Below are positions 1-64,000 of a DNA stretch of 64,000 bases, piece after piece. The first letter of the stretch is position 1. Each line of letters starts with the position of its first letter. A program made the translations under genes and the position numbers. The notes beneath the pieces were generated by a model, which ran no database searches, had not been told where the DNA came from, and saw only the letters and a program-made list of their open reading frames with translations. The stretch spans positions 62,001 to 126,000 of the forward strand of contig NZ_CP025791.1 in the NCBI RefSeq assembly GCF_002886045.1, in the 5' to 3' direction. Origin of the DNA: Flavivirga eckloniae (GTDB lineage: Bacteria > Bacteroidota > Bacteroidia > Flavobacteriales > Flavobacteriaceae).

Positions 1-170
1 GGAAAAATTAAAAACTCAATACCGCGCTCTAAAAATTTAATTGGTTGTGCGTAGCGGTAACGTTTAGTAATGTCTAAATTGTTTTCTAATTTTTGGTGAT
101 TTAGTTCTGTTGCTGATACAGTTGTTAATCCTATTAACAAACCTGCAAATAATAGTAATAATCTTCTCAT
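1..170 (-). CDS. Small secreted protein, N-terminal part (cut by window edge)
   Basis: An open frame starts at the ATG at 170 and runs off the left edge, giving 56 codons. Residues 1-20 are a typical signal peptide: two arginines after Met, a leucine-rich core, and cleavage likely after TTVSA. The visible end (…KFLERGIEFLIF) resembles small flavobacterial secreted proteins of unknown function that carry a 'GIEF' motif near this point; that comparison is from memory. The gene shares a leader element (192-217) with the next secreted-protein gene, so the two may be co-regulated. No function can be assigned. Confidence 0.6.
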   Translation of the reverse strand, partial: MRRLLLLFAGLLIGLTTVSATELNHQKLENNLDITKRYRYAQPIKFLERGIEFLIF

Positions 171-191
171 AATTATAGGATTAATTATTAT

Positions 192-217
192 GCCTACTCT
201 TTAGCTTTTCGGCTTAC
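192..217 (-). promoter_or_regulatory. Shared 5' leader element, copy 1
   Basis: This 26-base sequence is identical to 725-750. It lies 21 bases upstream of the start at 170. The bases between it and the start codon are also similar in the two copies. Read on the minus strand it contains short complementary pieces (AGC/GCT and GCC/GGC) that could pair. It is probably transcribed and may be an RNA regulatory element or protein site. Confidence 0.5.
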
Positions 218-258
218 GCTATGAGGTTTGGTGGTTCTTATACTAGCAATACATGCTA

Positions 259-705
259 TTAATGGAATTCGCCGTAAGTATGAATGGATTTCATGATCTC
301 TTCATAGAATAAAACAGCAGCTACCAGGTTTCCAGTATCAGAATACGGTAAAATAACATTTTGAAATTCGATGGTGTTTTTTACGTAATTCTCGGTGTTT
401 TCAATTTGATTATCCAGCGCTTTTCTATTTTCGTTGCTATTTGGGATACCTAGAGTAGACATCGTAATGCCAGGCTTAGTAGCAAAGGCTATATACGGTA
501 AAATGTTGGTTAAAACTTCAATTCTTTCGGTATACAATTGCAATAACTGGCCTTTTTGCATTCGGTTTAGTTCTTCGCTATCGTGATATTTTTTTATGCC
601 TATATTTTTACTTATAATACTTTTTGGGGCATTCTTTTTTTGAGCAAAACTTGATGCTGCAATTAAAAAAAAGCAAACACTTAATAGGGTAATTTTTATT
701 TTCAT
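259..705 (-). CDS. Secreted hypothetical protein, 148 aa
   Basis: The product starts with a clear signal peptide: MKIK, then a hydrophobic core, then SSFAQ, with cleavage likely after residue 21 (SFA/Q). The mature part (about 127 residues) is mainly helical, with regularly spaced charged residues and no Cys, and no enzymatic motif I recognise. It resembles a flavobacterial family of small periplasmic proteins of unknown function, from memory. It has the same leader element and orientation as the partial secreted-protein gene at the left edge, with 88 bases between the genes, suggesting shared regulation. Function unknown. Confidence 0.7.
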   Translation of the reverse strand: MKIKITLLSVCFFLIAASSFAQKKNAPKSIISKNIGIKKYHDSEELNRMQKGQLLQLYTERIEVLTNILPYIAFATKPGITMSTLGIPNSNENRKALDNQIENTENYVKNTIEFQNVILPYSDTGNLVAAVLFYEEIMKSIHTYGEFH

Positions 706-724
706 GATTATGGGATTAAATTTT

Positions 725-750
725 GCCTACTCTTTAGCTTTTCGGCTTAC
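725..750 (-). promoter_or_regulatory. Shared 5' leader element, copy 2
   Basis: Exact 26-base copy of 192-217, placed 19 bases upstream of the start at 705. The constant spacing to the start codon and the strand relation in both copies argue for a function in the transcript rather than a random repeat. Confidence 0.5.
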
Positions 751-1000
751 TCTGTTTGTTTATTGCCTTTCAATTTGCGTGCCAAAAATGTAAGTAATTG
801 TTTTACAGTGTTTTGTGCGTCTTTAGTGTTTTTTGGTTTGAAAAACAAGTCTTACAAAATGAATTAATGATCATATTTATTGTATAGTGTGTTGACTCAA
901 TCGTACCTCATTGGATATATTAAAGGAGTTTGTTTTTTCAATGCTATATATCATATAGTATGATAAAAACTTCTATTTTTATAAAAAATCAATCATTTTA

Positions 1001-2077
1001 ATGAAAACGGAGTTGGAAACCTGTAAAAATTGTGAAAATCAATTCGAAGAATCATTTAAATTTTGTCCACATTGTGGACAACAGGCTAAAGATGATCTCA
1101 CAGTACGAGTGTTGTTTTACAATACGATAAGCAATTACTTCTCCTTCGATGCCCGTTTTTTTAAAAGTTTTTTGCCTTTACTGTTTAAACCAGGTTATTT
1201 AGCAAAAACGTTTGTTGAAGGCAGGCGGTTAATGTATTTACACCCCGCTCAGCTTTATTTGTTTATTTCGGTGGTTTTTTTCTTTTTACTTTCGGCTACT
1301 GTTGTTAGAAAGCAGGTACAAAACTTAGATGAGGGATTGAAGAAAACTTTTAAAACATCTTTGGTTTCAGATAGTCTCCGACTGGAAAATATAAAAGAGA
1401 TAGATTCCATTAAGTTCGATAGTATTTTACTGCCTATCTCTAATAATAAGATTTTTGGAGTAGACAAGGAAGAAATAAAAGTTCTCGACTCTGTAATAAA
1501 GGCTGAAGCTAGTACAAGTAAAAACTCTGGATCGTCATTTCTAATGAATAAAAACAAAATAGATTCTTTATTAGCTACTGACTCATCAGATAAGGAGATT
1601 TATAAAGCTATGGGAATGAGTGATGATGCTAATTATATTACCAAAAAGTTTTATATTCAGGTGCTTAAGTTTTATAAACAGCGTAATGGCGGACAAATTT
1701 TGCAGGCTATTTACGATACAATCCCTATTTCGTTGTTCGTTTTACTGCCTATTTTTGCGCTTATATTAAAATTATTGTTTTATAATCGAGGGCGTTACGC
1801 CCACCATTTGGTTTTTAGCTTTTACTTCTTTTCGTTCCTGTTTACTGTATTTAGTTTGATTTTAATTGTCAATAACTTTATAAAAGTGTCCAACGGGATA
1901 GATTTTCTACTTGTGGTTTCTACTTTTTTCTATTTATTGGTTGCTATTAAACGATTCTATAATCAGGGATGGTTTTCAAGTTTTATAAAAGCCAGTATTT
2001 CAAGCTTTGTTTACTTGATGTTTGTTGTTCCCATCGCTATTATAATAGTTGGTTTAATCGGTTTCTTGTTTTATTAG
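1001..2077 (+). CDS. DUF3667-type zinc-ribbon membrane protein
   Basis: 358 residues. A zinc ribbon occupies residues 8-27 (CKNC … CPHCG), followed by the 'LFKPGYLAKTFVEGRR' and 'LHPAQLYLF' segments that mark the DUF3667 family. A first membrane helix follows at about 84-102. A polar central region (about 105-235) separates it from several C-terminal helices (about 240-358). The family is common in Bacteroidetes and has no established role; a membrane stress or transport function is only a guess. It stands alone and is followed by a strong hairpin terminator at 2172-2201. A poor -7-like TATTTTTA lies about 25 bases upstream of the start. Confidence 0.8.
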   Translation: MKTELETCKNCENQFEESFKFCPHCGQQAKDDLTVRVLFYNTISNYFSFDARFFKSFLPLLFKPGYLAKTFVEGRRLMYLHPAQLYLFISVVFFFLLSATVVRKQVQNLDEGLKKTFKTSLVSDSLRLENIKEIDSIKFDSILLPISNNKIFGVDKEEIKVLDSVIKAEASTSKNSGSSFLMNKNKIDSLLATDSSDKEIYKAMGMSDDANYITKKFYIQVLKFYKQRNGGQILQAIYDTIPISLFVLLPIFALILKLLFYNRGRYAHHLVFSFYFFSFLFTVFSLILIVNNFIKVSNGIDFLLVVSTFFYLLVAIKRFYNQGWFSSFIKASISSFVYLMFVVPIAIIIVGLIGFLFY

Positions 2078-2115
2078 TCCACGCTTGCTGTGTGACAAGA
2101 AAACTCGATTTTTAA

Positions 2116-2140
2116 AATCCCGCTTTTTAACGGGGTCTTT
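2116..2140. repeat. Small GC-rich intergenic hairpin (TCCCGCTT…CGGGGTCT type)
   Basis: An AATCCCGCTT half and a CGGGGTCT half flank a short A/T loop. The same arrangement with better pairing occurs at 10825-10848. This is probably a dispersed flavobacterial hairpin repeat or weak terminator. Confidence 0.4.
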
Positions 2141-2171
2141 ATATATAGCATTTTGTAAGCTATAAATAATT

Positions 2172-2201
2172 AAAAGGTGCCCGAAAATCGAGCACCTTTT
2201 T
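2172..2201. terminator. Intrinsic terminator after the DUF3667 gene
   Basis: Nine-base arms AAAAGGTGC and GCACCTTTT enclose an 11-base loop, with T-runs on both strands. It lies 95 bases after the stop codon. Confidence 0.8.
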
Positions 2202-2616
2202 GCCATGATAGGAGGGGTGGAAAAAATCATTTAACTAATTACTAAAACAGAAAATCTCTCTCATATCAGGGTTTATAAGTAGGTTTTTTAAAAAGTTTAT
2301 ATATAAGAGCTAACTAGCGAAACGGTTATAGTTATTAGTGCTACTATTAAGCTCTTTACGTTCATTTTATTCACTATTCAATATGCAACAGAAAATTTAA
2401 TTCTAACGGATAAATACTTATGCTAAAGGGATTTTATGTAAGGTATTACCTATATTTTATATTGAGCAAGATAAAGGAGCTGTTTATAAAACGCGTAAAT
2501 ACTATTCAGATTGGTGTTGGCTATCAGTTTTGATTTAAGCCTAGTTTGATATATTAACACGTTAACGACGTAAATTAAAACAGGTAAATGATGTTTATGT
2601 TGTTGATAAATAGTGC
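2202..2616. other. Intergenic region without a detectable gene
   Basis: About 415 bases of AT-rich sequence between the terminator and the composite repeat. I see no open frame with protein-like content, no RNA gene and no good hairpin. Confidence 0.5.
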
Positions 2617-2738
2617 TTTGTCATGTCGACACCTGCCTGCCTGCAGGCAGGGAACGAAGTATGAGTGACGAGACATCTCATAAAATTGAGATTCCCTGTC
2701 TGCCGACAGGCAGGCTCCTCGTTCCTCGGAATGACAAA
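2617..2738. repeat. Composite intergenic inverted repeat
   Basis: The ends are inverted copies: TTTGTCAT at 2617-2624 and ATGACAAA at 2731-2738. Inside are a perfect 16-base palindrome CCTGCCTGCAGGCAGG (2636-2651) and a second hairpin CCTGTC/GACAGG (2695-2710), plus the 'GGAACGA' / 'TCGTTCC' arms. The GC content is far above the surroundings. It resembles the dispersed 'GTCATTCCGAGGAACGA' repeats of Bacteroidetes. It lies just downstream of the uvrA stop and could fold into a long RNA stem. Confidence 0.65.
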
Positions 2739-2776
2739 ACATTATTTTTAGATCTTTTTTAAAGAATACCAACTCA

Positions 2777-5560
2777 TTAAAGTTTATCCTTTAAATATTT
2801 TCCGGTTTCTGAGGCTTTTACCTTTATAATATCTTCTGGGGTTCCCATGGCTACTAGATTCCCGCCATGTTCTCCGCCTTTAGGACCTAAATCTATAATA
2901 AAATCGGCACATTTAATAAGTTCCAGATTGTGTTCTACAACTATAATGGAATGCCCGTTTTCTATAAGTGCAGTGAAAGATTTTAATAATTTTTGAATAT
3001 CATGAAAATGCAGACCTGTAGTAGGTTCATCAAAAATAAAAAGCATCTTTTCTTTATTGCTGCCTTTGCCTAAAAAGGAGGCTAGTTTTATTCGCTGCGC
3101 CTCACCACCAGAAAGGGTAGAAGAACTTTGCCCTAAAGTTACATAACCTAAACCAACATCTTGTAATGGCTGGAGTTTGTTCTTTATTTTTGTTTGTTTA
3201 TGAGTATCAAAAAATGCGATAGCATCATCAATAGTTAAGTTTAAAATGTCATCGATGCTTTTATCGCCAAATGTAACCTCAAGCACTTCTTTTTTAAAGC
3301 GTTTCCCTTTACAAGTTTCACACTCTAAATGCACGTCGGCCATAAACTGCATTTCAATAGTTACTTCGCCTTCACCTTTACATGTTTCGCAACGTCCACC
3401 ATCAACATTAAAAGAAAAATGTTTTGCTTGATAATTCCTTATAGCACTTAATTTCTGTTTCGAAAATAAGGCTCTAATGTCGTCATAAGCTTTTATATAG
3501 GTAACCGGATTAGAGCGTGAAGAACGCCCTATAGGGTTTTGATCTACAAATTCAATATTCTTAATGTTACTAAAATTACCTTCCAGACTGCTAAATTGTC
3601 CAGCTTTATCTCCGAAATCGGTTAGTTTTTTCTGTAAGGCAGGATATAGTATTTTTTTAATCAAGGTACTTTTTCCGCTGCCAGACACACCTGTAACAAC
3701 AGTGAGCATACCTAAAGGGAAGCTAACATCGATGTTTTTTAAATTGTTTTCTCGTGCGCCTTTAATGTCTACGTGGTATTTTGATGTTCTACGTGTTTTA
3801 GGCACTTCAATTTTAAGGGATTCATTTAAATATTGAGCCGTTAGCGAATTTGATGCCAGAATATCTGCATAAGAACCGTTTGCAACTACATGACCTCCAA
3901 AAGTTCCTGCTTCAGGACCAATATCCAGAATATTATCGGCAGCTATCATGATATCTTCATCGTGTTCTACTACAATAACAGTATTGCCTAAATCGCGTAA
4001 CGATTTCAATACGGTAATTAAGCGTTCGGTATCTTTAGGGTGAAGGCCAATACTGGGTTCATCTAGAATATACATGGAGCCCACTAAGCTGCTCCCCAAA
4101 GAGGTTGCGAGGTTAATTCGCTGACTTTCTCCTCCAGACAAGGTATTGGATTTTCTATTTAATGTTAAGTAATCCAGCCCCACATTGGCAAGAAACGAAA
4201 GTCTGTTATTTATTTCTTTTAAAAGCCTGTTGGCAATTTTTGTGTCGTGATCACTTAACTCCAGTTGCTTAAAAAAACTTGTTAGCCTATCTAAAGGCAT
4301 TTCAACCAAATCGGTAATAGTAGCGCCACCAACCTTTATATAGTTAGCTTCATTGCGTAAGCGTTTACCTTGACAATCTTTACATTTTGTCTTTCCCCGA
4401 TAACGGGACAGCATAACCCGATTTTGGATTTTGTATGCTTTTGATTCTAGTTCAGCAAAAAAAGAATTTAACCCTTCAAAATACTCATTTCCATCCCAAA
4501 CAAGCTGCTTTTGCGAATCGTTTAGCTCGAAATATGGTTTGTGAATTGGGAAATCGAATTTATGGGAATTGTTTACTAATTGATCCCTGTACCAACTCAT
4601 ACTATCACCACGCCATGGGAAAATGGCATTTTCGTAAATGGAAAGTCCCGTATTTGGAATAACCAGATCGTCATCAATACCAATAATATCACCATAGCCC
4701 TCACATTTAGGGCATGCACCATAAGGGTTATTAAAGCTGAATAAATGCACGTTAGGTTCTAAAAAAACCATGCCGTCTAATTCAAACTTGTTGCTAAATA
4801 CCCGTTGTTTATTATCGCTTAATGTTTCAATAATGCAGGTTCCCTTTCCTTCAAAGAAAGCTGTTTGGATAGCATCTGCCAGTCGATTAAGAAAATCTTC
4901 TTCGTCCTTGGTTATAATTCTATCAACTACTAATTGGATGTCTTCAGAGCTTGGTGTTTCTTCTATTTCATCAATGCGAACAACAGAATCATTTATTTTA
5001 ATCCTGGCATATCCTTGTTGGTTAAGCGCTTTGAGCTTATCATCCATACTACGACCTTCCTCCAAATGAATAGGAGCGAGTAGGAGTAGTTTTTCTCTTT
5101 CTGGGAATGTTTTTATATAATTTAAAACATCTGTAACGGTATCCTTTTTTACTTCACTGCCAGAAACAGGCGAGTAGGTCTTGCCAATTCTGGCAAACAA
5201 TAGTTTTAAATAATCGTAAATCTCTGTAGTTGTTCCAACAGTAGATCGCGGATTGGTAGAATTAACCTTTTGCTCTATGGCTATAGCTGGTGCAATTCCT
5301 TTTATATAATCTACCTTAGGTTTGTTTAATCTGCCTAAAAATTGACGGGCATAACTCGATAAGCTCTCAACATAGCGTCTTTGTCCTTCTGCATATAATG
5401 TATCGAAGGCTAAACTCGATTTTCCAGACCCCGATAACCCCGTAATAACCACTAACTTATTTCTAGGTAGCACTACGTCGATGTTTTTAAGGTTATGCAA
5501 TTTAGCACCTTTAATGATAATATTTTCTTTAGGACTCACTTCGGCGATGTTAGTAATCAT
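2777..5560 (-). CDS. uvrA: Excinuclease ABC subunit A
   Basis: 927 residues, the usual UvrA size. UvrA scans DNA with UvrB and loads it at bulky lesions in nucleotide excision repair. Two ABC ATPase halves are visible: Walker A GLSGSGKSS at residues 41-49, a second GVSGSGKST in the C-terminal half, and two signature motifs (LSGGESQR and LSGGEAQR). Zinc modules are present as CPKC/CKDC in the first half and CETC…CETC in the second. The start at 5560 lies about 25 bases downstream of a perfect -7 box on the same strand. The gene is monocistronic, with a composite repeat immediately downstream. Confidence 0.97.
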   Translation of the reverse strand: MITNIAEVSPKENIIIKGAKLHNLKNIDVVLPRNKLVVITGLSGSGKSSLAFDTLYAEGQRRYVESLSSYARQFLGRLNKPKVDYIKGIAPAIAIEQKVNSTNPRSTVGTTTEIYDYLKLLFARIGKTYSPVSGSEVKKDTVTDVLNYIKTFPEREKLLLLAPIHLEEGRSMDDKLKALNQQGYARIKINDSVVRIDEIEETPSSEDIQLVVDRIITKDEEDFLNRLADAIQTAFFEGKGTCIIETLSDNKQRVFSNKFELDGMVFLEPNVHLFSFNNPYGACPKCEGYGDIIGIDDDLVIPNTGLSIYENAIFPWRGDSMSWYRDQLVNNSHKFDFPIHKPYFELNDSQKQLVWDGNEYFEGLNSFFAELESKAYKIQNRVMLSRYRGKTKCKDCQGKRLRNEANYIKVGGATITDLVEMPLDRLTSFFKQLELSDHDTKIANRLLKEINNRLSFLANVGLDYLTLNRKSNTLSGGESQRINLATSLGSSLVGSMYILDEPSIGLHPKDTERLITVLKSLRDLGNTVIVVEHDEDIMIAADNILDIGPEAGTFGGHVVANGSYADILASNSLTAQYLNESLKIEVPKTRRTSKYHVDIKGARENNLKNIDVSFPLGMLTVVTGVSGSGKSTLIKKILYPALQKKLTDFGDKAGQFSSLEGNFSNIKNIEFVDQNPIGRSSRSNPVTYIKAYDDIRALFSKQKLSAIRNYQAKHFSFNVDGGRCETCKGEGEVTIEMQFMADVHLECETCKGKRFKKEVLEVTFGDKSIDDILNLTIDDAIAFFDTHKQTKIKNKLQPLQDVGLGYVTLGQSSSTLSGGEAQRIKLASFLGKGSNKEKMLFIFDEPTTGLHFHDIQKLLKSFTALIENGHSIIVVEHNLELIKCADFIIDLGPKGGEHGGNLVAMGTPEDIIKVKASETGKYLKDKL

Positions 5561-5584
5561 AGGCTTTTTAAAGGAATAATTCTA

Positions 5585-5592
5585 CAAAGATA
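5585..5592 (-). promoter_or_regulatory. Promoter -7 box for uvrA
   Basis: On the minus strand it reads TATCTTTG, a perfect match to the Bacteroidetes consensus TAnnTTTG, 24 bases upstream of the uvrA ATG. No clear -33 TTTG is present. Confidence 0.55.
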
Positions 5593-5657
5593 CTATAAGT
5601 ATTTCAGCCTAAAAAATGCATCTTATTATAATTAATTATCAAAAAACATCTCATTTT

Positions 5658-5690
5658 TTTGTTTTTTAGGAATGAATGTTATTATATTTG
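5658..5690 (+). promoter_or_regulatory. Promoter for the ECF sigma factor gene
   Basis: TTTG at 5658-5661, a 21-base spacer, then TATATTTG at 5683-5690. Both elements match the Bacteroidetes housekeeping promoter with correct spacing. The predicted transcript has a leader of about 100 bases. Confidence 0.7.
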
Positions 5691-5735
5691 AATTCGTATA
5701 ATTGTTAAATTAATAACTCTCGCCTATAGCAAAAT

Positions 5736-5796
5736 ATTACTTTTAAACATGTAACCCCAAACAAAGGAGTCCTCTTTTTGAGGCATTAAAAGTAAT
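5736..5796 (+). promoter_or_regulatory. Stem-loop leader directly upstream of the sigma factor start
   Basis: A perfect 11-base inverted repeat, ATTACTTTTAA (5736-5746) and TTAAAAGTAAT (5786-5796), closes a 39-base loop. The loop contains AAAGGAG and a smaller CCTC/GAGG hairpin. The start codon (5801) is four bases after the stem, so the fold could control ribosome access. Confidence 0.5.
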
Positions 5797-5800
5797 TATT

Positions 5801-6385
5801 ATGCAATACGATATTATTTCAGATGCTAACTTGGTTAGCAATTATATTAAAGGAGACGAAAGTGCTTTAGAAATTCTTATCCATAAGCACAAACAAAAGA
5901 TCTATAGTTTTATTTATTCTAAAGTTTACGATAAGGATGTCGCTGAAGATATTTTTCAGGATACTTTTATAAAAGTAATACGTACGCTAAAACGCGGTGC
6001 CTATAACGAAGAAGGTAAATTTTTACCATGGGTAATGCGTATTTCACATAATTTGGTTATAGATTTTTTTAGAAAGAATAAGAGAATGCCAAAGTTTGAT
6101 AACGCTGGAGAATTTAGTATTTTTTCTGTGCTTAGCGACACAAGCTTAAATGCAGAAAGAAGTATTATAAAAGAACAGGTTGAAACTGATGTGAGACGTC
6201 TGGTAGACGAACTTCCCGAAGACCAGAAAGAAGTATTGTTAATGCGTATTTATAACGATATGAGCTTTAAGGAAATATCGGATAGAACAGGCGTTAGTAT
6301 TAATACCGCTCTTGGTAGAATGCGCTATGCTTTGATTAATTTAAGAAAGATTATAGAAAAGCATAATATCGTTTTAACAAATTGA
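5801..6385 (+). CDS. ECF-type RNA polymerase sigma factor
   Basis: 194 residues, typical of sigma-70 family region 2 plus region 4 proteins. Region 2 spans about 20-95 (ALEILIHKHKQKIYSF … DIFQDTFIKV … WVMRISHNLVIDFFRK). Region 4 spans about 128-185 (LPEDQKEVLLMRIYNDMSFKEI, then an HTH with TGVSINTALGRMRYAL). It directs RNA polymerase to a subset of promoters. There is no cognate anti-sigma membrane protein next to it; instead a conserved-looking 48-residue protein follows 60 bases later. A strong promoter and a structured leader precede it. In Flavobacteriaceae close homologues lack an obvious anti-sigma partner and seem to be widely conserved (recalled, not checked). Confidence 0.92.
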   Translation: MQYDIISDANLVSNYIKGDESALEILIHKHKQKIYSFIYSKVYDKDVAEDIFQDTFIKVIRTLKRGAYNEEGKFLPWVMRISHNLVIDFFRKNKRMPKFDNAGEFSIFSVLSDTSLNAERSIIKEQVETDVRRLVDELPEDQKEVLLMRIYNDMSFKEISDRTGVSINTALGRMRYALINLRKIIEKHNIVLTN

Positions 6386-6445
6386 TTACACAATAAAGTG
6401 ATTTTTGTTGCGTTAATGGTTTATATTAATTCTTAAATTGTTAGC

Positions 6446-6592
6446 ATGGCAAAATTTTACTCTGAAAATTCCATTAAAAATTTGAACGATCAAGAACCGA
6501 AAGAGGAAACGGTTAAATTTCTTCTAAATTACTCTAAGGCTTTAAGTGTTATAAATTGTAATAAATTGAAGTTTGAAGCGCTTCTAAACTAA
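6446..6592 (+). CDS. 48-residue protein downstream of the ECF sigma factor
   Basis: ATG at 6446, stop at 6590-6592. The product ends in 'VKFLLNYSKALSVINCNKLKFEALLN', quoted here only as the motif pieces VKFLLNYSKAL and LKFEALLN, which I recall from small flavobacterial proteins encoded next to this type of sigma factor. The N-terminus is polar and charged, and the C-terminal half is probably helical. There is no signal peptide. It lies 60 bases after the sigma gene and ends immediately before a strong terminator, so it is probably the last gene of that transcript. It may modulate the sigma factor, but that is only inference from position. Confidence 0.65.
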   Translation: MAKFYSENSIKNLNDQEPKEETVKFLLNYSKALSVINCNKLKFEALLN

Positions 6593-6598
6593 GTTTTC

Positions 6599-6633
6599 AA
6601 AAAGTCCTAATATGTGGTATGTTAGGACTTTTT
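6599..6633. terminator. Bidirectional terminator between the sigma operon and nth
   Basis: Twelve-base arms (AAAAAGTCCTAA and TTAGGACTTTTT) around an 11-base loop, with T-runs in both directions. The right arm overlaps the nth stop codon. Confidence 0.85.
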
Positions 6634-7281
6634 TAATTTCTTGTACTCATTTACAACCGATTGTCTTCCAATTGTTTTAGTAATAATGTCTTTGTCCAGA
6701 TCCCAACCTCTGGCTGGTGAGTATTCTCTACCATACCAAATAATTTGAAGGTGCAAGTCGTTCCAAAGTTCTTTTGGAAACAGTCTTTTTGCATCTTTTT
6801 CTGTTTGCACAACATTTTTACCGTTACTTAAATTCCATCGATACATAAGTCTGTGTATGTGAGTATCTACAGGAAAAGCCGGAATACCGAAAGCTTGAGA
6901 CATAACTACACTTGCAGTTTTGTGTCCTACAGCCGGTAGTGCTTCCAGGGCTTCAAAACTTTGTGGCACTTCGCCGTTATGTTTTTCTATTAGTATTTCC
7001 GATAAGCCATGTATGCCTTTACTTTTCATTGGGGACAAGCCTACTGGTTTTATAATGTCTCTAATTTCTTCTACAGAAAGTTTCACCATATCGTAAGGGT
7101 TGTCAGCTTTTTCAAAGAGTAATGGTGTTATTTTGTTTACTCTAACATCGGTACTCTGTGCAGACATTAATACGGCTATTAGTAAGGTGTATGGGTCTTT
7201 ATGATCTAGAGGGATTGGTATTTCTGGATAAAATTCATTTAAAGTTTTAATTACGAAATCTACCTTTTTTTCCTTAGTCAT
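6622..7281 (-). CDS. nth: Endonuclease III-type DNA glycosylase without an iron-sulfur cluster
   Basis: 219 residues. The HhH-GPD fold is clear: helix-hairpin-helix LPAVGHKTA with catalytic Lys121, then VDTHIHR with catalytic Asp139. It removes oxidised pyrimidines and nicks the abasic strand in base excision repair. The C-terminal segment that in E. coli Nth holds four cysteines of a [4Fe-4S] cluster aligns here with 'YGREYSPARGWDLDKD' and has none. The whole protein contains no Cys, so the cluster is absent. Length is otherwise normal, so this is not truncation. The start (7281) is divergent from bcp with a 35-base gap. Confidence 0.9.
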   Translation of the reverse strand: MTKEKKVDFVIKTLNEFYPEIPIPLDHKDPYTLLIAVLMSAQSTDVRVNKITPLLFEKADNPYDMVKLSVEEIRDIIKPVGLSPMKSKGIHGLSEILIEKHNGEVPQSFEALEALPAVGHKTASVVMSQAFGIPAFPVDTHIHRLMYRWNLSNGKNVVQTEKDAKRLFPKELWNDLHLQIIWYGREYSPARGWDLDKDIITKTIGRQSVVNEYKKLKKS

Positions 7282-7287
7282 AAGTTG

Positions 7288-7295
7288 TATTTTTG
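7288..7295 (+). promoter_or_regulatory. Promoter -7 box for bcp
   Basis: TATTTTTG matches TAnnTTTG perfectly and ends 21 bases before the ATG at 7317. It overlaps the alternative upstream TTG start at 7293, which argues against that start. Confidence 0.55.
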
Positions 7296-7316
7296 CTCGA
7301 AAACAAAGTTAATACT

Positions 7317-7787
7317 ATGAATACATTAAAACAAGGTGATACCGTTCCTAATTTTTCAACAACTGATGAACAAGGGAATACGGTGACCTTAAACGATTAT
7401 AAAGGAAAAAAGCTTGTTGTATTTTTTTATCCAAAGGCTAATACGCCAGGTTGTACATTAGAGGCTTGTAATTTAAGGGACAACTATGAAGCCTTAAAAG
7501 AAGAAGGTTATGAGTTGTTGGGTGTTAGTGCGGATTCTGAAAGAAAACAATCGAATTTTAAGAAGAAATTCGACTTTCCGTTTCCTTTATTGGCAGATGT
7601 GGATAAAACGGTTATTGACGCATTTGGAGTATGGGGACCGAAAAAGTTTATGGGTAGAGAATTTGACGGCATCCATAGAAAGACCTTTATAATTAATGAG
7701 GAAGGTATTGTTGAGCGTGTTATTGATAAGGTTAAGACTAAAGATCATGCGGCTCAAATATTAGAAAAACAGAACGAGGCTGTATAA
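7317..7787 (+). CDS. bcp: Thiol peroxidase of the Bcp/PrxQ type
   Basis: 156 residues from the ATG at 7317. An in-frame TTG at 7293 would add eight residues but lies in the promoter box. The peroxiredoxin core is evident: FFYPKANTPGCTLEACN with peroxidatic Cys46 and resolving Cys51, the five-residue spacing typical of Bcp, then the GVSAD and FPLLAD segments. It reduces peroxides in the cytoplasm using thioredoxin. Divergent from nth, so two oxidative-damage genes share one short control region. The stop lies three bases before an inverted repeat (7790-7907). Confidence 0.93.
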   Translation: MNTLKQGDTVPNFSTTDEQGNTVTLNDYKGKKLVVFFYPKANTPGCTLEACNLRDNYEALKEEGYELLGVSADSERKQSNFKKKFDFPFPLLADVDKTVIDAFGVWGPKKFMGREFDGIHRKTFIINEEGIVERVIDKVKTKDHAAQILEKQNEAV

Positions 7788-7789
7788 AG

Positions 7790-7907
7790 AGTGTCATTCA
7801 GAACGACTTCTACTGAACGTAGTCGAAGCAAGTGAAAAATCTTTAATATCCTAATAAACATTTAGCGTTTAAGAGATTCTTCACTTCGTTCTGAATGACA
7901 GACACTT
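7790..7907. repeat. Intergenic inverted repeat of the GTCATTC type
   Basis: Left end AGTGTCATTCAGAACGA and right end TCGTTCTGAATGACAGACACT are near-perfect inverted copies around about 80 bases, including a smaller GACTTC/GAAGTC-like hairpin. The end sequences are related to those of the composite repeat at 2617-2738. It lies between convergent genes and probably is a non-autonomous dispersed element. Confidence 0.6.
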
Positions 7908-7932
7908 TAAAAACTTTGTAATATACCTTTTA

Positions 7933-9393
7933 TTATTTTCGTTTATTTAAGGTAAGTGGTTTTCTGGTGTATCCAAACAAACGGTAATCCTTAATTAAAT
8001 CTGCTGTTCCTTCTGGTACCATAGCTTCCCAGCCTAAATCACCTTCAGAAATCATCTGCAAGATTTCACGAGAAAAGATATTCATGATACTAGTATCGTA
8101 ATCTTCAATATCAATTACTTTTCCGTTGTATTTAAAGAATTTGTATAGTTCTTTCATACGTGGGTAAACTTTTAAGTTTTCGCTCGTAATCAACTCGCCC
8201 GATTCCGGATCTAACATTGGGTACAAGTAAACCTTTAGATCTTTGAAGAATAATTTACCAAAGGCTTCAAGAATACCACCACTTATATGGCGGTAGTATT
8301 TCTCGTCAAAAATATCAACCAAATTGCTAACTCCCATAGCTAGTCCCATTCTGGCTTTTGTATAGTTTGAGAAATATTCAACAACTTTATAGTACTCCTG
8401 GAAATTGGAAATCATTACCGATTGTCCTAACGAGCATAGCAAATCTGCTCTATCGATGAAATCTTGCTCATCAATTTCTCCCTCGGCTCTTAAATTCGAT
8501 AATGTAATTTCAAAAACAACTACGGTCTTATCTGGATTTACTTTACTTTCTTTGGTAAACATTTCGTATGACTTCTCATACATTGCCATATTTACTTTGG
8601 TAACTGGTCTGAAACTACCACGTAATGCTAATATGTTTTTTTTGTAGAAAACTCTTGCTGGAAGTACGTTTGTACCGTCCGGACCAAAAACTACCGCATC
8701 TGTCATACCATTTTTAACGAGCTGTAAACTCATTAATCGGTTGTCGACATTGGCAAAAGCTGGTCCTGAAAAATTAATCGTATCAATTTCTAACTGATCT
8801 TTATCTAAATGATCGTATAAATAACGTAGTAATTTTTTAGGTTCGTTATATTTATAAAATGCACCATATATAAGGTTAGTCCCTAATACACCAAGAGTTT
8901 CTTGTTGTAAACGTGCATCGGTTTCCTTAAACCTAAGGTGTAAAATAATTTCGTTATAACCGCCAGTGGGTTCAACTTGATATTTAATACCAACCCATCC
9001 GTGTCCTTTAAATTGCTTAGCAAAATCTATTGTAGCGACGGTATTGGCGTAAGTGAAGAATATTTTATTTGGATGTTTTTCTCGTGTCAACCTAGTTTCC
9101 ATGAGTTCCATCTCATGGGTAAGCATTTTTCTTAATCGCGCTTCTGTTACATATCTACCATCTTCTTCAGCACCATAAACGGCATCACTAAAATCTTTGT
9201 CGTATGCAGACATTGCTTTTGCAATGGTTCCAGAAGCTCCCCCAGCTCTGAAAAAATGACGACAGGTTTCCTGACCTGCTCCAATTTCAGCAAATGTTCC
9301 GTAAATATTTTCGTTTAAGTTTATACGGAGCGCTTTAGATTTCAACGACGGAATGTCATCAAATTCTTTATCCCCTTTTATGGTTATTTCCAT
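7933..9393 (-). CDS. Conserved large cytoplasmic protein of unknown function
   Basis: 486 residues, no signal peptide and no membrane helix. It begins with an 'IKGDKEFDDIPSLKSKALR' segment and is well conserved in Bacteroidetes from memory. Public entries of this family carry unrelated labels such as nicotinate-nucleotide adenylyltransferase or TonB-dependent receptor. I see neither an HxGH nucleotidyltransferase motif nor TonB-box or barrel features, so I do not accept either label. It has its own good promoter (9421-9450) and no operon partners. Function unknown. Confidence 0.8.
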   Translation of the reverse strand: MEITIKGDKEFDDIPSLKSKALRINLNENIYGTFAEIGAGQETCRHFFRAGGASGTIAKAMSAYDKDFSDAVYGAEEDGRYVTEARLRKMLTHEMELMETRLTREKHPNKIFFTYANTVATIDFAKQFKGHGWVGIKYQVEPTGGYNEIILHLRFKETDARLQQETLGVLGTNLIYGAFYKYNEPKKLLRYLYDHLDKDQLEIDTINFSGPAFANVDNRLMSLQLVKNGMTDAVVFGPDGTNVLPARVFYKKNILALRGSFRPVTKVNMAMYEKSYEMFTKESKVNPDKTVVVFEITLSNLRAEGEIDEQDFIDRADLLCSLGQSVMISNFQEYYKVVEYFSNYTKARMGLAMGVSNLVDIFDEKYYRHISGGILEAFGKLFFKDLKVYLYPMLDPESGELITSENLKVYPRMKELYKFFKYNGKVIDIEDYDTSIMNIFSREILQMISEGDLGWEAMVPEGTADLIKDYRLFGYTRKPLTLNKRK

Positions 9394-9420
9394 TATTTTT
9401 ACTGGTTGTTTGTCCGTTTA

Positions 9421-9450
9421 CAAAGGTATTAAATATGTATAGTAAACAAA
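9421..9450 (-). promoter_or_regulatory. Promoter for the conserved gene at 7933-9393
   Basis: On the minus strand TTTG (9450-9447), an 18-base spacer and TACCTTTG (9428-9421) match the Bacteroidetes promoter. The ATG follows 27 bases later. Confidence 0.6.
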
Positions 9451-10250
9451 AAAATAACGCTATTTTTGTGCAAAACTTAACGTCGTTGAAAATAACATTT
9501 TTAGGAACAGGGACATCGCAAGGCATTCCAATTATAGGAAGTACACATCCCGTTTGTTTAAGTGCAAACCCGAAAGATAAACGTTTACGTGTTTCTGTTT
9601 TGGTAGCGTGGGACGATTATAAATATGTTATAGATTGTGGACCGGATTTTAGATATCAAATGCTAAGAGCCGAATGCGATAGCATCGATGGTATTGTGTT
9701 TACGCATGAGCACGCCGACCACATTATGGGGCTAGATGATATTAGACCATTTTATTTTAGACAGGGTGATATTTCTATTTATGCCCATAAACGTGTATTG
9801 AAATCTTTGCGTAAAAAGTTTGATTATATTTTTACAACAAAGAATAAATACCCGGGAGCGCCGTCTGTTGTTACAAACAGGGTGAAAAAAAATACATCAT
9901 TTAAACTAAAGAATTTAGCAGTGGTGCCTATAAATGGTTTCCATGATGCATTACAGGTTTTTGGCTATCGATTTCATGATTTTGCCTACTTAACAGATAT
10001 GAAAACTGTTCCAGACGAGGAGATAGAAAAGTTAAAAGGGGTAAAAGTTTTGGTTGTTAATGCTTTAAGAATAGATCCCCATCGTTCGCATTTTAATTTG
10101 GAGGAAGCGTTACAATTTATAGATAAGGTTAAACCGGAAACGGCCTACTTAACTCATATTAGTCACTTGCTTGGTTTTCATGAGGAAGTAGAAAAAACAT
10201 TGCCGAGAAATGTTTTTTTAGCGTATGATGGTTTAGAAGTAATAATTTAA
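9435..10250 (+). CDS. Metallo-beta-lactamase-fold hydrolase (PhnP-like)
   Basis: 271 residues. The fold is shown by LGTGTSQGIP near the N-terminus, the metal site THEHADHIMGLDD, and later metal ligands (NGFHDA, YLTDM, THISHLLG). The family includes PhnP-type cyclic phosphodiesterases and RNase Z relatives; the substrate is unknown here. The start is uncertain. A perfect -7 box TATTTTTG lies inside the annotated N-terminus at 9460-9467, so translation may begin at the TTG at 9486, giving MKITFLGTGTSQG, which fits the family start better. The next gene follows 11 bases after the stop. Confidence 0.85.
   Translation: MYSKQKNNAIFVQNLTSLKITFLGTGTSQGIPIIGSTHPVCLSANPKDKRLRVSVLVAWDDYKYVIDCGPDFRYQMLRAECDSIDGIVFTHEHADHIMGLDDIRPFYFRQGDISIYAHKRVLKSLRKKFDYIFTTKNKYPGAPSVVTNRVKKNTSFKLKNLAVVPINGFHDALQVFGYRFHDFAYLTDMKTVPDEEIEKLKGVKVLVVNALRIDPHRSHFNLEEALQFIDKVKPETAYLTHISHLLGFHEEVEKTLPRNVFLAYDGLEVII
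9460..9467 (+). promoter_or_regulatory. Possible promoter -7 box for the MBL-fold gene
   Basis: TATTTTTG is a perfect TAnnTTTG match, located inside the longest open frame and 18 bases before a TTG start at 9486. No -33 element is visible, so support is moderate. Confidence 0.35.
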
Positions 10251-10261
10251 ATTAAAGTTAT

Positions 10262-10762
10262 ATGAAACAAAGAATTTTTATGTATTTGTTCGTTTTTGCG
10301 GCATTATTGGTATTATTTCAATATGTAAACTCAAAACGGGTATTCGAAGACATTAATAACAAATTGTCGGTTCAAAAAGAAGCACTGGAAAAATATAAAG
10401 ATTCGATAGAAGTTTTACAAAATGATATTTTAGAAGTTTCGCATTTTAATTTAGATAGAAACGAAGAGGCTATTAGTTATTTTGAATCTGATGGTTATAA
10501 GGTGTCTGAATTAATTCCTTTTATAAAGGACGAGCTTTATAAATTAAATGAAGTTAAAGGAGAGCATCCTATTATACCTTATGCATCCAGCGATGGTAGA
10601 AAAATGTTGCTCAATACGATAAAAATGCTGAACCATAAATGGATTGTTGCAGATTTCTCTGATGGCGAATTTTGGGGAGAGCTATTTTTAACTTATGAAA
10701 TAACGGAAGACAAGCAGCTTAAATTCAATTTAATTGAATCGTTTTTATATCCTGTTTATTAG
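10262..10762 (+). CDS. Membrane-anchored coiled-coil hypothetical protein
   Basis: 166 residues. Residues 4-23 form one N-terminal hydrophobic helix, probably an uncleaved anchor. Residues 29-60 have heptad-like charged and leucine positions of a short coiled coil (FEDINNKLSVQKEALEKYKD). The rest is a compact domain ending 'SFLYPVY' that looks soluble and probably faces the periplasm. I do not recognise the family. It follows the MBL-fold gene by 11 bases and is likely cotranscribed. Confidence 0.65.
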   Translation: MKQRIFMYLFVFAALLVLFQYVNSKRVFEDINNKLSVQKEALEKYKDSIEVLQNDILEVSHFNLDRNEEAISYFESDGYKVSELIPFIKDELYKLNEVKGEHPIIPYASSDGRKMLLNTIKMLNHKWIVADFSDGEFWGELFLTYEITEDKQLKFNLIESFLYPVY

Positions 10763-10782
10763 TGAAACTCTGTTTTGAAAAA

Positions 10783-10799
10783 CCCGATTTTATATCGGG
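10783..10799 (-). terminator. Terminator for the lipoprotein gene
   Basis: Six-base arms CCCGAT and ATCGGG around a five-base loop. On the minus strand the hairpin is followed by GTTTTTC. It lies about 110 bases after the lipoprotein stop codon, and also just after the plus-strand gene ending at 10762. Confidence 0.55.
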
Positions 10800-10824
10800 G
10801 AAATTCAAAATAGTTAGTTGAACT

Positions 10825-10848
10825 AATCCCGCTTAAAAGCGGGGTCTC
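10825..10848. repeat. Small GC-rich intergenic hairpin, second copy
   Basis: Perfect seven-base arms CCCGCTT (10828-10834) and AAGCGGG (10837-10843), flanked by AAT and GTCT as at 2116-2140. It probably also acts as a weak terminator between convergent genes. Confidence 0.5.
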
Positions 10849-10910
10849 ATTTTAATAGTTGTCCAAGAATTATTTTTAGAATGCTAGGATAAATCTTGAG
10901 ATTTTAGTGC

Positions 10911-11279
10911 TTATTTAATTTTATAAGCAACGCCTTTTTGTTTTTTCGTTTCTCCTACGTAAGAGTATTCGAAAGTATAAGAAGAATCTGTTGTCGTTAA
11001 AATTTTTAGATGAATATCCTTTTGCTCTGCCATGTTTTTAGGATTGATGGTTTTAAAGATGACCTCACAGTTGTTTATCCATCGTAATTTCGTAGAGTCT
11101 ATCTTGTTATTGTATGTTTCGACCTGTAGGTCTTCTGTTCGTTTGAATTTAGATTCGAACAACTGATCGTTTATAACGACTTCACTATAAAATTCACCTG
11201 TTTTATAATCTTTACAATTGCGTGCAGTTTCATAGCAACTAACGAAGCTTAATAATAGGACTAGGAGTATAAATCTCAT
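10911..11279 (-). CDS. Small lipoprotein, 122 aa
   Basis: The N-terminus MRFILLVLLLSFVSC is a short signal peptide with lipobox FVSC, so Cys15 is the lipidation site. The mature domain is about 107 residues, rich in beta-type alternating patterns, with Cys residues in 'NCKDY' and 'NNCEV' that could pair. No known catalytic motif is present. It may be an inner- or outer-membrane-anchored protein of unknown role. It sits alone between the XRE regulator gene (37 bases upstream, same strand) and hairpins downstream, and may be cotranscribed with the regulator. Confidence 0.7.
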   Translation of the reverse strand: MRFILLVLLLSFVSCYETARNCKDYKTGEFYSEVVINDQLFESKFKRTEDLQVETYNNKIDSTKLRWINNCEVIFKTINPKNMAEQKDIHLKILTTTDSSYTFEYSYVGETKKQKGVAYKIK

Positions 11280-11316
11280 GCTAAAAATTTAAACGCAAAT
11301 TTAGTAAAGAATAAAA

Positions 11317-11706
11317 CTAATTCTGATAATTTTTAAAACTTCCGTCGGAATAAAAAATAACGATACGTTCAATTTCCTTTTTTCCGTTTTCTTTAGGAGT
11401 AGGTATTGGTGTTTCAATTTTTAATGCTTCGTTTGTAGAAAAAAGATCGGTTTCTTTTTTTATTGCTTCAGATTTACTTTTTGAAGGAAATTCTCCTTTA
11501 CCATTAAATAGCCAATATAAATCTACATTAGGATAGGCGGTAAGTATTTTTAAAATAAAATCTAAACTGGGTTTATTTCTACCAGATAGAATATGAGAAA
11601 TACTAGAACGCTGTACGCCAATTTTTTCGGCAAAGGAAGAAGCAGATTCACCATAGTAACTCATTATTTCTTGCAGCCTGTTTACAAAACCATCCATGTT
11701 TACCAT
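11317..11706 (-). CDS. XRE-family helix-turn-helix regulator
   Basis: 129 residues from the ATG at 11706; the longest frame uses a TTG at 11715, less likely. The HTH spans about 5-60: FVNRLQEIM, then ASSFAEKIGVQRSSISHILSGRNKPSLDF, quoted here as the pieces SSFAEKIGVQRSSISHI and GRNKPSLDF. The C-terminal third is polar and ends in a short basic stretch (IERIVIFYSDGSFKNY). It binds DNA as a presumed dimer. It is divergent from the M14 peptidase gene, and four related 12-base motifs lie between them, which could be its operators. A minus-strand -7 box overlaps the closest motif. Confidence 0.88.
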   Translation of the reverse strand: MVNMDGFVNRLQEIMSYYGESASSFAEKIGVQRSSISHILSGRNKPSLDFILKILTAYPNVDLYWLFNGKGEFPSKSKSEAIKKETDLFSTNEALKIETPIPTPKENGKKEIERIVIFYSDGSFKNYQN

Positions 11707-11730
11707 TGTGAACAAATTTAGATTAGAGAT

Positions 11731-11742
11731 TTACAAATGTAA
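11731..11742 (-). promoter_or_regulatory. Promoter -7 box and candidate operator for the XRE gene
   Basis: TTACAAATGTAA has inverted arms TTACA and TGTAA. On the minus strand it contains TACATTTG, a perfect -7 box, 27 bases before the ATG. Related motifs are at 11878-11889, 11944-11955 and 11968-11979. Confidence 0.5.
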
Positions 11743-11877
11743 TAATATAGCCTCGAAAAAAAGAATAATAATGCGTAAATAATCTAATATTTTTAACCTT
11801 TAACTTTAAATAACAATAGTTAAATAACTAATTTAAAGTATTTTAAATACAATTTTTAAACTACCTATGTTTTTAGT

Positions 11878-11979
11878 AAACATTTGTAATTTAATTACTA
11901 AACAACTGTGTAATGTTGTAAACAATATCGCTTTTTTAATTGTTTACATTTGTGAATTGGTAAATGTTTACATTTGTAG
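11878..11979 (+). promoter_or_regulatory. Promoter of the M14 gene with three TTACATTTGTAA-like motifs
   Basis: Motifs AAACATTTGTAA (11878-11889), TTACATTTGTGA (11944-11955) and TTACATTTGTAG (11968-11979). The last contains the -7 box TACATTTG, 17 bases before the ATG at 11994. The second and third are spaced exactly 24 bases apart. They could be operators for the divergent XRE regulator, or repeated promoter boxes. Confidence 0.45.
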
Positions 11980-11993
11980 CATAAAAGAACAGT

Positions 11994-13148
11994 ATGCAAT
12001 TAGAAGAAATAAAATCCTTGTTTTTAAAGCACAAGGAAACCAACTTATACCACCGTTATATTACCAATAAACATATAGAACCTCTTTTAAACAACTTAGG
12101 TGACTCTGTTGAAGTAAAGACCGTAGGTGAATCTGTCTTAAACAACCCGATTTACGCGTTAAAAATTGGTGAGGGCCATAAAAGGGTTTTAATGTGGTCG
12201 CAGATGCATGGTAACGAATCAACTACTACTAAGGCGCTTTTCGATCTGTTAAACACCTTTCTTGGAAGCAGTGACTTAGAGCACGTTTTAAAAGCCTGTA
12301 CGTTATATATCATGCCTATTCTTAATCCGGATGGAGCGCAAGCTTATACACGTATAAACGCCAATGAAGTGGATTTAAACAGGGATGCTCAAAACTTAAC
12401 CCAGCCTGAGAGCAAGGTGCTTAGAGCAGCCTTTGAATTGTTTAAACCTCATTTTTGCTATAACCTACACGGGCAACGCACTATTTTTGGAGCTGGACAA
12501 GCTAATAAATCTGCAACGGTATCATTTTTAGCACCCGCACAAGACGAACCTTGTACTATAACACCCAATAGAAAGGTTGCTATGGAGATAATAGCGGTTA
12601 TGAACGATGCGTTACAAAACGTTATACCGGGTCAAGTAGGGGTGTATGACGATTCGTTTAACTTAAATTGCGTAGGGGATACGTTTCAAGCCGAAAACGT
12701 GCCTACCATTCTATTTGAAGCCGGTCATTACGAGAATGATTACGAACGGGAGGTAACCCGTGAGCTTATTTATATATCTTATGTTACATCATTACATTAT
12801 ATTGCTAATCATGATGTAACTGGCGATAAATATGAAGCATATTTGAAAATTCCAGAAAACCAAAAGTGTTTTTATGATGTTATTATACGAAATGCTAAAG
12901 TACCGGGGTATTTAAACAAAAAAATTAACGATATAGCTATTCAATTTCAGGAAAGACTAGTCGATAAAAAAATAGAATTTATTCCAAAAATTGAAAAAAT
13001 TGAAAATTTAAAAGATTTTTATGCTCATAAAGAAATTAATGCCAATGGTTTAGGAGTATTGGACGTCGACAATGAGGTGGTGAAAGTGAATTACGAAAAC
13101 GTTTTCGTAATAATAAATAATGAGAAAATCGCATTATTATCGAAATAA
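11994..13148 (+). CDS. M14-family zinc carboxypeptidase
   Basis: 384 residues without a signal peptide, so probably cytoplasmic. Zinc ligands fit the M14 pattern: His72 and Glu75 in MHGNES, and His159 in YNLHG. NPDGAQAY and DLNRD are the usual substrate-binding and fold motifs, and the catalytic Glu is likely in ILFEAGHYE. The protein would remove C-terminal residues or process peptide cross-links. It lies after a motif-rich intergenic region shared with the XRE regulator. An Lrp-type regulator follows 69 bases later with its own promoter. Confidence 0.9.
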   Translation: MQLEEIKSLFLKHKETNLYHRYITNKHIEPLLNNLGDSVEVKTVGESVLNNPIYALKIGEGHKRVLMWSQMHGNESTTTKALFDLLNTFLGSSDLEHVLKACTLYIMPILNPDGAQAYTRINANEVDLNRDAQNLTQPESKVLRAAFELFKPHFCYNLHGQRTIFGAGQANKSATVSFLAPAQDEPCTITPNRKVAMEIIAVMNDALQNVIPGQVGVYDDSFNLNCVGDTFQAENVPTILFEAGHYENDYEREVTRELIYISYVTSLHYIANHDVTGDKYEAYLKIPENQKCFYDVIIRNAKVPGYLNKKINDIAIQFQERLVDKKIEFIPKIEKIENLKDFYAHKEINANGLGVLDVDNEVVKVNYENVFVIINNEKIALLSK

Positions 13149-13186
13149 AACATATTTATAATGCGTTATTATTAGTAAAAATGTAT

Positions 13187-13194
13187 TATTTTTG
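13187..13194 (+). promoter_or_regulatory. Promoter -7 box for the Lrp-type regulator
   Basis: TATTTTTG is a perfect TAnnTTTG box, 23 bases before the ATG at 13218. Confidence 0.5.
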
Positions 13195-13217
13195 CTTTTT
13201 ATTTAAGAATAATTAAT

Positions 13218-13697
13218 ATGGGGAAAATCAAATTAGACGAAATCGACCATCAAATTCTTGACATGTTAATTGATAACACAAGAATACCTTTTACAGACAT
13301 AGCAAAGAAATTATTAATCTCTGCAGGAACAGTTCATGTTCGTGTAAAAAAAATGGAAGAATCCGGAATTATTAAAGGTTCTTCATTAATGTTAGATTAT
13401 AAAAAACTAGGTTATTCATTTATTGCATACGTTGGTGTGTACTTAAACAATACCTCTCAAACGAAGTTTGTTTTAGAGCGCATTAATGAAATTCCATACG
13501 TTACTGTGGCGCATATAACTACTGGAAAGTTTAATATTTTCTGTAAAATTAGAGCCAAGAGCACAGAACATGCTAAGGAAGTTATCTTTCTACTAGACGA
13601 TATAGAAGGTGTTTATAGAACAGAAACCATGATTTCTTTAGAGGAAAGTATTAATGATAAAAAACGTTTAATGCATTCTATATTTAAAAATTTATAG
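13218..13697 (+). CDS. Lrp/AsnC-family transcriptional regulator
   Basis: 159 residues. The N-terminal winged HTH is clear (LDEIDHQILDMLIDNTR, then FTDIAKKLLISAGTVHVRVKKMEESG). The C-terminal RAM (ACT-like) domain spans about 70-150 and ends in a conserved 'TMISLEESI'. Members sense amino acids and oligomerise. It is the last plus-strand gene before a bidirectional terminator. The target is unknown; the adjacent M14 peptidase is a plausible neighbour target. Confidence 0.93.
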   Translation: MGKIKLDEIDHQILDMLIDNTRIPFTDIAKKLLISAGTVHVRVKKMEESGIIKGSSLMLDYKKLGYSFIAYVGVYLNNTSQTKFVLERINEIPYVTVAHITTGKFNIFCKIRAKSTEHAKEVIFLLDDIEGVYRTETMISLEESINDKKRLMHSIFKNL

Positions 13698-13723
13698 ACT
13701 GTCTTAATTCCGTTATACGATAT

Positions 13724-13752
13724 AAAAAAAAGCCCTTTTTAAGGGCTTTTTT
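13724..13752. terminator. Bidirectional terminator between the Lrp-type gene and the cupin gene
   Basis: AAAAAAGCCCTT and AAGGGCTTTTTT arms around TTT. It is a strong stem with A/T runs on both sides and lies between convergent stops. Confidence 0.9.
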
Positions 13753-13754
13753 AG

Positions 13755-14597
13755 TTAGTTCTTTTCGCAACAGAAGCAGTGGTTGGCTTTGTAATAACCT
13801 CTTTTGTGTAACGATTGTATAATACGTTCCTTAAATTTCAAGCTATAAACTTCAAACTTGGTATAGCCAAAGTTACTGATGCTTATTGAAGGATCGAGCG
13901 CTTGTACATAGTGCCACCAATTTTGCGGTACAAACAATACGTCTCCAGGCTCTAGAATAACACTCATAAAGTCATTATTCTTAAATTCCGGGAACCTGTC
14001 CTTTTCGAAGTTATTAATATCCACATCGCTAGCTACGGCACCATAAATATGCTTGCTACTGGGGTACATCGTTTTATTGAATTTTGTTGAGCAGATAATA
14101 AACATTTTCCGCCCTTTTATTTGTGCGTATACATTGTTGGCCGTATCTGCATGAAAACCAGAAATGGTATTGGCAGGACCTATCCAGGCTGTTATGTCGT
14201 TTACTTTGGTATGCTTTTCAAAAAAGGAAAAATCTATATGGCTTTTAAGGTTTGGATAGTATTCAAAAATATCCAACGTAGTTAAATAGTCCTTAAAGTT
14301 TTTGTCATTTTCTTCAGCGTCTTTTAATTGTTTTATATAATCTTTAAAAGATGCTTTTCTGTACCTGTTGTCGTCTTGAATAAAGTTGTCTGATAGCAAG
14401 TATACATCTTTATCATCTTCAAGCCCCAGGAAAAAATCTAAATTCCATTTTTTGGTAGATTCCCATGTGTTGGCAAGTCCTTTAATAATAACAGGCTTCT
14501 TTTTTTTGAAATAGTTTTTTTTAAAAGCTGCTGCATCTATAGAACTTACTTCCTCGATTGGCTGACTTTGATCCAGGATTTCGGATACGATATTCAT
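13755..14597 (-). CDS. JmjC/cupin-8-type 2-oxoglutarate oxygenase-like protein
   Basis: 280 residues. The cupin barrel is shown by 'KKKPVIIKGLA' at about 31, the HxD metal pair in SGFHADTANNVYAQIKGRK, and the distal His in PGDVLFVPQNWWHYV. These support a Fe(II)/2-oxoglutarate protein or arginyl hydroxylase-like fold; the substrate is unknown. An odd C-terminal tail, HCFCCEKN, carries three cysteines within four residues and could bind metal. It is monocistronic, convergent with the Lrp-type gene, and divergent from the glycan island. Confidence 0.87.
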   Translation of the reverse strand: MNIVSEILDQSQPIEEVSSIDAAAFKKNYFKKKKPVIIKGLANTWESTKKWNLDFFLGLEDDKDVYLLSDNFIQDDNRYRKASFKDYIKQLKDAEENDKNFKDYLTTLDIFEYYPNLKSHIDFSFFEKHTKVNDITAWIGPANTISGFHADTANNVYAQIKGRKMFIICSTKFNKTMYPSSKHIYGAVASDVDINNFEKDRFPEFKNNDFMSVILEPGDVLFVPQNWWHYVQALDPSISISNFGYTKFEVYSLKFKERIIQSLHKRGYYKANHCFCCEKN

Positions 14598-14741
14598 TTT
14601 TATATAGTTTTATGGTTTGAAATAGCGTAAGAAAACTATTTCTGCTAGATAAAATTATCAAAATATTTATCGTTACGCAGCTTATGTTGTTTTATTAGAT
14701 TAATGGATGGATTATTTCGATATACCAACTTAATAATGCAT

Positions 14742-14749
14742 TATATTTG
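14742..14749 (+). promoter_or_regulatory. Promoter -7 box at the start of the glycan island
   Basis: TATATTTG is a perfect TAnnTTTG box, 137 bases upstream of the first MBOAT start codon. The long leader that follows contains a strong hairpin (14817-14846). Confidence 0.45.
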
Positions 14750-14816
14750 GATGAAGTGTAGCGGTGGTTTTGTGTCGCTTAAATAAAATATGTGTAATTG
14801 AAAGAGTAATTTTGAT

Positions 14817-14846
14817 ATTCCAAATGTGTTGTAAGACATTTGGAGT
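14817..14846 (+). promoter_or_regulatory. Leader hairpin before the first MBOAT gene
   Basis: A perfect nine-base inverted repeat (TCCAAATGT / ACATTTGGA), extendable by two more pairs through a wobble, with an eight-base loop. No T-run follows, so it is not a simple terminator. It may be an RNA stability or antitermination element, or a protein operator. Confidence 0.45.
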
Positions 14847-14886
14847 CGTTTAGACAGTTTAATCTATTTTAATACTTAATTAGTGC

Positions 14887-16338
14887 ATGGTATTTAATTC
14901 TTTAGAGTTTTTTATTTTCCTTTTTATAGTCTTTGTGCTTTATTGGTTCCTCTTTAAAAAGAGTGTAAAAATTCAAAACATCTTTTTACTTGTAGTTAGT
15001 TATGTGTTTTATGGCTGGTGGGATTGGAGATTTCTTTCATTAATAATATTAAGCACTACTGTAGATTATTTTGTCGGGATCATGATAGATTCCAGTACCA
15101 ACAAATCGAAACGAAAACAATGGCTTTGGCTAAGTGTTTTGTTTAATGTTGGGCTTTTAGGTTTTTTTAAATACTACAACTTTTTTGTAGACTCTTGGGT
15201 AGACATGTTTTCTGTGTTTGGGTACGAGATGAAAAGTACTTGGACATTACGGGTTATTCTTCCGGTAGGTATTTCTTTTTATACTTTCCAAACCATGTCT
15301 TATTCTTTCGATATATACTATGAGAAACTTAAACCTACGAGAGATTATTTGTCGTTTGCAGCCTTTGTGAGTTTCTTTCCGCAACTGGTAGCTGGACCTA
15401 TAGAAAGGGCGTCTAATTTGCTCTCTCAAATAACTAACAAACGAGAGTTTAGTTACAATCAAACAGTAAGTGGTCTCAAGTTGATATTATGGGGACTCTT
15501 TAAAAAAGTAGTTGTTGCAGATGCTCTGGCTCCAATCGTAGATGATATTTTTGCAAATTATTCAACCTATCCAGCATCGGTACTTATTCTGGGGGTTACC
15601 ATGTTTAGTTTTCAGGTTTATGGTGATTTTAGTGGCTATTCCGATATAGCTATTGGTACAGCTAAATTGTTTGGTATAGAGTTAAAATCTAATTTTAAAT
15701 TCCCGAACTTTTCCAGAAACGTTGCAGAATATTGGCAGCGTTGGCACGTTTCGCTTTCTACATGGTTTAGGCATTATGTGTATATTCCGTTAGGAGGGTC
15801 TAGGGTAACCAAGCTTAAATCTGTAAGGAATATTATTATTATCTTTTTGGTTAGCGGGTTTTGGCACGGGGCAAATTGGACATTTATTTTCTGGGGAGCA
15901 TTTCATGCTTTGGCTTATATTCCCGTTTTTTTAATGGGGAGAAATACCATTTATAAAAATAGTGTTGTAGGGGAGCGTACCATGTTTCCTTCTTTGGTTG
16001 AAATAGGGCAGGTGCTGCTTACATTTTCTATAATTACTTTTTCTAGAATATTTTTTAGATCGGAATCTATTACAGATGCATTTGCATTTATAAAAAGAAT
16101 ATGTTCTAACTTTACATATGAGGCATATATCCATCCGATGGGCTATAGAATGATAGATTATTATGTGCTCATAATTTTATTCGTTTTGTATGAATATCGC
16201 ATTAGAAAAGATGAGCGCTCACCTTTCAAGTTTAAATCTAAATTAGTTAGGTTTATTGCTTATGCCATAGTTGTTTTAGGTATGCTTTTATTTTACGATA
16301 GTAATATCGATAGGTCCTTTATTTACTTTCAATTTTAA
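14887..16338 (+). CDS. MBOAT-family O-acyltransferase (AlgI/DltB-like), copy 1
   Basis: 483 residues with about ten membrane helices. The MBOAT core is present: 'FVSFFPQLVAGPIERASNLL', WQRWHVSLSTWFRHYVYIPLGG, and the catalytic-type histidine in FWHGANWTFIFWG. Such proteins move an acyl group across or within the inner membrane to a surface glycan, usually with an SGNH partner. The next gene (five bases later) encodes one, so the two form a glycan O-acylation pair. A second MBOAT/SGNH pair lies at 34290-36691 on the other strand. Confidence 0.93.
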   Translation: MVFNSLEFFIFLFIVFVLYWFLFKKSVKIQNIFLLVVSYVFYGWWDWRFLSLIILSTTVDYFVGIMIDSSTNKSKRKQWLWLSVLFNVGLLGFFKYYNFFVDSWVDMFSVFGYEMKSTWTLRVILPVGISFYTFQTMSYSFDIYYEKLKPTRDYLSFAAFVSFFPQLVAGPIERASNLLSQITNKREFSYNQTVSGLKLILWGLFKKVVVADALAPIVDDIFANYSTYPASVLILGVTMFSFQVYGDFSGYSDIAIGTAKLFGIELKSNFKFPNFSRNVAEYWQRWHVSLSTWFRHYVYIPLGGSRVTKLKSVRNIIIIFLVSGFWHGANWTFIFWGAFHALAYIPVFLMGRNTIYKNSVVGERTMFPSLVEIGQVLLTFSIITFSRIFFRSESITDAFAFIKRICSNFTYEAYIHPMGYRMIDYYVLIILFVLYEYRIRKDERSPFKFKSKLVRFIAYAIVVLGMLLFYDSNIDRSFIYFQF

Positions 16339-16343
16339 TAGAG

Positions 16344-17306
16344 ATGAGAAAATTGTTTTTTAAGAGTTGTTTGTATGTTGTTTTGATTTTGATAGCATTG
16401 GAAGTTATCGTGCGTGTGCTTCATTTGGCAAAGGACAATCCTTCTCGTTTTGTTGATAAGCATAAAGTTGAAAAATGGGTGCCAAACCAAGAAGGGTATT
16501 CTGTAACGGGTAACCGACGCCAAAACTTTTCTAAATTTTATATAAATAACTCTGGATATAATTCGTACAGGGAGTTTGTGCCTTCTAAAGAAAAAATAGA
16601 GATAGCTCTGGTGGGCGATTCTTTTATTGAAGGATTTCATCAGCACTACTATAATTCCATTGGTAAAAAAATTGAAAACAAGATAGAAGGCGTAGAGGTT
16701 TACGAATATGGATACGCGGGTTACGATTTTGCAGACCAACTACATTTAATTCATGCGTATAAAGATCAGTTCGATTTGATAGACCATGTGGTATTGGGCT
16801 TAAAATTTGAAAACGATTTAACCCGTCCTGAGTATCATGTTGTTGAGGAAAGGATGAACCTTGAATCGCCTATGATTAAAAACCTACGGAAGATAAAGCT
16901 GTTGGTTTATGCTCAAAATATAGGGATACTGGATCCGGTATGGAAATTGGCAGGGAAATTAGCTTCAATTGGCAGGAAAAAAACGCCGAAACTAAAGAAG
17001 GGGCCAACACAAGCAGAAATAGAAGCCGAACATTTAAAATGCATTAAAAATTTTGAGAGCCTGGTTGCTATTTATGGATACGATAAGGATCGGTTTGTAC
17101 TGCTTCTAGACTCCAGCACCACACCTCGGGTCTTTTTAGATTATTTGCGCACAAACAACTTTAATTATCTGGATTTTTATACTAGGCTAAAAAACTCTAA
17201 AGCGCCTACTACACTTATATACGACAGGCATTGGAACAATCATGGAAGGGATTTAATTAGCCAAATAATATCAGAACATATTGTAGGGCAAATGCACAAC
17301 AAATAG
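16344..17306 (+). CDS. Membrane-anchored SGNH-hydrolase-like partner of MBOAT copy 1
   Basis: 320 residues. An N-terminal anchor helix (about 5-27) places the domain in the periplasm. SGNH motifs: block I VGDSFIEG with Ser93, a block II-like GYAG, an Asn in FENDL, and the DxH block in YDRHWNNHG with Asp294 and His296. This is the AlgX/AlgJ/PatB type of arrangement, which completes acyl transfer onto a polysaccharide. The middle region (about 205-235) is lysine- and proline-rich. It starts five bases after the MBOAT stop. The acyl group is inferred to be acetyl but is not shown by the sequence. Confidence 0.8.
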   Translation: MRKLFFKSCLYVVLILIALEVIVRVLHLAKDNPSRFVDKHKVEKWVPNQEGYSVTGNRRQNFSKFYINNSGYNSYREFVPSKEKIEIALVGDSFIEGFHQHYYNSIGKKIENKIEGVEVYEYGYAGYDFADQLHLIHAYKDQFDLIDHVVLGLKFENDLTRPEYHVVEERMNLESPMIKNLRKIKLLVYAQNIGILDPVWKLAGKLASIGRKKTPKLKKGPTQAEIEAEHLKCIKNFESLVAIYGYDKDRFVLLLDSSTTPRVFLDYLRTNNFNYLDFYTRLKNSKAPTTLIYDRHWNNHGRDLISQIISEHIVGQMHNK

Positions 17307-17445
17307 GCATTATATATGATTTTTAGGTAGATTGTCTTAAAAATTATTTTTAAATAATGAATTGTAGTTTCTTAGCTCAAAATTAAAATAGCACCATGTA
17401 TTTTTTTATAATTTTACCCAACTTAAACAAAAATTATTAACCATA

Positions 17446-18411
17446 ATGAACATATTAATAACATCGGCAGGAAGAAGAGTATCCCTCGTACAAGCTTTTC
17501 AAAAAGAACTGAAAGAATTAGTGCCGGAAGGAATGGTTATGACAACGGATTTCAATACAAATCTATCAGCTGCATGCCAGGTTTCAGATAAGGCGTTTCA
17601 ACTTCCTTTAGTCGACGATAAAAACTATTTGAATAACCTCTTGGAGATCTGTATAAATAATAATGTAAAGATTGTAATACCAACTATAGATACGGAGTTG
17701 CTGGTTTTGGCAAAGAGTATCAATACTTTTTTAAAGCATGGTATTACACCTATTATATCGTCTGAAGAGTTTATAAATGTTTGTAGAGATAAACGCGAAA
17801 TGAGTACTTTTTTTAAAGAAAGAGGTATTAACGTTGCTAAAGAATACTCTAAATACGATTATAAATTGCCATTGTTTATTAAGCCTTATAATGGTAGTAG
17901 AAGTGTCGACACTTTTGTAATACGTAATCATGAAGAGTTAACAGAGTATCATTTTATCAATAAAGATTTAATGTTCTTGGAGTATCTGGATCATGATGTA
18001 TACGATGAGTACACTTGCGATTTGTATTATGATAAAAACCATAACCTTAAATCGGTTACGCCTAGAAAAAGAATAGAGGTTAGGGATGGCGAAGTAAATA
18101 AAGGTATTACAAAGCGAAATGCTTTGGTAGATTATATAAAGGAACATTTAAGCCATGTAGAAGGAGCAGTAGGGTGTTTAACAGCACAATTCTTTAAGCA
18201 TTCAAATGAAGATGAGTTTTACGGTATTGAGATTAACGCAAGGTTTGGCGGTGGATTTCCACTAACGTATTTGGCAGGTGCAAATTTTCCGAAGTGGCTT
18301 ATACAAGAGTATTTTTTAGGCGAAGAGATTGATTTTTATGGCGATTGGAAAGAAGATTTATTAATGTTGCGATACGACAATGAGATTTTAGTTCATGACT
18401 ATAAAGAGTAA
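17446..18411 (+). CDS. ATP-grasp ligase-like protein (carbamoyl-phosphate-synthase-like)
   Basis: 321 residues. The N-terminal ILITSAGRRVSLVQAF begins a pre-ATP-grasp Rossmann-like domain. The ATP-grasp core includes LPLFIKPYNGSRS (nucleotide-binding Lys and glycine-rich loop), and the metal-binding segment GIEINARFGGGFP. Such enzymes join a carboxylate to an amine or similar through an acyl-phosphate. The substrates are unknown. The gene overlaps the HAD gene by 17 bases, and a FemAB-type transferase follows, so all three probably act on one small molecule or glycan substituent. Confidence 0.85.
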   Translation: MNILITSAGRRVSLVQAFQKELKELVPEGMVMTTDFNTNLSAACQVSDKAFQLPLVDDKNYLNNLLEICINNNVKIVIPTIDTELLVLAKSINTFLKHGITPIISSEEFINVCRDKREMSTFFKERGINVAKEYSKYDYKLPLFIKPYNGSRSVDTFVIRNHEELTEYHFINKDLMFLEYLDHDVYDEYTCDLYYDKNHNLKSVTPRKRIEVRDGEVNKGITKRNALVDYIKEHLSHVEGAVGCLTAQFFKHSNEDEFYGIEINARFGGGFPLTYLAGANFPKWLIQEYFLGEEIDFYGDWKEDLLMLRYDNEILVHDYKE

Positions 18412-19075
18412 TAGTTTAATAATAGTTTTTGATTTAGATGACACGCTTTATAAAGAGATTGATTTTTTAAAATCTGCTTATAAAGAAATTGCCACTTTTT
18501 TGTCTACTAAAATAGACAAGTCTGAAGCGTCGATTTTATCTGAAATGATGGGCTATTATGTTGATAAAAAAAATGCTTTCAAGGAAGTTTTAGATAGGAA
18601 TAATATAGAAGAGATAACTGTAAATAGTTTACTGCAAATGTACAGAAATCATGTCCCAAATATTTTCTTAAAAGAAGAAGTGAAAGACTTGCTTCCCTTT
18701 TTAAAGAAAGAAGCTTATAAGATGGGTTTAATTACCGATGGCAGGAGTGTACAACAGCGAAGTAAATTAAAGGCTCTAGGGCTTTTGGAATATTTTGATG
18801 ATATTATTATTTCTGAAGAGTTCGGCTCGGAAAAACCTAACGAAAACAATTTCAAATACTTTACCGAAAAGTATGGAGAAGCTTATAGCTACTTGTATAT
18901 AGGGGATAACACAAAAAAAGATTTTGTAGCTCCCAATAAATTGAATTGGCAAAGCATTTGTTTGCTAGACGACGGAAACAATATTCATAAACAGTCTTTT
19001 GAACTGGGAAAAGAAAAATGGCCTACTTACAGGATTAAGGATTTAATAGAGATTAAGGAAATTATTAAGAATTAA
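18395..19075 (+). CDS. HAD-superfamily phosphatase
   Basis: 226 residues. The four HAD motifs are in order: I VFDLDDTLY (nucleophile Asp13 region), II LITDGR, III SEKPN, IV YIGDNTKKDF. The cap is the small helical type seen in subfamily I. It removes phosphate from a small substrate. It overlaps the ATP-grasp gene by 17 bases and precedes the FemAB-type gene by eight, so the three form a tight operon. A phosphate produced or used by the ATP-grasp reaction is the natural guess for its substrate. Confidence 0.9.
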   Translation: MTIKSNSLIIVFDLDDTLYKEIDFLKSAYKEIATFLSTKIDKSEASILSEMMGYYVDKKNAFKEVLDRNNIEEITVNSLLQMYRNHVPNIFLKEEVKDLLPFLKKEAYKMGLITDGRSVQQRSKLKALGLLEYFDDIIISEEFGSEKPNENNFKYFTEKYGEAYSYLYIGDNTKKDFVAPNKLNWQSICLLDDGNNIHKQSFELGKEKWPTYRIKDLIEIKEIIKN

Positions 19076-19083
19076 GAATTAAT

Positions 19084-20181
19084 ATGGAATTAGTTATAAA
19101 TAAAATACTAAATGAAGAGGATTTTGAATTGTATTTAAAGACGGTTGAGTCTTTCGATATAATTAATCCGTTTTATAAGTTACTAGCCTCAAATATTGAA
19201 GAACTACTTAATGATAAATTAAGGTATTTTACTTTAAAAAATGATGATGGTGAGGTTTTGGTATTGATGCCTTTTATATTAAGAAAAGTTCCGTATTTAG
19301 AAGATGGTCAGGTGTATTACGATGTTATTTCTCCTTATGGTTACAGTGGCCCTTTGTTTAATCAAGACATGTCCAGAGGGCATCTTATAACCTTTTGGAA
19401 ACTTGTTGACGAGTGGTATAAAGCAAACAATATTATATCTGAATTTGTTAGGTTTAGCCTTAACCATAATTTTCAGTTTTATTCTGGAGTATTAATTCCA
19501 ACGCTATCAAATGTAAGAGGGGCGATATTGGATGAAGAAACACAGTGGTCGAATTTAAAACAAAAGGTTAGAACGAATTATAGAAAAGGGGCATCGAATG
19601 AGTTAAGGGCAGATATTGTAGATGGTGTAAAACCTGAAGATGTTGAAAGGTTTTATAGAATTTATATCAGTACCATGAAACGCGTAAATGCAGATACTGA
19701 TTACTTTTATTCGTTAGACTATTTTAAAAATATAGCCCGTTTAAGTAAGGGGAAAATTTTAATCACATTTATATACAAAGACGATACGCCTATTTCCACA
19801 GAACTAATATTAATTTCAGGAAATACGCTTTATTCGTATTTGGGTGGTACGTTAATGGATTTCTTCAACCTAAGACCAAATGATTTCTTGAAAGTAGAAG
19901 TTATGAAATGGGCGCGAAAACGAAACTTCAAGTATTATAACCTTGGAGGGGGTAGAGTGGATTTTGATAGCTTATATAGTTATAAGAAGTCGTTTTTCCC
20001 AAATGATGAAGATGTTATTTTTTATACAGGTAGAAAGATTATCGATAAAGAGGTTTACGACAAGCTTGATAAAATTATGAATGCTGAAGTTTACCTCGAA
20101 AAAGAAGAGGTAATGGAAGAGGAGAACGATAGCAAAATAAGTTTCTTTCCAGCTTATAGAAGAAATGCGTTTAATAGGTAG
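19084..20181 (+). CDS. FemAB/GNAT-type transferase (Acetyltransf_6-like)
   Basis: 365 residues, the size of a double-GNAT FemAB fold. Recognisable pieces are KVRTNYRKGASNELRADI in the middle, then 'ELILISGNTLYSYLGGTL' and the C-terminal KYYNLGGGRVDFDSLYSYKKSFFP, corresponding to the 'YNLGGG…LYxxK' motif of FemAB/BioF2-like proteins. FemAB proteins add amino acids from aminoacyl-tRNA to a nucleotide- or lipid-linked acceptor. The sequence is clearly different from the eight minus-strand paralogues beyond the terminator. Probable role: transfer of an aminoacyl or acyl group to a glycan component. Confidence 0.8.
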   Translation: MELVINKILNEEDFELYLKTVESFDIINPFYKLLASNIEELLNDKLRYFTLKNDDGEVLVLMPFILRKVPYLEDGQVYYDVISPYGYSGPLFNQDMSRGHLITFWKLVDEWYKANNIISEFVRFSLNHNFQFYSGVLIPTLSNVRGAILDEETQWSNLKQKVRTNYRKGASNELRADIVDGVKPEDVERFYRIYISTMKRVNADTDYFYSLDYFKNIARLSKGKILITFIYKDDTPISTELILISGNTLYSYLGGTLMDFFNLRPNDFLKVEVMKWARKRNFKYYNLGGGRVDFDSLYSYKKSFFPNDEDVIFYTGRKIIDKEVYDKLDKIMNAEVYLEKEEVMEEENDSKISFFPAYRRNAFNR

Positions 20182-20205
20182 CAGTAATAAGAAACGTGGA
20201 ATAAA

Positions 20206-20236
20206 AATAAAGGCGGGTTTTAAACCCGCCTTTATT
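20206..20236. terminator. Bidirectional terminator between the two halves of the island
   Basis: Fifteen-base arms AATAAAGGCGGGTTT and AAACCCGCCTTTATT form an almost complete palindrome between convergent genes. Confidence 0.9.
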
Positions 20237-20329
20237 CGTTTTATGTGAAATTTAAATTTGTGATTGTGTTCAGGAAAATGCTAAAAGCGCACAGTAAATA
20301 GTTTAGCGTTAATTGCTTGTGGCTGTTGT

Positions 20330-21565
20330 TTAAGGTGATAACTTGAACTTAATATTTGTTTTTTTGCCTTTCATGCAATAGGTGTCTTCAAGTCCTTTTA
20401 CTAAATACACATTTACATCGCTAATAGCTTCTGGAGCGTTGAATATAAGGTCGTAAACGATTTTCTTTAAAAAAGCATATTCATCTGTATTGTAATCTAT
20501 AAGTTGTAAATCGTTTTCGGGTATTTCGTTATCGTCTTTAATGACTTGAAAATTTTTGGTATTCGTGTTTTTGTTTCCTTTTAATAAAAAGATCAATTTA
20601 TGAAATCGCGTATGTAGATCTTTTTCTCGAAGTGTTTGTTTTAAAGAGAAATAACCGGCTAAAGAACTGGCAATTAATTTTGCAATAACAGAGGACGAAT
20701 CGTATAATATATGATAATCGAAATTGTAAATTTTGTTGCCCCATCGTTTTTTATAGTCAAAATCTCCTTTTGAGAAATCAAATATTCGAATGTTGTTTTC
20801 TATACACCATTCCAGATGTTTCATAATATCGATAAACCCTATGTTGAATTTGGTATAGTCGATATCGAAAACTGTTAGTGCTCCAAAATCAATATCGTCG
20901 GCTATATAATTAATCGATACAGCAATAGGGGTGTTGTTGTCGAAAATAACAAATAAAGAGGCTTTTTTAGATAGAATCATGGGGTAGCAAACCTCCCTTA
21001 GGTAGCTCCATTTTTTTTCAGCTAAATAATGATTGTTGATTCGTTTTTCGGTATACCGTTTTTTTAACAATTTGTTGAAGTAGTCGAAAGCAACATCGTA
21101 TTGTTCTTTGGTCATGTTATCGCCATAGTACATTTTATAGTCTATGTTAAAGGATTCTTCGAGTCTCCTTTTGTACATTCTGAATTTACGTCTGCTTTTG
21201 GCTGTGAAATTATCGGCTAGATAATCATCTAAATTTGTATAATTGTCCAGATTGGCTAAATAGCCTTTGTATTGTTTTACGGATTTTAATTTTAATGATC
21301 CTGTTTCTGGATTGGATTGGTTTATGTATTCTGGTATATCGTAAATGAAGAAAACTTTATTCTTATAATCAGATTCGTTCATCTGCAGTTTATAAGATAA
21401 CCCGTTGGTTAAATTTTTCCCCATATTCGTGTACATAGGTAGGTATTTGTTTTTAACGAACGATAGGTCTTTTATAAATTTAAACCGTATCTCTGGTTTG
21501 GATTTGTTAAAATGCTTCGACCAAACCGAGGTGAATTCTTTGGATATGAATGGATTATTCTTCAT
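20330..21565 (-). CDS. FemAB/GNAT-like paralogue 1 (with C-terminal module)
   Basis: 411 residues. The paralogue family signature is IFDFSKGDFDYKKRW at 261-275, preceded by ILSKKASLFVIFD at about 198-209, DIDYTKFNIGFIDIMKHLEW, and followed by YHILYDS. This resembles the 'fDFxxGdxxYKxrW' motif of the Acetyltransf_6/FemAB group. A separate C-terminal module at about 350-411 (…DEYAFLKKIVYDLIF … YCMKGKKTNIKFKL) is shared with four of the other paralogues. Long stretches are identical with paralogue 2, so this is a recent duplicate. It follows paralogue 2 after a 196-base gap with an inverted repeat. The acceptor is unknown; transfer of an amino acid or acyl group is inferred. Confidence 0.82.
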   Translation of the reverse strand: MKNNPFISKEFTSVWSKHFNKSKPEIRFKFIKDLSFVKNKYLPMYTNMGKNLTNGLSYKLQMNESDYKNKVFFIYDIPEYINQSNPETGSLKLKSVKQYKGYLANLDNYTNLDDYLADNFTAKSRRKFRMYKRRLEESFNIDYKMYYGDNMTKEQYDVAFDYFNKLLKKRYTEKRINNHYLAEKKWSYLREVCYPMILSKKASLFVIFDNNTPIAVSINYIADDIDFGALTVFDIDYTKFNIGFIDIMKHLEWCIENNIRIFDFSKGDFDYKKRWGNKIYNFDYHILYDSSSVIAKLIASSLAGYFSLKQTLREKDLHTRFHKLIFLLKGNKNTNTKNFQVIKDDNEIPENDLQLIDYNTDEYAFLKKIVYDLIFNAPEAISDVNVYLVKGLEDTYCMKGKKTNIKFKLSP

Positions 21566-21600
21566 TTTTGATTGTTAGAGTGTTCATTCATTTATTTTTT

Positions 21601-21630
21601 ACTAGTATTTAATCATTCATAAATACTAGT
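21601..21630. repeat. Perfect inverted repeat between paralogues 2 and 1
   Basis: Eleven-base arms ACTAGTATTTA and TAAATACTAGT with an eight-base loop, 36 bases upstream of the paralogue 1 start. No T-run follows on the coding strand, so it is not a standard terminator. It may be an operator, RNA-stability hairpin or processing site. Confidence 0.6.
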
Positions 21631-21761
21631 CGTACTATATTCTATGTCCTCACATCTTTCAGCTTTAAAGTTTTCAATTTCAATATTTTTGAACGTTTTA
21701 CTTTGTTAAAGTTATTAATATTAATCTCACTAATAACAGATATGTCACCATATCTTGCTGG

Positions 21762-22811
21762 TTATTGTTTTGGAGGAATAAGTTTAATGCTTTTGATTTT
21801 GTTCTTGCTTTTATTCTTTTTTCCTTTTAAATTAAATAGAACGCGATGAAAAACTTCGTGAATGTTTTTATCTCTTAAATATTGCTTTAATTTGAAATAT
21901 ATAGACAGAAATGATGCGATAGAACTTGATATTACAGAATTGGAATCATATAGGATATGATAGTCAAAACTATAGGCTTTATTGCTCCATCTTTTTTTAT
22001 ATTCGAAATCTCCTTTTGAAAAATCGAAGGTTTGAAAATTATTTTCAATACACCATTCTAGGTGTTTCATAATATCAATAAATCCTAGGTTGAATTTTGA
22101 ATAGTCTGTATTAAAAACTGTTAATGCACCAAAAACAATATTGCTAGCCATATAATTAACAGATATGTTAATAGGAGTGTCTTCGTCAAAAATCACAAAT
22201 AAAGAGGCTTTTTTAGACAAAATCATGGGGTAGCAGAGCTCTTTTAAATAGTTCCATTTTTTTTTGGTTAAAAAATGATTGTTAATTTGTTTTTCGGTAT
22301 ACCTTTTTTTAAATAGTCTATTAAAATTATCAAATATAAAATCGTATTGCTCTTTGGTAATGTTGTTACCATAATACATTTTATAGTTTATGTTAAAGCC
22401 TTCTTCTAATTTTTTAATATACTTTTTAAAGGCTTTTCTGCTTCTCGAGCTAAAGTTGTCGGCAATGTAATTCTGTAAATCTGAGTAATTCTCAAGATTA
22501 GCTAAATACCCTTTGTATTGCTTTACAGATTTTAATTTTAAAGAACCTGTTTCCAGGTTAGATTGGTTTATATATTCAGGTATATCGTAAATGAAGAAAA
22601 CTTTGTTTTTATAGTCGTTTTCATTTTCATTAAGCCTGTATGACAATCCGTTGGTTAAATTTTTGCCTGTATTTACATAAAGGGGTAAATACTTGTTTTT
22701 GACAAACGATATGCCTTCGGCAAATTTAAAGCTTATAGGCAGTTTAGAATGATTAAAATGTTTAGACCAAATTGAAGTAAACTCCTTTGATGTAAATGGG
22801 TTGGTTTTCAT
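21762..22811 (-). CDS. FemAB/GNAT-like paralogue 2 (no C-terminal module)
   Basis: 349 residues. The family signature is TFDFSKGDFEYKKRW at about 261-275, with ILSKKASLFVIFDED and YSKFNLGFIDIMKHLEW before it. It ends in a lysine-rich tail (KGKKNKSKNKIKS) where paralogue 1 has the extra module. N-terminal halves of paralogues 1 and 2 share long identical runs such as KNKVFFIYDIPEYINQSN, so they arose by recent duplication, with gain or loss of the module. It lies 28 bases after the PLP-like gene and is probably the last gene of that transcript before the gap. Confidence 0.82.
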   Translation of the reverse strand: MKTNPFTSKEFTSIWSKHFNHSKLPISFKFAEGISFVKNKYLPLYVNTGKNLTNGLSYRLNENENDYKNKVFFIYDIPEYINQSNLETGSLKLKSVKQYKGYLANLENYSDLQNYIADNFSSRSRKAFKKYIKKLEEGFNINYKMYYGNNITKEQYDFIFDNFNRLFKKRYTEKQINNHFLTKKKWNYLKELCYPMILSKKASLFVIFDEDTPINISVNYMASNIVFGALTVFNTDYSKFNLGFIDIMKHLEWCIENNFQTFDFSKGDFEYKKRWSNKAYSFDYHILYDSNSVISSSIASFLSIYFKLKQYLRDKNIHEVFHRVLFNLKGKKNKSKNKIKSIKLIPPKQ

Positions 22812-22839
22812 TTGCGTATTTTGATTGATGTTCGGATGA

Positions 22840-23916
22840 TTAAATATTGTTTAACCACTTATTAATAGTTTCTATAATATATTCCATGTCTTCGGTAGTA
22901 TACCTGAAATCTATATGTAGGTTTAAAAAATATCGCCATTCGTAATCTATTTTGTTATCTGGCCATAATGATGATGGGTAAACGCCATTTGAAACTAAAA
23001 AGGATTTTAATGAATTGAATTCTTTTTCATCCTTAAATAGTAAAAGAAGACCAAAAGCTGTATGGTCGGGTCTTTTAACTACTTTAAAATATGGCGTATC
23101 TTGAATTTCTGAATATAAAACATCCAGATTGTTATTTTTTAATTGTTTTGTGTCTAGGTTGATAAATGATCTTATAAAATCTTCATGATCATCTAGGAGT
23201 TCGGCAAAATCTGAATTGATATTAAGAGCTTCCTCAACGTCGTAAAATAGGGGTAAGTAAGTTGATGTTTCTATGGTTTCGTCGCCATCTACATACTTGG
23301 ACTTGAGTTTCATGGCTTGTACCATTAAATCCCATGCTTCATAAAGATCATTATTGTTTTTTTTAGAATGAATTATATCATTTGTGCTTGAATTTGGCTG
23401 CCAATACATACCGCCTAAGGGAATGGGTAGTGATTTTCTCAATGATACAAAACAATAATCTGCTTCACTGTTCAAACAAGCTTTGCTTAGCCAGCCATGC
23501 GAATGATCTTCTATAACTAGAGGAGCACCTGTTGCTGTGCTTTTTTTAGGCATTGTACTTAAGCCCCAATAGTTATTAATTAATACAACATCATTGCTGT
23601 CTGCGAAATTTGAAATATTAATCTCTGCTGGAAACTCAAATGGGTTTACGTCGTATGTGTGAATAACGGGGTGGAACTTTTTTATCCAGTGTAACGTATG
23701 CTGGCAATAATAATTTGGAAACCAAATTTTTGAAACCTGTTTCGAGCTTGTAACTTCGTTTAAAATATGCAAAAGCGCATGTCTGCCCGTGTAGCATATT
23801 TTGTAATTAAAATTTAAGTCGATTGTGGAATCTTTTAGTAATTCCTGATCATTTTCAAAATGAAAATAAGAACCAATACCTTCTTTTCGCATTTTAACCA
23901 AATTATTCATTATCAC
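22840..23916 (-). CDS. DegT-fold PLP-dependent aminotransferase-like protein
   Basis: 358 residues. PLP-binding hallmarks of the DegT/AHBA type are visible though divergent: IEDHSHGW with Asp137 (pairs with the pyridine N), and SLRKSLPIPLGG with probable internal-aldimine Lys161. The N-terminal 'YTGRHALLHIL' corresponds to the cofactor-phosphate-binding turn. Classic DegT proteins aminate nucleotide-linked keto sugars. This one sits with an adenylating enzyme and a carrier protein and may instead act on an amino acid or acyl-carrier substrate. The alternative start at 23910 would remove two residues. It overlaps the sugar-transferase 3' end by 14 bases. Confidence 0.75.
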   Translation of the reverse strand: MIMNNLVKMRKEGIGSYFHFENDQELLKDSTIDLNFNYKICYTGRHALLHILNEVTSSKQVSKIWFPNYYCQHTLHWIKKFHPVIHTYDVNPFEFPAEINISNFADSNDVVLINNYWGLSTMPKKSTATGAPLVIEDHSHGWLSKACLNSEADYCFVSLRKSLPIPLGGMYWQPNSSTNDIIHSKKNNNDLYEAWDLMVQAMKLKSKYVDGDETIETSTYLPLFYDVEEALNINSDFAELLDDHEDFIRSFINLDTKQLKNNNLDVLYSEIQDTPYFKVVKRPDHTAFGLLLLFKDEKEFNSLKSFLVSNGVYPSSLWPDNKIDYEWRYFLNLHIDFRYTTEDMEYIIETINKWLNNI

Positions 23917-24514
23917 CTCCGCTGAAGGTTGTCATGTTTAAACTTTCAGAATTGTTAACGCCTTCTTTTATAATTACTTTCTTTATTGTTAAAAGTAAGA
24001 TTTTTATGTCTAACATGAAAGATAAGTTATCTACATACCAAACATCGTATTCAAATTTCTTAACCCAAAGAATGGTGTTTCTGCCATTTACCTGAGCCCA
24101 ACCGGTAATTCCGGGTTTAACTTCGTGGCGTCTTTTTTGGGTTTCGTTATACAAGGGCAGGTATTCTACAAGAAGTGGTCTTGGGCCAATTAAGCTCATA
24201 TCTCCCTTAAGTACGTTTATTAATTGCAATAATTCATCCAGCGAATACTTTCTAATAAATGCACCTACTTTTGTAACGCGTTGATCGAAAGGTAAAAATT
24301 CGCCATTCTCATCTTTTTTGTCGTTCATTGTTTTGAACTTAATGAGATTGAATACTTTATCGTTTTTACCAGGACGTGGATGAATAAAAAATGGTGTACC
24401 CTTATTGGCAAAGAATAAAAAGATGATCGTAAAAATAATTATGGGCGATAATAGGATAAGTCCTATTAAAGCAGCAAAAAAATCAATTAAACGTTTAAGT
24501 ATATGCTTGTACAT
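23903..24514 (-). CDS. pglC: Initiating phospho-sugar transferase (PglC-type)
   Basis: 203 residues from the ATG at 24514; a longer frame starting at 24571 overlaps the ACP gene and is less likely, because MYKHILKRLIDFF is the family's N-terminus. One membrane segment (about 13-35) is followed by the small monotopic PGT domain: HPRPGKND, FKTMND, RKYSLDELLQLINVLKGDMSLIGPRP (here only as LDELLQLINVLKGDMSLIGP), and VKPGITGWAQVNGRN. It transfers a phospho-sugar from a UDP-sugar to undecaprenyl phosphate, starting the glycan. PglC prefers UDP-diNAc-bacillosamine-type donors, consistent with PglE/PglF homologues at 53783-56852. Its stop overlaps the PLP-like gene. Confidence 0.9.
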   Translation of the reverse strand: MYKHILKRLIDFFAALIGLILLSPIIIFTIIFLFFANKGTPFFIHPRPGKNDKVFNLIKFKTMNDKKDENGEFLPFDQRVTKVGAFIRKYSLDELLQLINVLKGDMSLIGPRPLLVEYLPLYNETQKRRHEVKPGITGWAQVNGRNTILWVKKFEYDVWYVDNLSFMLDIKILLLTIKKVIIKEGVNNSESLNMTTFSGGDNE

Positions 24515-24518
24515 TTTT

Positions 24519-24770
24519 TTAATTGGTGTTTGATGTTTCGGTTTCAATGGCTTTAAGTAAATCCCCAACATTGTCCATGTTCATTAAGTCCATGAGTTTA
24601 AACTTTATTCCGAACATGTTTTCAATTTCTGTAATGATTAGCATGTGGGTTACAGATTCCCAGCCATCTACATCGTGAGCGGTGGTTTCATCTTTAAGCT
24701 CAAAATTATTGTGTTCTAATATTTTTGTAAAAGCTTCGTTTACTTTGCTTAAAATGTCTTCTCTAGTCAT
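24519..24770 (-). CDS. Acyl/peptidyl carrier protein
   Basis: 83 residues. The 4'-phosphopantetheine attachment motif is DVDGWESVTHM with modified Ser39, followed by the usual 'IITEIENMFGIKF' helix. Such stand-alone carriers hold an activated amino acid or acyl group as a thioester. It overlaps the adenylating-enzyme gene by four bases (ATGA type), a strong sign that the two work together, as DltC with DltA or a free PCP with its A domain. No ACP synthase is visible nearby, so a host phosphopantetheinyl transferase must load it. Confidence 0.93.
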   Translation of the reverse strand: MTREDILSKVNEAFTKILEHNNFELKDETTAHDVDGWESVTHMLIITEIENMFGIKFKLMDLMNMDNVGDLLKAIETETSNTN

Positions 24771-26269
24771 TTTTTTTCTATTATTTTTTTTAATTGTTTT
24801 CTGTCTAGTTTGCCATTGCTATTATGTGGAAGTCCCGGTAAAAAAAATGTTTTTGTTGGAACCATATAGTTTGGCAGGTTGTTTTGTAAGTGTTCAAATA
24901 GATTGGTTGTATCTGTTTTTTCGCCTTCAATAACCAAAGCTATTTCATTATTTCCGTTTTCAATATCAATATCAACAACGCTTATGTTGTTGTTTATAAC
25001 GTTTCTTATGTGGTATTCAATTTCGCCAAGCTCCACTCTAAAACCTCTAATCTTTACCTGAAAATCTTTTCTTTCCACATACATAAGGTCACCGTCTTCA
25101 TTCAGATAGCAAACATCTCCGGTTTTATAAAATCGTTTAACCGAACCGTTACTGGTCGTGTGGTTAAAAAATAATTTATCGTTTAGTTTGTCGTTTTTCC
25201 AATATCCAGTTGTAAGCTGATCTCCAGACAGGCATAATTCCCCTTGAACTCCGGACGCTACTGTTTCTCCAGATTCGTTTATAATGATGTACTCAATACC
25301 ATTTAAGGGTTTGCCTATGGGTAATACTCCGTTATGAGATTTATTGGAGCCGTTAATGTTGTAATTGTAATAGGTGCTACAAACAGTACATTCTGTAGGT
25401 CCGTAATGGTTGTAAAGTTTACTGTTAGGAATGCACTTAAGCCATTCTTTAACAATATCGTCGTTTAGTTTGCCGCCTCCAAAAACACAATATCGTACGC
25501 TTTCTGCGTTTATTTCGGAGAAATACGGACGCAGATAGTTTATTATCGCAGGCACCATTTTAATAACTGTTAGTTCGTACTTATTTAAAAGTTTAAAAAC
25601 CTGTAAGTACTTCATGGAGTTGCCAGGTATAGTATAACTGCAGGCTCCTGATAAAAAAGCGGGCATAAATGCTGTAAGCGAGGCATCGAAAGTGAGGTCG
25701 TACATCTGCAAACATTTATCTGAATGATGCAATTTGTATTCGTCGTCTTTGTCTAAGGCGCTTAAAAGAGCGTTTAAGTTTTTAAAACTTATCGGAATTC
25801 CTTTTGGATCACCAGTGCTACCACTTGTAAATAGAATGTATGCGATATTGTTTTCTGAAAAATCAGGGCTTTTCAAATCGTTAATATCTATGCCGGAATC
25901 GCTATTTGTGGTACAGAAAACTTCAAAAGAATCGCTAAAATCGGACGCTTTTGATGAGTCTAGTACGGTATTGATATCTGTTTGATCAAATATTTTTAAA
26001 TTTCTGTCTAATGGCGCAGTGGGGTTAATGGGGATGTGGCCCTTGTTCTCAAACCATAGCGCGAAAATAGAGGCGTAGGTTTCTAAATCGTCATTTGCTA
26101 CTAAGCCAAATAGCTTTTCTTCTGGGTTTATGTTTTTTTGTATATAGAGTCTAATTCTGTTAATAGCATCAGACAAATCTTGATAGGTATAAAAGGTATC
26201 ATTAATACACAGAGCATGCTTTGAACTATGGGTTTTAAATGATTCTTTAAGTCTATTAATAAAATTCAT
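24767..26269 (-). CDS. Amino-acid-type adenylating enzyme (DltA/NRPS A-domain-like)
   Basis: 500 residues, the length of DltA or a single A domain. Core motifs: A3 FTSGSTGDPKG (148-158), A4 FDAS with Asp195, A5 NHYGPTE, A7/A8 YKTGD … RGFRVELGEIE, and A10 NGKLDRK with catalytic Lys487. The FDAS aspartate is the residue that binds the amino group in amino-acid-activating domains, so an amino acid is the likely substrate. It would form an aminoacyl-AMP and load the adjacent carrier protein. By-eye alignment with GrsA puts Lys237 in a pocket position usually not lysine, so the specificity may be unusual. It lies 11 bases after the GNAT-like gene. Confidence 0.9.
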   Translation of the reverse strand: MNFINRLKESFKTHSSKHALCINDTFYTYQDLSDAINRIRLYIQKNINPEEKLFGLVANDDLETYASIFALWFENKGHIPINPTAPLDRNLKIFDQTDINTVLDSSKASDFSDSFEVFCTTNSDSGIDINDLKSPDFSENNIAYILFTSGSTGDPKGIPISFKNLNALLSALDKDDEYKLHHSDKCLQMYDLTFDASLTAFMPAFLSGACSYTIPGNSMKYLQVFKLLNKYELTVIKMVPAIINYLRPYFSEINAESVRYCVFGGGKLNDDIVKEWLKCIPNSKLYNHYGPTECTVCSTYYNYNINGSNKSHNGVLPIGKPLNGIEYIIINESGETVASGVQGELCLSGDQLTTGYWKNDKLNDKLFFNHTTSNGSVKRFYKTGDVCYLNEDGDLMYVERKDFQVKIRGFRVELGEIEYHIRNVINNNISVVDIDIENGNNEIALVIEGEKTDTTNLFEHLQNNLPNYMVPTKTFFLPGLPHNSNGKLDRKQLKKIIEKK

Positions 26270-26280
26270 TAGTTTATAGT

Positions 26281-27375
26281 TTATGCAAAATGACCATCTT
26301 GTTCACTAATTTTCACATTAGTAAAGTTGTAATTAATACTGCTATGGGCTAAAGAAACTTGTTCTTTCTTATTGGCATAGATACATAAAAACTTATGGTG
26401 AATTTGTTTCCCTAAGTTTTCGTTATCGGTAAGTATGTATGTGCATTTAGATTTTATGAAACGCTTCATTAAAATGTCCAGGCAATGGCTGTAATAGTCT
26501 TCGTCTGGTAAAAAATAACGTAATACATATTCGTCTCCTCTTATAAGGGCAGAAAAGAAGCCTACTATTTTGTTATTGCTAAAAACTAAGATGTTCTCGT
26601 TAAAAATTTTGTACGACACACTACTTACCAAACATTTATAAGGTGTTTCTTTTGATCCGTTTGTGTCGATATATTGCTTGTTGTCTATTTGCCAATTAAT
26701 ATATGCTTTCGATTTTGGTATTAAATCACCTTCGCATTTTTTCTCTATAAATTCCCAAACGGTATCGTCTACTGTGTCGATGTTTTTATATGTTGTTTTT
26801 CTGTTGCTTATTGAAATCTTCAACTTGTTTATTGTCGAGATGAAGAAGCGTGAAAGATAGGTGACTACTTTTAATAATGGAGTTAAAGGTTTAAGTGATT
26901 TTACTTTAGTTACGATTAGATTGTGATCTAAACTAAAAACAAAAATATACTTGTCTCGTTTCCCGAATTCTATAAACGATTGTTTTTTGTAATACTCTAA
27001 TGTTTCTTCTCCAACATATTTAACAAGAACCTGTTCTTTTACAGATTCTATAGAGAGTCGCTTCGAATATGTTGATAATACTGAGTTTTCGTATTTTTCG
27101 TGAATCCACCATCTGTTGCTCCAGTACACTTTTTGTTGCCCTTGATCTGTAGCTAGGTAATCGGGTACCAGGTATATAAAAGATATCAATTCGTCTTCCT
27201 CATAACCCAAAATAGCACAAATATCTTCGCTTTGTATGCGTTCGTTTTCAAGTAGCCATTTTGCCTTGTTTTTAGAAAAGGGGACAACTTTGGTGTTTTC
27301 GCCCCAGTATAGGTTTTGACTCAAAGCATCCTCTAACATTTCTTTGGTTAATGGCGTAATATTTATGTTTTGCAT
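26281..27375 (-). CDS. Divergent double-GNAT-like protein
   Basis: 364 residues. The N-terminal half (about 1-145) has a GNAT-like pattern: WLLENER, AILGYEEDELISFIYLVP and a 'YYKKQSFIEFGKRDKYIFV' strand-loop. A short hydrophobic segment lies at about 155-175, then a second GNAT-like half (about 190-350) with ENILVFSNNKIVGFFSAL. The catalytic residues are not obvious. It is the first gene after an internal promoter (27441-27448) and a leader hairpin-terminator (27394-27414), and it is followed directly by the adenylating enzyme and carrier protein, so it probably acts on their product. It is not a member of the eight-paralogue family. Confidence 0.7.
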   Translation of the reverse strand: MQNINITPLTKEMLEDALSQNLYWGENTKVVPFSKNKAKWLLENERIQSEDICAILGYEEDELISFIYLVPDYLATDQGQQKVYWSNRWWIHEKYENSVLSTYSKRLSIESVKEQVLVKYVGEETLEYYKKQSFIEFGKRDKYIFVFSLDHNLIVTKVKSLKPLTPLLKVVTYLSRFFISTINKLKISISNRKTTYKNIDTVDDTVWEFIEKKCEGDLIPKSKAYINWQIDNKQYIDTNGSKETPYKCLVSSVSYKIFNENILVFSNNKIVGFFSALIRGDEYVLRYFLPDEDYYSHCLDILMKRFIKSKCTYILTDNENLGKQIHHKFLCIYANKKEQVSLAHSSINYNFTNVKISEQDGHFA

Positions 27376-27393
27376 AGCGTACTTGACTAGCTT

Positions 27394-27414
27394 AAAAAGT
27401 CACTAAAAAGTGAC
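27394..27414 (-). terminator. Hairpin-terminator in the leader of the GNAT/A-domain/ACP genes
   Basis: On the minus strand GTCACT-TTTT-AGTGAC is followed by TTTTT. It sits 135 bases after the preceding gene's stop, and between a -7 box (27441-27448) and the ATG at 27375. It could end the upstream transcript, attenuate the downstream one, or both. Confidence 0.6.
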
Positions 27415-27440
27415 CGTTGTTTTTATCTAAATTATTGGCT

Positions 27441-27448
27441 CAAATATA
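27441..27448 (-). promoter_or_regulatory. Internal promoter -7 box for the GNAT/A-domain/ACP genes
   Basis: On the minus strand TATATTTG is a perfect TAnnTTTG box, 65 bases before the ATG at 27375. No clear -33 TTTG is present. Confidence 0.4.
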
Positions 27449-27548
27449 TTAAAGTAATTTTTTCTTAACAGATTTAATCTATCTACGACTAGCTTTAGCG
27501 ATTAACAGCTTCGGTAAGCGCATTTTTCACAAATAACGATAAAACAAG

Positions 27549-28700
27549 TTATACGTTAAGAGTGATTTTTTGGTACTGAGCGGCGCTTTTTACAATAAAT
27601 AGATTTTCGCTATTGTTTTTGTAAATTTTTATGTCGTTGCTATGTGTAATTGTTGTGTACAAAAAACTATAAACATGCTTCTTTAACAAAAAGGAGTCAT
27701 TATTTAGGAGAGATAGTTCTTTGAAGCCTTTCAGATCTAAACCATCAATAGGTCTAATCTCTGAAGCTACAATATTACTGCTGTTTTTTCTTTTTGGTGT
27801 TAGGTAATTGTTTATTAAGGGTAAAATTTCGTTTATCTTTTTAGATTTAAGGTATTCTTTAAGTTTAAGTTTGGTGCCGGAAATTCGTGCTTTGTAACTA
27901 GTTAGGAGGGAAGCGCCATTGTAAGTAAGGTGGTAATTGTACCTGTAGATATTGTTGCTCCACCGGCGTTTGTAATCCATTCCACCAACACCCATTTCGA
28001 AAAGTTTGTAGCCGTTGTTGGCGCACCATTCAATTTGTTTGTAGATTTCTACATGACCTAATCCGAACTTTGAGTAATCGATTTTGAATGATGATATGTA
28101 GCTAAATAGCACCTTGTCATAATGGTAGTTTAAAGAAATTTCTATGGGTTCGTCTTCATTGTAAATAACGAATAGCGACGCTTCTTTATTTAAGATTTTT
28201 TCATAGGTGTCTTCAGCTAGTGTTTGCCATTCGTATAGGTTTTTATGTGTTTCGTTTCGTTCCTCAAACCTGGCAATGATCATATCGTACAGCGATTGCA
28301 TGATAAAGTCGTAATCTGCGGGCGGCATCTCGCCGTAAAACATATTGTATTTTATATTGAAACACAGTTCTAGTCGCTTAACATATCGTGTTAGGATGTT
28401 TCTTTTTTTTGAATTGAACTGGCGTTGCATGTAGCCTTCGATAGAATCGGAATCGTTGAGCAGTATGGAGTAGCCCCAGTTGTATTGAGGGATTATTTTG
28501 CTTTTAAAAGAAGTGTCTCTTAGGTTGAGTTTGAAATACTCTGGTACTAGCCTGAATGTAAATATGTTGTTTTTTGCGCATTCAGAGTTTGTTTTGTTCT
28601 TAATGCTTGTTCCAAAATATTCAATGCTCTCGTACAAATGATTGATCTCTGGCGTTCTAAATAAAACAGGAAAGATTGGTATTTTGTTTTTTTTACTCAT
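27549..28700 (-). CDS. FemAB/GNAT-like paralogue 3 (with C-terminal module)
   Basis: 383 residues. The family core is present as ILNKEASLFVIYNEDEPIEISLNY, KIDYSKFGLGHVEIYKQIEW, LFEMGVGGMDYKRRW and YHLTYNG. The signature is altered: FD-KGD of other copies reads FE-VGG here, while YKRRW is intact. The C-terminal module (about 325-383) has NNDSFLLKKHVYSFLY and ends YQKITLNV. It is the last gene of the six-copy tandem block; a 173-base gap with terminator and promoter follows. Preceded by paralogue 4 with a 19-base gap. The specific donor and acceptor are unknown. Confidence 0.8.
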   Translation of the reverse strand: MSKKNKIPIFPVLFRTPEINHLYESIEYFGTSIKNKTNSECAKNNIFTFRLVPEYFKLNLRDTSFKSKIIPQYNWGYSILLNDSDSIEGYMQRQFNSKKRNILTRYVKRLELCFNIKYNMFYGEMPPADYDFIMQSLYDMIIARFEERNETHKNLYEWQTLAEDTYEKILNKEASLFVIYNEDEPIEISLNYHYDKVLFSYISSFKIDYSKFGLGHVEIYKQIEWCANNGYKLFEMGVGGMDYKRRWSNNIYRYNYHLTYNGASLLTSYKARISGTKLKLKEYLKSKKINEILPLINNYLTPKRKNSSNIVASEIRPIDGLDLKGFKELSLLNNDSFLLKKHVYSFLYTTITHSNDIKIYKNNSENLFIVKSAAQYQKITLNV

Positions 28701-28719
28701 TGAATTCTTAGCCTAAGGA

Positions 28720-29916
28720 TTAGTTTTCTATGGTTATTTTTTGTGTCTTTTTTAAACCTTTAAAATAAAACGTTTTTTTGTTATTTGAATCATTATAAAC
28801 TACCACATTGTCTGCTAGTTCCTGGCTTTTATGTAAAAAATAGTTTAAGGGTTTTATTAAAAAATAATAATCGTCTTTACTCAAGTTTATTGTATTTAAG
28901 CTTGTAAGCTTCGGAATTTCGGAAATGGTATTCTCAATATTAAATTTGATGTTTATAGGTGTTTTGTTTTTAGTCTTTGCCAACCTGTATTTATATTTAG
29001 CGTATTTTCCATACCACAGGTGTAGCTTGGTTTTTTTAAGAAATTGAATGAGCTTGAAGCGTAGCTTTAATTTTAGTATTTTAATATGGGCTACAATGGA
29101 GGCGGTTAGAGATTTCGAATTATAGATTACGTGTTCATTGTACATGTATTCTTCGTTAATATATTTTCTTTTATGAAGAAAATCGCCTCGACCCATATCG
29201 AAAATTTTATACCCGTTTTGAAAAGCCCATTCTAAATGGTTTACCATGTTTATATGCCCCAGATTGAACATTTGGTAGTTTATGTCGTAACAGCTATTCC
29301 AGTGAAATACAGTGTCTTCATCTATGAAATTTAAAGTGATACTTATGGGTTTATTTTTGTGGTATATGGCAAAAATACAGGCTTCCTTTTTTAGTATTAA
29401 CGGATACATCATTTGATGATATAGCTCTAAAAAAGGTAATTCGAAATTTAATTCTTCCTTTTGAGCAAAACGTTGTTCAGTCATTTCAAATAAGTTATCA
29501 AAAAGCGAATCGTATTCTTTTTTTGCAATGTCTCCGTGAAATATTTTGTATTCGGGAGCAATACATAAATCCAGTCGTTTTCTATATCTTTTTAATTGTG
29601 ATTTTCTTGGCCTGCCTAATTTGTTGTTTAGATAATCCTCTAAATCCTCAAAAAGTTCTAAGTTTATTAAATACCCAGCATAAAGCGGAGTCGATAATTG
29701 TTTTAAATGTTTCGTAGTGTTCTTAAAATCAATAGAAAAATAGTTGGGGACGTCACTAATACTATATGTTTTATGTTCTACATCAAGATTGGAATCTGTT
29801 TTGTGTACAACATTGTTTGTGAACGAATTGGTTATTTTTTTCCAAAAAGGAGGGAAGGCCTTGTTTTTAAAAAACAGGTCTAATAAAAAACTAACATGGG
29901 CGTGCTTTTTACTCAT
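28720..29916 (-). CDS. FemAB/GNAT-like paralogue 4 (with C-terminal module)
   Basis: 398 residues. Core: LILKKEACIFAIYHKNKPIS, YDINYQMFNLGHINMVNHLEW, then IFDMGRGDFLHKRKY and EHVIYNS. The signature has His for the Tyr of YK and Tyr for the terminal Trp, so the active region is remodelled. The C-terminal module (about 340-398) has KDDYYFLIKPLNYFLH and ends KTQKITIEN. Its 3' neighbour starts 19 bases later and its start overlaps paralogue 5 by eight bases, so translation is coupled. Confidence 0.8.
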   Translation of the reverse strand: MSKKHAHVSFLLDLFFKNKAFPPFWKKITNSFTNNVVHKTDSNLDVEHKTYSISDVPNYFSIDFKNTTKHLKQLSTPLYAGYLINLELFEDLEDYLNNKLGRPRKSQLKRYRKRLDLCIAPEYKIFHGDIAKKEYDSLFDNLFEMTEQRFAQKEELNFELPFLELYHQMMYPLILKKEACIFAIYHKNKPISITLNFIDEDTVFHWNSCYDINYQMFNLGHINMVNHLEWAFQNGYKIFDMGRGDFLHKRKYINEEYMYNEHVIYNSKSLTASIVAHIKILKLKLRFKLIQFLKKTKLHLWYGKYAKYKYRLAKTKNKTPINIKFNIENTISEIPKLTSLNTINLSKDDYYFLIKPLNYFLHKSQELADNVVVYNDSNNKKTFYFKGLKKTQKITIEN

Positions 29917-31075
29917 TCTGTTCTATGGTTACAAGTTGACTTTTATTATTGGATTTTATTAAATACTGGTTTTGAGAATTGTTGATTTTAAGCACTTTCG
30001 TATTGTTGACAGATGCTTTGGAGGTAAATAAAAAATCGTATAGGGTTTTCCTTAAAAAAGCATAGTCGTTATTTTTATGGATGTTTATTTGTGATGTGCT
30101 TTCTATTTTGCTTTCATCTGGATTGTCAACAATAACAATAGGTTTAGCATGTGCTGTTTTAATTTTTCCTCTATTAATCTTTTTAAATTGTAAATGTAGT
30201 TTCGAGCCTTTAATTACAGTGTAGCTTTTGTATTTAATGCGTTCCTTTAAATGTATTAATTTCCCAATGAAAAATGAATTTATTGAGTTTGAATTATAAA
30301 CGACGTGATTGTAATAATAATGCGACTTTGTAGCCCATTTTGTTTTGTAATAATCGTAGCCTTTCAATAGGTCGTAAACTTCAAAAGCATTATTAAAACA
30401 CCATTCAATATTTTTTAACATATCGATACTTCCTAAGTGGAATTTCGAATAATCGATATCGTAACCACTAATAATGTAAAACCCTAGCTTTTCCTTAAAC
30501 ATATTAATTCTTATGCTAATAGGTTTTTTCCCGTCGTAAATAACAAATAGGCTGGCTTTTTTACTTATTATTAAATCATACACGATATCGTGAAATTCTT
30601 CCAAATGCTGCAGTTCGTAATTGACTTCTTGTTTTTCGTTGAACCGTTTTATTAACAGGTCTTTTAAAACAACAAAAAGACGATCGTATTCTTGTTTGTC
30701 AATCTCGCCGTGGTAACAAGCGTAGTTTATGTTAAAACAGGTTTCCAGTCTGTTTTGGTAACGCCTTAGGTTTGATCTGCTTTTGGTGCTAAAGTTTAAC
30801 TTTAAGTACTCTGAAAAGCTTTTAAATGACTTGATTTCAACCAAATGCCCTTTAAGTGTCTTTGTTTGGGCTAACTTTAGTTTGTTTTTAGGTTGTGTAT
30901 TTATGTTTAGATAGTCGGGAAAATCTTTAATTAAAAATACGTGTTCGGGAGTATTCGAACTGGTGTTAATGGTGTAGTTAAAACCCATACTATCTGTAAC
31001 TTTACTGTATATGGAGGGGAGGCTATTTTCTGCTAAAAATGCTTTTAAAAATGTTATATTTTTAATGATAGCCAT
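29909..31075 (-). CDS. FemAB/GNAT-like paralogue 5 (with C-terminal module)
   Basis: 388 residues. Core: IISKKASLFVIYDGKKPISI, GYDIDYSKFHLGSIDMLKNIEW, VYDLLKGYDYYKTKW and NHVVYNS. The signature keeps the D, K, G, YK and W positions. Upstream, 'TKSRSNLRRYQNRLETCFNI' is the shared basic helix found in all copies. The C-terminal module (about 328-388) has NNDYAFLRKTLYDFLF and ends SQLVTIEQNE. It overlaps paralogue 4 by eight bases and lies four bases after paralogue 6. Confidence 0.82.
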   Translation of the reverse strand: MAIIKNITFLKAFLAENSLPSIYSKVTDSMGFNYTINTSSNTPEHVFLIKDFPDYLNINTQPKNKLKLAQTKTLKGHLVEIKSFKSFSEYLKLNFSTKSRSNLRRYQNRLETCFNINYACYHGEIDKQEYDRLFVVLKDLLIKRFNEKQEVNYELQHLEEFHDIVYDLIISKKASLFVIYDGKKPISIRINMFKEKLGFYIISGYDIDYSKFHLGSIDMLKNIEWCFNNAFEVYDLLKGYDYYKTKWATKSHYYYNHVVYNSNSINSFFIGKLIHLKERIKYKSYTVIKGSKLHLQFKKINRGKIKTAHAKPIVIVDNPDESKIESTSQINIHKNNDYAFLRKTLYDFLFTSKASVNNTKVLKINNSQNQYLIKSNNKSQLVTIEQNE

Positions 31076-31079
31076 AGGT

Positions 31080-32267
31080 TTATTGAAAGGTGATTTTAGA
31101 TATGGTATTTTTCCCTTTTACAAGATAAGTATCTGTTTCATTTTGAAATTTAAAAATTTCTATAGTGTTTATAGATTCTTGATTGCTGTATAAAAGGTTG
31201 TATACGGGCCTTTTTAAGTAGCTGAAGGTGTCGTTGTTTAAATCGACGTTTGTCAGTTTGGTTTCAGGATTTAACGTTTCAAGCTTTTCAATAGTTGTTT
31301 TAGAATCATCAGTAATCTTGCTCAATTCCCTATTCCGGTATTTATACTTTAAAAAATTGTGATACAATGTATTAAAGTTCATTTTCTTTAAAACTTTAAC
31401 CAATGCGTAAAAGGCACGGGTTCTGGTAACGATTATGTTAGCAGAAAGTCTGGTTATTATTGATTTTGAATTGTATAATACGTGTTTTTGAAAATCGTAT
31501 TGAGTATCGATAAGTTTGGTTTTGTAGGGGTAATTTCCCTTTAGGAGATCGAAAATCTCTATATCATTTTCGAAGCACCAATCAAGTTGCTTTATAAAAT
31601 CTGTAAACCCGATATAAAACTTTGAGTAATCGATATCGTAGGTTCTTATATAACCATAAATTGTTTTGTTTCTTACCAAATTCAAACAAATGCTAATAGG
31701 TTTCTTGTTATTGTAGATAACAAAAAGTGCAGCTTCTTTACTATTTATTAGGGGGTAAGCTATTTCGTGATAAATACTCCAACGAGACAGATCGTAATTC
31801 TGTATTTTTTTTTCTAAAAACCGATTTTTGATCATCTTATGAAATTCATCAAAAAGATATTCGTATTCGCTTCTCGAAATCTCGCCAAAAAAGCTTTTGT
31901 ACTCTATGTTAAAGCACGTTTCCAGTCTGCGTTTGTATGTTCTAAATTTCGATCGTCGCCCTGCGCTAAACTTACTCTTTAAATAAGCGTTTGTATCGCT
32001 GTAATTTTTAAGCAGAATTAATGATCCTTTGTATGTGTTTATAGTTTTTAGCTTCCATTTGGTGCTCGTAACCGTTGCTTTTAAATAGCTGGGAAAGTCA
32101 TAAATACAATACAGGAAATTATCGTCTTTAGGTTCTGGTGTTGTGCTTTTGTGTATGTACTCCTTAGAAATACTATTTAAAATTTTGCTATAAACAGGCA
32201 GGAGCACTTTTCTTTCTAAAAAAGTACTTAAAACATCCAGACTATTTGGCAATATTCTTTTTAACAT
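31080..32267 (-). CDS. FemAB/GNAT-like paralogue 6 (with C-terminal module)
   Basis: 395 residues. Core: LINSKEAALFVIYNNKKPISI, YDIDYSKFYIGFTDFIKQLDW, IFDLLKGNYPYKTKL and KHVLYNS. The terminal Trp of the signature is Leu here; D, K, G and YK remain. The shared basic helix is SAGRRSKFRTYKRRLETCFN. The C-terminal module (about 335-395) has NNDTFSYLKRPVYNLLY and ends ISKITFQ. Gaps of four bases separate it from both neighbours, as expected for a tight operon built by tandem duplication. Confidence 0.82.
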   Translation of the reverse strand: MLKRILPNSLDVLSTFLERKVLLPVYSKILNSISKEYIHKSTTPEPKDDNFLYCIYDFPSYLKATVTSTKWKLKTINTYKGSLILLKNYSDTNAYLKSKFSAGRRSKFRTYKRRLETCFNIEYKSFFGEISRSEYEYLFDEFHKMIKNRFLEKKIQNYDLSRWSIYHEIAYPLINSKEAALFVIYNNKKPISICLNLVRNKTIYGYIRTYDIDYSKFYIGFTDFIKQLDWCFENDIEIFDLLKGNYPYKTKLIDTQYDFQKHVLYNSKSIITRLSANIIVTRTRAFYALVKVLKKMNFNTLYHNFLKYKYRNRELSKITDDSKTTIEKLETLNPETKLTNVDLNNDTFSYLKRPVYNLLYSNQESINTIEIFKFQNETDTYLVKGKNTISKITFQ

Positions 32268-32271
32268 ACAG

Positions 32272-33222
32272 CTATTGTTTTACAACCTTGCTTTTATAAG
32301 TGTAAATAAGTTTATCGAACATAAATAGTTTTCCAATTATGTTTTTATTTCTTAAAAATTGCAGGAGTTTAAGCTCTAGGGCTATAACTCTTGCGCTTAA
32401 CCTGGATATGATTGATCGTTTATTGTAAAAAATATGATAGAAGAAATGATAGGTATGGTTACTCCATTTTTCTTTATAATACGTTTTGCCCATCGATAGG
32501 TCGAATATGCTAATGTGGTTGTTTATTAGCCATTCTATATGGTGCACCATGCTAATATCTCCCATGTTGTATTTTGAATAATTCATATCGTAGGTTTGAA
32601 TATGGCTAAAAACGATATCGTTTAAATGAAAATTCAATGTAATGGCGATAGGGTTGGAGTTATCATAGATTACATGTAATGAGGCATTCCTATCTTGTAT
32701 TTTTTGAAAAGTAGATGCTTGCAAGTCATTCCAGTTAGGGAGGTACCTATTGTACATTTTCTTCTTTTTAAATCGTGCATTGAGTAATTTGTAGAAATCC
32801 TCAAAAATCCTATCATATTCCTGCTTATCTATGCTTCCGAAAAATACCTGTGATGAAATATTGTGGTTTTCGTGAAGCCTATTAGTTTTTGAATTTAAAT
32901 TCTTTCTGTTTCGTTTGTTAAGCGTACTATTTATAAAGTCTGTAGCATTTGTATATCCAGATAGATTTAACAGATATCCATTGTATTGCAGTACTTCTTT
33001 AAATTTAGTGTTTGCATCTTTTGGGGTAAAGGTAAAATAGTTAGGAATGTCCTTGGTGATATAGATGGATTTAAAATCACTATCTATAAGGTTTTTGGTG
33101 GTATAGTTTCTTTGGGTTAATGCATTCGAAACTTTACCATTATACAACGAGCTTATTGTTTTGTTTAAAAACAAATCAAAAATTAAATGACTGTTCTTAT
33201 TAAAAAAAAGCTTGTGAATCAT
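32272..33222 (-). CDS. FemAB/GNAT-like paralogue 7 (short, no C-terminal module)
   Basis: 316 residues, the shortest copy. Core: IQDRNASLHVIYDNSNPIAI, YDMNYSKYNMGDISMVHHIEW, IFDLSMGKTYYKEKW and YHIFYNK. The KG pair of the signature reads MG, while YK and W are kept. The shared basic helix is LNKRNRKNLNSKTNRLHENH. It ends shortly after the core without the C-terminal module. It lies four bases upstream of paralogue 6 and 48 bases after paralogue 8. Confidence 0.8.
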   Translation of the reverse strand: MIHKLFFNKNSHLIFDLFLNKTISSLYNGKVSNALTQRNYTTKNLIDSDFKSIYITKDIPNYFTFTPKDANTKFKEVLQYNGYLLNLSGYTNATDFINSTLNKRNRKNLNSKTNRLHENHNISSQVFFGSIDKQEYDRIFEDFYKLLNARFKKKKMYNRYLPNWNDLQASTFQKIQDRNASLHVIYDNSNPIAITLNFHLNDIVFSHIQTYDMNYSKYNMGDISMVHHIEWLINNHISIFDLSMGKTYYKEKWSNHTYHFFYHIFYNKRSIISRLSARVIALELKLLQFLRNKNIIGKLFMFDKLIYTYKSKVVKQ

Positions 33223-33270
33223 CTAAAATGGTTAGTCTTAATTTATGGTTTAATTTACTGAAATAATTTG

Positions 33271-34281
33271 TTATTCAGCGTACCGTTTTGAGTTTAGAAA
33301 AAATTTGAACTGATGGATATAATCCGTAAGATGCTTTTTTCTAACAAATAGTTTAAAGGCAAATAGGTTTTTATAGAATAAGGCTAGTGCCTTGGCTTTT
33401 ATCGACTTTTTATCATAAAAAATGTGGTATTCGAACCAATAAGGTTTATTAGCCCATCGTTGCTTGTATTCATAATAACCTTTAGAGAAATCTAAAGCTT
33501 TGTAATTGTTTTCTATACACCATTCTAATTGCTTCATAATGCTAACAGTGCCAAGTCTAAGCTTTTTATAATCGATATCGAAAACCCTAATAACGTCCAG
33601 TACGGTATCCTTAGAAAAATTAAGCAGGGTAATAGCGATAGGCTTATCTTTATCGTATACTACAAAAAGCCCAGCTTGTTTATTTAAAATCAAGGGTAAG
33701 GTTACTTCCTTATAAAAGTCCCATTCCTCAGGATCTAAATTGTTGTTTACAATTTTTTTATCAGAAAAGCGCTTTTTAAGCAGCTTGTTAAAATGATTAA
33801 AGATGTTTTCGTATGTCTCTGGGGTTATGTCGTCTAAATACATTTTATAATGTATGTCGTGCGACGTTTCCAGCTTGCGTTTGTAACTGTTAAACTTGTA
33901 ACGGCTTTTTTTGCTAATAACATCGAGCATGTATTCTTTAAGTGTATTGTACTTTTTTAAGTCGCAAATAAACCCAGGATACTGCTTCACTTTATAACAG
34001 CTTATAGCGTTGGTGCTTGTGTTGTTTTTTCCATTAAACTCTGGTACATCGTAAATTATAAAAACATTGTTCTTATAGTCGCTGGAAATGTTGTTAGACA
34101 GTCTGTATGAAATTCCTTTTGTATTAGTGGTGCCCGTACTAAGAAATACAGGTAGCTTTTTATGTTTTATAAAAGTAAGGGTATTAACAAAACTAAAAGT
34201 CAATGGCTTTTTGTTATCGTTAAAGTGTTTTAACCATATAGACTTAAAAGTTTTTAATAAATAAGGATTTTCATTATTCAT
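33271..34281 (-). CDS. FemAB/GNAT-like paralogue 8 (no C-terminal module)
   Basis: 336 residues. Core: ILNKQAGLFVVYDKDKPIAI, FDIDYKKLRLGTVSIMKQLEW, ALDFSKGYYEYKQRW and YHIFYDK, with the complete signature. Its N-terminus (FKSIWLKHFN … DYKNNVFIIYDVPE) matches paralogues 1 and 2 much better than its tandem neighbours, so it belongs to their subgroup although it is 12 kb away. It lies eight bases after the SGNH gene and is the first of the six-copy block. Confidence 0.82.
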   Translation of the reverse strand: MNNENPYLLKTFKSIWLKHFNDNKKPLTFSFVNTLTFIKHKKLPVFLSTGTTNTKGISYRLSNNISSDYKNNVFIIYDVPEFNGKNNTSTNAISCYKVKQYPGFICDLKKYNTLKEYMLDVISKKSRYKFNSYKRKLETSHDIHYKMYLDDITPETYENIFNHFNKLLKKRFSDKKIVNNNLDPEEWDFYKEVTLPLILNKQAGLFVVYDKDKPIAITLLNFSKDTVLDVIRVFDIDYKKLRLGTVSIMKQLEWCIENNYKALDFSKGYYEYKQRWANKPYWFEYHIFYDKKSIKAKALALFYKNLFAFKLFVRKKHLTDYIHQFKFFLNSKRYAE

Positions 34282-34289
34282 TTAGTCCG

Positions 34290-35237
34290 TTATTTTTCTG
34301 TTAAATTAGTTTTAATATCCCTACTTAACAACTTAGAGAACTCCTTAGCGCTTTTTGAAAGCATATGGGAGCCATCGTAAGTTTTGTAATTATCACCTAA
34401 GGTTGAATAATTTAAAAATTTTACACCATACTTTTTAGAAATACTATCGATTTGTTTGTCGAAGTCTTTCCATAAACTATTTTCCAAGGCTATAATATCG
34501 GTATCTGCCGGTAAGCGAACAATAAAAACATTGCCAGCGGTTTTTAAATATTGAATGGTGTTTATAAAATGGTTTAAACGGTAATTGGAGAGCTGTTCTT
34601 TTTTTATTTTCCTTTTGTAATATCTAATGGTTAACGATTTCCAGTGTTTAATATCGCTTTCTTTCATTTTCTGGAACTTACCATTTTCGGTTACTTCGTT
34701 CCATCCGTTCTGGTGTGGGATATAATGCTCCCATTTATTTAAATCGTGCAGCGTGTTATATAAAGGTTGCGAATAGGTGTTAATGATATAGCTGTAGTTT
34801 GGTAGAGACGTTAAATTGTCTACTTTACCAATAATACCCTCTTTATCCATGTTGTAAACATTGGTGTCGTCCATACCAAGTGGGGCAGAGAAACTTCCCG
34901 GGGAAATGGAAACAATAAATAAACCTTTCTTGGCATTTGGTTTTATTTTTTTCTTAATGCCTTCTAGGTATATTTCGCCGTAAGATGACTGTACTGTGTT
35001 CATGGCAAAATTAACCATAGGCTTTTCGAAATTATCAGAGCTTAATTCATTTTCAATGACTTCTGGTGAAATCCCTTCGCTAGCACGCGATAAACCAAGA
35101 ATAAGACCGCCAGCTTCTTGCGAAAACTTATTGTAATATGGGTCTACATAACCTTCCGAAAGCTTGTTTACAAAATAGGCATAAGTTACTGCTAGTATTA
35201 TGCTGAAAATGATTGTCTTAAAAATAAAGCTTTTCAT
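34290..35237 (-). CDS. Membrane-anchored SGNH-like protein (DltD/AlgJ-type), partner of MBOAT copy 2
   Basis: 315 residues. One N-terminal anchor helix (about 5-24) places the domain outside the inner membrane. The nucleophile region is LILGLSRASEG with probable Ser50; the C-terminal block is YDGSH with Asp288 and His291, the DxxH pair of SGNH/DltD folds. Other blocks are weak, so the class assignment rests on these motifs plus the position five bases after an MBOAT gene. In Dlt systems DltD with DltB transfers the aminoacyl group from the carrier protein to the surface polymer. An adenylating enzyme and carrier protein lie in the same gene block. Confidence 0.75.
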   Translation of the reverse strand: MKSFIFKTIIFSIILAVTYAYFVNKLSEGYVDPYYNKFSQEAGGLILGLSRASEGISPEVIENELSSDNFEKPMVNFAMNTVQSSYGEIYLEGIKKKIKPNAKKGLFIVSISPGSFSAPLGMDDTNVYNMDKEGIIGKVDNLTSLPNYSYIINTYSQPLYNTLHDLNKWEHYIPHQNGWNEVTENGKFQKMKESDIKHWKSLTIRYYKRKIKKEQLSNYRLNHFINTIQYLKTAGNVFIVRLPADTDIIALENSLWKDFDKQIDSISKKYGVKFLNYSTLGDNYKTYDGSHMLSKSAKEFSKLLSRDIKTNLTEK

Positions 35238-35242
35238 GATCG

Positions 35243-36691
35243 TTAAAATTGAAAATAAATAAATGTGTTCTGACGGTTAATAGCGAATAGAACTATCGTT
35301 AAAACATAACACATATATATACTCCACCTTATGGGTGTTGATTTACTTATAACCAATTCGTAAATTTTATCGTTTCCTTTAAAATAATGAATGGTTTGTA
35401 CGGCTATCATTAAGGCAAAGCATAAAAATAGCTCGAAATAATTGTTTAAAATATTAACATGTAAGCCGGTAATATTAAACATGTTCTTGAAATACAGTAT
35501 GGCATCTGCTACAGATGGTGACCTAAAAAAGATTAAAGGGATGCTAAGGAGTACTACTATAGCGCACCACCCCAGTATGTTAATTGCAATTTGAGGGAGT
35601 TTAAGGGCTTTAAAAATGCGTTTTCTAATACCGTTGGTACTAAACTCTATAATAAGCAGTATGGCATTAATTATTCCCCAAATAACAAAGGTCCAATTAG
35701 CTCCATGCCATAATCCTACAACAAAGAACAGGATAAGTACATTTCTAATAATTTTTAGTTTGGATCCTCTCGATCCGCCTAATGGTATGAAAATATAATC
35801 TTTAAGCCAGTCCATTAATGATATGTGCCAGCGTTTCCAAAAATCTGATATGGATGTTGAAAAGTAAGGTCTGTTAAAATTTTGCACCAAATCAATCCCC
35901 ATTACTTTAGCAGCACCTATTGCGATAGCCGTGTAGGCTGAAAAATCATAATATATTTGATACGCAAAGAAAAAGGAGCCAATAAACAAAGGGAGCCCAT
36001 GATTGAATTCTGGGTCTTCGAAAGCAGCATCAACATAAACACCTAATCTGTCTGCTACCACAACTTTTAAAAAAAAGCCCCATGCTATTAATACGAGTCC
36101 TTTTTTAATATTATCCAAATTAACCGTAGCCAAGGTTTTTAATTGGGGAATAAGTCTTGATGCTCTTTCTATAGGCCCAGCAACCAACTGAGGGAAGAAA
36201 GATACATACAAGGCAAAATACCCAAAGTGTTTTTCTGGTTTAATATGTCCTCGATAAACATCTATGCTGTAACCAAGTGTTTGAAATGTGTAAAAGCTTA
36301 TGCCCACAGGTATTAAAATCTGATTGAAACTGTAAGCACCCGTATTCTGTGTTTCGGAAATAGCTATTCCGAAAAAAGCCAATACATCTTGAATTGACGA
36401 TGTAAAAAAGGATAGGTACTTAAAAGAAAATAGTATGCCAATGTTTACAAGTATGCTTATACATAAGTATAGCTTTTTCATCGATTGCCTTGCGTGAGCC
36501 ATTTTAAGGGCGCAAAAATAATCTACGGTAGTAGAAATAAATAAAAGAATGGCTAGTTCTGGTTGGTGAACCATATAAAAATAATAACTGCCAAGTAAAA
36601 GCCACAACCATCTGTGTTTATGGTTAAGTAGGTAATATCCAATAATCATTATTGGAAAGAAAACAAGGAATTCAAACGAATTGAACAGCAT
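35243..36691 (-). CDS. MBOAT-family acyltransferase (DltB/AlgI-like), copy 2
   Basis: 482 residues with about ten membrane helices. MBOAT motifs: 'YVSFFPQLVAGPIERASRLI', WKRWHISLMDWLKDYIFIPLGG and LWHGANWTFVIWG with the conserved His. It is closely related in layout to copy 1 but encoded on the other strand, at the head of the block that carries the adenylating enzyme, the carrier protein and eight FemAB-like copies. It is followed five bases later by an SGNH-like partner. It has a -7 box 33 bases upstream of the start, so it is the first gene of the transcript. Confidence 0.92.
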   Translation of the reverse strand: MLFNSFEFLVFFPIMIIGYYLLNHKHRWLWLLLGSYYFYMVHQPELAILLFISTTVDYFCALKMAHARQSMKKLYLCISILVNIGILFSFKYLSFFTSSIQDVLAFFGIAISETQNTGAYSFNQILIPVGISFYTFQTLGYSIDVYRGHIKPEKHFGYFALYVSFFPQLVAGPIERASRLIPQLKTLATVNLDNIKKGLVLIAWGFFLKVVVADRLGVYVDAAFEDPEFNHGLPLFIGSFFFAYQIYYDFSAYTAIAIGAAKVMGIDLVQNFNRPYFSTSISDFWKRWHISLMDWLKDYIFIPLGGSRGSKLKIIRNVLILFFVVGLWHGANWTFVIWGIINAILLIIEFSTNGIRKRIFKALKLPQIAINILGWCAIVVLLSIPLIFFRSPSVADAILYFKNMFNITGLHVNILNNYFELFLCFALMIAVQTIHYFKGNDKIYELVISKSTPIRWSIYMCYVLTIVLFAINRQNTFIYFQF

Positions 36692-36723
36692 TTATACTTA
36701 TTATTTGGTGAGGGGGTTTGGGG

Positions 36724-36731
36724 CAAACATA
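36724..36731 (-). promoter_or_regulatory. Promoter -7 box of the MBOAT/SGNH/FemAB operon
   Basis: On the minus strand TATGTTTG is a perfect TAnnTTTG box, 32 bases upstream of the MBOAT start at 36691. Confidence 0.5.
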
Positions 36732-37000
36732 AATGAAATTTGTATAAATCGTTTAAAAATAAGCTGAAATGAAGATAAAATGGATTAATGTATTTTGAAG
36801 GATTTTTCTTTATTTTAGTTAGTCTGGTTAATTTGCATATTGTCGAATATTAACCCAAAAAGATTAATATGTTAATAAACGGTAAAATTGTGAGTTTTTT
36901 CTTTAAAACTAGTGCTGTAATTAATTGAATGTTAGTAAGTTGTTATACTTAAAGTTATTAAAACTTATTAACAATTTTTAGATTATATAACATAACATTC

Positions 37001-37008
37001 TACTTTTG
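37001..37008 (+). promoter_or_regulatory. Possible promoter -7 box of the beta-helix gene
   Basis: TACTTTTG matches TAnnTTTG. It lies 220 bases before the preferred ATG, leaving a long leader, so confidence is limited. Confidence 0.35.
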
Positions 37009-37228
37009 GCGTTTGAATTTAATAGTGGAGTAATCCAATATCGTTTTTTGGACGTATATATGGATTAATTAATAGCAACTAAGCGCACTTAATCGTTAAA
37101 ATCTGTATTTAATCGACTACAAAAAAAATAAAAATTGCATTTGGTCGAAAAAACAAATCACTTAAACGATGGTTCGCAAAAATTATTTAGTATTGAACAA
37201 ATTATTAACTCCCCAAATTATGATAACC

Positions 37229-39004
37229 ATGAAAAGGATTTTAAAAACTATGCTGCTCGTTTTAATAATATTGATGTCAACTGTATCATGTAATAAAGAC
37301 GAATTATTTGTAGAAGAAAAAGAAATAGTTAAAGAAGAAACTCCCGGCGGAAACAATGAAGAACCCGAGGAAGAGGAAGAACCAGGGAAACCTGATGCGA
37401 CGTTACCATGTGACTTTACTTTAGATAATGTTGAGCCCAACTCAACTATAGTTATAAACTGTATTTTAGACTTAGAAGGAAAAACGGTTGACCTTCCAGC
37501 TAATGTTACCATAGATTATGAAGGTGGTGATATTATTAATGGTACCATTAACTTTTCTGAGGGTAATACTATAGATGGAAACTTGTTGAATTCCACTTTA
37601 ATAATTGGAGGAACCAAGCCACAGGTTAAAGACCCGACTTTTAATTTTGACCCAAAAAGATGGGGAATTGTTGAAGGAAAGGTTTCTGATGATGTTGCCT
37701 GGGAAAACAGAAATATTTTGAGTGAAATATTTATTAAGGTTAAAGAGCTTGGGGTTAATACCTTTAGGATAGATGAAATGGATGCCTACTTTAAAGTGAG
37801 TAAGGATGATAATTTCCCTCCAAAAAGCAGAATGGCAGATATTTTCATTCCATCTGACTTTAATTTAATCATGACTGATAATACGCATTTGAGAGTACAG
37901 CCAAATAAGTATACAGATTATACTTTATTAGGTGTGTACGATGTATCTCATGTAACCATTAAAGGTGGGCATTTGCACGGTGATAGAGATGAGCATCAAT
38001 ATATAGATCATGGAGGAGAAACAGGTCATGGCGATAGCTCGTTAATCAATCTGGAAGCCGCTTACGATGTTGTTGTCGATGGGGTACATATGATAGATGC
38101 TACTGGTGATGGCATATTGGTTAAAGCCATAGGGTTTGCGTTTAACCCGGATTATAACCCTTCAAATAAAATTTTAATTAAAAACTGTATTATAGATAAG
38201 AGTAGACGTAATAATATTTCTATTGTAAATGCGCATGATGTTGTTGTTGAGCATTGTGAAATATTAAATGCTGGTGCTCCTACAGGTAAATCGGTTGGAA
38301 CGTTACCAATGATGGGAATTGATATCGAAGCTTACAGAAGTACAGATGATAATGGAAACATTATTTATTATGAATTAGCTCAAAATATTACCATTAGAAA
38401 TAATATTGAAAGAGGTAGTGTTACTACAGCTTTTACGGTATTTATTGGTGACGATGTTACTATTGAAGATAATGAAACCGAAAATGGTATAGGTTATGCT
38501 TACGCCACAGGTGTAAAAATAAAGAATAACAAAATTACCGGTGATGGTACAGATAAGTATATAAGTGCCATTGGAGCAGGAAAAGCGGATACTGAGACTA
38601 CTTATGATTGTGAGATTTCTGGAAATACCATTGTAGGGTATAATACTGCTATTACATTATACTCTAAGGATACGAAAATCTTTGATAATGAGACAGAAGA
38701 TTGTAGAAGAGGTATATTCGTAACTAATAGTAATAATATACGTAATGTAGATATTTACGGTAATACGTTTAAAAGTGATAGAAGTAATAGTGCTGGTTTT
38801 TATGCGCAACTTGCAGCTTTAAATGATATAAATATTTACGAAAACGAAATTGACGTTAATGGAAACGCAGTTCATTTCAGTAGTGTAAATCTTGAAGCAG
38901 GGACAGAAAACAATACGGTTACAGTAAATAACAATTTCTTTATGTCGTCTAATCCCGCTAAGGTTTCTAACTCAAACGGTATTATTCTAAGGGATAACAA
39001 TTAG
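37229..39004 (+). CDS. Right-handed beta-helix lipoprotein
   Basis: 591 residues from the ATG at 37229; an upstream in-frame ATG at 37169 would add 20 residues before the signal peptide and is less likely. The signal peptide MKRILKTMLLVLIILMSTVSC has lipobox STVSC, so it is a lipoprotein, probably on the cell surface because an acidic linker (Glu-rich, about residues 25-55) follows. The rest is repeated short strands with 'NNxIxG / NxI' turns typical of pectate-lyase-like parallel beta helices. Many such proteins are polysaccharide lyases, epimerases or adhesins, but no catalytic residues can be assigned. It stands alone between divergent glycan operons. Confidence 0.82.
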   Translation: MKRILKTMLLVLIILMSTVSCNKDELFVEEKEIVKEETPGGNNEEPEEEEEPGKPDATLPCDFTLDNVEPNSTIVINCILDLEGKTVDLPANVTIDYEGGDIINGTINFSEGNTIDGNLLNSTLIIGGTKPQVKDPTFNFDPKRWGIVEGKVSDDVAWENRNILSEIFIKVKELGVNTFRIDEMDAYFKVSKDDNFPPKSRMADIFIPSDFNLIMTDNTHLRVQPNKYTDYTLLGVYDVSHVTIKGGHLHGDRDEHQYIDHGGETGHGDSSLINLEAAYDVVVDGVHMIDATGDGILVKAIGFAFNPDYNPSNKILIKNCIIDKSRRNNISIVNAHDVVVEHCEILNAGAPTGKSVGTLPMMGIDIEAYRSTDDNGNIIYYELAQNITIRNNIERGSVTTAFTVFIGDDVTIEDNETENGIGYAYATGVKIKNNKITGDGTDKYISAIGAGKADTETTYDCEISGNTIVGYNTAITLYSKDTKIFDNETEDCRRGIFVTNSNNIRNVDIYGNTFKSDRSNSAGFYAQLAALNDINIYENEIDVNGNAVHFSSVNLEAGTENNTVTVNNNFFMSSNPAKVSNSNGIILRDNN

Positions 39005-39043
39005 ATTTAGAGGTTCTTTTATTATTCTTATCCATAGAATAGA

Positions 39044-39077
39044 AAAAAGCCCAAGATTATTTAATCTTGGGCTTTTT
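39044..39077. terminator. Terminator after the beta-helix gene
   Basis: Sixteen-base arms (AAAAAGCCCAAGATTA and TAATCTTGGGCTTTTT) with a two-base loop and T-run, 40 bases after the stop codon. Confidence 0.9.
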
Positions 39078-39103
39078 AATTTAAACCACGATTAGTTGGC
39101 GAT

Positions 39104-39439
39104 TATTTTCTGTGCTAGTCATAATCACGAATTAGACTTTCAGTCTGCCTTATAGCGTTTATTAGATATGTAGATTAGACCTGTCAGGTCTGTCTGTATT
39201 ATCGTATTGTTATCTTGTTACGTCTTGATGATTTAATAAAGGGAGTTAAAACTTATCTGAAATCTGACCTAGATCTAGAATTGACTGTTATTTATCTGTG
39301 CTAGTTATAATCATGAATAAGACTTTCAGTCTGTCTTATAATGTTTATTTTATGTATAGCTTAGACCTGTCAGGTTTTAAAAACCTGACAGGTCTGTATA
39401 ATTATAGATTATCGGACTGTTGTTTTATTACGTCTTAAT
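39104..39439. repeat. Two long imperfect direct repeats with nested palindromes
   Basis: Copy 1 is about 39104-39229 and copy 2 about 39290-39439. Each contains AGACTTTCAGTCT (39134-39146 and 39320-39332) and a hairpin on the AGACCTGTCAGGT core. In copy 1 the hairpin is AGACCTGTCAGGTCT (39177-39191). In copy 2 it is expanded to a 33-base hairpin with 16-base perfect arms (39363-39395). Both end near CGTCTT. This resembles intergenic repeats of Bacteroidetes. No gene is present in this stretch between convergent operons. Confidence 0.65.
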
Positions 39440-39453
39440 CGTTTTAAGCAGGA

Positions 39454-40572
39454 CTAAACAGCAACTTTTTTGTATACTTCAATAGTACCTTTAGTCATGG
39501 CTTCAATGGAGAACCTTTTAAGCGCTTTTTCCTGTCCCTTTTTCGCAACTGCTGATCGTAAGTCCTCATCTTCAATAGTAGTACTTAGAAGTGCTAAGAG
39601 TTCTTCATAATCGTTGTTTTCGAATATAAAGCCATCTTCTCCGTGAATGATTTGATCGTAAGCACCTTCGGTATTGCTTCGTATAGCACAACATCTGCTC
39701 ATCATAGCTTCAATAACCACTAAGGCGAACCCTTCTAATCGAGAAGGTAGAACGAAAATATCGAAAATATCATAAAATGGTTTTGGGTCTTGATAATCGA
39801 AACAAGACACCATATGACCTGTATTGCTTGTTTCAATTAAATTGTCTAACCACGGGCGTGTAGTATTATCTTTTGAAGACCCTAGGAAAATCACATGTAT
39901 CTTTTCTTTTAAATGATCTTCTAAGTGTTCTACTGCCTTTAATAATAAATCGTGTCCTTTTCGTTTTTCAATGCTGCCAACAAAACCTATAAGGATTTTA
40001 TCTTGAGGAATGTTATTGTCTTTTTTAAACTTTACTTTTTCATCATCAGACATTGAATTAGCAAATGATTTGGATACGCCATGGTTTACTATAGTTATAT
40101 CTTCTTCTTTATATTCAAATAAGTCAATAGCATATTGTTTTGTTTCTTTGCTTATAGCTATTAGGTGTGTTGCGTTTTTGTATTTAAAGGATTTTACAAA
40201 ATCGTTCACATGTAAGGTAGATACAAATTTCTTGCCTATTAACCATGGAATAAACGACATGTACGGAGATTCCGAATGTATTACATTGGGCTTTATTTTT
40301 AATATGTAATATAAAACTCTTAAAATAGATAGGAGGGAAGTTATGCCTCTTGATAGTGCTGAGCCTTTTGGGGTTTTAAACGTTCTTATATGTGTGCCTA
40401 ACCTATGAAATTCATTGTAAATCTCGTCTAATCTGGGGTTGTTTTCTTCACTGGGGCCACCTGTTATTAAATAAACGTCGTGTTTTTCTTTTATCAATCC
40501 GTCAACCAAATCCAACGTATTGGTAGTCATACCGGTTTGATCTATTCTGCTAAGTAATATTACTATTTTCAT
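39454..40572 (-). CDS. Glycosyltransferase family 4
   Basis: 372 residues, GT-B fold. The N-terminus lacks a signal peptide (MKIVILLSRIDQTGMTTNTL). The C-terminal domain has GFVGSIEKRKGHDLLLKA and the nucleotide-sugar Glu motif PSRLEGFALVVIEAM. It adds one sugar to the lipid-linked oligosaccharide at the cytoplasmic face. It is the last gene of the 53105-39454 operon; its first 23 bases overlap the P-loop gene. The sugar donor and linkage are not predictable. Confidence 0.9.
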   Translation of the reverse strand: MKIVILLSRIDQTGMTTNTLDLVDGLIKEKHDVYLITGGPSEENNPRLDEIYNEFHRLGTHIRTFKTPKGSALSRGITSLLSILRVLYYILKIKPNVIHSESPYMSFIPWLIGKKFVSTLHVNDFVKSFKYKNATHLIAISKETKQYAIDLFEYKEEDITIVNHGVSKSFANSMSDDEKVKFKKDNNIPQDKILIGFVGSIEKRKGHDLLLKAVEHLEDHLKEKIHVIFLGSSKDNTTRPWLDNLIETSNTGHMVSCFDYQDPKPFYDIFDIFVLPSRLEGFALVVIEAMMSRCCAIRSNTEGAYDQIIHGEDGFIFENNDYEELLALLSTTIEDEDLRSAVAKKGQEKALKRFSIEAMTKGTIEVYKKVAV

Positions 40573-41380
40573 TTATTTTACTCATTACCAGACTAAGAAT
40601 CATATTTGTTTTTGAATTGTCTATCAATTCTTTGTCAAGTTTATTAATCTTTTTAAGGATTTCTTCAAAGAATAATTCATCATTACTAAAGTATTCACTA
40701 TTATCAATTAAATAATACTTTTTCTTCTTTTTCTTTTTAGAAATAAAGTTTCTTTTGGTTTTAAATCTCGAATACGATTTTTTTAACACTTTACGCTTTT
40801 CCTTAGGGTTTAAATGTTTCCAGTTGGGTGGCCATCCTTCATCTCTTTCGGTTAACCTGGTGTAAAGTTCTGTTGTGTTACAATCTATAAATACATAGAG
40901 TTGCTTGTTATTCTTCCACTTTGTGTTTTTTATTTTTTTAAAGAAATTTTTGAGGTTTTCTATAGTGCATTCGTCCATACAGATAGAGGAAGCATGTAAA
41001 AAACCTTCATCTAAAATAAAGATACATTTGTTATTGTGTTCTTTTTCAATGCCATCTATAATTTTATAGTTTTGAAAAATATCAAGTAAATACAAGGAAA
41101 GATTGCTTTTTACTTTAAAAGAGTATTTTGAAAACAGGAATAGGTTTATAATGGACCGCAATAAATAAAAATCCATCACCTTAATATAACTGAATAAAAT
41201 TTTAAATCTGGTTTTGTGCTTGCTATTGGTTGATAATTTTTCTCTTTTTATTTCATTTATATCTGCCCGGTTAAATAGTTTGACGCCTGTGCCTCGAATT
41301 GCTTCTTCTAGGTGTGCGTATAGTTTGTTAGAAAAGTAGGTTTTACCAGATCCGGGGGCAGCAATGAATTCAATTATCAT
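40550..41380 (-). CDS. P-loop NTPase / kinase-like protein in the glycan operon
   Basis: 276 residues. Walker A is IAAPGSGKTYFSNKL (about 6-20); a Walker B-like FILDEGF lies at about 125. A lid-like 'LTERDEGWPPNWKHLNPKEK' follows, and the C-terminal third is very lysine-rich. The overall order resembles nucleoside or sugar kinases of the thymidylate-kinase type. A sulfate-donor or sugar-phosphorylating role in glycan modification is possible but unproven. It lies between two GT4 genes, with a 47-base gap before and a 23-base overlap after. Confidence 0.65.
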   Translation of the reverse strand: MIIEFIAAPGSGKTYFSNKLYAHLEEAIRGTGVKLFNRADINEIKREKLSTNSKHKTRFKILFSYIKVMDFYLLRSIINLFLFSKYSFKVKSNLSLYLLDIFQNYKIIDGIEKEHNNKCIFILDEGFLHASSICMDECTIENLKNFFKKIKNTKWKNNKQLYVFIDCNTTELYTRLTERDEGWPPNWKHLNPKEKRKVLKKSYSRFKTKRNFISKKKKKKKYYLIDNSEYFSNDELFFEEILKKINKLDKELIDNSKTNMILSLVMSKINENSNIT

Positions 41381-41427
41381 GTCTGTGTGAAAAATGGTTA
41401 AACTCTAATTTATTTCTTTAAGCTAGT

Positions 41428-42555
41428 TCACACTAGCTCTTTGTAAAAGCGCACCCATTCGTTAGAGATGGTTTTTGATGAAAAATTATCCTTTATATAT
41501 GTAATACCGCTTTTTCCTAATGTGTGTCGTAGATCGCTATCTTTAGATAAGATGCTCATTTTATCGTATAAATCGTCTACATCTTTCACTTTATGCCTCA
41601 ATCCAGTTTTGTTGTCCACTATAGTGTCCATTAAACCATATGCATCACTACATATAACTGGAATACCGCACGATGAAGCTTCAATAACACTCATCCCAAA
41701 ACCTTCTCTGTAACTTGGCAAGCAAAATACATCGCTAGCCTGGTAGAATATTTCGGGGGTATCTGTAGTACCTACAAAGTCAAAATGCTCTCTGTTGTTT
41801 ATAATTTCATCTATCTCGTCGAAAGCTCCTTCATCATTTCCAACCAATAATAAATAAACGTTTTCATTTTCTGAACGAAGCTTTTGATACGCCTTTGCCA
41901 ATTCAATAATACCCTTATCTTCTGTTAATCTACCAAGAAATAGATAAACAACAGTATCTTTCGATATGTTGAGTTTTTTTCTAACTTGTTCTCTTACATC
42001 TGCGTTGGGAGAGAATTTTTCTATATCTACACCACTAATGGAGCCGGTGCCTAAAACTTGGCCTTGATTTGCTTTAAGAACCTTTTCTGAAATCAGGAAA
42101 TTTCTTTGAGAATTTCCGTCAACTAAAATATGCGTTGAAAAACTTACAATAATCTTATCTAATACTTTTAAAATAGATCTGAAGGTACCCGTTTTTGTAG
42201 CCCATACTTGTCCTGTGAAAATATGGATTCGTGTTTTTATTCCAGCTAATTTTCCAGCAATAGCAGTAGTTAAACCCGCTTTTGGTGTAAGCGAGTGTAT
42301 AGAATGAAATTTATTTTGCTTAAAGTATTTATATAAATCATAAATAGCTTTAATATCTTTTATAACGTTTATGTTTCGGTTAATGGATATACTTTTATAG
42401 CTATTATATTCGAAGTTATCCATAACATCTCTGGTTTTGTCATCAATATTGGCGACAAGATAGATATTGTAATCCTCTGTTAATTTTTCAAAATGGTTTT
42501 TTAAAAAATAAAACGAGTAGGGCGATGATACAATAAAACAAATATTTTTTTTCAT
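41428..42555 (-). CDS. Glycosyltransferase family 4 (PglA-like)
   Basis: 375 residues, GT-B fold. The N-terminal domain shows the SLTPKAGLTTAIAGKLAGIK segment seen in PglA/WbaZ-type transferases. The C-terminal domain has FLGRLTEDKGIIELAKAY and PSYREGFGMSVIEASSCG with the Glu pair. PglA adds the second sugar (GalNAc) to bacillosamine, which fits the PglC/E/F genes nearby, but donor specificity is inferred only. It lies 20 bases after the GT2 gene. Confidence 0.9.
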   Translation of the reverse strand: MKKNICFIVSSPYSFYFLKNHFEKLTEDYNIYLVANIDDKTRDVMDNFEYNSYKSISINRNINVIKDIKAIYDLYKYFKQNKFHSIHSLTPKAGLTTAIAGKLAGIKTRIHIFTGQVWATKTGTFRSILKVLDKIIVSFSTHILVDGNSQRNFLISEKVLKANQGQVLGTGSISGVDIEKFSPNADVREQVRKKLNISKDTVVYLFLGRLTEDKGIIELAKAYQKLRSENENVYLLLVGNDEGAFDEIDEIINNREHFDFVGTTDTPEIFYQASDVFCLPSYREGFGMSVIEASSCGIPVICSDAYGLMDTIVDNKTGLRHKVKDVDDLYDKMSILSKDSDLRHTLGKSGITYIKDNFSSKTISNEWVRFYKELV

Positions 42556-42575
42556 AATCGGTGTTATGTGTATTT

Positions 42576-43556
42576 CTACTTAAAAATAACCTTATGCAAA
42601 GGTCGTGTAACTTTAAATAACCAAAAGTTATGTAAAAAGATTTTTCTAAAAAGATCTTTGGATTTCTCCGATAGCGAATGGCTCACATGTAAAAGATCTT
42701 CACTTTTTAATCGGTTTTTTACTTCTATGATTTGTTTGTAAGGTCTGTTGTTTTTTACGAGTTGGTAAAAAATGGTGACATTGATAAAGCTTAATCGAAA
42801 CCCGAAGTATTTTTCTGTTTGGTCATTTTGCTCAGCTTTTTCGCTTAACGATTTAGTGATTTTAAGAACCTTTATTAAATCCTGAAGCATTTTTTCTTTT
42901 TTTGCTTCACTCGTATTTCGTGTAATGGAATCGGGCGATTGCAAATAATGTGCTCCTATATTTTTAACTCCCATAACCTTATTGGCCTGATAAAATACAC
43001 GGGTGTTAAATTCGAAATCTTCAATGTAGATCTTTTCCAGAAATAAATTATCGACTAGCAATTCTCTTTTATATAGCTTGTTGCATGCCGAGTTCATGTA
43101 TTTGTATCTGTTACAATAATCTACGCCATTGTAAACTTTGCCATCGCTATCCATTGAGACTTCGTATGCAATTTCCCCATCTGGTAATACACCTTGGGAG
43201 CCAAATTCTAGGACATCTAATTCATTTTGAATAGCAATGTCTGTAAGAGGTTTAAAGGCATCGGGTAACAGGTAGTCGTCTGCATCAAGAAAAAGCAAAT
43301 AGTTACCATTAGCATTTTGTATTCCTGTATTTCTTGCACCACCTAAGCCTTTATTCTTTTGAGATATTACCTTAATGTTTGTGTGTGTGTTTGCTATCTC
43401 GTTTGCTAAGGATAAACTGTTGTCTGGCGATTCATCATTAACCATGATTATTTCAAACTCATCTTCGTTTAAACCTTGGTTAAAGGTAGAAGCAACACAC
43501 TTTTCAAGGTATTGCTCTACATTGTACATTGGTATGACTATACTTAATTTAATCAT
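42576..43556 (-). CDS. Glycosyltransferase family 2
   Basis: 326 residues. GT-A fold: LSIVIPMYNVEQYLEKCVAS at the start, VNDESPDNSL, KNKGLGGARNTGIQNA, and the metal-binding FLDADDYLL. The second half has the 'YIEDFEFNTRVFY' catalytic ED region. It transfers one sugar from a nucleotide donor. Its start overlaps the EpsG gene stop by one base, showing coupled translation. Confidence 0.92.
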   Translation of the reverse strand: MIKLSIVIPMYNVEQYLEKCVASTFNQGLNEDEFEIIMVNDESPDNSLSLANEIANTHTNIKVISQKNKGLGGARNTGIQNANGNYLLFLDADDYLLPDAFKPLTDIAIQNELDVLEFGSQGVLPDGEIAYEVSMDSDGKVYNGVDYCNRYKYMNSACNKLYKRELLVDNLFLEKIYIEDFEFNTRVFYQANKVMGVKNIGAHYLQSPDSITRNTSEAKKEKMLQDLIKVLKITKSLSEKAEQNDQTEKYFGFRLSFINVTIFYQLVKNNRPYKQIIEVKNRLKSEDLLHVSHSLSEKSKDLFRKIFLHNFWLFKVTRPLHKVIFK

Positions 43557-44653
43557 TATAAATAATTGTAATAAAGGAACATAAGATACGTGAACATAAA
43601 ATAAAACAGTAACACTTTTCCAATAACGATATGCTGTCTTTTGAAAAACTTTTCGGATATAAACGGATATATAATGACCAGTGGCATTAAAAACCAGGAT
43701 AGATAGGCGAATCTATTCGAAAAGTTTGCTCTAATAACTAAAATCCAAAAGGCATTAGCTGTTAGGTAGATATTGAACAATTGAATGAAAATAGGGTCTT
43801 GATATTTCTTCTTAAAAACAAAATAAGCACCACTTACTACGGCGAACGAACTGTAAAAAAGAAAATCGAACCTAAAACTAGTATTTGCGAAATCCTGATG
43901 TTTATCTCCAGTTAAATAGCCGCTTAATCTGTCGTCGGCAAATCCTAATTGGGCGAATAGGTTTTCCCAAAAGCTACCTAATGCTAATGATAACGGTATG
44001 GCTAATACCCAGCCGTACATGTACCATTTAGGGTTTTTAACAAAAAGCGTTAATATGTATGCACCTACAGGTAACAGCATGGTTTGATGAAATAAGCAGG
44101 ATATTGCTGCAACAGGTATAAGCACTGATTTTCTATCGTGATAGGCTAAAGCTAATACGAATAATGATGTTGCCATCCCATTTCTAATACCATTAACGCC
44201 ATAAGTCCAAAATGAAAATGAAACCACAAACATGAAGAATGCATAAAACCAGTATTTTGCAAAGAATCTTTTTGAAGCTATAAAAAGCGGTACAATGTAA
44301 ATCACCTCACATAACAGGAAAAAGCCATTAACGGGAATAACAGCCGAACATATTTTCATGAATTGATGAAAGAACAAGTCGTTCTGTATCGTTATTTCAC
44401 CGCCCGCAGCATAGTTATTATATATCCGTGCATAGGTAATCATATCGACAAAATACTTACCACTTATTGGGCGTAAGCCCATATATAAAGTTAATGATAC
44501 CAGAATAAAATATCCCATAAAACGGATATAGCCGATATTTTTCCTTTCGTTTATATCCAATAGAAATGTATGGAATAGGGTAACTAATGCTATAGCAAAG
44601 GCAGAGTAAATAAAAACCCTATAATAATATTCTAATGGTATAAGTTCTAGCAT
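43556..44653 (-). CDS. EpsG-type polysaccharide polymerase (Wzy-like)
   Basis: 365 residues with 9-10 membrane helices. EpsG-family landmarks are YMGLRPISGKYFVDMITYARIY and NGIRNGMATSLFVLALAYH, matching the EpsG 'RxGxxxD' and 'NxxRqxxA' patterns. It joins repeat units on the periplasmic side. In this operon there is a Wzx flippase, so this is the probable polymerase of the Wzx/Wzy system. It lies 13 bases after a GT4 gene and overlaps the GT2 gene by one base. Confidence 0.82.
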   Translation of the reverse strand: MLELIPLEYYYRVFIYSAFAIALVTLFHTFLLDINERKNIGYIRFMGYFILVSLTLYMGLRPISGKYFVDMITYARIYNNYAAGGEITIQNDLFFHQFMKICSAVIPVNGFFLLCEVIYIVPLFIASKRFFAKYWFYAFFMFVVSFSFWTYGVNGIRNGMATSLFVLALAYHDRKSVLIPVAAISCLFHQTMLLPVGAYILTLFVKNPKWYMYGWVLAIPLSLALGSFWENLFAQLGFADDRLSGYLTGDKHQDFANTSFRFDFLFYSSFAVVSGAYFVFKKKYQDPIFIQLFNIYLTANAFWILVIRANFSNRFAYLSWFLMPLVIIYPFISEKFFKRQHIVIGKVLLFYFMFTYLMFLYYNYL

Positions 44654-44666
44654 ACTTTACTAATGG

Positions 44667-45878
44667 TTATTTTATGTTTAGATATTTCTCTGAAACAACT
44701 TCAACATCAAATTTATTAAGCAGTTTGTCTCGCTCATTTAACAAATTGTCTTTCAATTTAGTTGATTCGAGCGCATATTCAAGGGCGTCTGCAAATTTTT
44801 CTTCTTCAGGTATTGAAACATCTTTTTTAGGAATTCCTAAAGTGCCTTTGTATAGGTTGGGGGTTACTATTCCCGATTCAACAAATACGTTATCATGTTT
44901 AACATCATGCGACTGTAAACTCATTAATTCTATAATACCATCGGTACAATATGAGGATACTACAGGTGTGCCAACAGCTATCGATTCTACAATAACGTTT
45001 GGTGTACCCTCGTAATGGGATGCCAATGCTAGAACGTTTGCTTGTTTTAAATATTTATAGGGATTACTTTTTCTTCCTAAAAAATGAATATTATTGATAA
45101 CATTATATTTATTGGCAAGCTCCTTAACATAATTCGTTACTGCCATATTGCCGTCTCCAACAAAAATGAGATTGGCATCTACACTTTTTTGTTGTAATAA
45201 ATGGAAGGCTTTAATTAAATGCCAGGGTGATTTTTGGACAGATAACCTTCCAATAAACAAAATTGTCTTTTTTGAAAACAATTCCAGTTCTTCCTTATCG
45301 TCTATAGATTCTTCGGATAGCTCTACAAGTCTGTTTACATTATGAGGATTGTAAATGACTTCTATTTTCTCAGGAAATTTAAAACCACAATTCTCAATTA
45401 AATCGCGTTTAATATCGTTACTAATGCAAACAACTTTGTTGAATGCTCCATACAATTTTTTGTAGCTAAACCTGATTAGTTTGTTAAAACTATTGTTATC
45501 GTTTAGCTCAACGCTTTTAAGGGCATGTATGCTGCTTATTTTGTTTTCTTTGGTAAATGTTAGCGAACTGAATATATTAGCCATATCTCCGAACGCAATG
45601 GAGTGTGTGGCATTTTCCTTTTTTAAGATTTTTCTAATTTTAAATGGTGCTAAAACATAGAATAAAACTCTTTTTAAAGGGTTTAGTTCGTAAAAATCCT
45701 TATCGCTTAAAAAATATTCGTCGTTATCGTTAAAGTTTATAATGTCGGTTTTTAGCTTAATTAACTTAATGGCCTTAACATTATATCCTTTAGATCGATA
45801 ATGATTGTAAAATGTAAGTGCTAAACGCTCCATGCCTCCAACACTTCCATATGGCATTATTAAAACAATGTTTTTCAT
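44667..45878 (-). CDS. Glycosyltransferase family 4
   Basis: 403 residues, GT-B fold. N-terminus: IVLIMPYGSVGGMERLALTF, a glycine-rich acceptor-domain start. C-terminal: LFIGRLSVQKSPWHLIKAF and ASHYEGTPNVIVESIAVGTP with the catalytic Glu. Near the C-terminus lies an insertion (ELMSLQSHDVKHDNVFVESG) before the last helices. It lies one base after the neighbouring GT4 gene, so the two are translationally coupled. Donor and linkage unknown. Confidence 0.9.
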   Translation of the reverse strand: MKNIVLIMPYGSVGGMERLALTFYNHYRSKGYNVKAIKLIKLKTDIINFNDNDEYFLSDKDFYELNPLKRVLFYVLAPFKIRKILKKENATHSIAFGDMANIFSSLTFTKENKISSIHALKSVELNDNNSFNKLIRFSYKKLYGAFNKVVCISNDIKRDLIENCGFKFPEKIEVIYNPHNVNRLVELSEESIDDKEELELFSKKTILFIGRLSVQKSPWHLIKAFHLLQQKSVDANLIFVGDGNMAVTNYVKELANKYNVINNIHFLGRKSNPYKYLKQANVLALASHYEGTPNVIVESIAVGTPVVSSYCTDGIIELMSLQSHDVKHDNVFVESGIVTPNLYKGTLGIPKKDVSIPEEEKFADALEYALESTKLKDNLLNERDKLLNKFDVEVVSEKYLNIK

Positions 45879-45879
45879 T

Positions 45880-46977
45880 TTAATGTATTAAGCTTTTAAA
45901 CAGGTTGTCCCATTTCTCCATAATCTTAACTGGTAAATAGTTTTTTGCTTTTACTTCTGCTTTTTGTCCCATGTCCTTTCTAAGCTCAGGGTTTTCTATA
46001 AGCTCGTTAATTGATGTAGCAAAACCTTCAACATCTCCGTTCTCAACTAATAGTCCGTCTTGACGTTGCGAAATTATATCTGATGGCCCATGTGGACAAT
46101 CAAACGATACGCAGGGTAATCCATAAGCCATGGCCTCGATAAGCACCATGCCAAAACCTTCAAAACGAGAGGACATCACATATATTGATGCCTCTTTATA
46201 CTTGTCCTGAATATTTTTTACTGGTTTATGGAAATTCACACTATCTGATATGCCTAGTTCGTTTGCTGTTTCTTGCAGATGTAAGCTTTCATCAATTTTC
46301 CCAAAGATCTTCAATGTCCAATCGGGATGTTTTTCTGCTACTTGTTTCCAACTTTGCAATAAACGCTCGTATCCTTTTTGGTAAGATTGTCTTCCAACGG
46401 CTAGAACCGTTTTGTTGCTTAGTTTTGAAGGTTCATCAGGAAGAAAGGGCAGGGGGTTCGATATTACCACCATGTTTTTCAACGCCCATTCATCTAAATT
46501 ACCGTTTGTAAGCACCACAAAATTATCATACTTTTTAGCTGTATATTGCATTAATGCATATTTAGCTTTTTGAAAGATTGATGCGACAAAACTAGTTTTA
46601 TCTGTTGTTACTTCTACTTGCTTAGAAACGTGTCTTTCGTAAATCATCGGGCAAGGTTTTTTTATAAAACGTGGTACAAAAAAACCTTTTAAACCATCAT
46701 CGCACACCGAAATAACATCTGGACTTACCTTTTTTACAATGTTTCGAATGCCTTTTAAATATTGAGAAAAGGCGCTGAAAGCATTGCCGTTCGTAGTAAT
46801 GTCATGATAAATTAACTTATCACTAAAATTATAAAACAACGGTGTGTCCCTTTGGTTGAGTGTTAATATATGCACTTCGTAACCAAGCTCGTCGGCTAGA
46901 TAGCTGGCTTTAATGGAAAGTACTCTTTCCAGCCCAGCAGCTCCACAAATTTGATTAGTTATGTACAATAGTTTCAT
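45880..46977 (-). CDS. Glycosyltransferase family 4
   Basis: 365 residues, GT-B fold. N-terminus: LYITNQICGAAGLERVLSIK. C-terminal: AVGRQSYQKGYERLLQSW and SSRFEGFGMVLIEAMAYGLP with the Glu pair. It resembles GT4 proteins of the type that act on N-acetylgalactosamine or glucose, but donor is not assignable. Position: 13 bases after the pyruvyltransferase gene. Confidence 0.9.
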   Translation of the reverse strand: MKLLYITNQICGAAGLERVLSIKASYLADELGYEVHILTLNQRDTPLFYNFSDKLIYHDITTNGNAFSAFSQYLKGIRNIVKKVSPDVISVCDDGLKGFFVPRFIKKPCPMIYERHVSKQVEVTTDKTSFVASIFQKAKYALMQYTAKKYDNFVVLTNGNLDEWALKNMVVISNPLPFLPDEPSKLSNKTVLAVGRQSYQKGYERLLQSWKQVAEKHPDWTLKIFGKIDESLHLQETANELGISDSVNFHKPVKNIQDKYKEASIYVMSSRFEGFGMVLIEAMAYGLPCVSFDCPHGPSDIISQRQDGLLVENGDVEGFATSINELIENPELRKDMGQKAEVKAKNYLPVKIMEKWDNLFKSLIH

Positions 46978-46990
46978 AAGCTTATATATC

Positions 46991-47956
46991 TTATTTTACA
47001 AAAGCTCTGCACTTTTCTTTTAATGGTTCAGCTAACTTATGGTGTAATCCTAAATTGGTAACAGAGGTATCTTTGTTTATTTTACCTTCTAAATCAAAAT
47101 TAGCACTCCAGCTACCATCGTCGTTTACGTCAATTCTATTGAACAGCTCTAAAATACCATCAAATCTACAAGTGTCTACAAACGTATTGAAGCTGTTTAA
47201 AAAGATTACTGGCGTATTCATGGCTAAACATGGTAAAGCACAATGAATTCTTGATGTGATAACCAATTTTGCTTTGGCGTATTTTTTCAAACATTCTTCG
47301 GCATATAGAAACTTTTCTTCTTCGGTTTGTTGACCTGGAGGAAGTATTTGAGTTACGTAATTAGCGCTTTCAAGTAAGTCTTGATCTACTACTTTTTTAA
47401 GCTGATTGTTTATTTTTCCTAATTTGAAGATATCACCATTAAGTGTACTTCTAACCAAGTGTTTTGCACTTAGGGATACTTTTTCTTTAGTGGGGTAATT
47501 GTAAAAAGGATCTACAATATAAATATCGTCACCTCGCTCGGAGTCGTCAACTTTATAGTTGTCTAAAGTAAGCGTTAAACACCCAGTAAAATAGGCGTCG
47601 ATTCCCTTTTCTTGAAGTATTTGTACAGTATATTTATCTCTACACCCAATAGGTTGGTGTTTTTTAAGGTAGGCGATACCTTTTTCGCTAAGCATGAATG
47701 GTGCCGCAGTATTATTCATGTGAAACGACACGAATAAAGGCATAACGTCTTCACTAGGTACCCAGTGCATAATGTTATGGGTAAACCACCCGTTCATAAT
47801 TAACTTGGTAGGTCCTTTTGCGTATTCCCCTAATTTCTCTCTGTTCATAAACTCGTCAACAGCAGGTAAATATTGCCTTGCAGCTAAACTTTGAACATAA
47901 TCGCCAACGTTATATTTTTCTTTACTTTCTCTGTATGTTAGTAGTCCGTGTTTCAT
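46991..47956 (-). CDS. Polysaccharide pyruvyltransferase-family protein
   Basis: 321 residues. The N-terminus has NVGDYVQSLAARQYLP, typical of the family, and the C-terminal domain has KLVITSRIHCALPCLAMNTPVIFLNS with the conserved His and Arg. GCRDKYTVQILQEKG corresponds to the middle motif. Members add a pyruvate ketal to sugars from phosphoenolpyruvate (CsaB type) or act as structurally related glycosyltransferases, so a ketal on a polymer residue is likely but not certain. It overlaps the PP-loop gene by four bases. Confidence 0.85.
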   Translation of the reverse strand: MKHGLLTYRESKEKYNVGDYVQSLAARQYLPAVDEFMNREKLGEYAKGPTKLIMNGWFTHNIMHWVPSEDVMPLFVSFHMNNTAAPFMLSEKGIAYLKKHQPIGCRDKYTVQILQEKGIDAYFTGCLTLTLDNYKVDDSERGDDIYIVDPFYNYPTKEKVSLSAKHLVRSTLNGDIFKLGKINNQLKKVVDQDLLESANYVTQILPPGQQTEEEKFLYAEECLKKYAKAKLVITSRIHCALPCLAMNTPVIFLNSFNTFVDTCRFDGILELFNRIDVNDDGSWSANFDLEGKINKDTSVTNLGLHHKLAEPLKEKCRAFVK

Positions 47957-49239
47957 ATCTTATTGTATCTTATTCTTTTGTAAAATTCATATAATTTTGA
48001 AAATTTATTACGAATAATAAATTTCTTTATAGCTAGCTTATTTACTTTTTCTTCGTTTTTATTTATAATCTGTTTTAAATCTAGTGCAACAAATTTCTTT
48101 AAAAGCTCTTTTTCTTTTCCCTCATCTTCAATAACAAAGAAGGGCTTGTTTTCTTTTACTTTTTCCTGTAAACACCACCATTCGTACTCCAACCCTTTGC
48201 TCATTGTTGTGTTTTCGTTGAAATTTGAAAAGATACGATCGTAGAAGTTGTCGGGTACTTCTAATCCGAACTTTTCTGGGTTATCGTTAGCCAAGATAAT
48301 ACCTAAAATGGTTCTTTGGCATTTGGCACATTTATTACAGTTGGCGCCATTTCGTAGTTCGGAATAACACACTCGTAATTTTATAGATGTGTTGTTGGTG
48401 TTAACATAGGAAACCACGTTTTCAACTTTGTTGGTACGTCTTAAATGGTATCCATCGTGGATAACATTACAGGTGGCCCATTTCATTTTTTCGTCTATAT
48501 TCGGACTAGAGCCCCAACCAAAATCAACTTCGTTAGTATTTGATGATCCTATGAGGATATTATCAAAATTCAACTTATAGCTTAATGGCGCTAAAACGCC
48601 CAACAAAGCCATGCCATGCTGAATTTTACCCCACCATCCTATATCTACCAAAAGCTCAATTTTATAAGTGTAAAAGTCCCTTACATTGGTTTCTATATAT
48701 TGAAGCATATCGTTTGGAACAATGTGCTCTTCTTTATTAAATCTTTTAAAATCTTCCCAACGCTTGGTGTCTCCAATTTCGATATCTGCACCATGAATTG
48801 AAATTAGGTACGGGTTTAAATCATAATTTCTGGTATATGATTCGAATGAGTCTAAACCACCGCTAAATAATAAGGCAGATTTGTTTTCACTAATTGTATT
48901 CTTAATTAGGGACTTTGCAACTAGGTCACCTTTTAAGCTTTTGTTGGGATGGTATTTTGTGAATTCTTCTTTTAAATTAATTAAAGCATTGTAGAACGTT
49001 TCGTCAACTTCATTTATATGTACATCGAATCCAACAAACCATGCGATAGGCATTAAGTTTGCCAAAAGTGGTATTACTGCAATGCTTTCTGGGATATCGC
49101 TTACGTTAATTTGATACTTAGAGTAATATGGATTATTTAGGTTGAAGTATTTTGAAAATGATTTGGCAACGCTATAGTCATAGCATATTTTTTTGCCATC
49201 ATCTTCAAAACTTATCTTATTTAATATAAAGCCTTCCAT
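47953..49239 (-). CDS. PP-loop ATPase with a QueC-like zinc knuckle
   Basis: 428 residues. The PP-loop is LLFSGGLDSFES (SGGLDS at 126-131). A zinc site C-x9-C-x2-C-x2-C uses Cys290, 300, 303 and 306, close to the QueC pattern. QueC is about 220 residues; this protein is twice as long, with an extra N-terminal domain and a C-terminal helical tail rich in Lys, and lies in a glycan operon with no queuosine genes. It probably adenylates a carboxylate to form an amide or nitrile-like group on a sugar acid. GalNAcA-type precursors are made nearby. It overlaps the pyruvyltransferase gene by four bases and lies two bases after the flippase. Confidence 0.7.
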   Translation of the reverse strand: MEGFILNKISFEDDGKKICYDYSVAKSFSKYFNLNNPYYSKYQINVSDIPESIAVIPLLANLMPIAWFVGFDVHINEVDETFYNALINLKEEFTKYHPNKSLKGDLVAKSLIKNTISENKSALLFSGGLDSFESYTRNYDLNPYLISIHGADIEIGDTKRWEDFKRFNKEEHIVPNDMLQYIETNVRDFYTYKIELLVDIGWWGKIQHGMALLGVLAPLSYKLNFDNILIGSSNTNEVDFGWGSSPNIDEKMKWATCNVIHDGYHLRRTNKVENVVSYVNTNNTSIKLRVCYSELRNGANCNKCAKCQRTILGIILANDNPEKFGLEVPDNFYDRIFSNFNENTTMSKGLEYEWWCLQEKVKENKPFFVIEDEGKEKELLKKFVALDLKQIINKNEEKVNKLAIKKFIIRNKFSKLYEFYKRIRYNKI

Positions 49240-49241
49240 GA

Positions 49242-50771
49242 TTATTTTTTGTTTACTTTGTTTAATACGGATTTAAAGGAATTTTTAAACAATTCTTTTT
49301 CAAAGTCGATCATTCCTAAAAAGTAAATTATAAGCCCGTATGCTACGGTGTAAGTTGTTCCTTTTATTACAAAATTCACCCAGCCGTCTCCAGGTATATA
49401 GTTTACAAAATAGCTTAAGCCAACTACTATTAGTAAGGCTAAACAGGTTTTGTTTAGTAGTTCTTTAAAAAATCTTATAATGTTCAATCCTATAGTTTTG
49501 TGGTAATAAAAATTCATGACATTTTGAACAATTAACCATCCGGATATAGAACCAGACATCATACCAATAGCCCCATAGGGTTTTGCTAGAAAAGCGCCTG
49601 TGGCTGTTCCTATTATCATAAAGGATAAATACAGAATAGCTTTGAACGATAATTTGTTTTTGGCTTCTAGTATTGAATTACCAAACCCTTGAATTAAAGG
49701 TAGGGTATAGGCTACCATAATCATTAATGCGATTATCCAGGATTCGTAACTGCCTTCTTCTCCTAATTCACCACCAACCCATAGATTAACAAATTGTCTA
49801 CCTAAAAAGATAAAAGCAATTAGGATATACATTAATATTATAAATGATATTCTTCCAATTTTAATCATCATGGAGGTGAGTTCTTCACCCGTTGCGTTAC
49901 CAACAGACATTTGCGTTGCTCTTGGCAGAAAAACACTGGATATGGCTGTTGAAAAAGCGCCGTAATAGGTTCCTAAAAGAATACCTATACCGTAAATGGT
50001 TAAGACTTCTGGGGTACAAACACGTCCTAGTACCCAATGGCCTGCTTTCCATTGAAAAAGTGCTACCAAGGCGAATACAAAGATCCAGGTTGAGTAACTA
50101 AAAATATGCTTTACAAATTTAACCGAGAACTCATGTAGCTTTATTCTAATTTTAAGTTTCTTAAATACGTAGTACGCCGTTATTGAAATAATAAGAATAT
50201 TGAACACGGTTTCGATAACAACGAGGGCAATGGCTTTTCCTCCAAATGATAAAACAGCAACAATGGTTAAACAACGCATAAGGTATCTAACAATATTAAG
50301 CGCCTTAGGAAAGACAAATGCCTCGTAGCCATAGCACATTCCTGTTAATGAACCTCCTGGTAGTCCTATAGCTAAATTGAATATTAACAACACAAAAATA
50401 ACTCGGGCGATTTCAATTTCTTCGGGAGTCATTTTTGTAAAATAAGAATCTATATAGTTGTAAAATATAGCTCCCAAAATGATTACGATTGTTGAAATAA
50501 TCGAGTAAAGAATCATTGTTGTAGCCAGAAAATTTTCAAGTCCTTTTTTGTCTTTTTCTGCTTTATATTTAGCTACAAACCGTATGGTGGTATTGTTTAG
50601 TCCGAAATCTAAAAGGGAAATAGTACCTACCAGTGCCCCCACGGTTAGGTATATGCCATATTCATTTTTTCCCAAATGATTCAATATGAATGGAGTCATC
50701 AATAACCCTATTACATTGGTTAAAAATATGGTTACGTAATTTAATAATGCTCCTTTTTTTAGTTGGCTCAA
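49242..50771 (-). CDS. wzx: Wzx-type polysaccharide flippase
   Basis: 509 residues with about 12-14 membrane helices in the MATE/Wzx fold. The N-terminus is LKKGALLNYVTIFLTNVIGL; then 'FILNHLGKNEYGIYLTVGAL' and 'LLDFGLNNTTIRFVAKY' are typical. It moves the lipid-linked repeat unit from the cytoplasmic to the periplasmic leaflet. It is followed two bases later by the PP-loop gene and preceded by the dehydrogenase gene with a 34-base gap. Confidence 0.93.
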   Translation of the reverse strand: MSQLKKGALLNYVTIFLTNVIGLLMTPFILNHLGKNEYGIYLTVGALVGTISLLDFGLNNTTIRFVAKYKAEKDKKGLENFLATTMILYSIISTIVIILGAIFYNYIDSYFTKMTPEEIEIARVIFVLLIFNLAIGLPGGSLTGMCYGYEAFVFPKALNIVRYLMRCLTIVAVLSFGGKAIALVVIETVFNILIISITAYYVFKKLKIRIKLHEFSVKFVKHIFSYSTWIFVFALVALFQWKAGHWVLGRVCTPEVLTIYGIGILLGTYYGAFSTAISSVFLPRATQMSVGNATGEELTSMMIKIGRISFIILMYILIAFIFLGRQFVNLWVGGELGEEGSYESWIIALMIMVAYTLPLIQGFGNSILEAKNKLSFKAILYLSFMIIGTATGAFLAKPYGAIGMMSGSISGWLIVQNVMNFYYHKTIGLNIIRFFKELLNKTCLALLIVVGLSYFVNYIPGDGWVNFVIKGTTYTVAYGLIIYFLGMIDFEKELFKNSFKSVLNKVNKK

Positions 50772-50805
50772 AACTCTAGGTTTTATCTGGTTATCAGATT
50801 ATAAT

Positions 50806-52086
50806 TTATAATCTTCCATTCACATTTTCATTAAGTACCCCTTTAACGTCGTATAAAATTCCGTTAGGGGATAGTAATGATTTTAAATCTTCTTTTAAAA
50901 AGGCATTATGAGCTACGGTTAAAACGACAGCTTCAAATGTGTCTTTTGGTAATTTAGTTACTGTGGTTAAATCGTATTCATGTTTTACTTCCTCAGGATT
51001 AGCCCATGGGTCGTATATGGTAACTTCTGTTCCATAGCTTTTTAGCTGATTGATAACATCTACGGCTTTGGTATTTCTAACATCCGGACAATTTTCCTTA
51101 AACGTTATGCCTAATACTAAAACTTTAGCTTCTTTTATTCGTATGTCGTTCTGCACCATAAGTTTAATAACCTCTGCTGCTACGTATTGCCCCATACTAT
51201 CATTTACACGACGACCGGCTAAAATAATTTCCGGATGGTAACCTACTTCTTGAGCTTTTTGAGCTAGATAGTAAGGGTCTACACCAATACAGTGCCCACC
51301 TACAAGCCCCGGTTTAAATGATAAAAAGTTCCATTTGGTGCCTGCGGCTTCTAATACCGATTGTGTATCGATGTCTAGTAAATTAAAAATTTTAGCAAGC
51401 TCATTTACAAATGCAATGTTTATATCGCGTTGTGAGTTTTCGATAACTTTTGCAGCTTCAGCAACCTTAATGGTTGGTGCTAAATGTGTTCCAGCTGTAA
51501 TAATACTGGCGTATAAGGCATCAACTTTTTTGCCTATTTCGGGTGTTGATCCTGCTGTAACTTTTAATATCTTGTCTACGGTGTGTAATTTGTCTCCCGG
51601 ATTTATACGTTCTGGTGAATAACCCGCATAAAAATCTTGGTTGAATTTAAGCCCGCTTATCCTTTCAAGAATTGGTACACACTCATCTTCTGTAACGCCG
51701 GGATAAACTGTTGATTCGTATATAACGATATCTCCTTCTTTTAAAACCTTGGCTACAGTTTCACTGGACTTATATAGTGGTGTTAAATCAGGTTTATTGT
51801 TCTTATCGATAGGGGTAGGAACTGTAACAATATAGTAGTTGCAGTCTTTAATGTCTTCGGTGTTTGAAGAACAAAATAACCCAGCATCGTTATTTAAATT
51901 GTTTTTTAAAACAGGTTTTAAAATGTCCGGTTCAACTTCTAGAGTAGAATCGTTACCTTGCTTTAATTCATTAATTCGTTTTTGATTAATGTCAAAGCCA
52001 ACAACGGCATATTTAGTTGCAAAAAGTCTTGCCAAAGGTAAGCCAACATAACCTAACCCTATAATAGCAATTTTGATATCTTTCAT
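50806..52086 (-). CDS. UDP-HexNAc 6-dehydrogenase (TviB/WbpA/WbpO type)
   Basis: 426 residues. NAD-binding IGLGYVGLPLARLFA at the N-terminus, central 'ESTVYPGVTED', catalytic Cys in GGHCIGVDPYYLAQK, and the C-terminal 'LGITFKENCPDVRNTK' block. It oxidises UDP-HexNAc in two steps to the uronic acid. The adjacent epimerase is a UDP-GlcNAc 4-epimerase of the WbpP/TviC type, so the pair should make UDP-GalNAcA as in Vi-antigen synthesis. It is followed 34 bases later by wzx. Confidence 0.93.
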   Translation of the reverse strand: MKDIKIAIIGLGYVGLPLARLFATKYAVVGFDINQKRINELKQGNDSTLEVEPDILKPVLKNNLNNDAGLFCSSNTEDIKDCNYYIVTVPTPIDKNNKPDLTPLYKSSETVAKVLKEGDIVIYESTVYPGVTEDECVPILERISGLKFNQDFYAGYSPERINPGDKLHTVDKILKVTAGSTPEIGKKVDALYASIITAGTHLAPTIKVAEAAKVIENSQRDINIAFVNELAKIFNLLDIDTQSVLEAAGTKWNFLSFKPGLVGGHCIGVDPYYLAQKAQEVGYHPEIILAGRRVNDSMGQYVAAEVIKLMVQNDIRIKEAKVLVLGITFKENCPDVRNTKAVDVINQLKSYGTEVTIYDPWANPEEVKHEYDLTTVTKLPKDTFEAVVLTVAHNAFLKEDLKSLLSPNGILYDVKGVLNENVNGRL

Positions 52087-52106
52087 TTTCTATTTTAAAA
52101 TATCCC

Positions 52107-53105
52107 TTATTTTAAATTTTCCCAGTACCATTTTATAGCTTCTTTTAAGCCTTTACTAATATTGTACTCAGGATTGTAATTCAATAATTGTTTTGCTTTG
52201 TCTATAGAAGCCATAGAGTGGGGGATATCTCCAATTCTATTGCCTCCGTGTTTTATTTCAATGTCTTTTATTGCGCTATCAAATTCAGACAAATATTCTT
52301 TTAATAATATAGTTAACTCCAGTAAAGTGGTTCTTTCGCCATGGGCTACATTATATACGGTGTTTAATGCTTCGGTATTTGTTGTGGTTAATGCATTTAT
52401 ATTCATTTGAACCACATTGTCTATATATGTAAAATCCCTCGAGTAACTTCCATCTCCATTAATAATAGGGGATTCATGTTTCATAAACTGCTTCACGAAT
52501 TTAGGTATCACTGCGGCATAATCACCTTCTGGGTCTTGTCTTCTTCCAAACACATTAAAATACCTCAATCCTATAGTGTCTAAATTATATACGGAATGAA
52601 AAACATCTGCATATAATTCATTTACATATTTTGTAATAGCATAAGGGGAAAGTGGCTTTCCAATAGTGTCTTCAACCTTAGGCAATGCTTGATGGTCTCC
52701 ATAAGTAGAAGAGCTGGCGGCGTATATAAATCGTTTAACACCAACTTCCTTAGCTGCTACAAGCATATTTAAAAACCCGGACACATTAACATCGTTTGTG
52801 GTAATAGGATCTTTAATTGACCTAGGGACAGATCCTAATGCTGCTTGATGCAAAACATAATCGACGTTTTTGCAGCTTTTTCTACAATCTTCAATGTTTC
52901 TTATATCTCCTTCTATTAATGTAAAATTATCGTCATTAATAAAAGGTGCAATATTTTCTCTTTTTCCGGTTGAAAAATTATCAAGGCAAACAACCGAAAT
53001 ACCGTGGCTTAGTAAATACTCACATAAATTGGAACCAATAAATCCTGCTCCTCCAGTTACAAGAACTTGCTTACCTTTTAATATGTCTAATCTTTGATAG
53101 GCCAT
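52107..53105 (-). CDS. UDP-GlcNAc 4-epimerase (WbpP/TviC type)
   Basis: 332 residues, extended SDR. NAD motif TGGAGFIGSNLCEYL and the YxxxK catalytic pair in PYAITKYVNELYADVF, with the upstream catalytic Ser in AASSSTYGDH. The N-terminal 'MAYQRLDILKGKQVLVTGG' is typical of WbpP/TviC. It interconverts UDP-GlcNAc and UDP-GalNAc, supplying the neighbouring dehydrogenase. It is the first gene of the long minus-strand operon; the region upstream has no perfect promoter box, only AATATTTG at 53138-53145. Confidence 0.93.
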   Translation of the reverse strand: MAYQRLDILKGKQVLVTGGAGFIGSNLCEYLLSHGISVVCLDNFSTGKRENIAPFINDDNFTLIEGDIRNIEDCRKSCKNVDYVLHQAALGSVPRSIKDPITTNDVNVSGFLNMLVAAKEVGVKRFIYAASSSTYGDHQALPKVEDTIGKPLSPYAITKYVNELYADVFHSVYNLDTIGLRYFNVFGRRQDPEGDYAAVIPKFVKQFMKHESPIINGDGSYSRDFTYIDNVVQMNINALTTTNTEALNTVYNVAHGERTTLLELTILLKEYLSEFDSAIKDIEIKHGGNRIGDIPHSMASIDKAKQLLNYNPEYNISKGLKEAIKWYWENLK

Positions 53106-53782
53106 TTCGCATTTGGAGGTTTAAAATTTATTCCCGACAAATATTAAAAAAATAAACTTAAAAGGTTAACTAAATATACTAAGGTTTAGTTTTTCCCGAT
53201 GAAATTCAAAAATGTGTTAAAAAAACCGATTAAGTAATGATTTTGGTTAGTTTTTAAAGTTAAAAACACACCTTAATATACAGTATTACAATTACAAGTG
53301 GTTTTTTGTTGAGCAAGGCCATTTTTCAGTTTAAACTTACAGTGAAATCAAACCATAAAAATCGATGATATGCGTAGTTTTACTATTAATGAAAAACAAA
53401 AATGTAGTTAACCGATTTTAATTACAGTTTTAGCGAAATAACAGTACTATACACTTTTTGCTTTAAAACAATTACTAAATTTACACCGTTAAAAACAAAA
53501 TTGAATTGATTAATAGCGTTATTGATTTGATTAAAATTAAATGAATATTTAAAGACACAAAATCTCTCATATAGTTTAAATTGAAAAATTTTAGATTATA
53601 TTTTTTTAAATCCATTTAATGATAATTCAAAATCGAGCTAATAATTTAAAATTAATTTTGTTGTAATGTGTACGACGAGGGGATCATCAGGAAAAATATT
53701 TAGTTTTTAATAACGTAGTAATTATGCTATGCTAGATATCCTATGTCCTAAAAGTTAAGTTTAATAATTTTTTTGAATTTTA
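53106..53782. other. Long divergent intergenic region between glycan operons
   Basis: 677 bases of AT-rich sequence between the minus-strand Wzx/Wzy operon and the plus-strand PglE/Wzc operon. No open frame is protein-like, and I see no tRNA or CRISPR. A near-consensus minus-strand AATATTTG box lies at 53138-53145, and a perfect plus-strand TAATTTTG at 53653-53660. A plus-strand leader of about 120 bases would follow. I see no conserved JUMPstart-like element. Confidence 0.5.
53653..53660 (+). promoter_or_regulatory. Possible promoter -7 box of the PglE/PglF/Wza/Wzc operon
   Basis: TAATTTTG is a perfect TAnnTTTG box, but no -33 element is visible and the ATG is 122 bases away. Confidence 0.35.
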
Positions 53783-54907
53783 ATGTTGACTAAAACAAAA
53801 ATATATTTATCGTCCCCTCACATGGGAGGCTCAGAACAAAAGTTTGTTGATGAGGCTTTTAGAACGAATTGGATCTCCCCACTTGGACCAAACGTAGATG
53901 GTTTTGAAGAAGATCTAAGACAGTACTTAGGGAACAATAAATATGTAGCAGCATTAAGTTCTGGAACTGCTGCAATTCACTTAGCATTACAATTACTTAA
54001 TGTTTCAAAAGGCGACGAAGTAATGTGCCAGAGCTTTACGTTCTCTGCTTCGGCTAATCCTATTATGTATCAAGGAGCTACACCTGTATTTATTGATAGC
54101 GAATCTGATACATGGAATATGTCTCCAGAATTACTTGAGGTAGCTATTAAGGATAGAATTGAAAAGTATAAAAAACCAAAGGCTATTATAGCAGTTCACT
54201 TATATGGTATGCCTTATAAGGCAAATGAAATTAATGCTATTGCCGAGAAATACGAAATCCCAGTAATTGAAGATAGTGCAGAGGCTTTGGGAAGCACCTA
54301 TTTTGGTAAAACATGTGGTACGCTTTCAGATATTGCCATTTTATCTTTCAACGGAAATAAAATAATTACCACTTCTGGTGGAGGCGCTTTAATAACTAAT
54401 GACTTGGAGTTGAAAAACAAAGCTGTTTTCTTATCAACCCAAGCTAGAGATAAAGCACCTCATTACGAGCACTCAACTGTAGGTTTTAATTACAGAATGA
54501 GTAATGTTTTAGCGGGTATTGGTCGCGGACAAATGGAGGTTTTGGATGATCGCGTTAAAGCCAGAAGAGAAAACTATAATTTTTATAAAACAAACTTATC
54601 TAATATTGATTCAATCAGCTTTTTAGAAGAACCAGAAGGATTTTTCTCAAACAGATGGATTACATGTATTAAAACAGACTCCTATGAAACCCGAGAAGCA
54701 ATAAGACATGCTTTGCTCGAAGATGATGTAGAGTCCAGACCCCTATGGAAACCCATGCATGTGCAACCTGTTTATAAAGATTGCTTGAATTTTACAAATG
54801 GTATTTCGGAAGACCTCTTTGATAAAGGGCTTTGTTTACCAAGTGGCTCGGATTTAAGTCAAGATGACTTAAATAGAATAATTAACTTAATTACAAAAAC
54901 TCTCTAA
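53783..54907 (+). CDS. DegT-type UDP-sugar aminotransferase (PglE-like)
   Basis: 374 residues. N-terminal 'IYLSSPHMGGSEQKFVDEAF' is typical of PglE/WecE/PseC-type enzymes. PLP motifs: SSGTAAIHLALQLL, Asp in VIEDSAEALGS, and internal-aldimine Lys in SFNGNKIITTSGGGAL. It converts a 4-keto-6-deoxy-HexNAc nucleotide into the 4-amino sugar. The gene lies four bases before a PglF/WbpM-type dehydratase, so both likely make UDP-4-amino-4,6-dideoxy-HexNAc. No PglD acetyltransferase is seen in the window. Confidence 0.92.
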   Translation: MLTKTKIYLSSPHMGGSEQKFVDEAFRTNWISPLGPNVDGFEEDLRQYLGNNKYVAALSSGTAAIHLALQLLNVSKGDEVMCQSFTFSASANPIMYQGATPVFIDSESDTWNMSPELLEVAIKDRIEKYKKPKAIIAVHLYGMPYKANEINAIAEKYEIPVIEDSAEALGSTYFGKTCGTLSDIAILSFNGNKIITTSGGGALITNDLELKNKAVFLSTQARDKAPHYEHSTVGFNYRMSNVLAGIGRGQMEVLDDRVKARRENYNFYKTNLSNIDSISFLEEPEGFFSNRWITCIKTDSYETREAIRHALLEDDVESRPLWKPMHVQPVYKDCLNFTNGISEDLFDKGLCLPSGSDLSQDDLNRIINLITKTL

Positions 54908-54911
54908 TCTT

Positions 54912-56852
54912 ATGATAAATAATTACTTTTCTTACATTTCTCAAAAGCATGCGTCGAAGTGGCTTGTTTTTGGTATTGATATGGCTATTGTTTTATCAAC
55001 CTTTTTTCTGGCCTATTTTATTAGGTTTAATTTTACATTGAATTTTGACTTAAAGCAATTTTTGATTCAGGTGCCATTTTTGGCAGCTGTGGCTTCTTTT
55101 AGCTTTTTATTAATAGGTTCTTTTAAAAGTGTTATTAGACATACAGGGTTTACTGATGTTGTAAACTTATTTAAAGCAATTGCTGTTATGTCATTAGTTT
55201 GTATAACTGCGGTATCGGTTAACAGAACTTTAGGGATCCTTCCTGAGTTTACTATACCAATGTCTATTATAGTTATGCATGCCTTGTTAAGTTTTGTTGC
55301 ACTTAGTGCGAGCAGATTACTTTTCAAAATGACTTATAAGTATTTAAAATGTAAATTTATTTCGTCAAAAAATGTTTTAATCTATGGTACTGGCGACTCA
55401 GGCATAGTAACTTACAATGCTTTAATTAGCAATGTGAGTACAAAATTCCAGGTTGTTGGATTTGTTGATGATAACTCGAAAAAGAAAGGAAAATCAATAA
55501 ACGGTATTTCTATTATTTCCAAAGATAGAATCAATAATGCTTTCATTGAATCAAATCAAATAGATGAATTAATCATTGCTTCAAAAAACATAGAAAAGGA
55601 AAATTTAATCGATTTCGTGAACTTAAACATGAAAATCACTAAAGTTCCACCTATCGAAAATTGGATTAATGGCGAACTAAATGTTAAGCAAATAAAACAA
55701 GTGCAAATAGAAGATTTATTAGGAAGACCTCCTATTCAAATAAACAATCCTAATTTAATAAACGAATTTACTGGCGAAACTGTTATTGTTACTGGTGCAG
55801 CAGGATCTATTGGAAGTGAGCTGGTTAAACAACTTTCTAATTTTGCCGTTAAAAAATTGATCTTAGTAGATCAGGCTGAATCTGCGCTTTACGATGTGCA
55901 ACAGGAATTAAAGCAAAGAGGTAAACATAATTTTGTTGCTATTGTAGCAGATATTCGTGATGGTTTAAGAATAGATAATATCTTTCAAAGCCATAAACCA
56001 ACTATGGTTTTCCATGCTGCTGCATATAAACATGTACCTTTAATGGAAAAATCGCCATACGAAGCTATTAAGATTAATGTTAATGGTACTAAACTTTTAG
56101 CAGATACAGCATCGCGTTATAACGTGAAGAAGTTTGTTTTTGTTTCTACAGACAAAGCTGTAAACCCAACAAGTGTTATGGGAGCTACTAAGAGAATGGC
56201 AGAAATGTACATTAGCTGTTTGCAAAAAGAGAGCAAAACCAAGTTTATTACAACGCGATTTGGTAACGTATTAGGATCTAACGGATCTGTTATTCCATTA
56301 TTTAAAAGACAAATTGAAAAAGGTGGGCCACTTACTTTAACTCACAAAGATATTACCAGATATTTCATGACAATCCCTGAGGCATCTCAGTTGGTGTTAG
56401 AGGCTGGAACAATGGGTAAAGGTGGTGAAATCTTTATATTCGATATGGGTGAGTCTGTTAAGATATACGACTTAGCTAAGAACATGATAAAGCTTTCAGG
56501 ACTTAGATTCCCAGACGATATAGATATTACAATTACAGGATTAAGACCTGGTGAAAAATTATATGAGGAGTTATTAGCTAATGGTGAAAACACATTATCT
56601 ACATACCACAAAAAGATATTAATTAGTAAAACCAGGGAATTAGATTACGAAAAAATCAAAGCAGAAATCGAAGAACTATGTATTACAAATCGTTTCCAAA
56701 ATAACAATATTGTTATGAAAATGAAACGATTAATACCAGAATACAAATCTAACAATTCAGATTACGAAAGATTTGATAAGAGAGTTCAGATTTACAAAAA
56801 AGCCAAAGGGATAACTGCAAATAGAGCTGATAAAAATTACGGTAACCTGTAA
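54912..56852 (+). CDS. PglF/WbpM-type UDP-HexNAc 4,6-dehydratase (SMK triad)
   Basis: 646 residues. Four N-terminal membrane helices (about 15-130) are followed by a CoA-binding-like domain (LIYGTGDSGIVTYNAL) and an SDR domain with TGAAGSIGSELVKQL. HAAAYKHVPLMEKSPYEA and FVSTDKAVNPTSVMGATKRMAE are typical; the Tyr of the usual SYK triad is Met here, as in WbpM (SMK). It removes water from UDP-HexNAc to give the 4-keto-6-deoxy sugar. It lies four bases after the aminotransferase gene. A similar gene starts at the right edge. Confidence 0.94.
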   Translation: MINNYFSYISQKHASKWLVFGIDMAIVLSTFFLAYFIRFNFTLNFDLKQFLIQVPFLAAVASFSFLLIGSFKSVIRHTGFTDVVNLFKAIAVMSLVCITAVSVNRTLGILPEFTIPMSIIVMHALLSFVALSASRLLFKMTYKYLKCKFISSKNVLIYGTGDSGIVTYNALISNVSTKFQVVGFVDDNSKKKGKSINGISIISKDRINNAFIESNQIDELIIASKNIEKENLIDFVNLNMKITKVPPIENWINGELNVKQIKQVQIEDLLGRPPIQINNPNLINEFTGETVIVTGAAGSIGSELVKQLSNFAVKKLILVDQAESALYDVQQELKQRGKHNFVAIVADIRDGLRIDNIFQSHKPTMVFHAAAYKHVPLMEKSPYEAIKINVNGTKLLADTASRYNVKKFVFVSTDKAVNPTSVMGATKRMAEMYISCLQKESKTKFITTRFGNVLGSNGSVIPLFKRQIEKGGPLTLTHKDITRYFMTIPEASQLVLEAGTMGKGGEIFIFDMGESVKIYDLAKNMIKLSGLRFPDDIDITITGLRPGEKLYEELLANGENTLSTYHKKILISKTRELDYEKIKAEIEELCITNRFQNNNIVMKMKRLIPEYKSNNSDYERFDKRVQIYKKAKGITANRADKNYGNL

Positions 56853-56895
56853 TGCACTATTGTAATCTATAATTTCCCCAAATAAAATATTAAGA

Positions 56896-57669
56896 ATGAA
56901 CATATCACTTATAAAAAGTAAACTATTAATTGCAATATTGGTAATTAGTACGTTTCTAACTTCTTGTGCATCAAAAAAAGATATCGTTTACTTTCAAAAC
57001 GCTAAAAGCTTTGAAACGATTGTAGATACCGATACTTTTAAAGCTAAGCTAAAAGTTGGCGATATTGTAAGTGTTTATGTTTCTACTTTAGATCAAACCG
57101 TAACGCAGCCATATAATTTAGTTAGAAATACTGGAGGGCAAGGCGAACTGATAGACTACTTAATAGATGTTGATGGTAATATAGATTATCCTGTTTTAGG
57201 TAAAGTAAAGTTGTTGGGGCTTACTGTTGAAGAGGCTAAAAACCTGTTTAAGAAAAAATTTGCAGATGGGCAACTATTAAAAGATCCTGTGGTTATTTTC
57301 CGCGTTCTTAATTTTAGAGTTACAGTAGCAGGAGAAGTTAATAGGCCAGGCGTTTATCCTGTTTCGGGAGAACGCGTTTCTATTTTAGAAGCACTTGGTT
57401 TGGCTGGAGACTTAACCATAAAAGGTCGTAGAGATAACATATTGGTAGTTAGGGATTTTAATGGCACAAAAACATATACAAGAATCGATTTAACTAATAA
57501 AGAAGTTTTTAATTCACCTGTTTATTATTTAACTCAAAATGATTATGTTTATGTAGAGCCTAACAACTCGGCAATAAGTGGTGCTTCCGGTGATGCAAGA
57601 ATTGGTAATTTAATTACAATTACATCTTTTCTTATAACTACAGCTCTTATATTCATTACTAGAAATTAG
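56896..57669 (+). CDS. Wza-type outer-membrane polysaccharide export lipoprotein
   Basis: 257 residues. The signal peptide ends in lipobox LTSCA, so Cys24 is lipidated. The poly_export domain (about 45-140, KLKVGDIVSVYVSTLDQ … YPVLGKVKLLGLTVEEAK) is followed by an SLBB-type segment (VTVAGEVNRPGVYPV) and a C-terminal hydrophobic segment (TITSFLITTALIFITRN) that is unusual, absent from E. coli Wza and typical of shorter Bacteroidetes homologues. It forms the outer-membrane channel together with the kinase, encoded nine bases downstream. Confidence 0.92.
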   Translation: MNISLIKSKLLIAILVISTFLTSCASKKDIVYFQNAKSFETIVDTDTFKAKLKVGDIVSVYVSTLDQTVTQPYNLVRNTGGQGELIDYLIDVDGNIDYPVLGKVKLLGLTVEEAKNLFKKKFADGQLLKDPVVIFRVLNFRVTVAGEVNRPGVYPVSGERVSILEALGLAGDLTIKGRRDNILVVRDFNGTKTYTRIDLTNKEVFNSPVYYLTQNDYVYVEPNNSAISGASGDARIGNLITITSFLITTALIFITRN

Positions 57670-57678
57670 AACTATACT

Positions 57679-60060
57679 ATGGCATTAGTCGACAATAATA
57701 ACCTATCTGATAATACTTCTGAGAAATTTAATCTTAAGAAAACACTTTCTATATATTTTAAGCAATGGAAATGGTTTGTATTAAGCTGTATATTTTTTTT
57801 ATGTTTAGCCTATGCGCATTTAAGGTATTCAACACCTCAGTATTTAGCTGTTGCTAAAATTATGCTCTTGGATGATAAAGATGCTTCTTCTGCAAGTGCA
57901 TTAAAGGATTTGTCTATTTTTTCCGAGAAAGAAGATGCCATGGTTGAGGATGAAATTCAGGTGGTTAAATCCAGAAGTTTTTTAAGAAATATTATTAAAA
58001 GATTAGGCTTAAATGTTAGCTATTATATAAAAGGACGTGTTAATGAGTCTGAGCTTTATAAGAATTCTCCGTTAACTATTAACTTTATTGAATCTGATTC
58101 TGTAATTAATAAAACAAACTTTAATTTTTATGTTGAAGTTCTTTCTTCTACAAATTTTAATTTTAGAATTAATGAAGAAGATGTTCCTACTAAATATACG
58201 TTTGGAACAACAGTACCTACGTTTTTTGGAGGTATGATAATTACACCTAAGAATAAAAACATAGAAAGCTATATTGGAAGCAATATTAGGGTAAAAATAA
58301 CGCCGATGGAATATTTGGCAGAATCTCTAAAGTATAGAGTTTCTATTATGCCTACAGCTAAATCATCGAAAGTTATTGAAGTTAGCTTAACCGATCCGGT
58401 TATACAAAAAGCTAAGGATATAGTAAACACGTTGATCGATGAATATAATACGTCTACCATTCAGAAGAAAAATGAAATATCAAAAAACACAGCTAACTTT
58501 ATTGATAAACGTGTTGAGCTAATAGCTTCAGATCTGGTTAATGTAGATGATAGTATTGTAAAGTTTAAAACTGGGAATAAAATAACCGACGTGGCTTCAG
58601 AAACCGGTCAGTTTATTAGTTCTAGTGCATTAAATGAGCAACAATTAGATGCTACAAGAATGCAATTAAACCAATTAAGCTTTATGGAAGATGCATTGGG
58701 CGACGATACTTCCCAATATCAAGCTATACCATCTAATTTAGGTTTAGGAGATGCTGCTATTACACAACTTTCGGGAAGGTATAATGAGTTGCTTGAAAGA
58801 AGAAGAACACTTTTAAAAAGTGCTGGTGAACAAAACCCTATTGTTTTAGAACTGGATCAAACAATAAAAAGTGTAAGAGATAATCTTCAACAAAGTATTT
58901 CTAATTCAAGTAAATCTGTTAGAATTCAATTAGGTAGCTTAGAAAGTCAATCGAAAAGAATTAACTCTAAAATATTTTCTGTACCAGGACAAGAACGTAG
59001 ATTACGATCTATTGAAAGAAAACAAGGTATAAAAGAATCCTTATATCTATACTTATTACAAAAAAGGGAAGAAGCAACGATATCTTTAACTGCTACCTCT
59101 CCAAGTGCAAAAATAATTGATGAAGCTTATAATAGTAAAGGTGGGCCTGTATCGCCTAACAAAGAAGGTACCTATATTATAGCATTGTTCTTTGGACTAA
59201 TGCTTCCTTTTTCGGTTATATATGTAAAGGATTTATTAGATACTAAAATTCATAATAAAGAAGATTTAGAAAAAGAGATTAAAAACCTAACTGTTTTAGG
59301 TGAAATTCCTAGAGTAAAAGGTAGCGATAAAGCTTTAATAGAACGTAACGACAGGTCTATTTTATCTGAATCGTTTAGAATAATAAGAACAAACTTCGAC
59401 TATGTAAAACGAGGTAGGGAAGCTGGAAATTATGATAATGTAGTTTTTGTAACTTCGACTATAAATGGAGAAGGAAAATCCTTTTTTAGTTTAAACATGG
59501 CGCTTACATTGGCCAATACTAATAAACGAGTTTTACTTCTGGGTGCAGATATTAGAAACCCTCAAATTTATTCTGCAATTAATAACAAAAAAGGTAAGGA
59601 TATTGAAAAAATAGGACTTACAGAATTTTTAGTTGATAAGTCTATAATAGTTGGTGAAACTATTAATCCATACGATATTAATGGAATAAATGTTGATATT
59701 TTACTTTCAGGAAAAGTACCGCCAAATCCTGCTGAATTATTGATGAACGATAGAGTAAAGGATTTATTCGATTCTGTTTCTCAACAGTATGATTATGTTA
59801 TCGTAGATACAGCACCAGCTATGCTTGTTACCGATACGTTATTAATAAGCGAATACGCAGGTCATACCATTTATTTAACCAGAGCGGAATATACCGAAAA
59901 ACGTATATTGAATTTTGCTAAAGAACTACATGCAGAAAAGAAACTTAACGGTATGATGCTTGTAGTTAATGATGTAAAGCAGTCTAATTTTGGTTATGGA
60001 GCCAAATATGGTTACTACGGAGCACCAAAAAAGAAAGGTTTGTTTAGAAGAAGGTCTTAA
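57679..60060 (+). CDS. Wzc-type tyrosine autokinase / chain-length regulator
   Basis: 793 residues. Wzz domain: two membrane helices (about 33-52 and 490-508) flank a long periplasmic coiled-coil-rich region (about 200-480). The cytoplasmic BY-kinase has Walker A' GADIRNPQ, Walker A TINGEGKSF near 597, and Walker B YVIVDTAPA. The C-terminus has a Tyr cluster GYGAKYGYYG for autophosphorylation, followed by basic residues. It controls polymer length and export with the adjacent Wza-type lipoprotein. The stop codon overlaps that of the convergent CpsB-type phosphatase gene. Confidence 0.95.
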   Translation: MALVDNNNLSDNTSEKFNLKKTLSIYFKQWKWFVLSCIFFLCLAYAHLRYSTPQYLAVAKIMLLDDKDASSASALKDLSIFSEKEDAMVEDEIQVVKSRSFLRNIIKRLGLNVSYYIKGRVNESELYKNSPLTINFIESDSVINKTNFNFYVEVLSSTNFNFRINEEDVPTKYTFGTTVPTFFGGMIITPKNKNIESYIGSNIRVKITPMEYLAESLKYRVSIMPTAKSSKVIEVSLTDPVIQKAKDIVNTLIDEYNTSTIQKKNEISKNTANFIDKRVELIASDLVNVDDSIVKFKTGNKITDVASETGQFISSSALNEQQLDATRMQLNQLSFMEDALGDDTSQYQAIPSNLGLGDAAITQLSGRYNELLERRRTLLKSAGEQNPIVLELDQTIKSVRDNLQQSISNSSKSVRIQLGSLESQSKRINSKIFSVPGQERRLRSIERKQGIKESLYLYLLQKREEATISLTATSPSAKIIDEAYNSKGGPVSPNKEGTYIIALFFGLMLPFSVIYVKDLLDTKIHNKEDLEKEIKNLTVLGEIPRVKGSDKALIERNDRSILSESFRIIRTNFDYVKRGREAGNYDNVVFVTSTINGEGKSFFSLNMALTLANTNKRVLLLGADIRNPQIYSAINNKKGKDIEKIGLTEFLVDKSIIVGETINPYDINGINVDILLSGKVPPNPAELLMNDRVKDLFDSVSQQYDYVIVDTAPAMLVTDTLLISEYAGHTIYLTRAEYTEKRILNFAKELHAEKKLNGMMLVVNDVKQSNFGYGAKYGYYGAPKKKGLFRRRS

Positions 60061-60806
60061 ATAACCGAAAATGTCCGGTTGGTATTTTTGATTATCTTGC
60101 CAATATTCTCATTTACTTTTTTATTACTCAATATAAGATTGGAAATCTTATCTACATGTCTTTCATGATGAATATCGGAACCAATAAAATCGACTAATTG
60201 TTTATCGATTAAATAATTAGCCGTTTTTTCAACAGGTTTACCATAATAAGCACTTAGTGAAAGCATATTAAGTTGAAAAAAACAGCCCAGTTGCTTAAGT
60301 CTTTTATAATAGTTTAGGTTGTTGTGATAGAATGAATAACGTTCTGGGTGTGCTAAAACAGGCAGGTAGCCCTTCGTTTTAATTTTAAAAATGATACTTT
60401 CTAAATTTATCGGTGCTTGATAGTACGACATTTCAATAAGTACATAATCTCTTTTTAAGGTAAATAAGTTTCTACTTTCTAATAAGCTTTCAAAATTACT
60501 ATCAAGCATATATTCGGCAGCTGGATTTAATGTAATGCTATTAAGAAGTTTTGAATCTAAAGCCCCCAATAGTCTCTGATATGCATCTCCGATAGAGTCA
60601 TCTGTATTGGGATAAGTATCTTGCATGACATGTGGCGTAGGGATAAATTGTTTTATACCTAGCCCTTTCATTCCTTCTATTAAACGCAAAGAATCTTCAA
60701 TATTCGTTGCACCATCATCAATACCTGGAAGAATGTGATTATGGATATCTACGAAATCTTCTAATAAATCTTTTAGGAATAATTTTTTAGAAAAAAAACG
60801 GAGCAT
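60057..60806 (-). CDS. CpsB/CapC-type tyrosine phosphatase (PHP domain)
   Basis: 249 residues. The PHP metal-binding motif DIHNHILPGIDDGATNIEDS starts at about 20, with 'THVM' / 'TPHVMQDTY' and later 'AHPERYSFY' and 'GSDIHHERHVDK' as further metal ligands. It dephosphorylates the kinase tail, so it is the natural counterpart of the Wzc-type protein. It is encoded on the opposite strand, with its 3' end overlapping the kinase gene by four bases, and it lies 40 bases after aroB on the same strand. Confidence 0.92.
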   Translation of the reverse strand: MLRFFSKKLFLKDLLEDFVDIHNHILPGIDDGATNIEDSLRLIEGMKGLGIKQFIPTPHVMQDTYPNTDDSIGDAYQRLLGALDSKLLNSITLNPAAEYMLDSNFESLLESRNLFTLKRDYVLIEMSYYQAPINLESIIFKIKTKGYLPVLAHPERYSFYHNNLNYYKRLKQLGCFFQLNMLSLSAYYGKPVEKTANYLIDKQLVDFIGSDIHHERHVDKISNLILSNKKVNENIGKIIKNTNRTFSVI

Positions 60807-60846
60807 TATAGTGTTATAGTATTTACTTTAAGTTAGGTACTCAATT

Positions 60847-61914
60847 TTAGTTGTCATAAAACTGAAAAGCATCAATAATTATTTGATCATCAACCAGACG
60901 GTCAATTACAGGGTTACCAATCGATTCTAATAGTACAAAATTGATGTTACCGTGATTGTTCTTTTTATCGTATTTAAGCAATTCAATTATTGGAGCGTAC
61001 TCTTCTTTGTTAATCGTAACCTTTCCGTAATAATTAATGAATAAATCCTTGATGTCTATTGTTGTTTGCTTAGGGAACCCTGCTAACTCAGTAGAAATGT
61101 AACAGGCTAAAACCATACCTACAATAATGGCCTCTCCATGCAACAAGGTTGTTTTATCAGGATTGCTTAAAAAATAAGATTCTATAGCGTGACCAAGCGT
61201 ATGACCAAAGTTTAAAGTTTTACGCAGATTATCTTCGTATGGGTCATTTTCAACCACATTCTTTTTAATCAAAACAGATTCATAGATTAAAATATCTAAA
61301 TCGTTTAAAGTTAATTTGGATAAATCCTTAAACTTGTTCCAATAAGCAACATCGCTAATTAATCCGTGCTTTAGCATTTCAGCCAAACCAGAACGCATTT
61401 GATTTTGCGCTAACGTATTAAGATATGTAGTATCGATTAAAACCAGATCGGGATCGCTAATAACACCTATTTGGTTTTTTAAATGCCCTAAATCTACTCC
61501 GGTTTTTCCGCCAACAGAGGCATCAACCATCGAGAGCAAGGTAGTAGGAACATTAATATAGGCAATCCCTCTTTTAAAGGTACAAGCAGTAAAGCCACCC
61601 ATATCGGTAATAACACCGCCACCTATATTTATAAGTAAGCTTTTTCTATCGGCATCCTGCTCCGAAAGTGTATTCCAGATTCCAACGCAAGTATCTATAG
61701 TTTTATTAATTTCTCCAGATTCAATTTCAATAATCTCGATAACAATATCTGTTTCAAGCTTTTCCAAGAAATAAGGCAAACAATGTTGATGCGTATTTTC
61801 ATCAACCAAAATAAATATTTTAGAGAAGTTACGCTCTTTAATATGTTTATTTAGAGGGGTATAGCATGCATCGTTAAAATGAATTGTGCATTCATTTGTG
61901 GTAATAGAATCCAT
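60847..61914 (-). CDS. aroB: 3-dehydroquinate synthase
   Basis: 355 residues. NAD-binding GGGVITDMGGFTACTFKRG, the zinc ligands in FGHTLGHAIESY and LLHGEAIIVGM, and the lysine in the VGGKTGVDLG motif are all present. It converts DAHP to 3-dehydroquinate in the shikimate pathway. The gene is a core-metabolism gene inserted between glycan genes and the proline dehydrogenase gene, with which it is divergent. A 22-base tandem duplication lies in the shared control region. Confidence 0.95.
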   Translation of the reverse strand: MDSITTNECTIHFNDACYTPLNKHIKERNFSKIFILVDENTHQHCLPYFLEKLETDIVIEIIEIESGEINKTIDTCVGIWNTLSEQDADRKSLLINIGGGVITDMGGFTACTFKRGIAYINVPTTLLSMVDASVGGKTGVDLGHLKNQIGVISDPDLVLIDTTYLNTLAQNQMRSGLAEMLKHGLISDVAYWNKFKDLSKLTLNDLDILIYESVLIKKNVVENDPYEDNLRKTLNFGHTLGHAIESYFLSNPDKTTLLHGEAIIVGMVLACYISTELAGFPKQTTIDIKDLFINYYGKVTINKEEYAPIIELLKYDKKNNHGNINFVLLESIGNPVIDRLVDDQIIIDAFQFYDN

Positions 61915-61959
61915 AAAAAAAATGTGTGTCTTAAAAGTTGGTGAAATTAAGGAGATTTT

Positions 61960-62003
61960 ACATAAAATGATAGTATTTTATACATAAAATGATAGTATTT
62001 TAC
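61960..62003. repeat. Tandem 22-base duplication in the aroB/proline dehydrogenase control region
   Basis: Two adjacent copies (61960-61981 and 61982-62003) of a unit starting ACATAAAATGATAGTATTTT, differing only in the last base, followed by a partial third start (ACATAAA shifted). It lies 46 bases upstream of the aroB start and 24 bases before the proline dehydrogenase -7 box. Confidence 0.75.
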
Positions 62004-62026
62004 ATAAACGAAATTACATATATGGT

Positions 62027-62034
62027 TATATTTG
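62027..62034 (+). promoter_or_regulatory. Promoter -7 box of the proline dehydrogenase gene
   Basis: TATATTTG is a perfect TAnnTTTG box, 14 bases before the ATG at 62049. It lies inside the longer open frame that begins at 61989, so the shorter start is favoured. Confidence 0.55.
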
Positions 62035-62048
62035 CTCAAATTTTTTAT

Positions 62049-63224
62049 ATGAGTACAAGACAAATATTCGATAACACAGAAGTTGCATTCTCGTTAAAGA
62101 ATGATTCTGAATTAGAGCGCGCTTATTTTTTATTTAAAATGATTTCTATCGAACCTTTAGTTAGGATAGGTACAGCAGCTACTAACTTTGCTATTAAAGC
62201 AAGATTGCCTATTGAAGGTTTAATCCGTTCTACAGTATTTGATCATTTTTGTGGTGGTGTTAATGAAGCAGATTGCCTACCGGTAATTGATAAAATGTTT
62301 TCAAATGGTGTAAGCTCGGTGTTGGATTATTCTGTTGAAGGAAAAGAAAGTGATAAAGAGTTTGATTCCGCAATGGGTACCATTCTTAATATTATTGACT
62401 TTGCTAAGGATAAAGACGCTATTCCAATAGCGGTTTTTAAACCTACTGGCTTTGGTAGATTAGCGTTATATGAAAAAGTTGGCAGTGGTAAAACTTTAAC
62501 CGAAAGCGAACAGAAAGAATGGGATAATATTGAAAATAGATTCGATATAGTTTGTAAAAAGGCGAAAGATAATGACATTGCTATATTAATCGATTCTGAA
62601 GAAAGCTGGATGCAAGATGCCGCTGATGCATTAGTAACTAAAATGATGCAAAAGTATAATACTGAAAAACCTATTGTATTTAATACGTTGCAAATGTATA
62701 GGCACGATAGGCTGGCCTTTTTAAAAAAGGAACATAAAAAAGCAGAAGCGGGTAACTATTTTCTTGGTTATAAATTGGTTCGGGGCGCTTATATGGAAAA
62801 GGAAAATGAAAGAGCTGAAGAACAAGGATATGTTTCCCCGATTTGCGTAAGTAAAGCTGCTACAGACGAAAACTTTGATCAGGGATTAAGATATGTTATA
62901 GACAATTTGGACCGTATATCTCTTTTTGCAGGAACCCATAATGAAGAAAGCTCGTATTTGTTAATCGAGTTAATGGCTAACAAAGGTTTGCAAAATAATG
63001 ATGAGCGTATTTGGTTTGGTCAATTGTATGGTATGAGTGATCATATTAGTTTTAATTTGGCAAAGAATGGTTATAATGTTGCTAAATATATGCCTTTCGG
63101 GCCTGTAAATGATGTTATGCCTTATTTAATTAGAAGGGCAGAGGAAAACACTTCTGTTGCTGGGCAAACGAGTAGGGAGCTAATGCTTATAACGAAAGAA
63201 AAGAAACGCAGAAAGAAATTGTAA
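62049..63224 (+). CDS. Proline dehydrogenase
   Basis: 391 residues from the ATG at 62049; the longer frame from 61989 runs through a -7 box and is unlikely. The PRODH TIM barrel is recognised by 'KPTGFGRLALYEKV', ILIDSEESWMQDAAD, LQMYRHDRLAFLK, YKLVRGAYMEKENERA and FAGTHNEESSYLL near the C-terminus, including 'GQLYGMSDH' and the last 'PYLIRRAEENT'. It oxidises proline to P5C using FAD; only the PRODH half is present, not a full PutA. It converges with the dehydratase gene, leaving one base between stops. Confidence 0.93.
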   Translation: MSTRQIFDNTEVAFSLKNDSELERAYFLFKMISIEPLVRIGTAATNFAIKARLPIEGLIRSTVFDHFCGGVNEADCLPVIDKMFSNGVSSVLDYSVEGKESDKEFDSAMGTILNIIDFAKDKDAIPIAVFKPTGFGRLALYEKVGSGKTLTESEQKEWDNIENRFDIVCKKAKDNDIAILIDSEESWMQDAADALVTKMMQKYNTEKPIVFNTLQMYRHDRLAFLKKEHKKAEAGNYFLGYKLVRGAYMEKENERAEEQGYVSPICVSKAATDENFDQGLRYVIDNLDRISLFAGTHNEESSYLLIELMANKGLQNNDERIWFGQLYGMSDHISFNLAKNGYNVAKYMPFGPVNDVMPYLIRRAEENTSVAGQTSRELMLITKEKKRRKKL

Positions 63225-63225
63225 T

Positions 63226-64000
63226 TTAAACATATTTCTTTAAAATAGATTTAACTTCCGGGTTAGGCATATTGGGTGTAATAGCAGCTAATTCGGAAAA
63301 GTTAATTTTACTAGTTTCAAGGTTGTTATTTGGTTTAACCAAAAGTATACTTTCATTTTTAGTAGAGATTAAGGTTTCGTGTTTCGAAACAATGTCCTCA
63401 TGAAGTTTCTCTCCCGGACGAAGCCCAGTAATTTTTATATCAATGCTTTTATTAACAGCATTATAAAGGACTATAACTCTTTTGGCTAAATCAATTATTT
63501 TAATGGGGTCACCCATATTGAAAGTATAGGTGTTGCTTTCATCTTTATTAAACGTTGCTATTTCAAGGATTAAAGTACAGGCTTTATTCTTATTAATAAA
63601 ATAACGGGAAATAGCTTTGTTTGTAATGGTAATCGGCATACCAGACTCTATCTGCTTTTTAAAAAGCGGTAAAACAGATCCGTTAGAACCAAGTATATTA
63701 CCAAATCTGGTTATAGTGAACTGCGTTTTTGATCCCGAGGATATATGGTCGAGATAATTTTCAGCAATGCGTTTGGACATTCCCATAACACTTACGGGGT
63801 TTACGGCCTTATCTGTTGAAATGAATATAAATTTCTTCACATCATGTTCTGTAGATAAGTCTGCTAGCAGTTTTGTACCAAAAATATTAAGCTTAACAGC
63901 TTCATATGGGTTTGCTTCCATTAATGGTACATGTTTGTATGCGGCAGAATGAAAGATAAGTGTAGGCTTGTAAGTTTCAAAAAGGTGTCTTAGTGTAGGT
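63226..64000 (-). CDS. PglF/WbpM-type dehydratase, second copy (5' end beyond window)
   Basis: An open frame continues without stop from 63226 to the right edge; the internal ATG at 63921 is not the start, because upstream codons continue the family sequence (PTLIFHSAAYKHVPLMEANPY). Further motifs are KFIFISTDKAVNPVSVMGMSK, TRFGNILGSNGSVLPLFK and ITGLRPGEKLHED. The SDR triad again reads SMK. This is the C-terminal third of a protein like the one at 54912-56852, and it suggests more glycan genes to the right. Its neighbour on the left is the convergent proline dehydrogenase gene. Confidence 0.9.
   Translation of the reverse strand, partial: PTLRHLFETYKPTLIFHSAAYKHVPLMEANPYEAVKLNIFGTKLLADLSTEHDVKKFIFISTDKAVNPVSVMGMSKRIAENYLDHISSGSKTQFTITRFGNILGSNGSVLPLFKKQIESGMPITITNKAISRYFINKNKACTLILEIATFNKDESNTYTFNMGDPIKIIDLAKRVIVLYNAVNKSIDIKITGLRPGEKLHEDIVSKHETLISTKNESILLVKPNNNLETSKINFSELAAITPNMPNPEVKSILKKYV

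Follow-up and report, generated by a model that had tools for sequence, protein, structure and literature searches.

Two separable modules, a ligase-carrier-tandem-GNAT triad and a FemAB-like array, in a predicted surface-polysaccharide locus of Flavivirga eckloniae

Amino acids on surface sugars alter charge, antigenicity and recognition, and to our knowledge few enzymes that put them there are known in Bacteroidota. How such a decoration might be made is the question raised by a stretch of 64,000 nucleotides of the Flavivirga eckloniae genome (NZ_CP025791.1, positions 62,001 to 126,000; hereafter the window), where an adenylating enzyme, a carrier protein, an MBOAT and an SGNH-like protein lie on the minus strand among a series of FemAB-like genes. 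The original prediction read these as one Dlt-like machine, its carrier-bound amino acids being passed to the FemAB-like enzymes or to the MBOAT. The open reading frames that it named are all present, in place and on the right strand, and its domain calls largely held, but the grouping into one Dlt-like block did not, as conservation across genomes shows two separable modules. Both modules belong to what reads as a surface-polysaccharide locus of the Wzx/Wzy type, in a genome of the Flavobacteriaceae. The host is a marine-type flavobacterium, and the module genes lie inside a surface-sugar gene cluster. Sigma-70-like matches in the window numbered 22, no more than chance would give (22.96 expected).

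The first module contains a stand-alone amino-acid adenylating enzyme (24767..26269, minus strand) and a carrier protein (24519..24770, minus strand), whose genes overlap by four bases. The ligase matches Pfam AMP-binding (3.6e-57) and scores 302.9 bits on the NCBIfam amino-acid adenylation domain, just under the cut-off of 317.4; it stays below the cut-off of the DltA equivalog (245.7 against 559.85 bits) and far under that of the XrtA AMP ligase family TIGR03098 (194.6 against 592.35 bits). The core motifs TSG[ST]TG and NGK are present in 11/11 ligases, and the alpha-amino-binding position is an aspartate in all 74 aligned ligases, the window's own among them. Five further ligase matches, of 30-36% identity, occur in genomes G119, G021, G162 and G096. 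We read the specificity code as DATKVGHVCK, placing its positions by PheA numbering rather than by a printed structural alignment. DLTKVGHI and DLTKIGHV are Asp signatures of adenylating enzymes (PMC3207962); the first eight positions here, DATKVGHV, agree with the former, that of SrfAB-M2, at 6/8 positions. Judged from this code, aspartate is most likely the substrate. The carrier (PP-binding, 1.4e-4) bears the motif DGWES around the expected phosphopantetheine serine, its closest solved sequence is 2LML (E 3.2e-11), and the genome holds two phosphopantetheinyl-transferase-family matches.

The first gene of this module encodes a protein (26281..27375, minus strand; GNATx) that we propose, from its model and its adjacency to the ligase and carrier, as a carrier-dependent aminoacyl-transferase. 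It has no match in Pfam or NCBIfam, and a search of PDB sequences returned nothing useful. Its AlphaFold2 model (pLDDT 92.4) nonetheless consists of two GNAT-like halves, and the nearest folds among the 50 best PDB matches are N-myristoyltransferases and tandem GNATs, which supports the GNAT-like label given to it originally; the model matches acyl-thioester N-acyltransferases, with TM-scores to known folds of about 0.4-0.56. A CoA-loop pattern was found in 0/49 tandem-GNAT proteins, in either half, which is weak evidence since two distant relatives, with the loops HRGKQIA and YRKKRPA, do not match it either. In the GNATx tree, all 12 partners of Asp-code ligases (12/12) fall within one half of 20 rows. 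That half also holds five loci with other codes, and two more, L089 and L099, have DFVTSGYVYK, so the pairing of GNAT and ligase code is not strict. Spongiivirga citrea (L103) has two GNAT-ligase pairs with different codes and one carrier common to both, and either GNAT is placed in the tree half that is typical of its partner's code; both rows are long branches whose placement the tree program called unsure, and the fork that places the first has support of 98/76, unstarred. G072 has a second, distant tandem-GNAT match.

The triad of tandem-GNAT, ligase and carrier is intact in 71/74 related loci and present in 9/9 family genomes with a close ligase. An amino-acid type of ligase, paired with a carrier of its own, is supported. 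Next to the carrier lies a PglC-type phosphoglycosyl transferase for the initiating sugar (23903..24571, minus strand), identified as predicted by a Bac_transf match of 1.6e-61; a gene of this type occurs in the fetched flanks of 70/74 triad loci. The DegT-fold label given to its neighbour (22840..23916, minus strand) could not be confirmed, as neither Pfam nor NCBIfam gave a match and PDB sequences gave none of note; relatives of this gene lie near PglC in 5/74 loci and also in G121, G133 and G387. Elsewhere in the window, on the plus strand, are a LegC/PglE-type aminotransferase, likely of UDP-4-amino-sugar synthesis (53783..54907; DegT 1.7e-95; 385 bits on the LegC family, under the cut-off of 420), and a CapD/PglF-type 4,6-dehydratase (54912..56852; Polysacc_synt_2 5.7e-119). 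Genes of carrier, PglE/PglF type and PglC type thus all fall within one locus. The PglD_N profile gave one match 1.19 Mb away and another inside the CapD protein, and none elsewhere in the locus, and near the triad in relatives we found PglD, formyltransferases and a PglD-FemAB fusion. In the reading that we favour, the ligase would charge the dedicated carrier with an activated amino acid, aspartate being the most likely one, and the tandem-GNAT protein would shift the aminoacyl group from the carrier to the amino group of a nucleotide- or lipid-linked 4-amino-4,6-dideoxy sugar. The PglF/PglE-type pair would supply this sugar for the PglC-type transferase, and the tandem-GNAT protein would replace the PglD-type acetyltransferase, the formyltransferase or the carrier-dependent WfpG of related loci.

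The second module comprises six FemAB-like genes on the minus strand, all Acetyltransf_6 matches: Fem3 (27549..28700; 3.8e-10; six array copies in one clade, 100/99), Fem4 (28720..29916; 8.2e-11; clade 100/99), Fem5 (29909..31075; 2.3e-12; 100/98), Fem6 (31080..32267; 1.1e-10; 100/95), Fem7 (32272..33222; 5.3e-12; 100/100) and Fem8 (33271..34281; 1.4e-14; 100/100). Fem4 to Fem8 each form one clade with 100% bootstrap. Two further copies lie beyond the block on the same strand, Fem1 (20330..21565; 4.7e-12) and Fem2 (21762..22811; 8.5e-11); they are 70% identical, and the sequence past the stop of Fem2 still matches, with internal stops. The eight paralogues counted in the original prediction, six in the block and two beyond, are thus real (Acetyltransf_6 3.8e-10 to 1.4e-14), but the total is nine, as a FemX-related protein on the plus strand (19084..20181; Acetyltransf_6 1.8e-16; FemAB 1.3e-8) has to be added. 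This ninth protein passes the Pfam FemAB model PF02388 (34.5 bits, cut-off 24), which none of the eight array-type proteins matches; it matches FemX itself (E 2.7e-4), and on the XrtA FemAB family TIGR03019 it reaches 48.4 bits, far under the cut-off of 260.35. In one examined relative, L083, a member of this family is joined to PglD in a fusion. The AlphaFold2 model of Fem6 (pLDDT 92.2) has FemX (4ii9) as its best PDB match (E 1.5e-8, TM 0.36-0.44 over about 250 columns), and the 50 best matches include FemX, Sbb17/Sba18, MprF, FemA, ATE1 and L/F-transferase, besides two proteins of unknown function. Lysine 249 of the array is invariant (53/53) and equates with Lys305 of FemXWv by motif only; Lys301 of the 19084-20181 protein aligns opposite the FemX lysine and is kept in 66/66 aligned rows, the other 20 of the 86 having a gap in that column. 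These folds suggest that the array enzymes most likely draw on aminoacyl-tRNA, adding amino acids.

Could all these parts nonetheless work as one? Heading the array block is an MBOAT O-acyltransferase (35243..36691, minus strand; Pfam MBOAT 1.7e-32), followed by its partner, a protein that we take to be SGNH-type from its GLSR and DGSH motifs (34290..35237, minus strand); these motifs and the N-terminal hydrophobic stretch are in line with the earlier label of a membrane-anchored SGNH-like protein, although Pfam and NCBIfam returned no match. In a Dlt-like machine, this MBOAT would take the carrier-loaded amino acid and, with the SGNH-like protein, O-aminoacylate the glycan outside the cell. 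All four component types lie together, though the SGNH-like one is recognised solely by its motifs, and this is in keeping with such a machine, as is the score of the MBOAT on the DltB model (150.6 bits), though this is under the cut-off of 375. Cassettes of ligase, carrier, MBOAT and SGNH-like protein in Dlt order do occur in two relatives, G019 and G070, but their MBOAT is of another type and their code, DLVLLCVIYK, differs; no such cassette is found here. Instead, the MBOAT, the SGNH-like gene and the six FemAB-like genes form a separate ordered block: the SGNH-like gene adjoins the MBOAT and array in G019, G070, G006, G072 and G120, the last of these having the whole block in a genome without a tandem-GNAT match, and the triad stands without a window-type MBOAT in G044, G163, G121 and G177 (judged on 40 kb of each genome). 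With ligase and carrier going with the tandem-GNAT gene, MBOAT and SGNH-like gene with the array, and both DltA and DltB scores below their cut-offs, we reject a single Dlt-like machine, to which we give very little credence. The same modularity bears on the proposal that the array receives its amino acids from the loaded carrier. FemAB-like genes do not lie apart from the ligase in all relatives, as a 19084-type gene stands in the fetched flanks of 71/74 triad loci, and triad and array co-occur above chance (both in 5/199 genomes, Fisher p = 2.5e-4), so that a functional link between them in this glycan is possible. However, of the 17 genomes with at least three FemAB-like matches (from at most nine scored candidates per genome, not necessarily side by side), only 5 have the triad and 12 are without a tandem-GNAT match, these 12 including G015 (84% complete), G147 (73% complete) and G057 (8% contamination); the conservation of carrier with array thus holds only in part. 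Nor did the 15 array stretches examined contain a ligase or carrier relative; all frames were checked, since gene calling sometimes masks a short carrier frame with a longer one (as in G019 and probably G387). Considering also the FemX-like folds, mostly of aminoacyl-tRNA users, and the FemX-type lysine, we reject a carrier-fed array as the likely case and regard it as highly improbable.

A further alternative is that the FemAB-like proteins are other acyltransferases, using acyl-CoA or an acyl-carrier for N- or O-acylation, and not aminoacyltransferases. Their Pfam call is Acetyltransf_6, the FemAB_like cut-off (PF04339) is passed by only 3/8 array-type proteins, PDB sequences gave no match to a profile built from the array alone, and the structure matches of Fem6 include CoA-dependent tandem GNATs from rank 35 onwards. 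Against this stand the best-ranked structures, the invariance of the lysine and the alignment of the related 19084-20181 protein with FemX over the lysine region, and we hold this alternative to be unlikely. Finally, the triad might activate an acid other than aspartate, or its product might be a free aminoacylated metabolite and not a substituent of the glycan. Eight different codes among the 74 aligned orthologous ligases would fit such a role, as would a score just short of the amino-acid adenylation cut-off; yet every code has aspartate at the amino-binding position, and PglC and sugar genes are frequent companions of the triad, leaving this with only a slight chance of being correct.

On balance, we lean narrowly towards a triad whose carrier feeds the tandem-GNAT protein, aminoacylating an amino sugar, beside a separate FemAB array that uses aminoacyl-tRNA. 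The six orthologous FemAB-like enzymes would each serve one position, attaching amino acids directly to a sugar or to one that it already bears, and the MBOAT and SGNH-like pair would O-acylate the glycan separately. A bolder version, which we consider doubtful, is that two amino-acid economies meet here: the tandem-GNAT protein would set the first aspartate on the amino sugar, and the non-redundant FemAB-type enzymes would then build a fixed, template-free oligopeptide from aminoacyl-tRNAs. If so, the surface polysaccharide would bear a non-ribosomal peptide branch. Should the main reading hold, the tandem-GNAT family would transfer aminoacyl groups from carriers to glycans, with a substrate that might be read off the code of the partner ligase, and the six-gene array would be a candidate for assembling a peptide step by step on a polysaccharide. 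The 74 triad loci offer material for work with purified proteins.

In the titles and abstracts of the open-licence literature, no locus of such composition is described, which agrees with the original prediction to that extent, but systems of related kinds are known: AlmEFG, the WfpD/WfpG system of Flavobacterium psychrophilum and the FemAB and ligase families of XrtA systems. DltABCD, which D-alanylates teichoic acids, shares its ligase, carrier, MBOAT and SGNH-like types with the block; here, in contrast, there is no single conserved unit, ligase and MBOAT score below the family cut-offs, and the code, which as a prediction suggests aspartate, is unlike that of the Dlt-order cassettes in the two relatives. 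The XrtA/PEP-CTERM exopolysaccharide families TIGR03019 and TIGR03098 are matched by the 19084-20181 protein and the ligase, both far under cut-off. The FemABX family, with Orf11 and Sbb17-Sba18 of streptothricin-type antibiotics, likewise consists of GNAT-fold aminoacyltransferases with a conserved lysine, but here six to nine paralogues stand in one glycan locus and tRNA use is putative. The acceptor of Orf11 carries an amino sugar. With Gly-tRNA, Orf11 converts streptothrisamine to glycylthricin (PMC12945691). AlmEFG, which places glycine on lipid A in Vibrio cholerae, resembles the triad in having a stand-alone amino-acid ligase, a carrier encoded apart from it and a transferase whose target is a surface glycolipid of a Gram-negative cell (PMC3783018, PMC12930378; the ligase and carrier names are swapped between the two, the later usage being followed here); its transferase, however, belongs with the lysophospholipid acyltransferases, with glycine as substrate and a lipid A acyl chain as acceptor. 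The O-polysaccharide locus of F. psychrophilum is also flavobacterial and has a dedicated carrier; in it, PglE/PglF, WfpD, the PglD homologue WfpG and the PglC homologue WfpB serve N-acylation. The carrier WfpD is predicted to pass on its acyl group, with the 4-amino group of UDP-Qui2NAc4NH2 as acceptor, ahead of PglC-type transfer (PMC6519341). There, a dihydroxyhexanoyl group from fatty-acid-type enzymes is moved by a PglD-like transferase, whereas here an amino-acid ligase and a proposed tandem-GNAT transferase take these places. Transfer from a carrier to a UDP-amino sugar thus has a precedent, itself a prediction (PMC6519341), in the family of F. psychrophilum, which supports our reading of the triad.

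By its gene content, the locus looks like a cluster for a surface polysaccharide of the Wzx/Wzy type, in a single-contig genome of 5.67 Mb. It has a flippase, an EpsG family protein, glycosyltransferases and a pyruvyl transferase, TviB- and TviC-like dehydrogenase and epimerase, a PglE/LegC-type aminotransferase, a CapD/PglF-type dehydratase, and polysaccharide export and Wzz/AAA-type proteins. All ORFs named in the original prediction were found in place, and the chief correction to its gene list is a ninth FemAB-like gene at 19084-20181. It is preceded by an ATP-grasp gene, whose product has a PylC-like amino-terminal domain, and a HAD gene (17446-19075), a trio also seen in G133, a genome without a tandem-GNAT match. 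A Cupin_8/JmjC-like protein (13755-14597; 4.6e-42), possibly a hydroxylase, has relatives in the examined loci of genomes G019, G070, G006, G061 and G169, and a 428-residue protein with no Pfam match (47953-49239) has relatives in G019 and G070, likewise between pyruvyl transferase and flippase.

The tandem-GNAT gene (26281-27375), the amino-acid adenylating ligase (24767-26269) and the carrier (24519-24770), all on the minus strand, form a triad. Among 199 genomes of the family, a ligase match (E <= 1e-60) was found in 13, nine of which carry a close form (11 copies, 46-100% identity), and the order tandem-GNAT, ligase, carrier is kept in 9/9 of these; the G019 carrier, masked by a shadow ORF in gene calling, was recovered on a separate check. 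With the tandem-GNAT alignment as query, a scan of species genomes that works from two peptide patterns gave at least 74 distinct loci, 72 labelled Flavobacteriaceae and two (L130 and L141) Bacteroidota only. The three genes adjoin in 71/74, the others being a locus at a contig end (L086), one on a 3,954-base contig (L141) and that of Spongiivirga citrea (L103), a tandem duplicate left uncounted by rule. Fetched flanks hold a PglC-type gene in 70 of the 74 loci and a FemAB-like gene of the 19084-20181 type in 71; the window-type MBOAT appears in one and the SGNH-like gene in five, within flanks of at most 10 kb, beyond which the array-locus MBOAT sits. A tandem-GNAT search of 395 phylum genomes gave four matches, including the window's own; two were half-length, and no ligase or carrier relative was found in the 18 kb surrounding either. 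Two further features of the window recur near triads: the genes nearest to a second MBOAT (14887-16338) and to its partner of no clear Pfam family (the pair spanning 14887-17306) lie in the flanks of 58/74 and 59/74 loci, and relatives of a gene for a beta-helix protein (37169-39004), which runs divergently from the array block, in those of 42/74.

The tandem-GNAT protein, whose gene stays with those of ligase and carrier, is the putative transferase that would take the amino acid from the carrier. It was modelled from 49 sequences (pLDDT 92.4) with two GNAT-like halves, and N-myristoyltransferases and tandem GNATs make up most of its 50 closest PDB matches (E about 1e-11 to 1e-10, TM 0.40-0.59). 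A CoA-loop pattern was found in 0/49 rows, in either half, which says little because two distant relatives fail the same pattern. Eight specificity codes occur over the 74 aligned ligases, the window's included, with positions placed by the PheA numbering: DFVTSGYVYK (50), DATKIGHVCK (8), DFVSSGYIYK (5), DATKVGHVCK (4, the code of the window ligase), DMVICAYIYK (3), DFVVCGSVTK (2), DFAACGGVYK (1) and DMVTSAYIYK (1). Published aspartate signatures are DLTKVGHI for SrfAB-M2-Asp and DLTKIGHV in two P. syringae pyoverdine modules assigned to Asp (PMC3207962). DATKVGHV is identical to the former at 6/8 positions and DATKIGHV to the latter at 7/8, and because of this agreement we predict aspartate as the substrate of the window ligase. 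On the tandem-GNAT tree (76 rows), the partners of all 12 Asp-code ligases fall within one half of 20 rows, whose exceptions are seven rows with other codes and one with none; the Asp label changes four times, against a shuffled mean of 11.3, and 0/500 shuffles were as low. The S. citrea locus (L103:9995-15240, with the carrier behind) runs GNAT, ligase DATKIGHVCK, GNAT, ligase DFVTSGYVYK, carrier, so that two GNAT-ligase pairs with different codes have one common carrier; the first GNAT lies in the Asp half and the second in the other half (56 rows), both on long branches whose placement the program marked as unsure.

For the acceptor, a parallel comes from Flavobacterium psychrophilum. There, UDP-Qui2NAc4NH2 is predicted to receive an acyl group that a PglD homologue takes from a carrier specific to the locus, and the sugar is predicted to be transferred by a PglC homologue (PMC6519341). 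By analogy, the triad is most simply read as carrying out such a carrier-to-UDP-4-amino-sugar step with an amino acid as the acyl group, an amino sugar being the presumed acceptor. PglD is absent from the window locus: of the two matches to its profile in the genome, one is 1.19 Mb distant and the other falls within the CapD protein. PglD, a formyltransferase, or PglD fused to a FemAB-like domain lies near the triad in some related loci. Gene fusions at L083:16135-18957, L132:14170-17880 and L110:14414-16657 join, respectively, PglD to a FemAB-like domain, an FAD/NAD-binding domain to FemAB, and PglD to an FAD/NAD-binding domain; L083 belongs to Flavivirga aquimarina, a cultured relative that has both triad and array.

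The FemAB array has an order of its own. MBOAT (35243-36691), SGNH-like gene (34290-35237) and FemAB-like genes 8-7-6-5-4-3 (27549-34281, minus strand) follow one another in the window, G019, G070 (with one duplicate), G006 and G072, and in G120 without Fem8. Flanks of 13 of the 74 triad loci contain at least four FemAB-like genes. Phylogeny of 97 FemAB-like proteins places Fem4, Fem5, Fem6, Fem7 and Fem8 in one clade apiece with 100% bootstrap, the G120 copies included in those of Fem4-Fem7, and likewise the six array copies of Fem3; because each forms one fully supported clade, the array members are, as judged from this tree, old and distinct paralogues. Outside the array, in the stretch 21588-22811, Fem2 (21762-22811) is 70% identical to Fem1 and shorter, and looks truncated, the family match continuing past its stop with stop codons inside.

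The original prediction had carrier-bound amino acids passed to the FemAB-like enzymes or to the MBOAT. The triad does occur with the array above chance: FemAB-like matches at 1e-10 were found in 46/199 family genomes, three or more in 17/199, and five of the 199 have both triad and array, four only the triad and 12 only the array (Fisher p = 2.5e-4). Yet those 12 of the 17 have no tandem-GNAT match (three being incomplete or contaminated), and no ligase or carrier relative was found in 15 array stretches of 13 genomes, in any frame, by a test that was positive in triad stretches. The two modules are separable, but not independent, and the proposal that the carrier feeds the array is unlikely in view of this absence and of the folds nearest to Fem6, mostly those of aminoacyl-tRNA users. 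Among solved structures, the Fem6 model (53 sequences; pLDDT 92.2) has as its nearest neighbours FemX, Sbb17 and Sba18 (peptide synthases that depend on aminoacyl-tRNA), MprF, aminoacyl-PG synthases, FemA, ATE1 and L/F-transferase; its best 50 matches also hold 2hqy and 3frm, of unknown function, and CoA-dependent tandem GNATs from rank 35 on. In the 19084-20181 family, the lysine opposite that of FemX is kept in all 66 rows that align at this position, the other 20 of the 86 having a gap, and the array lysine (249 of Fem6), equated with the FemX-type lysine by shared motif, is invariant in 53/53. Orf11 is reported to convert streptothrisamine to glycylthricin using Gly-tRNA (PMC12945691). Because of the FemX-type folds, the kept lysine and this Gly-tRNA precedent, we rank aminoacyl-tRNA first among candidate donors for the array.

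The earlier observation stands, and its interpretation needs splitting, with the enzymatic steps as predictions: the carrier would feed the tandem-GNAT enzyme, tRNA would feed the FemAB array, and the MBOAT would act on its own. Cassettes in Dlt order (ligase, carrier, MBOAT, SGNH-like gene) do occur in two genomes of the family, G019 (220741-224875; L023:8741-12875) and G070 (147295-151422; L026:295-4422). Their ligase code is DLVLLCVIYK, and their MBOAT is closer to the second one of the window (14887-16338). An FkbH-like gene, a carrier, an MBOAT and an SGNH-like gene also stand in series in G070 (L026:4609-8942); this row looks like the same cassette type loaded with a glyceroyl-type group, not an amino acid. 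The window's own ligase, carrier, MBOAT and SGNH-like gene had been proposed as one Dlt-type machine, a reading that we reject, as these components do not travel together and, in comparison with DltABCD, the ligase falls below the DltA cut-off and the MBOAT below that of DltB.

Follow-up and report, generated by a model that had tools for sequence, protein, structure and literature searches.

Clade-specific signature residues suggest divided specificity in a row of FemX-like GNAT paralogues of Flavivirga eckloniae

Introduction

When related enzymes stand side by side and some of them deviate from a shared motif, the question arises whether the deviating copies are inactive or have a task of their own. 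In the marine bacterium Flavivirga eckloniae this question is raised by a row of related enzymes within the surface-sugar gene cluster, which lies in the 64,000-nucleotide stretch of DNA analyzed here (the window). A first-pass annotation had assigned the signature FDxxKGxxxYKxxW to eight paralogues, had regarded it as complete in copies 1, 2, 5 and 8, and had suggested that the divergent copies 3, 4, 6 and 7 may use another donor or be non-catalytic structural partners.

Results

The paralogues P1 to P8 are eight open reading frames, all encoded on the minus strand, and all eight exceed the curated cutoff of 22 bits for PF13480 (Acetyltransf_6, GNAT) with scores of 40.5-54.9 bits. The array starts with P8 as first GNAT gene (33271-34281, signature LDFSKGYYEYKQRW at 33454-33495), which is followed by P7 (32272-33222, FDLSMGKTYYKEKW at 32464-32505), P6 (31080-32267, FDLLKGNYPYKTKL at 31512-31553), P5 (29909-31075, YDLLKGYDYYKTKW at 30335-30376), P4 (28720-29916, FDMGRGDFLHKRKY at 29161-29202) and, as the last gene, P3 (27549-28700, FEMGVGGMDYKRRW at 27960-28001). 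P2 (21762-22811, FDFSKGDFEYKKRW at 21987-22028) and P1 (20330-21565, FDFSKGDFDYKKRW at 20741-20782) are a close pair and sisters in the tree; P2 is 70% identical to P1 and lacks its C-terminal ~60 amino acids. The range of 27549-33222 originally given for all eight paralogues therefore covers P3 to P7, with P1, P2 and P8 outside. Translation verified the signature letters of P1 to P8 and confirmed the deviant letters named for copies 3, 4, 6 and 7. P4 additionally has R in place of the K of KG, beyond the HKRKY difference already described, and the completeness of the signature in the remaining copies was slightly overstated, as P5 has Y and P8 has L for the first F.

To place these differences in a wider frame we used a first family set from the window, the locus L019 and 20 regions (94 matches, 93 above 80 bits, 92 longer than 250 amino acids) and a further set of homologues (74 above 80 bits, 73 longer than 280 amino acids); copy numbers obtained by scoring up to 4 candidates per genome are lower bounds. 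P3 to P8 fall into six orthologue clades, each with 100/100 support in a 92-row tree. When Flagellimonas was included, the clades received 99-100 support in a tree of 68 rows. Long branches come together in the outgroup-rooted tree, and we do not rely on its root. Arrays were counted once, omitting L057, L058, L059, L061, L062, L068-L071 and L085, which lie on contigs that agree in length and place with loci already included in the 15 and 30 arrays described below. The V of the P3 signature is fixed in 15/15 arrays, and P4 has R and H in 15/15 and Y in 14/15. The terminal L of P6 is present in 14/15 arrays, with W in Flagellimonas, and in P7 the K is replaced by M (12/15) or I (3/15). The clades with these fixed or nearly fixed differences span several genera, and four more arrays (L072, L076, L077, L078) have the P3 signature again, either intact or altered in the first letter alone. 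Farther out the letters shift: L077 and L078 have P4-like copies with Y in place of H, and the last letter of P6-like copies is W, F or L.

In the 15 orthologous arrays invariant columns are enriched among the 14 motif columns of every group, with 13, 11, 11, 9, 7 and 10 for P3 to P8, the P3 signature having the most; the hypergeometric P ranges from 2e-7 (P3) to 0.015 (P7, weak). Twenty columns are fixed (at least 14/15) in all six groups yet differ between groups, and five of them lie in the motif (P = 0.001). The KG Lys column is absent from these five because P7 has M in 12 and I in 3 arrays. In the three closest genome pairs dN/dS is 0.09-0.25 for all six groups; the variant copies stay within the range of the canonical ones, with P7 highest in one pair, and of the seven pairs analyzed, several of the more distant ones gave an undefined dS owing to saturation. 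Decayed copies or pseudogenes were rejected, given the open reading frames and these ratios. The signature variants are thus old, fixed or nearly so per clade, under purifying selection and bound to their place in the cassette. It is true that tandem duplicates can drift and that P1 and P2 form a close pair, but neutral drift among redundant copies is a highly improbable explanation: the differences are fixed or nearly fixed in multi-genus clades, invariant columns are enriched in the motif of all six groups, and the dN/dS values contradict it.

The orthologues of P3 to P8 are collinear behind an MBOAT-SGNH pair in 15/15 distinct arrays, in the order MBOAT-SGNH-P8-P7-P6-P5-P4-P3. This pair immediately precedes the array in 10/10 genomes and then in 5/5 more; among 12 further arrays it stands directly before only two (L072 and L076). 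In the window it consists of an MBOAT O-acyltransferase (PF03062, 35243-36691, minus strand), whose C-terminal hexapeptide FIYFQF contains a Tyr, and an adjacent SGNH-like protein (34290-35237, minus strand), in which GLSRA and DGSH motifs were read from the sequence; neither Pfam nor NCBIfam gave this protein a match at E up to 0.01. FIYFQF terminates 20/20 of the MBOAT rows among those listed, 15 of them distinct, and the GxS/DGSH motifs occur in the adjacent proteins. Looking at tandem arrays in general, the first gene bears F[S/T]KG in 28/30 and the last gene ends in YKRRW also in 28/30, therefore the signature tracks position. These 30 arrays come from genomes picked for several matches and include relatives (L077/L078 and L079/L083 each share a genus), L054 runs off its contig and L075 counts a 154-amino-acid ORF, so that an order-shuffle statistic is no true probability.

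The YK Lys, the xG Gly and one Arg are kept in 95/95 rows across the 15 arrays. The Lys is also present in 92/92 members of the first family set and 73/73 of the further set, the Gly is missing in 1/73 further homologues and the Arg in 1/68. The Lys of KG, which had been considered a possible contributor to catalysis, is present in 41/92 homologues and aligns with a Gly in FemX and in the FemX-like outgroup, whose loop before YK is longer than in the array copies; we rejected it as a general catalytic residue. The final Trp varies as well: the Flagellimonas versions of copies 4 and 6 have W, and F, L or M at this place also occur in other copies. These results bear on the proposal that P3, P4, P6 and P7 lack catalytic activity and support the "complete" copies as structural partners. 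It is true that P4 and P6 have lost aromatic residues of the signature and that a pseudo-enzyme may be conserved. Such a role nevertheless seems improbable to us, considering the core Lys, Gly and Arg kept in 95/95 rows, the dN/dS of the variants inside the canonical range, the variability of the KG Lys and final Trp across the family and the recurrence of the P3 signature in further arrays.

The connection to FemX was made through a FemX-like GNAT on the plus strand (19084-20181), whose family serves as alignment bridge. By this route YK aligns with VFK305 of FemX (pairwise profile matches with E 2.8e-4, Prob 41, and E 8e-9, Prob 96). The mapping depends on the intermediate family, as the direct match between the array family and FemX (E 0.014, Prob 3) is weak and ends before YK; FemX did not come up when profiles were searched directly against the PDB. 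The place of Lys305 was counted in the alignment, as was that of the preceding aromatic residue, which we take to be Phe304. PMC12945691 describes Lys305 of FemX, and Lys329/Phe328 of DhpH-C, as reactive, essential and contributing residues, and the YK Lys, which follows an aromatic residue in the same manner, is a putative counterpart. The aromatic is replaced by His in P4 and by N or I in a few other members, therefore some copies could be impaired.

A Foldseek search with the AlphaFold2 model of P4 (pLDDT 90.5) returned FemX as best PDB match (3.6e-9, TM 0.39/0.46), and TM-scores to FemX were about 0.4-0.47 overall. The best 25 rows contained FemX, MprF-type lysyl/alanyl-phosphatidylglycerol synthases and the streptothricin enzymes Sbb17/Sba18, with two rows of 2hqy (function unknown) as sole outlier. 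FemX and Sbb17/Sba18 belong to families using aminoacyl-tRNA, and so do the MprF-type synthases. P8 gave a similar result, and the acetyltransferases VipF and PamZ appeared lower in both lists. None of the eight copies matched Pfam FemAB (PF02388) at E up to 1, three passed the cutoff of FemAB_like (PF04339) and one, P8, that of ATE_C (PF04377).

The resemblance in fold to FemX might reflect shared ancestry only, the copies being ordinary N-acyltransferases of sugar amines that depend on acyl-CoA or acyl-ACP and use no aminoacyl-tRNA. The broad annotation of PF13480 as an acetyltransferase domain and the lower-ranking VipF and PamZ speak for this donor, as do an acyl carrier protein (PF00550, 24519-24770) and a stand-alone amino-acid adenylation enzyme (24767-26269) within the window, both on the minus strand. 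On the other hand, the best structural neighbors are mostly aminoacyl-tRNA-dependent and the type of adenylation enzyme varies between array genomes. We regard this alternative as a serious one, with clearly less than an even chance; its subject is the donor, and specificity could still be divided among the copies.

The adenylation enzyme is no constant companion of the array, and its pocket code DATKVGHVCK was placed by eye according to GrsA numbering. The code agrees at 6 of the first 8 letters with DLTKVGHI, given as the Asp code of SrfAB-M2 in Table 2 of PMC3207962. Three pocket codes occur among the array genomes, the others being of the DFV[TS]SGY[VI]YK and DLVLLCVIYK types, and a tie between the array and one activated amino acid was rejected in view of this change.

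Discussion

As the differences are of long standing, close to fixation and linked to the position in the row, they look like a division of labor and not like dead copies. We therefore favor, with a probability of roughly two in three, the reading that P1 to P8 are FemX-like GNAT transferases with a common catalytic core and orthologue-specific residues near it, which divide specificities among them and modify a surface glycan. The divergence noted in the first-pass annotation is borne out, its differences being preserved per orthologue group, and since they are kept in this way it is reasonable to think that each copy uses its own donor or acceptor; the non-catalytic role found no support. Judged from the conserved residues, every copy is probably catalytically active, and an acyl or aminoacyl donor as well as the acceptor are likewise predicted. 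The YK Lys would take the role of FemX Lys305, and the varying positions (the K of KG, the residue preceding the Lys and the last aromatic) may tune the acyl or aminoacyl group or the acceptor amine for each copy. Together the copies could N-acylate a surface-glycan precursor stepwise in the cytosol, and the MBOAT-SGNH pair might O-acylate the same polymer outside the membrane.

Among known systems, FemABX (Weissella FemX; PMC12945691) shares the fold neighborhood and a strand-loop-short helix with aromatic-Lys, and is among the best Foldseek matches. The array copies differ by Lys, Arg, Val or Met at the Gly of FemX and are set apart by their tandem arrangement and the missing PF02388 match. 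Caulobacter HfsK, as described in PMC5362036, is likewise a FemX-like GNAT, in this case of the secreted holdfast polysaccharide, but it has two paralogues with distant locus numbers versus an ordered array here. PatA-PatB, AlgI-AlgJ and DltB-DltD are MBOAT-SGNH pairs for polymer O-acylation according to PMC12148441, in which FIYFQF was not found as the hexapeptide of PatA; the window-type array is likewise preceded by an MBOAT and an SGNH-like protein, but here six GNATs come after them. The cluster is not a Dlt-type D-alanylation system by score, with 150.6 bits for the MBOAT versus the DltB cutoff of 375 and 245.7 bits for the adenylation enzyme versus the DltA cutoff of 559.85. Likewise, the 19084 GNAT matches exosortase-linked FemAB (TIGR03019) only partially with 48.4 bits, far below the equivalog cutoff of 260.35, as does the adenylation enzyme for the exosortase-linked AMP ligase (TIGR03098; 194.6 bits, cutoff 592.35). 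No paper listed in our searches of the open literature described tandem arrays of this kind, which does not mean that none has been published.

A collinear assembly line is possible. In this tentative extension, which we consider rather unlikely in its full form, Flavobacteriaceae would possess a collinear line of stand-alone FemX-like ligases in which gene order, signature type and order of action match, with F[S/T]KG enzymes as starters, specialized middle enzymes and YKRRW enzymes as finishers. Every middle enzyme would contribute its own acyl or aminoacyl unit. The surface glycan would receive a defined oligo-acyl or peptide decoration, and the structure of this glycan would vary from genus to genus with the gain and loss of middle genes.

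Reading "incomplete" signatures as decay is corrected by these results: the KG Lys marks some clades and not catalysis. Should the signature prove to be a position code, the distinguishing residues would become a ready-made specificity map for the large GNAT family PF13480, and glycan decoration may be predictable from gene order, as the products of peptide synthetases are from module order.

Signature variants among the eight paralogues

The eight paralogous GNAT reading frames lie on the minus strand, and all of them score above the cutoff for Pfam Acetyltransf_6 (PF13480). P1 (20330-21565) and P2 (21762-22811) are accompanied by a tandem array that runs from its first gene P8 (33271-34281) through P7 (32272-33222), P6 (31080-32267), P5 (29909-31075) and P4 (28720-29916) to its last gene P3 (27549-28700). 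A profile search (E up to 0.001) detected only these eight paralogues in the whole genome, and the FemX-like GNAT protein encoded at 19084-20181 (+) reached only 16.7 bits against the array-family profile.

Motif letters and coordinates were verified by translating the ORFs. The first-pass annotation had described the 14-residue signature FDxxKGxxxYKxxW as complete in copies 1, 2, 5 and 8 and as altered in copies 3, 4, 6 and 7, which were proposed to be divergent or non-catalytic. This observation is largely right: the letters given for the four altered copies are correct, and copy 4 additionally carries Arg in place of the Lys of the KG pair (KG Lys). "Complete" does not strictly apply to copies 5 and 8, whose signatures start with Y and L, respectively. 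Furthermore, P1 and P3-P6 have a C-terminal extension of approximately 55-60 aa that P2, P7 and P8 lack; no remnant of it was seen in the gap between P1 and P2. The Flagellimonas P8 (L067:5195-6436) is 413 aa long, as if the extension had been retained.

Conservation and selection of the variants

Among 60 genomes, including that of the window, 20 contained an array-family match (E up to 0.001). In a tree of 92 full-length homologues, taken from the fetched regions, one further locus and the window, P3, P4, P5, P6, P7 and P8 each form a clade with support 100/100 and one member per genome in 10 genomes, except for a second tandem P6 copy in two of them. Scanning a species-genome collection with P6 yielded 11 loci, five of which are further distinct arrays (Gaetbulibacter, Flavivirga aquatica, two Flaviramulus and Flagellimonas). 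In five of the 15 arrays, P6 and P5 are separated by an additional P6-like tandem copy with the signature YDLLKG..L (L047:9211-10380, L051:9069-10241, L060:11203-12372, L064:11199-12368 and L065:11201-12361).

In these 15 distinct arrays every group shows little or no variation at its signature column. P3 has V at its column in 15/15, P4 has R and H in 15/15 and Y in 14/15, P6 has L at the last position in 14/15, and P7 replaces the KG Lys by M (12/15) or I (3/15); this Lys is retained in 15/15 in each of the P5, P6 and P8 groups. The Flagellimonas P4 and P6 carry W at the last signature position. In the three closest genome pairs, dN/dS was 0.13-0.17 for P3, 0.10-0.13 for P4, 0.10-0.11 for P6 and 0.12-0.25 for P7, compared with 0.13-0.16 and 0.09-0.21 for the canonical P5 and P8; dS was saturated in several of the more distant pairs. 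Therefore, the variant copies are constrained about as strongly as the canonical ones, P7 least. As the variants are fixed or nearly so within their clades and show dN/dS values like those of canonical copies, a non-catalytic nature of copies 3, 4, 6 and 7 is not supported. The signature variants are old, under selection and linked to array position.

Position in the tandem array

Array-family members were found in 89 of 397 sampled Flavobacteriaceae genomes (E up to 1e-30). Regions were fetched from 20 of the 89, picked for several matches, five of which are repeats, and the position analysis covered 15 window-type and 15 other tandem arrays, 30 in total. F[S/T]KG occurs in the first gene of 28/30 arrays (exceptions L072 and L073), and YKRRW ends the signature of the last gene likewise in 28/30 (exceptions L055 and L080); in arrays of other types, each holds in 13/15. 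Within-array shuffles averaged 4.9 (first) and 5.7 (last) of 30, and 0 of 20,000 reached the observed counts, with kinship of the arrays ignored. Shared ancestry explains part of this pattern. The P3 sequence FEMGVGGMDYKRRW recurs in the last gene of L072, L076, L077 and L078 with at most the first letter changed; L072 is without P8, L076 without P4 and L077/L078 without P5 and P6. Gene content of the arrays thus varies and gene order is kept.

Invariant and group-specific residues

The Lys of the YK pair (YK Lys), the Gly following the variable position, one Arg and one other Gly are present in 92/92 homologues. Only 41/92 have K at the position of the KG Lys; the last signature residue is W in 69, L in 12, Y in 10 and M in 1. 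An additional set of 73 homologues again shows the YK Lys (73/73), the Gly (72/73) and the Arg (73/73); one row of a separate 68-row alignment has Gln for this Arg. All six groups P3-P8 are fixed (at least 14/15) at 32 of 293 comparable columns: 12 carry the same residue in every group and 20 carry residues differing between groups. Five of these 20 fall into the 14-residue motif (P = 0.001).

Relationship to FemX

With the array-family profile, FemX was not found in the PDB by sequence, and the direct alignment to the FemX stretch is weak, placing LDFSK on YDLGG (E 0.014, Prob 3). A PDB search with the 19084-20181 protein does retrieve FemX (E 2.7e-4), and the small family of this protein aligns both with the array family, at E 2.8e-4 and Prob 41, and with FemX, at E 8e-9 and Prob 96, E referring in both cases to a single pairwise comparison. 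Through these two alignments YKxxW corresponds to VFKxxF of FemX, so that Lys305 is the FemX counterpart of the YK Lys, and the KG Lys is aligned with a Gly. Relatives of the 19084-20181 protein are often encoded, in other genera, a short distance ahead of the first gene of the array, and some are part of 585-889 aa proteins, as if fused (for example L046:6391-9054).

AlphaFold2 models reached pLDDT 80.2 for P8 and 90.5 for P4. In the P4 model, the motif (residues 239-252) is predicted to span the last part of strand 238-243, a loop, the short helix 247-250 and the residues leading into the following strand; the C-terminal extension is modelled as a helix plus strands. The best PDB match of P4 in Foldseek is FemX (E 3.6e-9), accompanied by MprF-type synthases, the streptothricin enzymes Sbb17/Sba18 and, further down, ATE1. 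The P8 list is similar, headed by 2hqy of unknown function. TM-scores against FemX are about 0.4-0.47.

Gene context and possible function

In 10/10 array genomes and in 5/5 further ones, the genes immediately before P8 encode an MBOAT and an SGNH-like protein. The MBOAT C-terminus reads FIYFQF in 20/20 listed rows (15 distinct), and the SGNH-like proteins beside MBOATs retain the GxS and DGSH motifs. For MBOAT-SGNH pairs, PMC12148441 describes as the shuttle a C-terminal hexapeptide whose Tyr carries the acyl group, and we infer that FIYFQF is this hexapeptide. In other array types the pair is not constant: among 12 further arrays, only L072 and L076 have it directly before the array. A second MBOAT (14887-16338), which likewise ends in FIYFQF, is followed by 16344-17306; relatives of both are found near several arrays of other type.

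The adenylation enzyme and ACP of the window look like an aminoacyl-loading pair; the stand-alone adenylation enzyme (24767-26269) has the Asp-like pocket code DATKVGHVCK. Because three types of code occur among array genomes, the window type and two others near other arrays, this pair is not a fixed partner of the array. No Pfam family matched the cluster proteins 26281-27375 and 22840-23916 (thresholds of E 1 in one search and 0.01 in another); relatives of the former adjoin AMP ligases in other array genomes. Taking fold and gene context together, the enzymes of the array most likely divide specificities among themselves and N-acylate or aminoacylate the precursor of a surface glycan.
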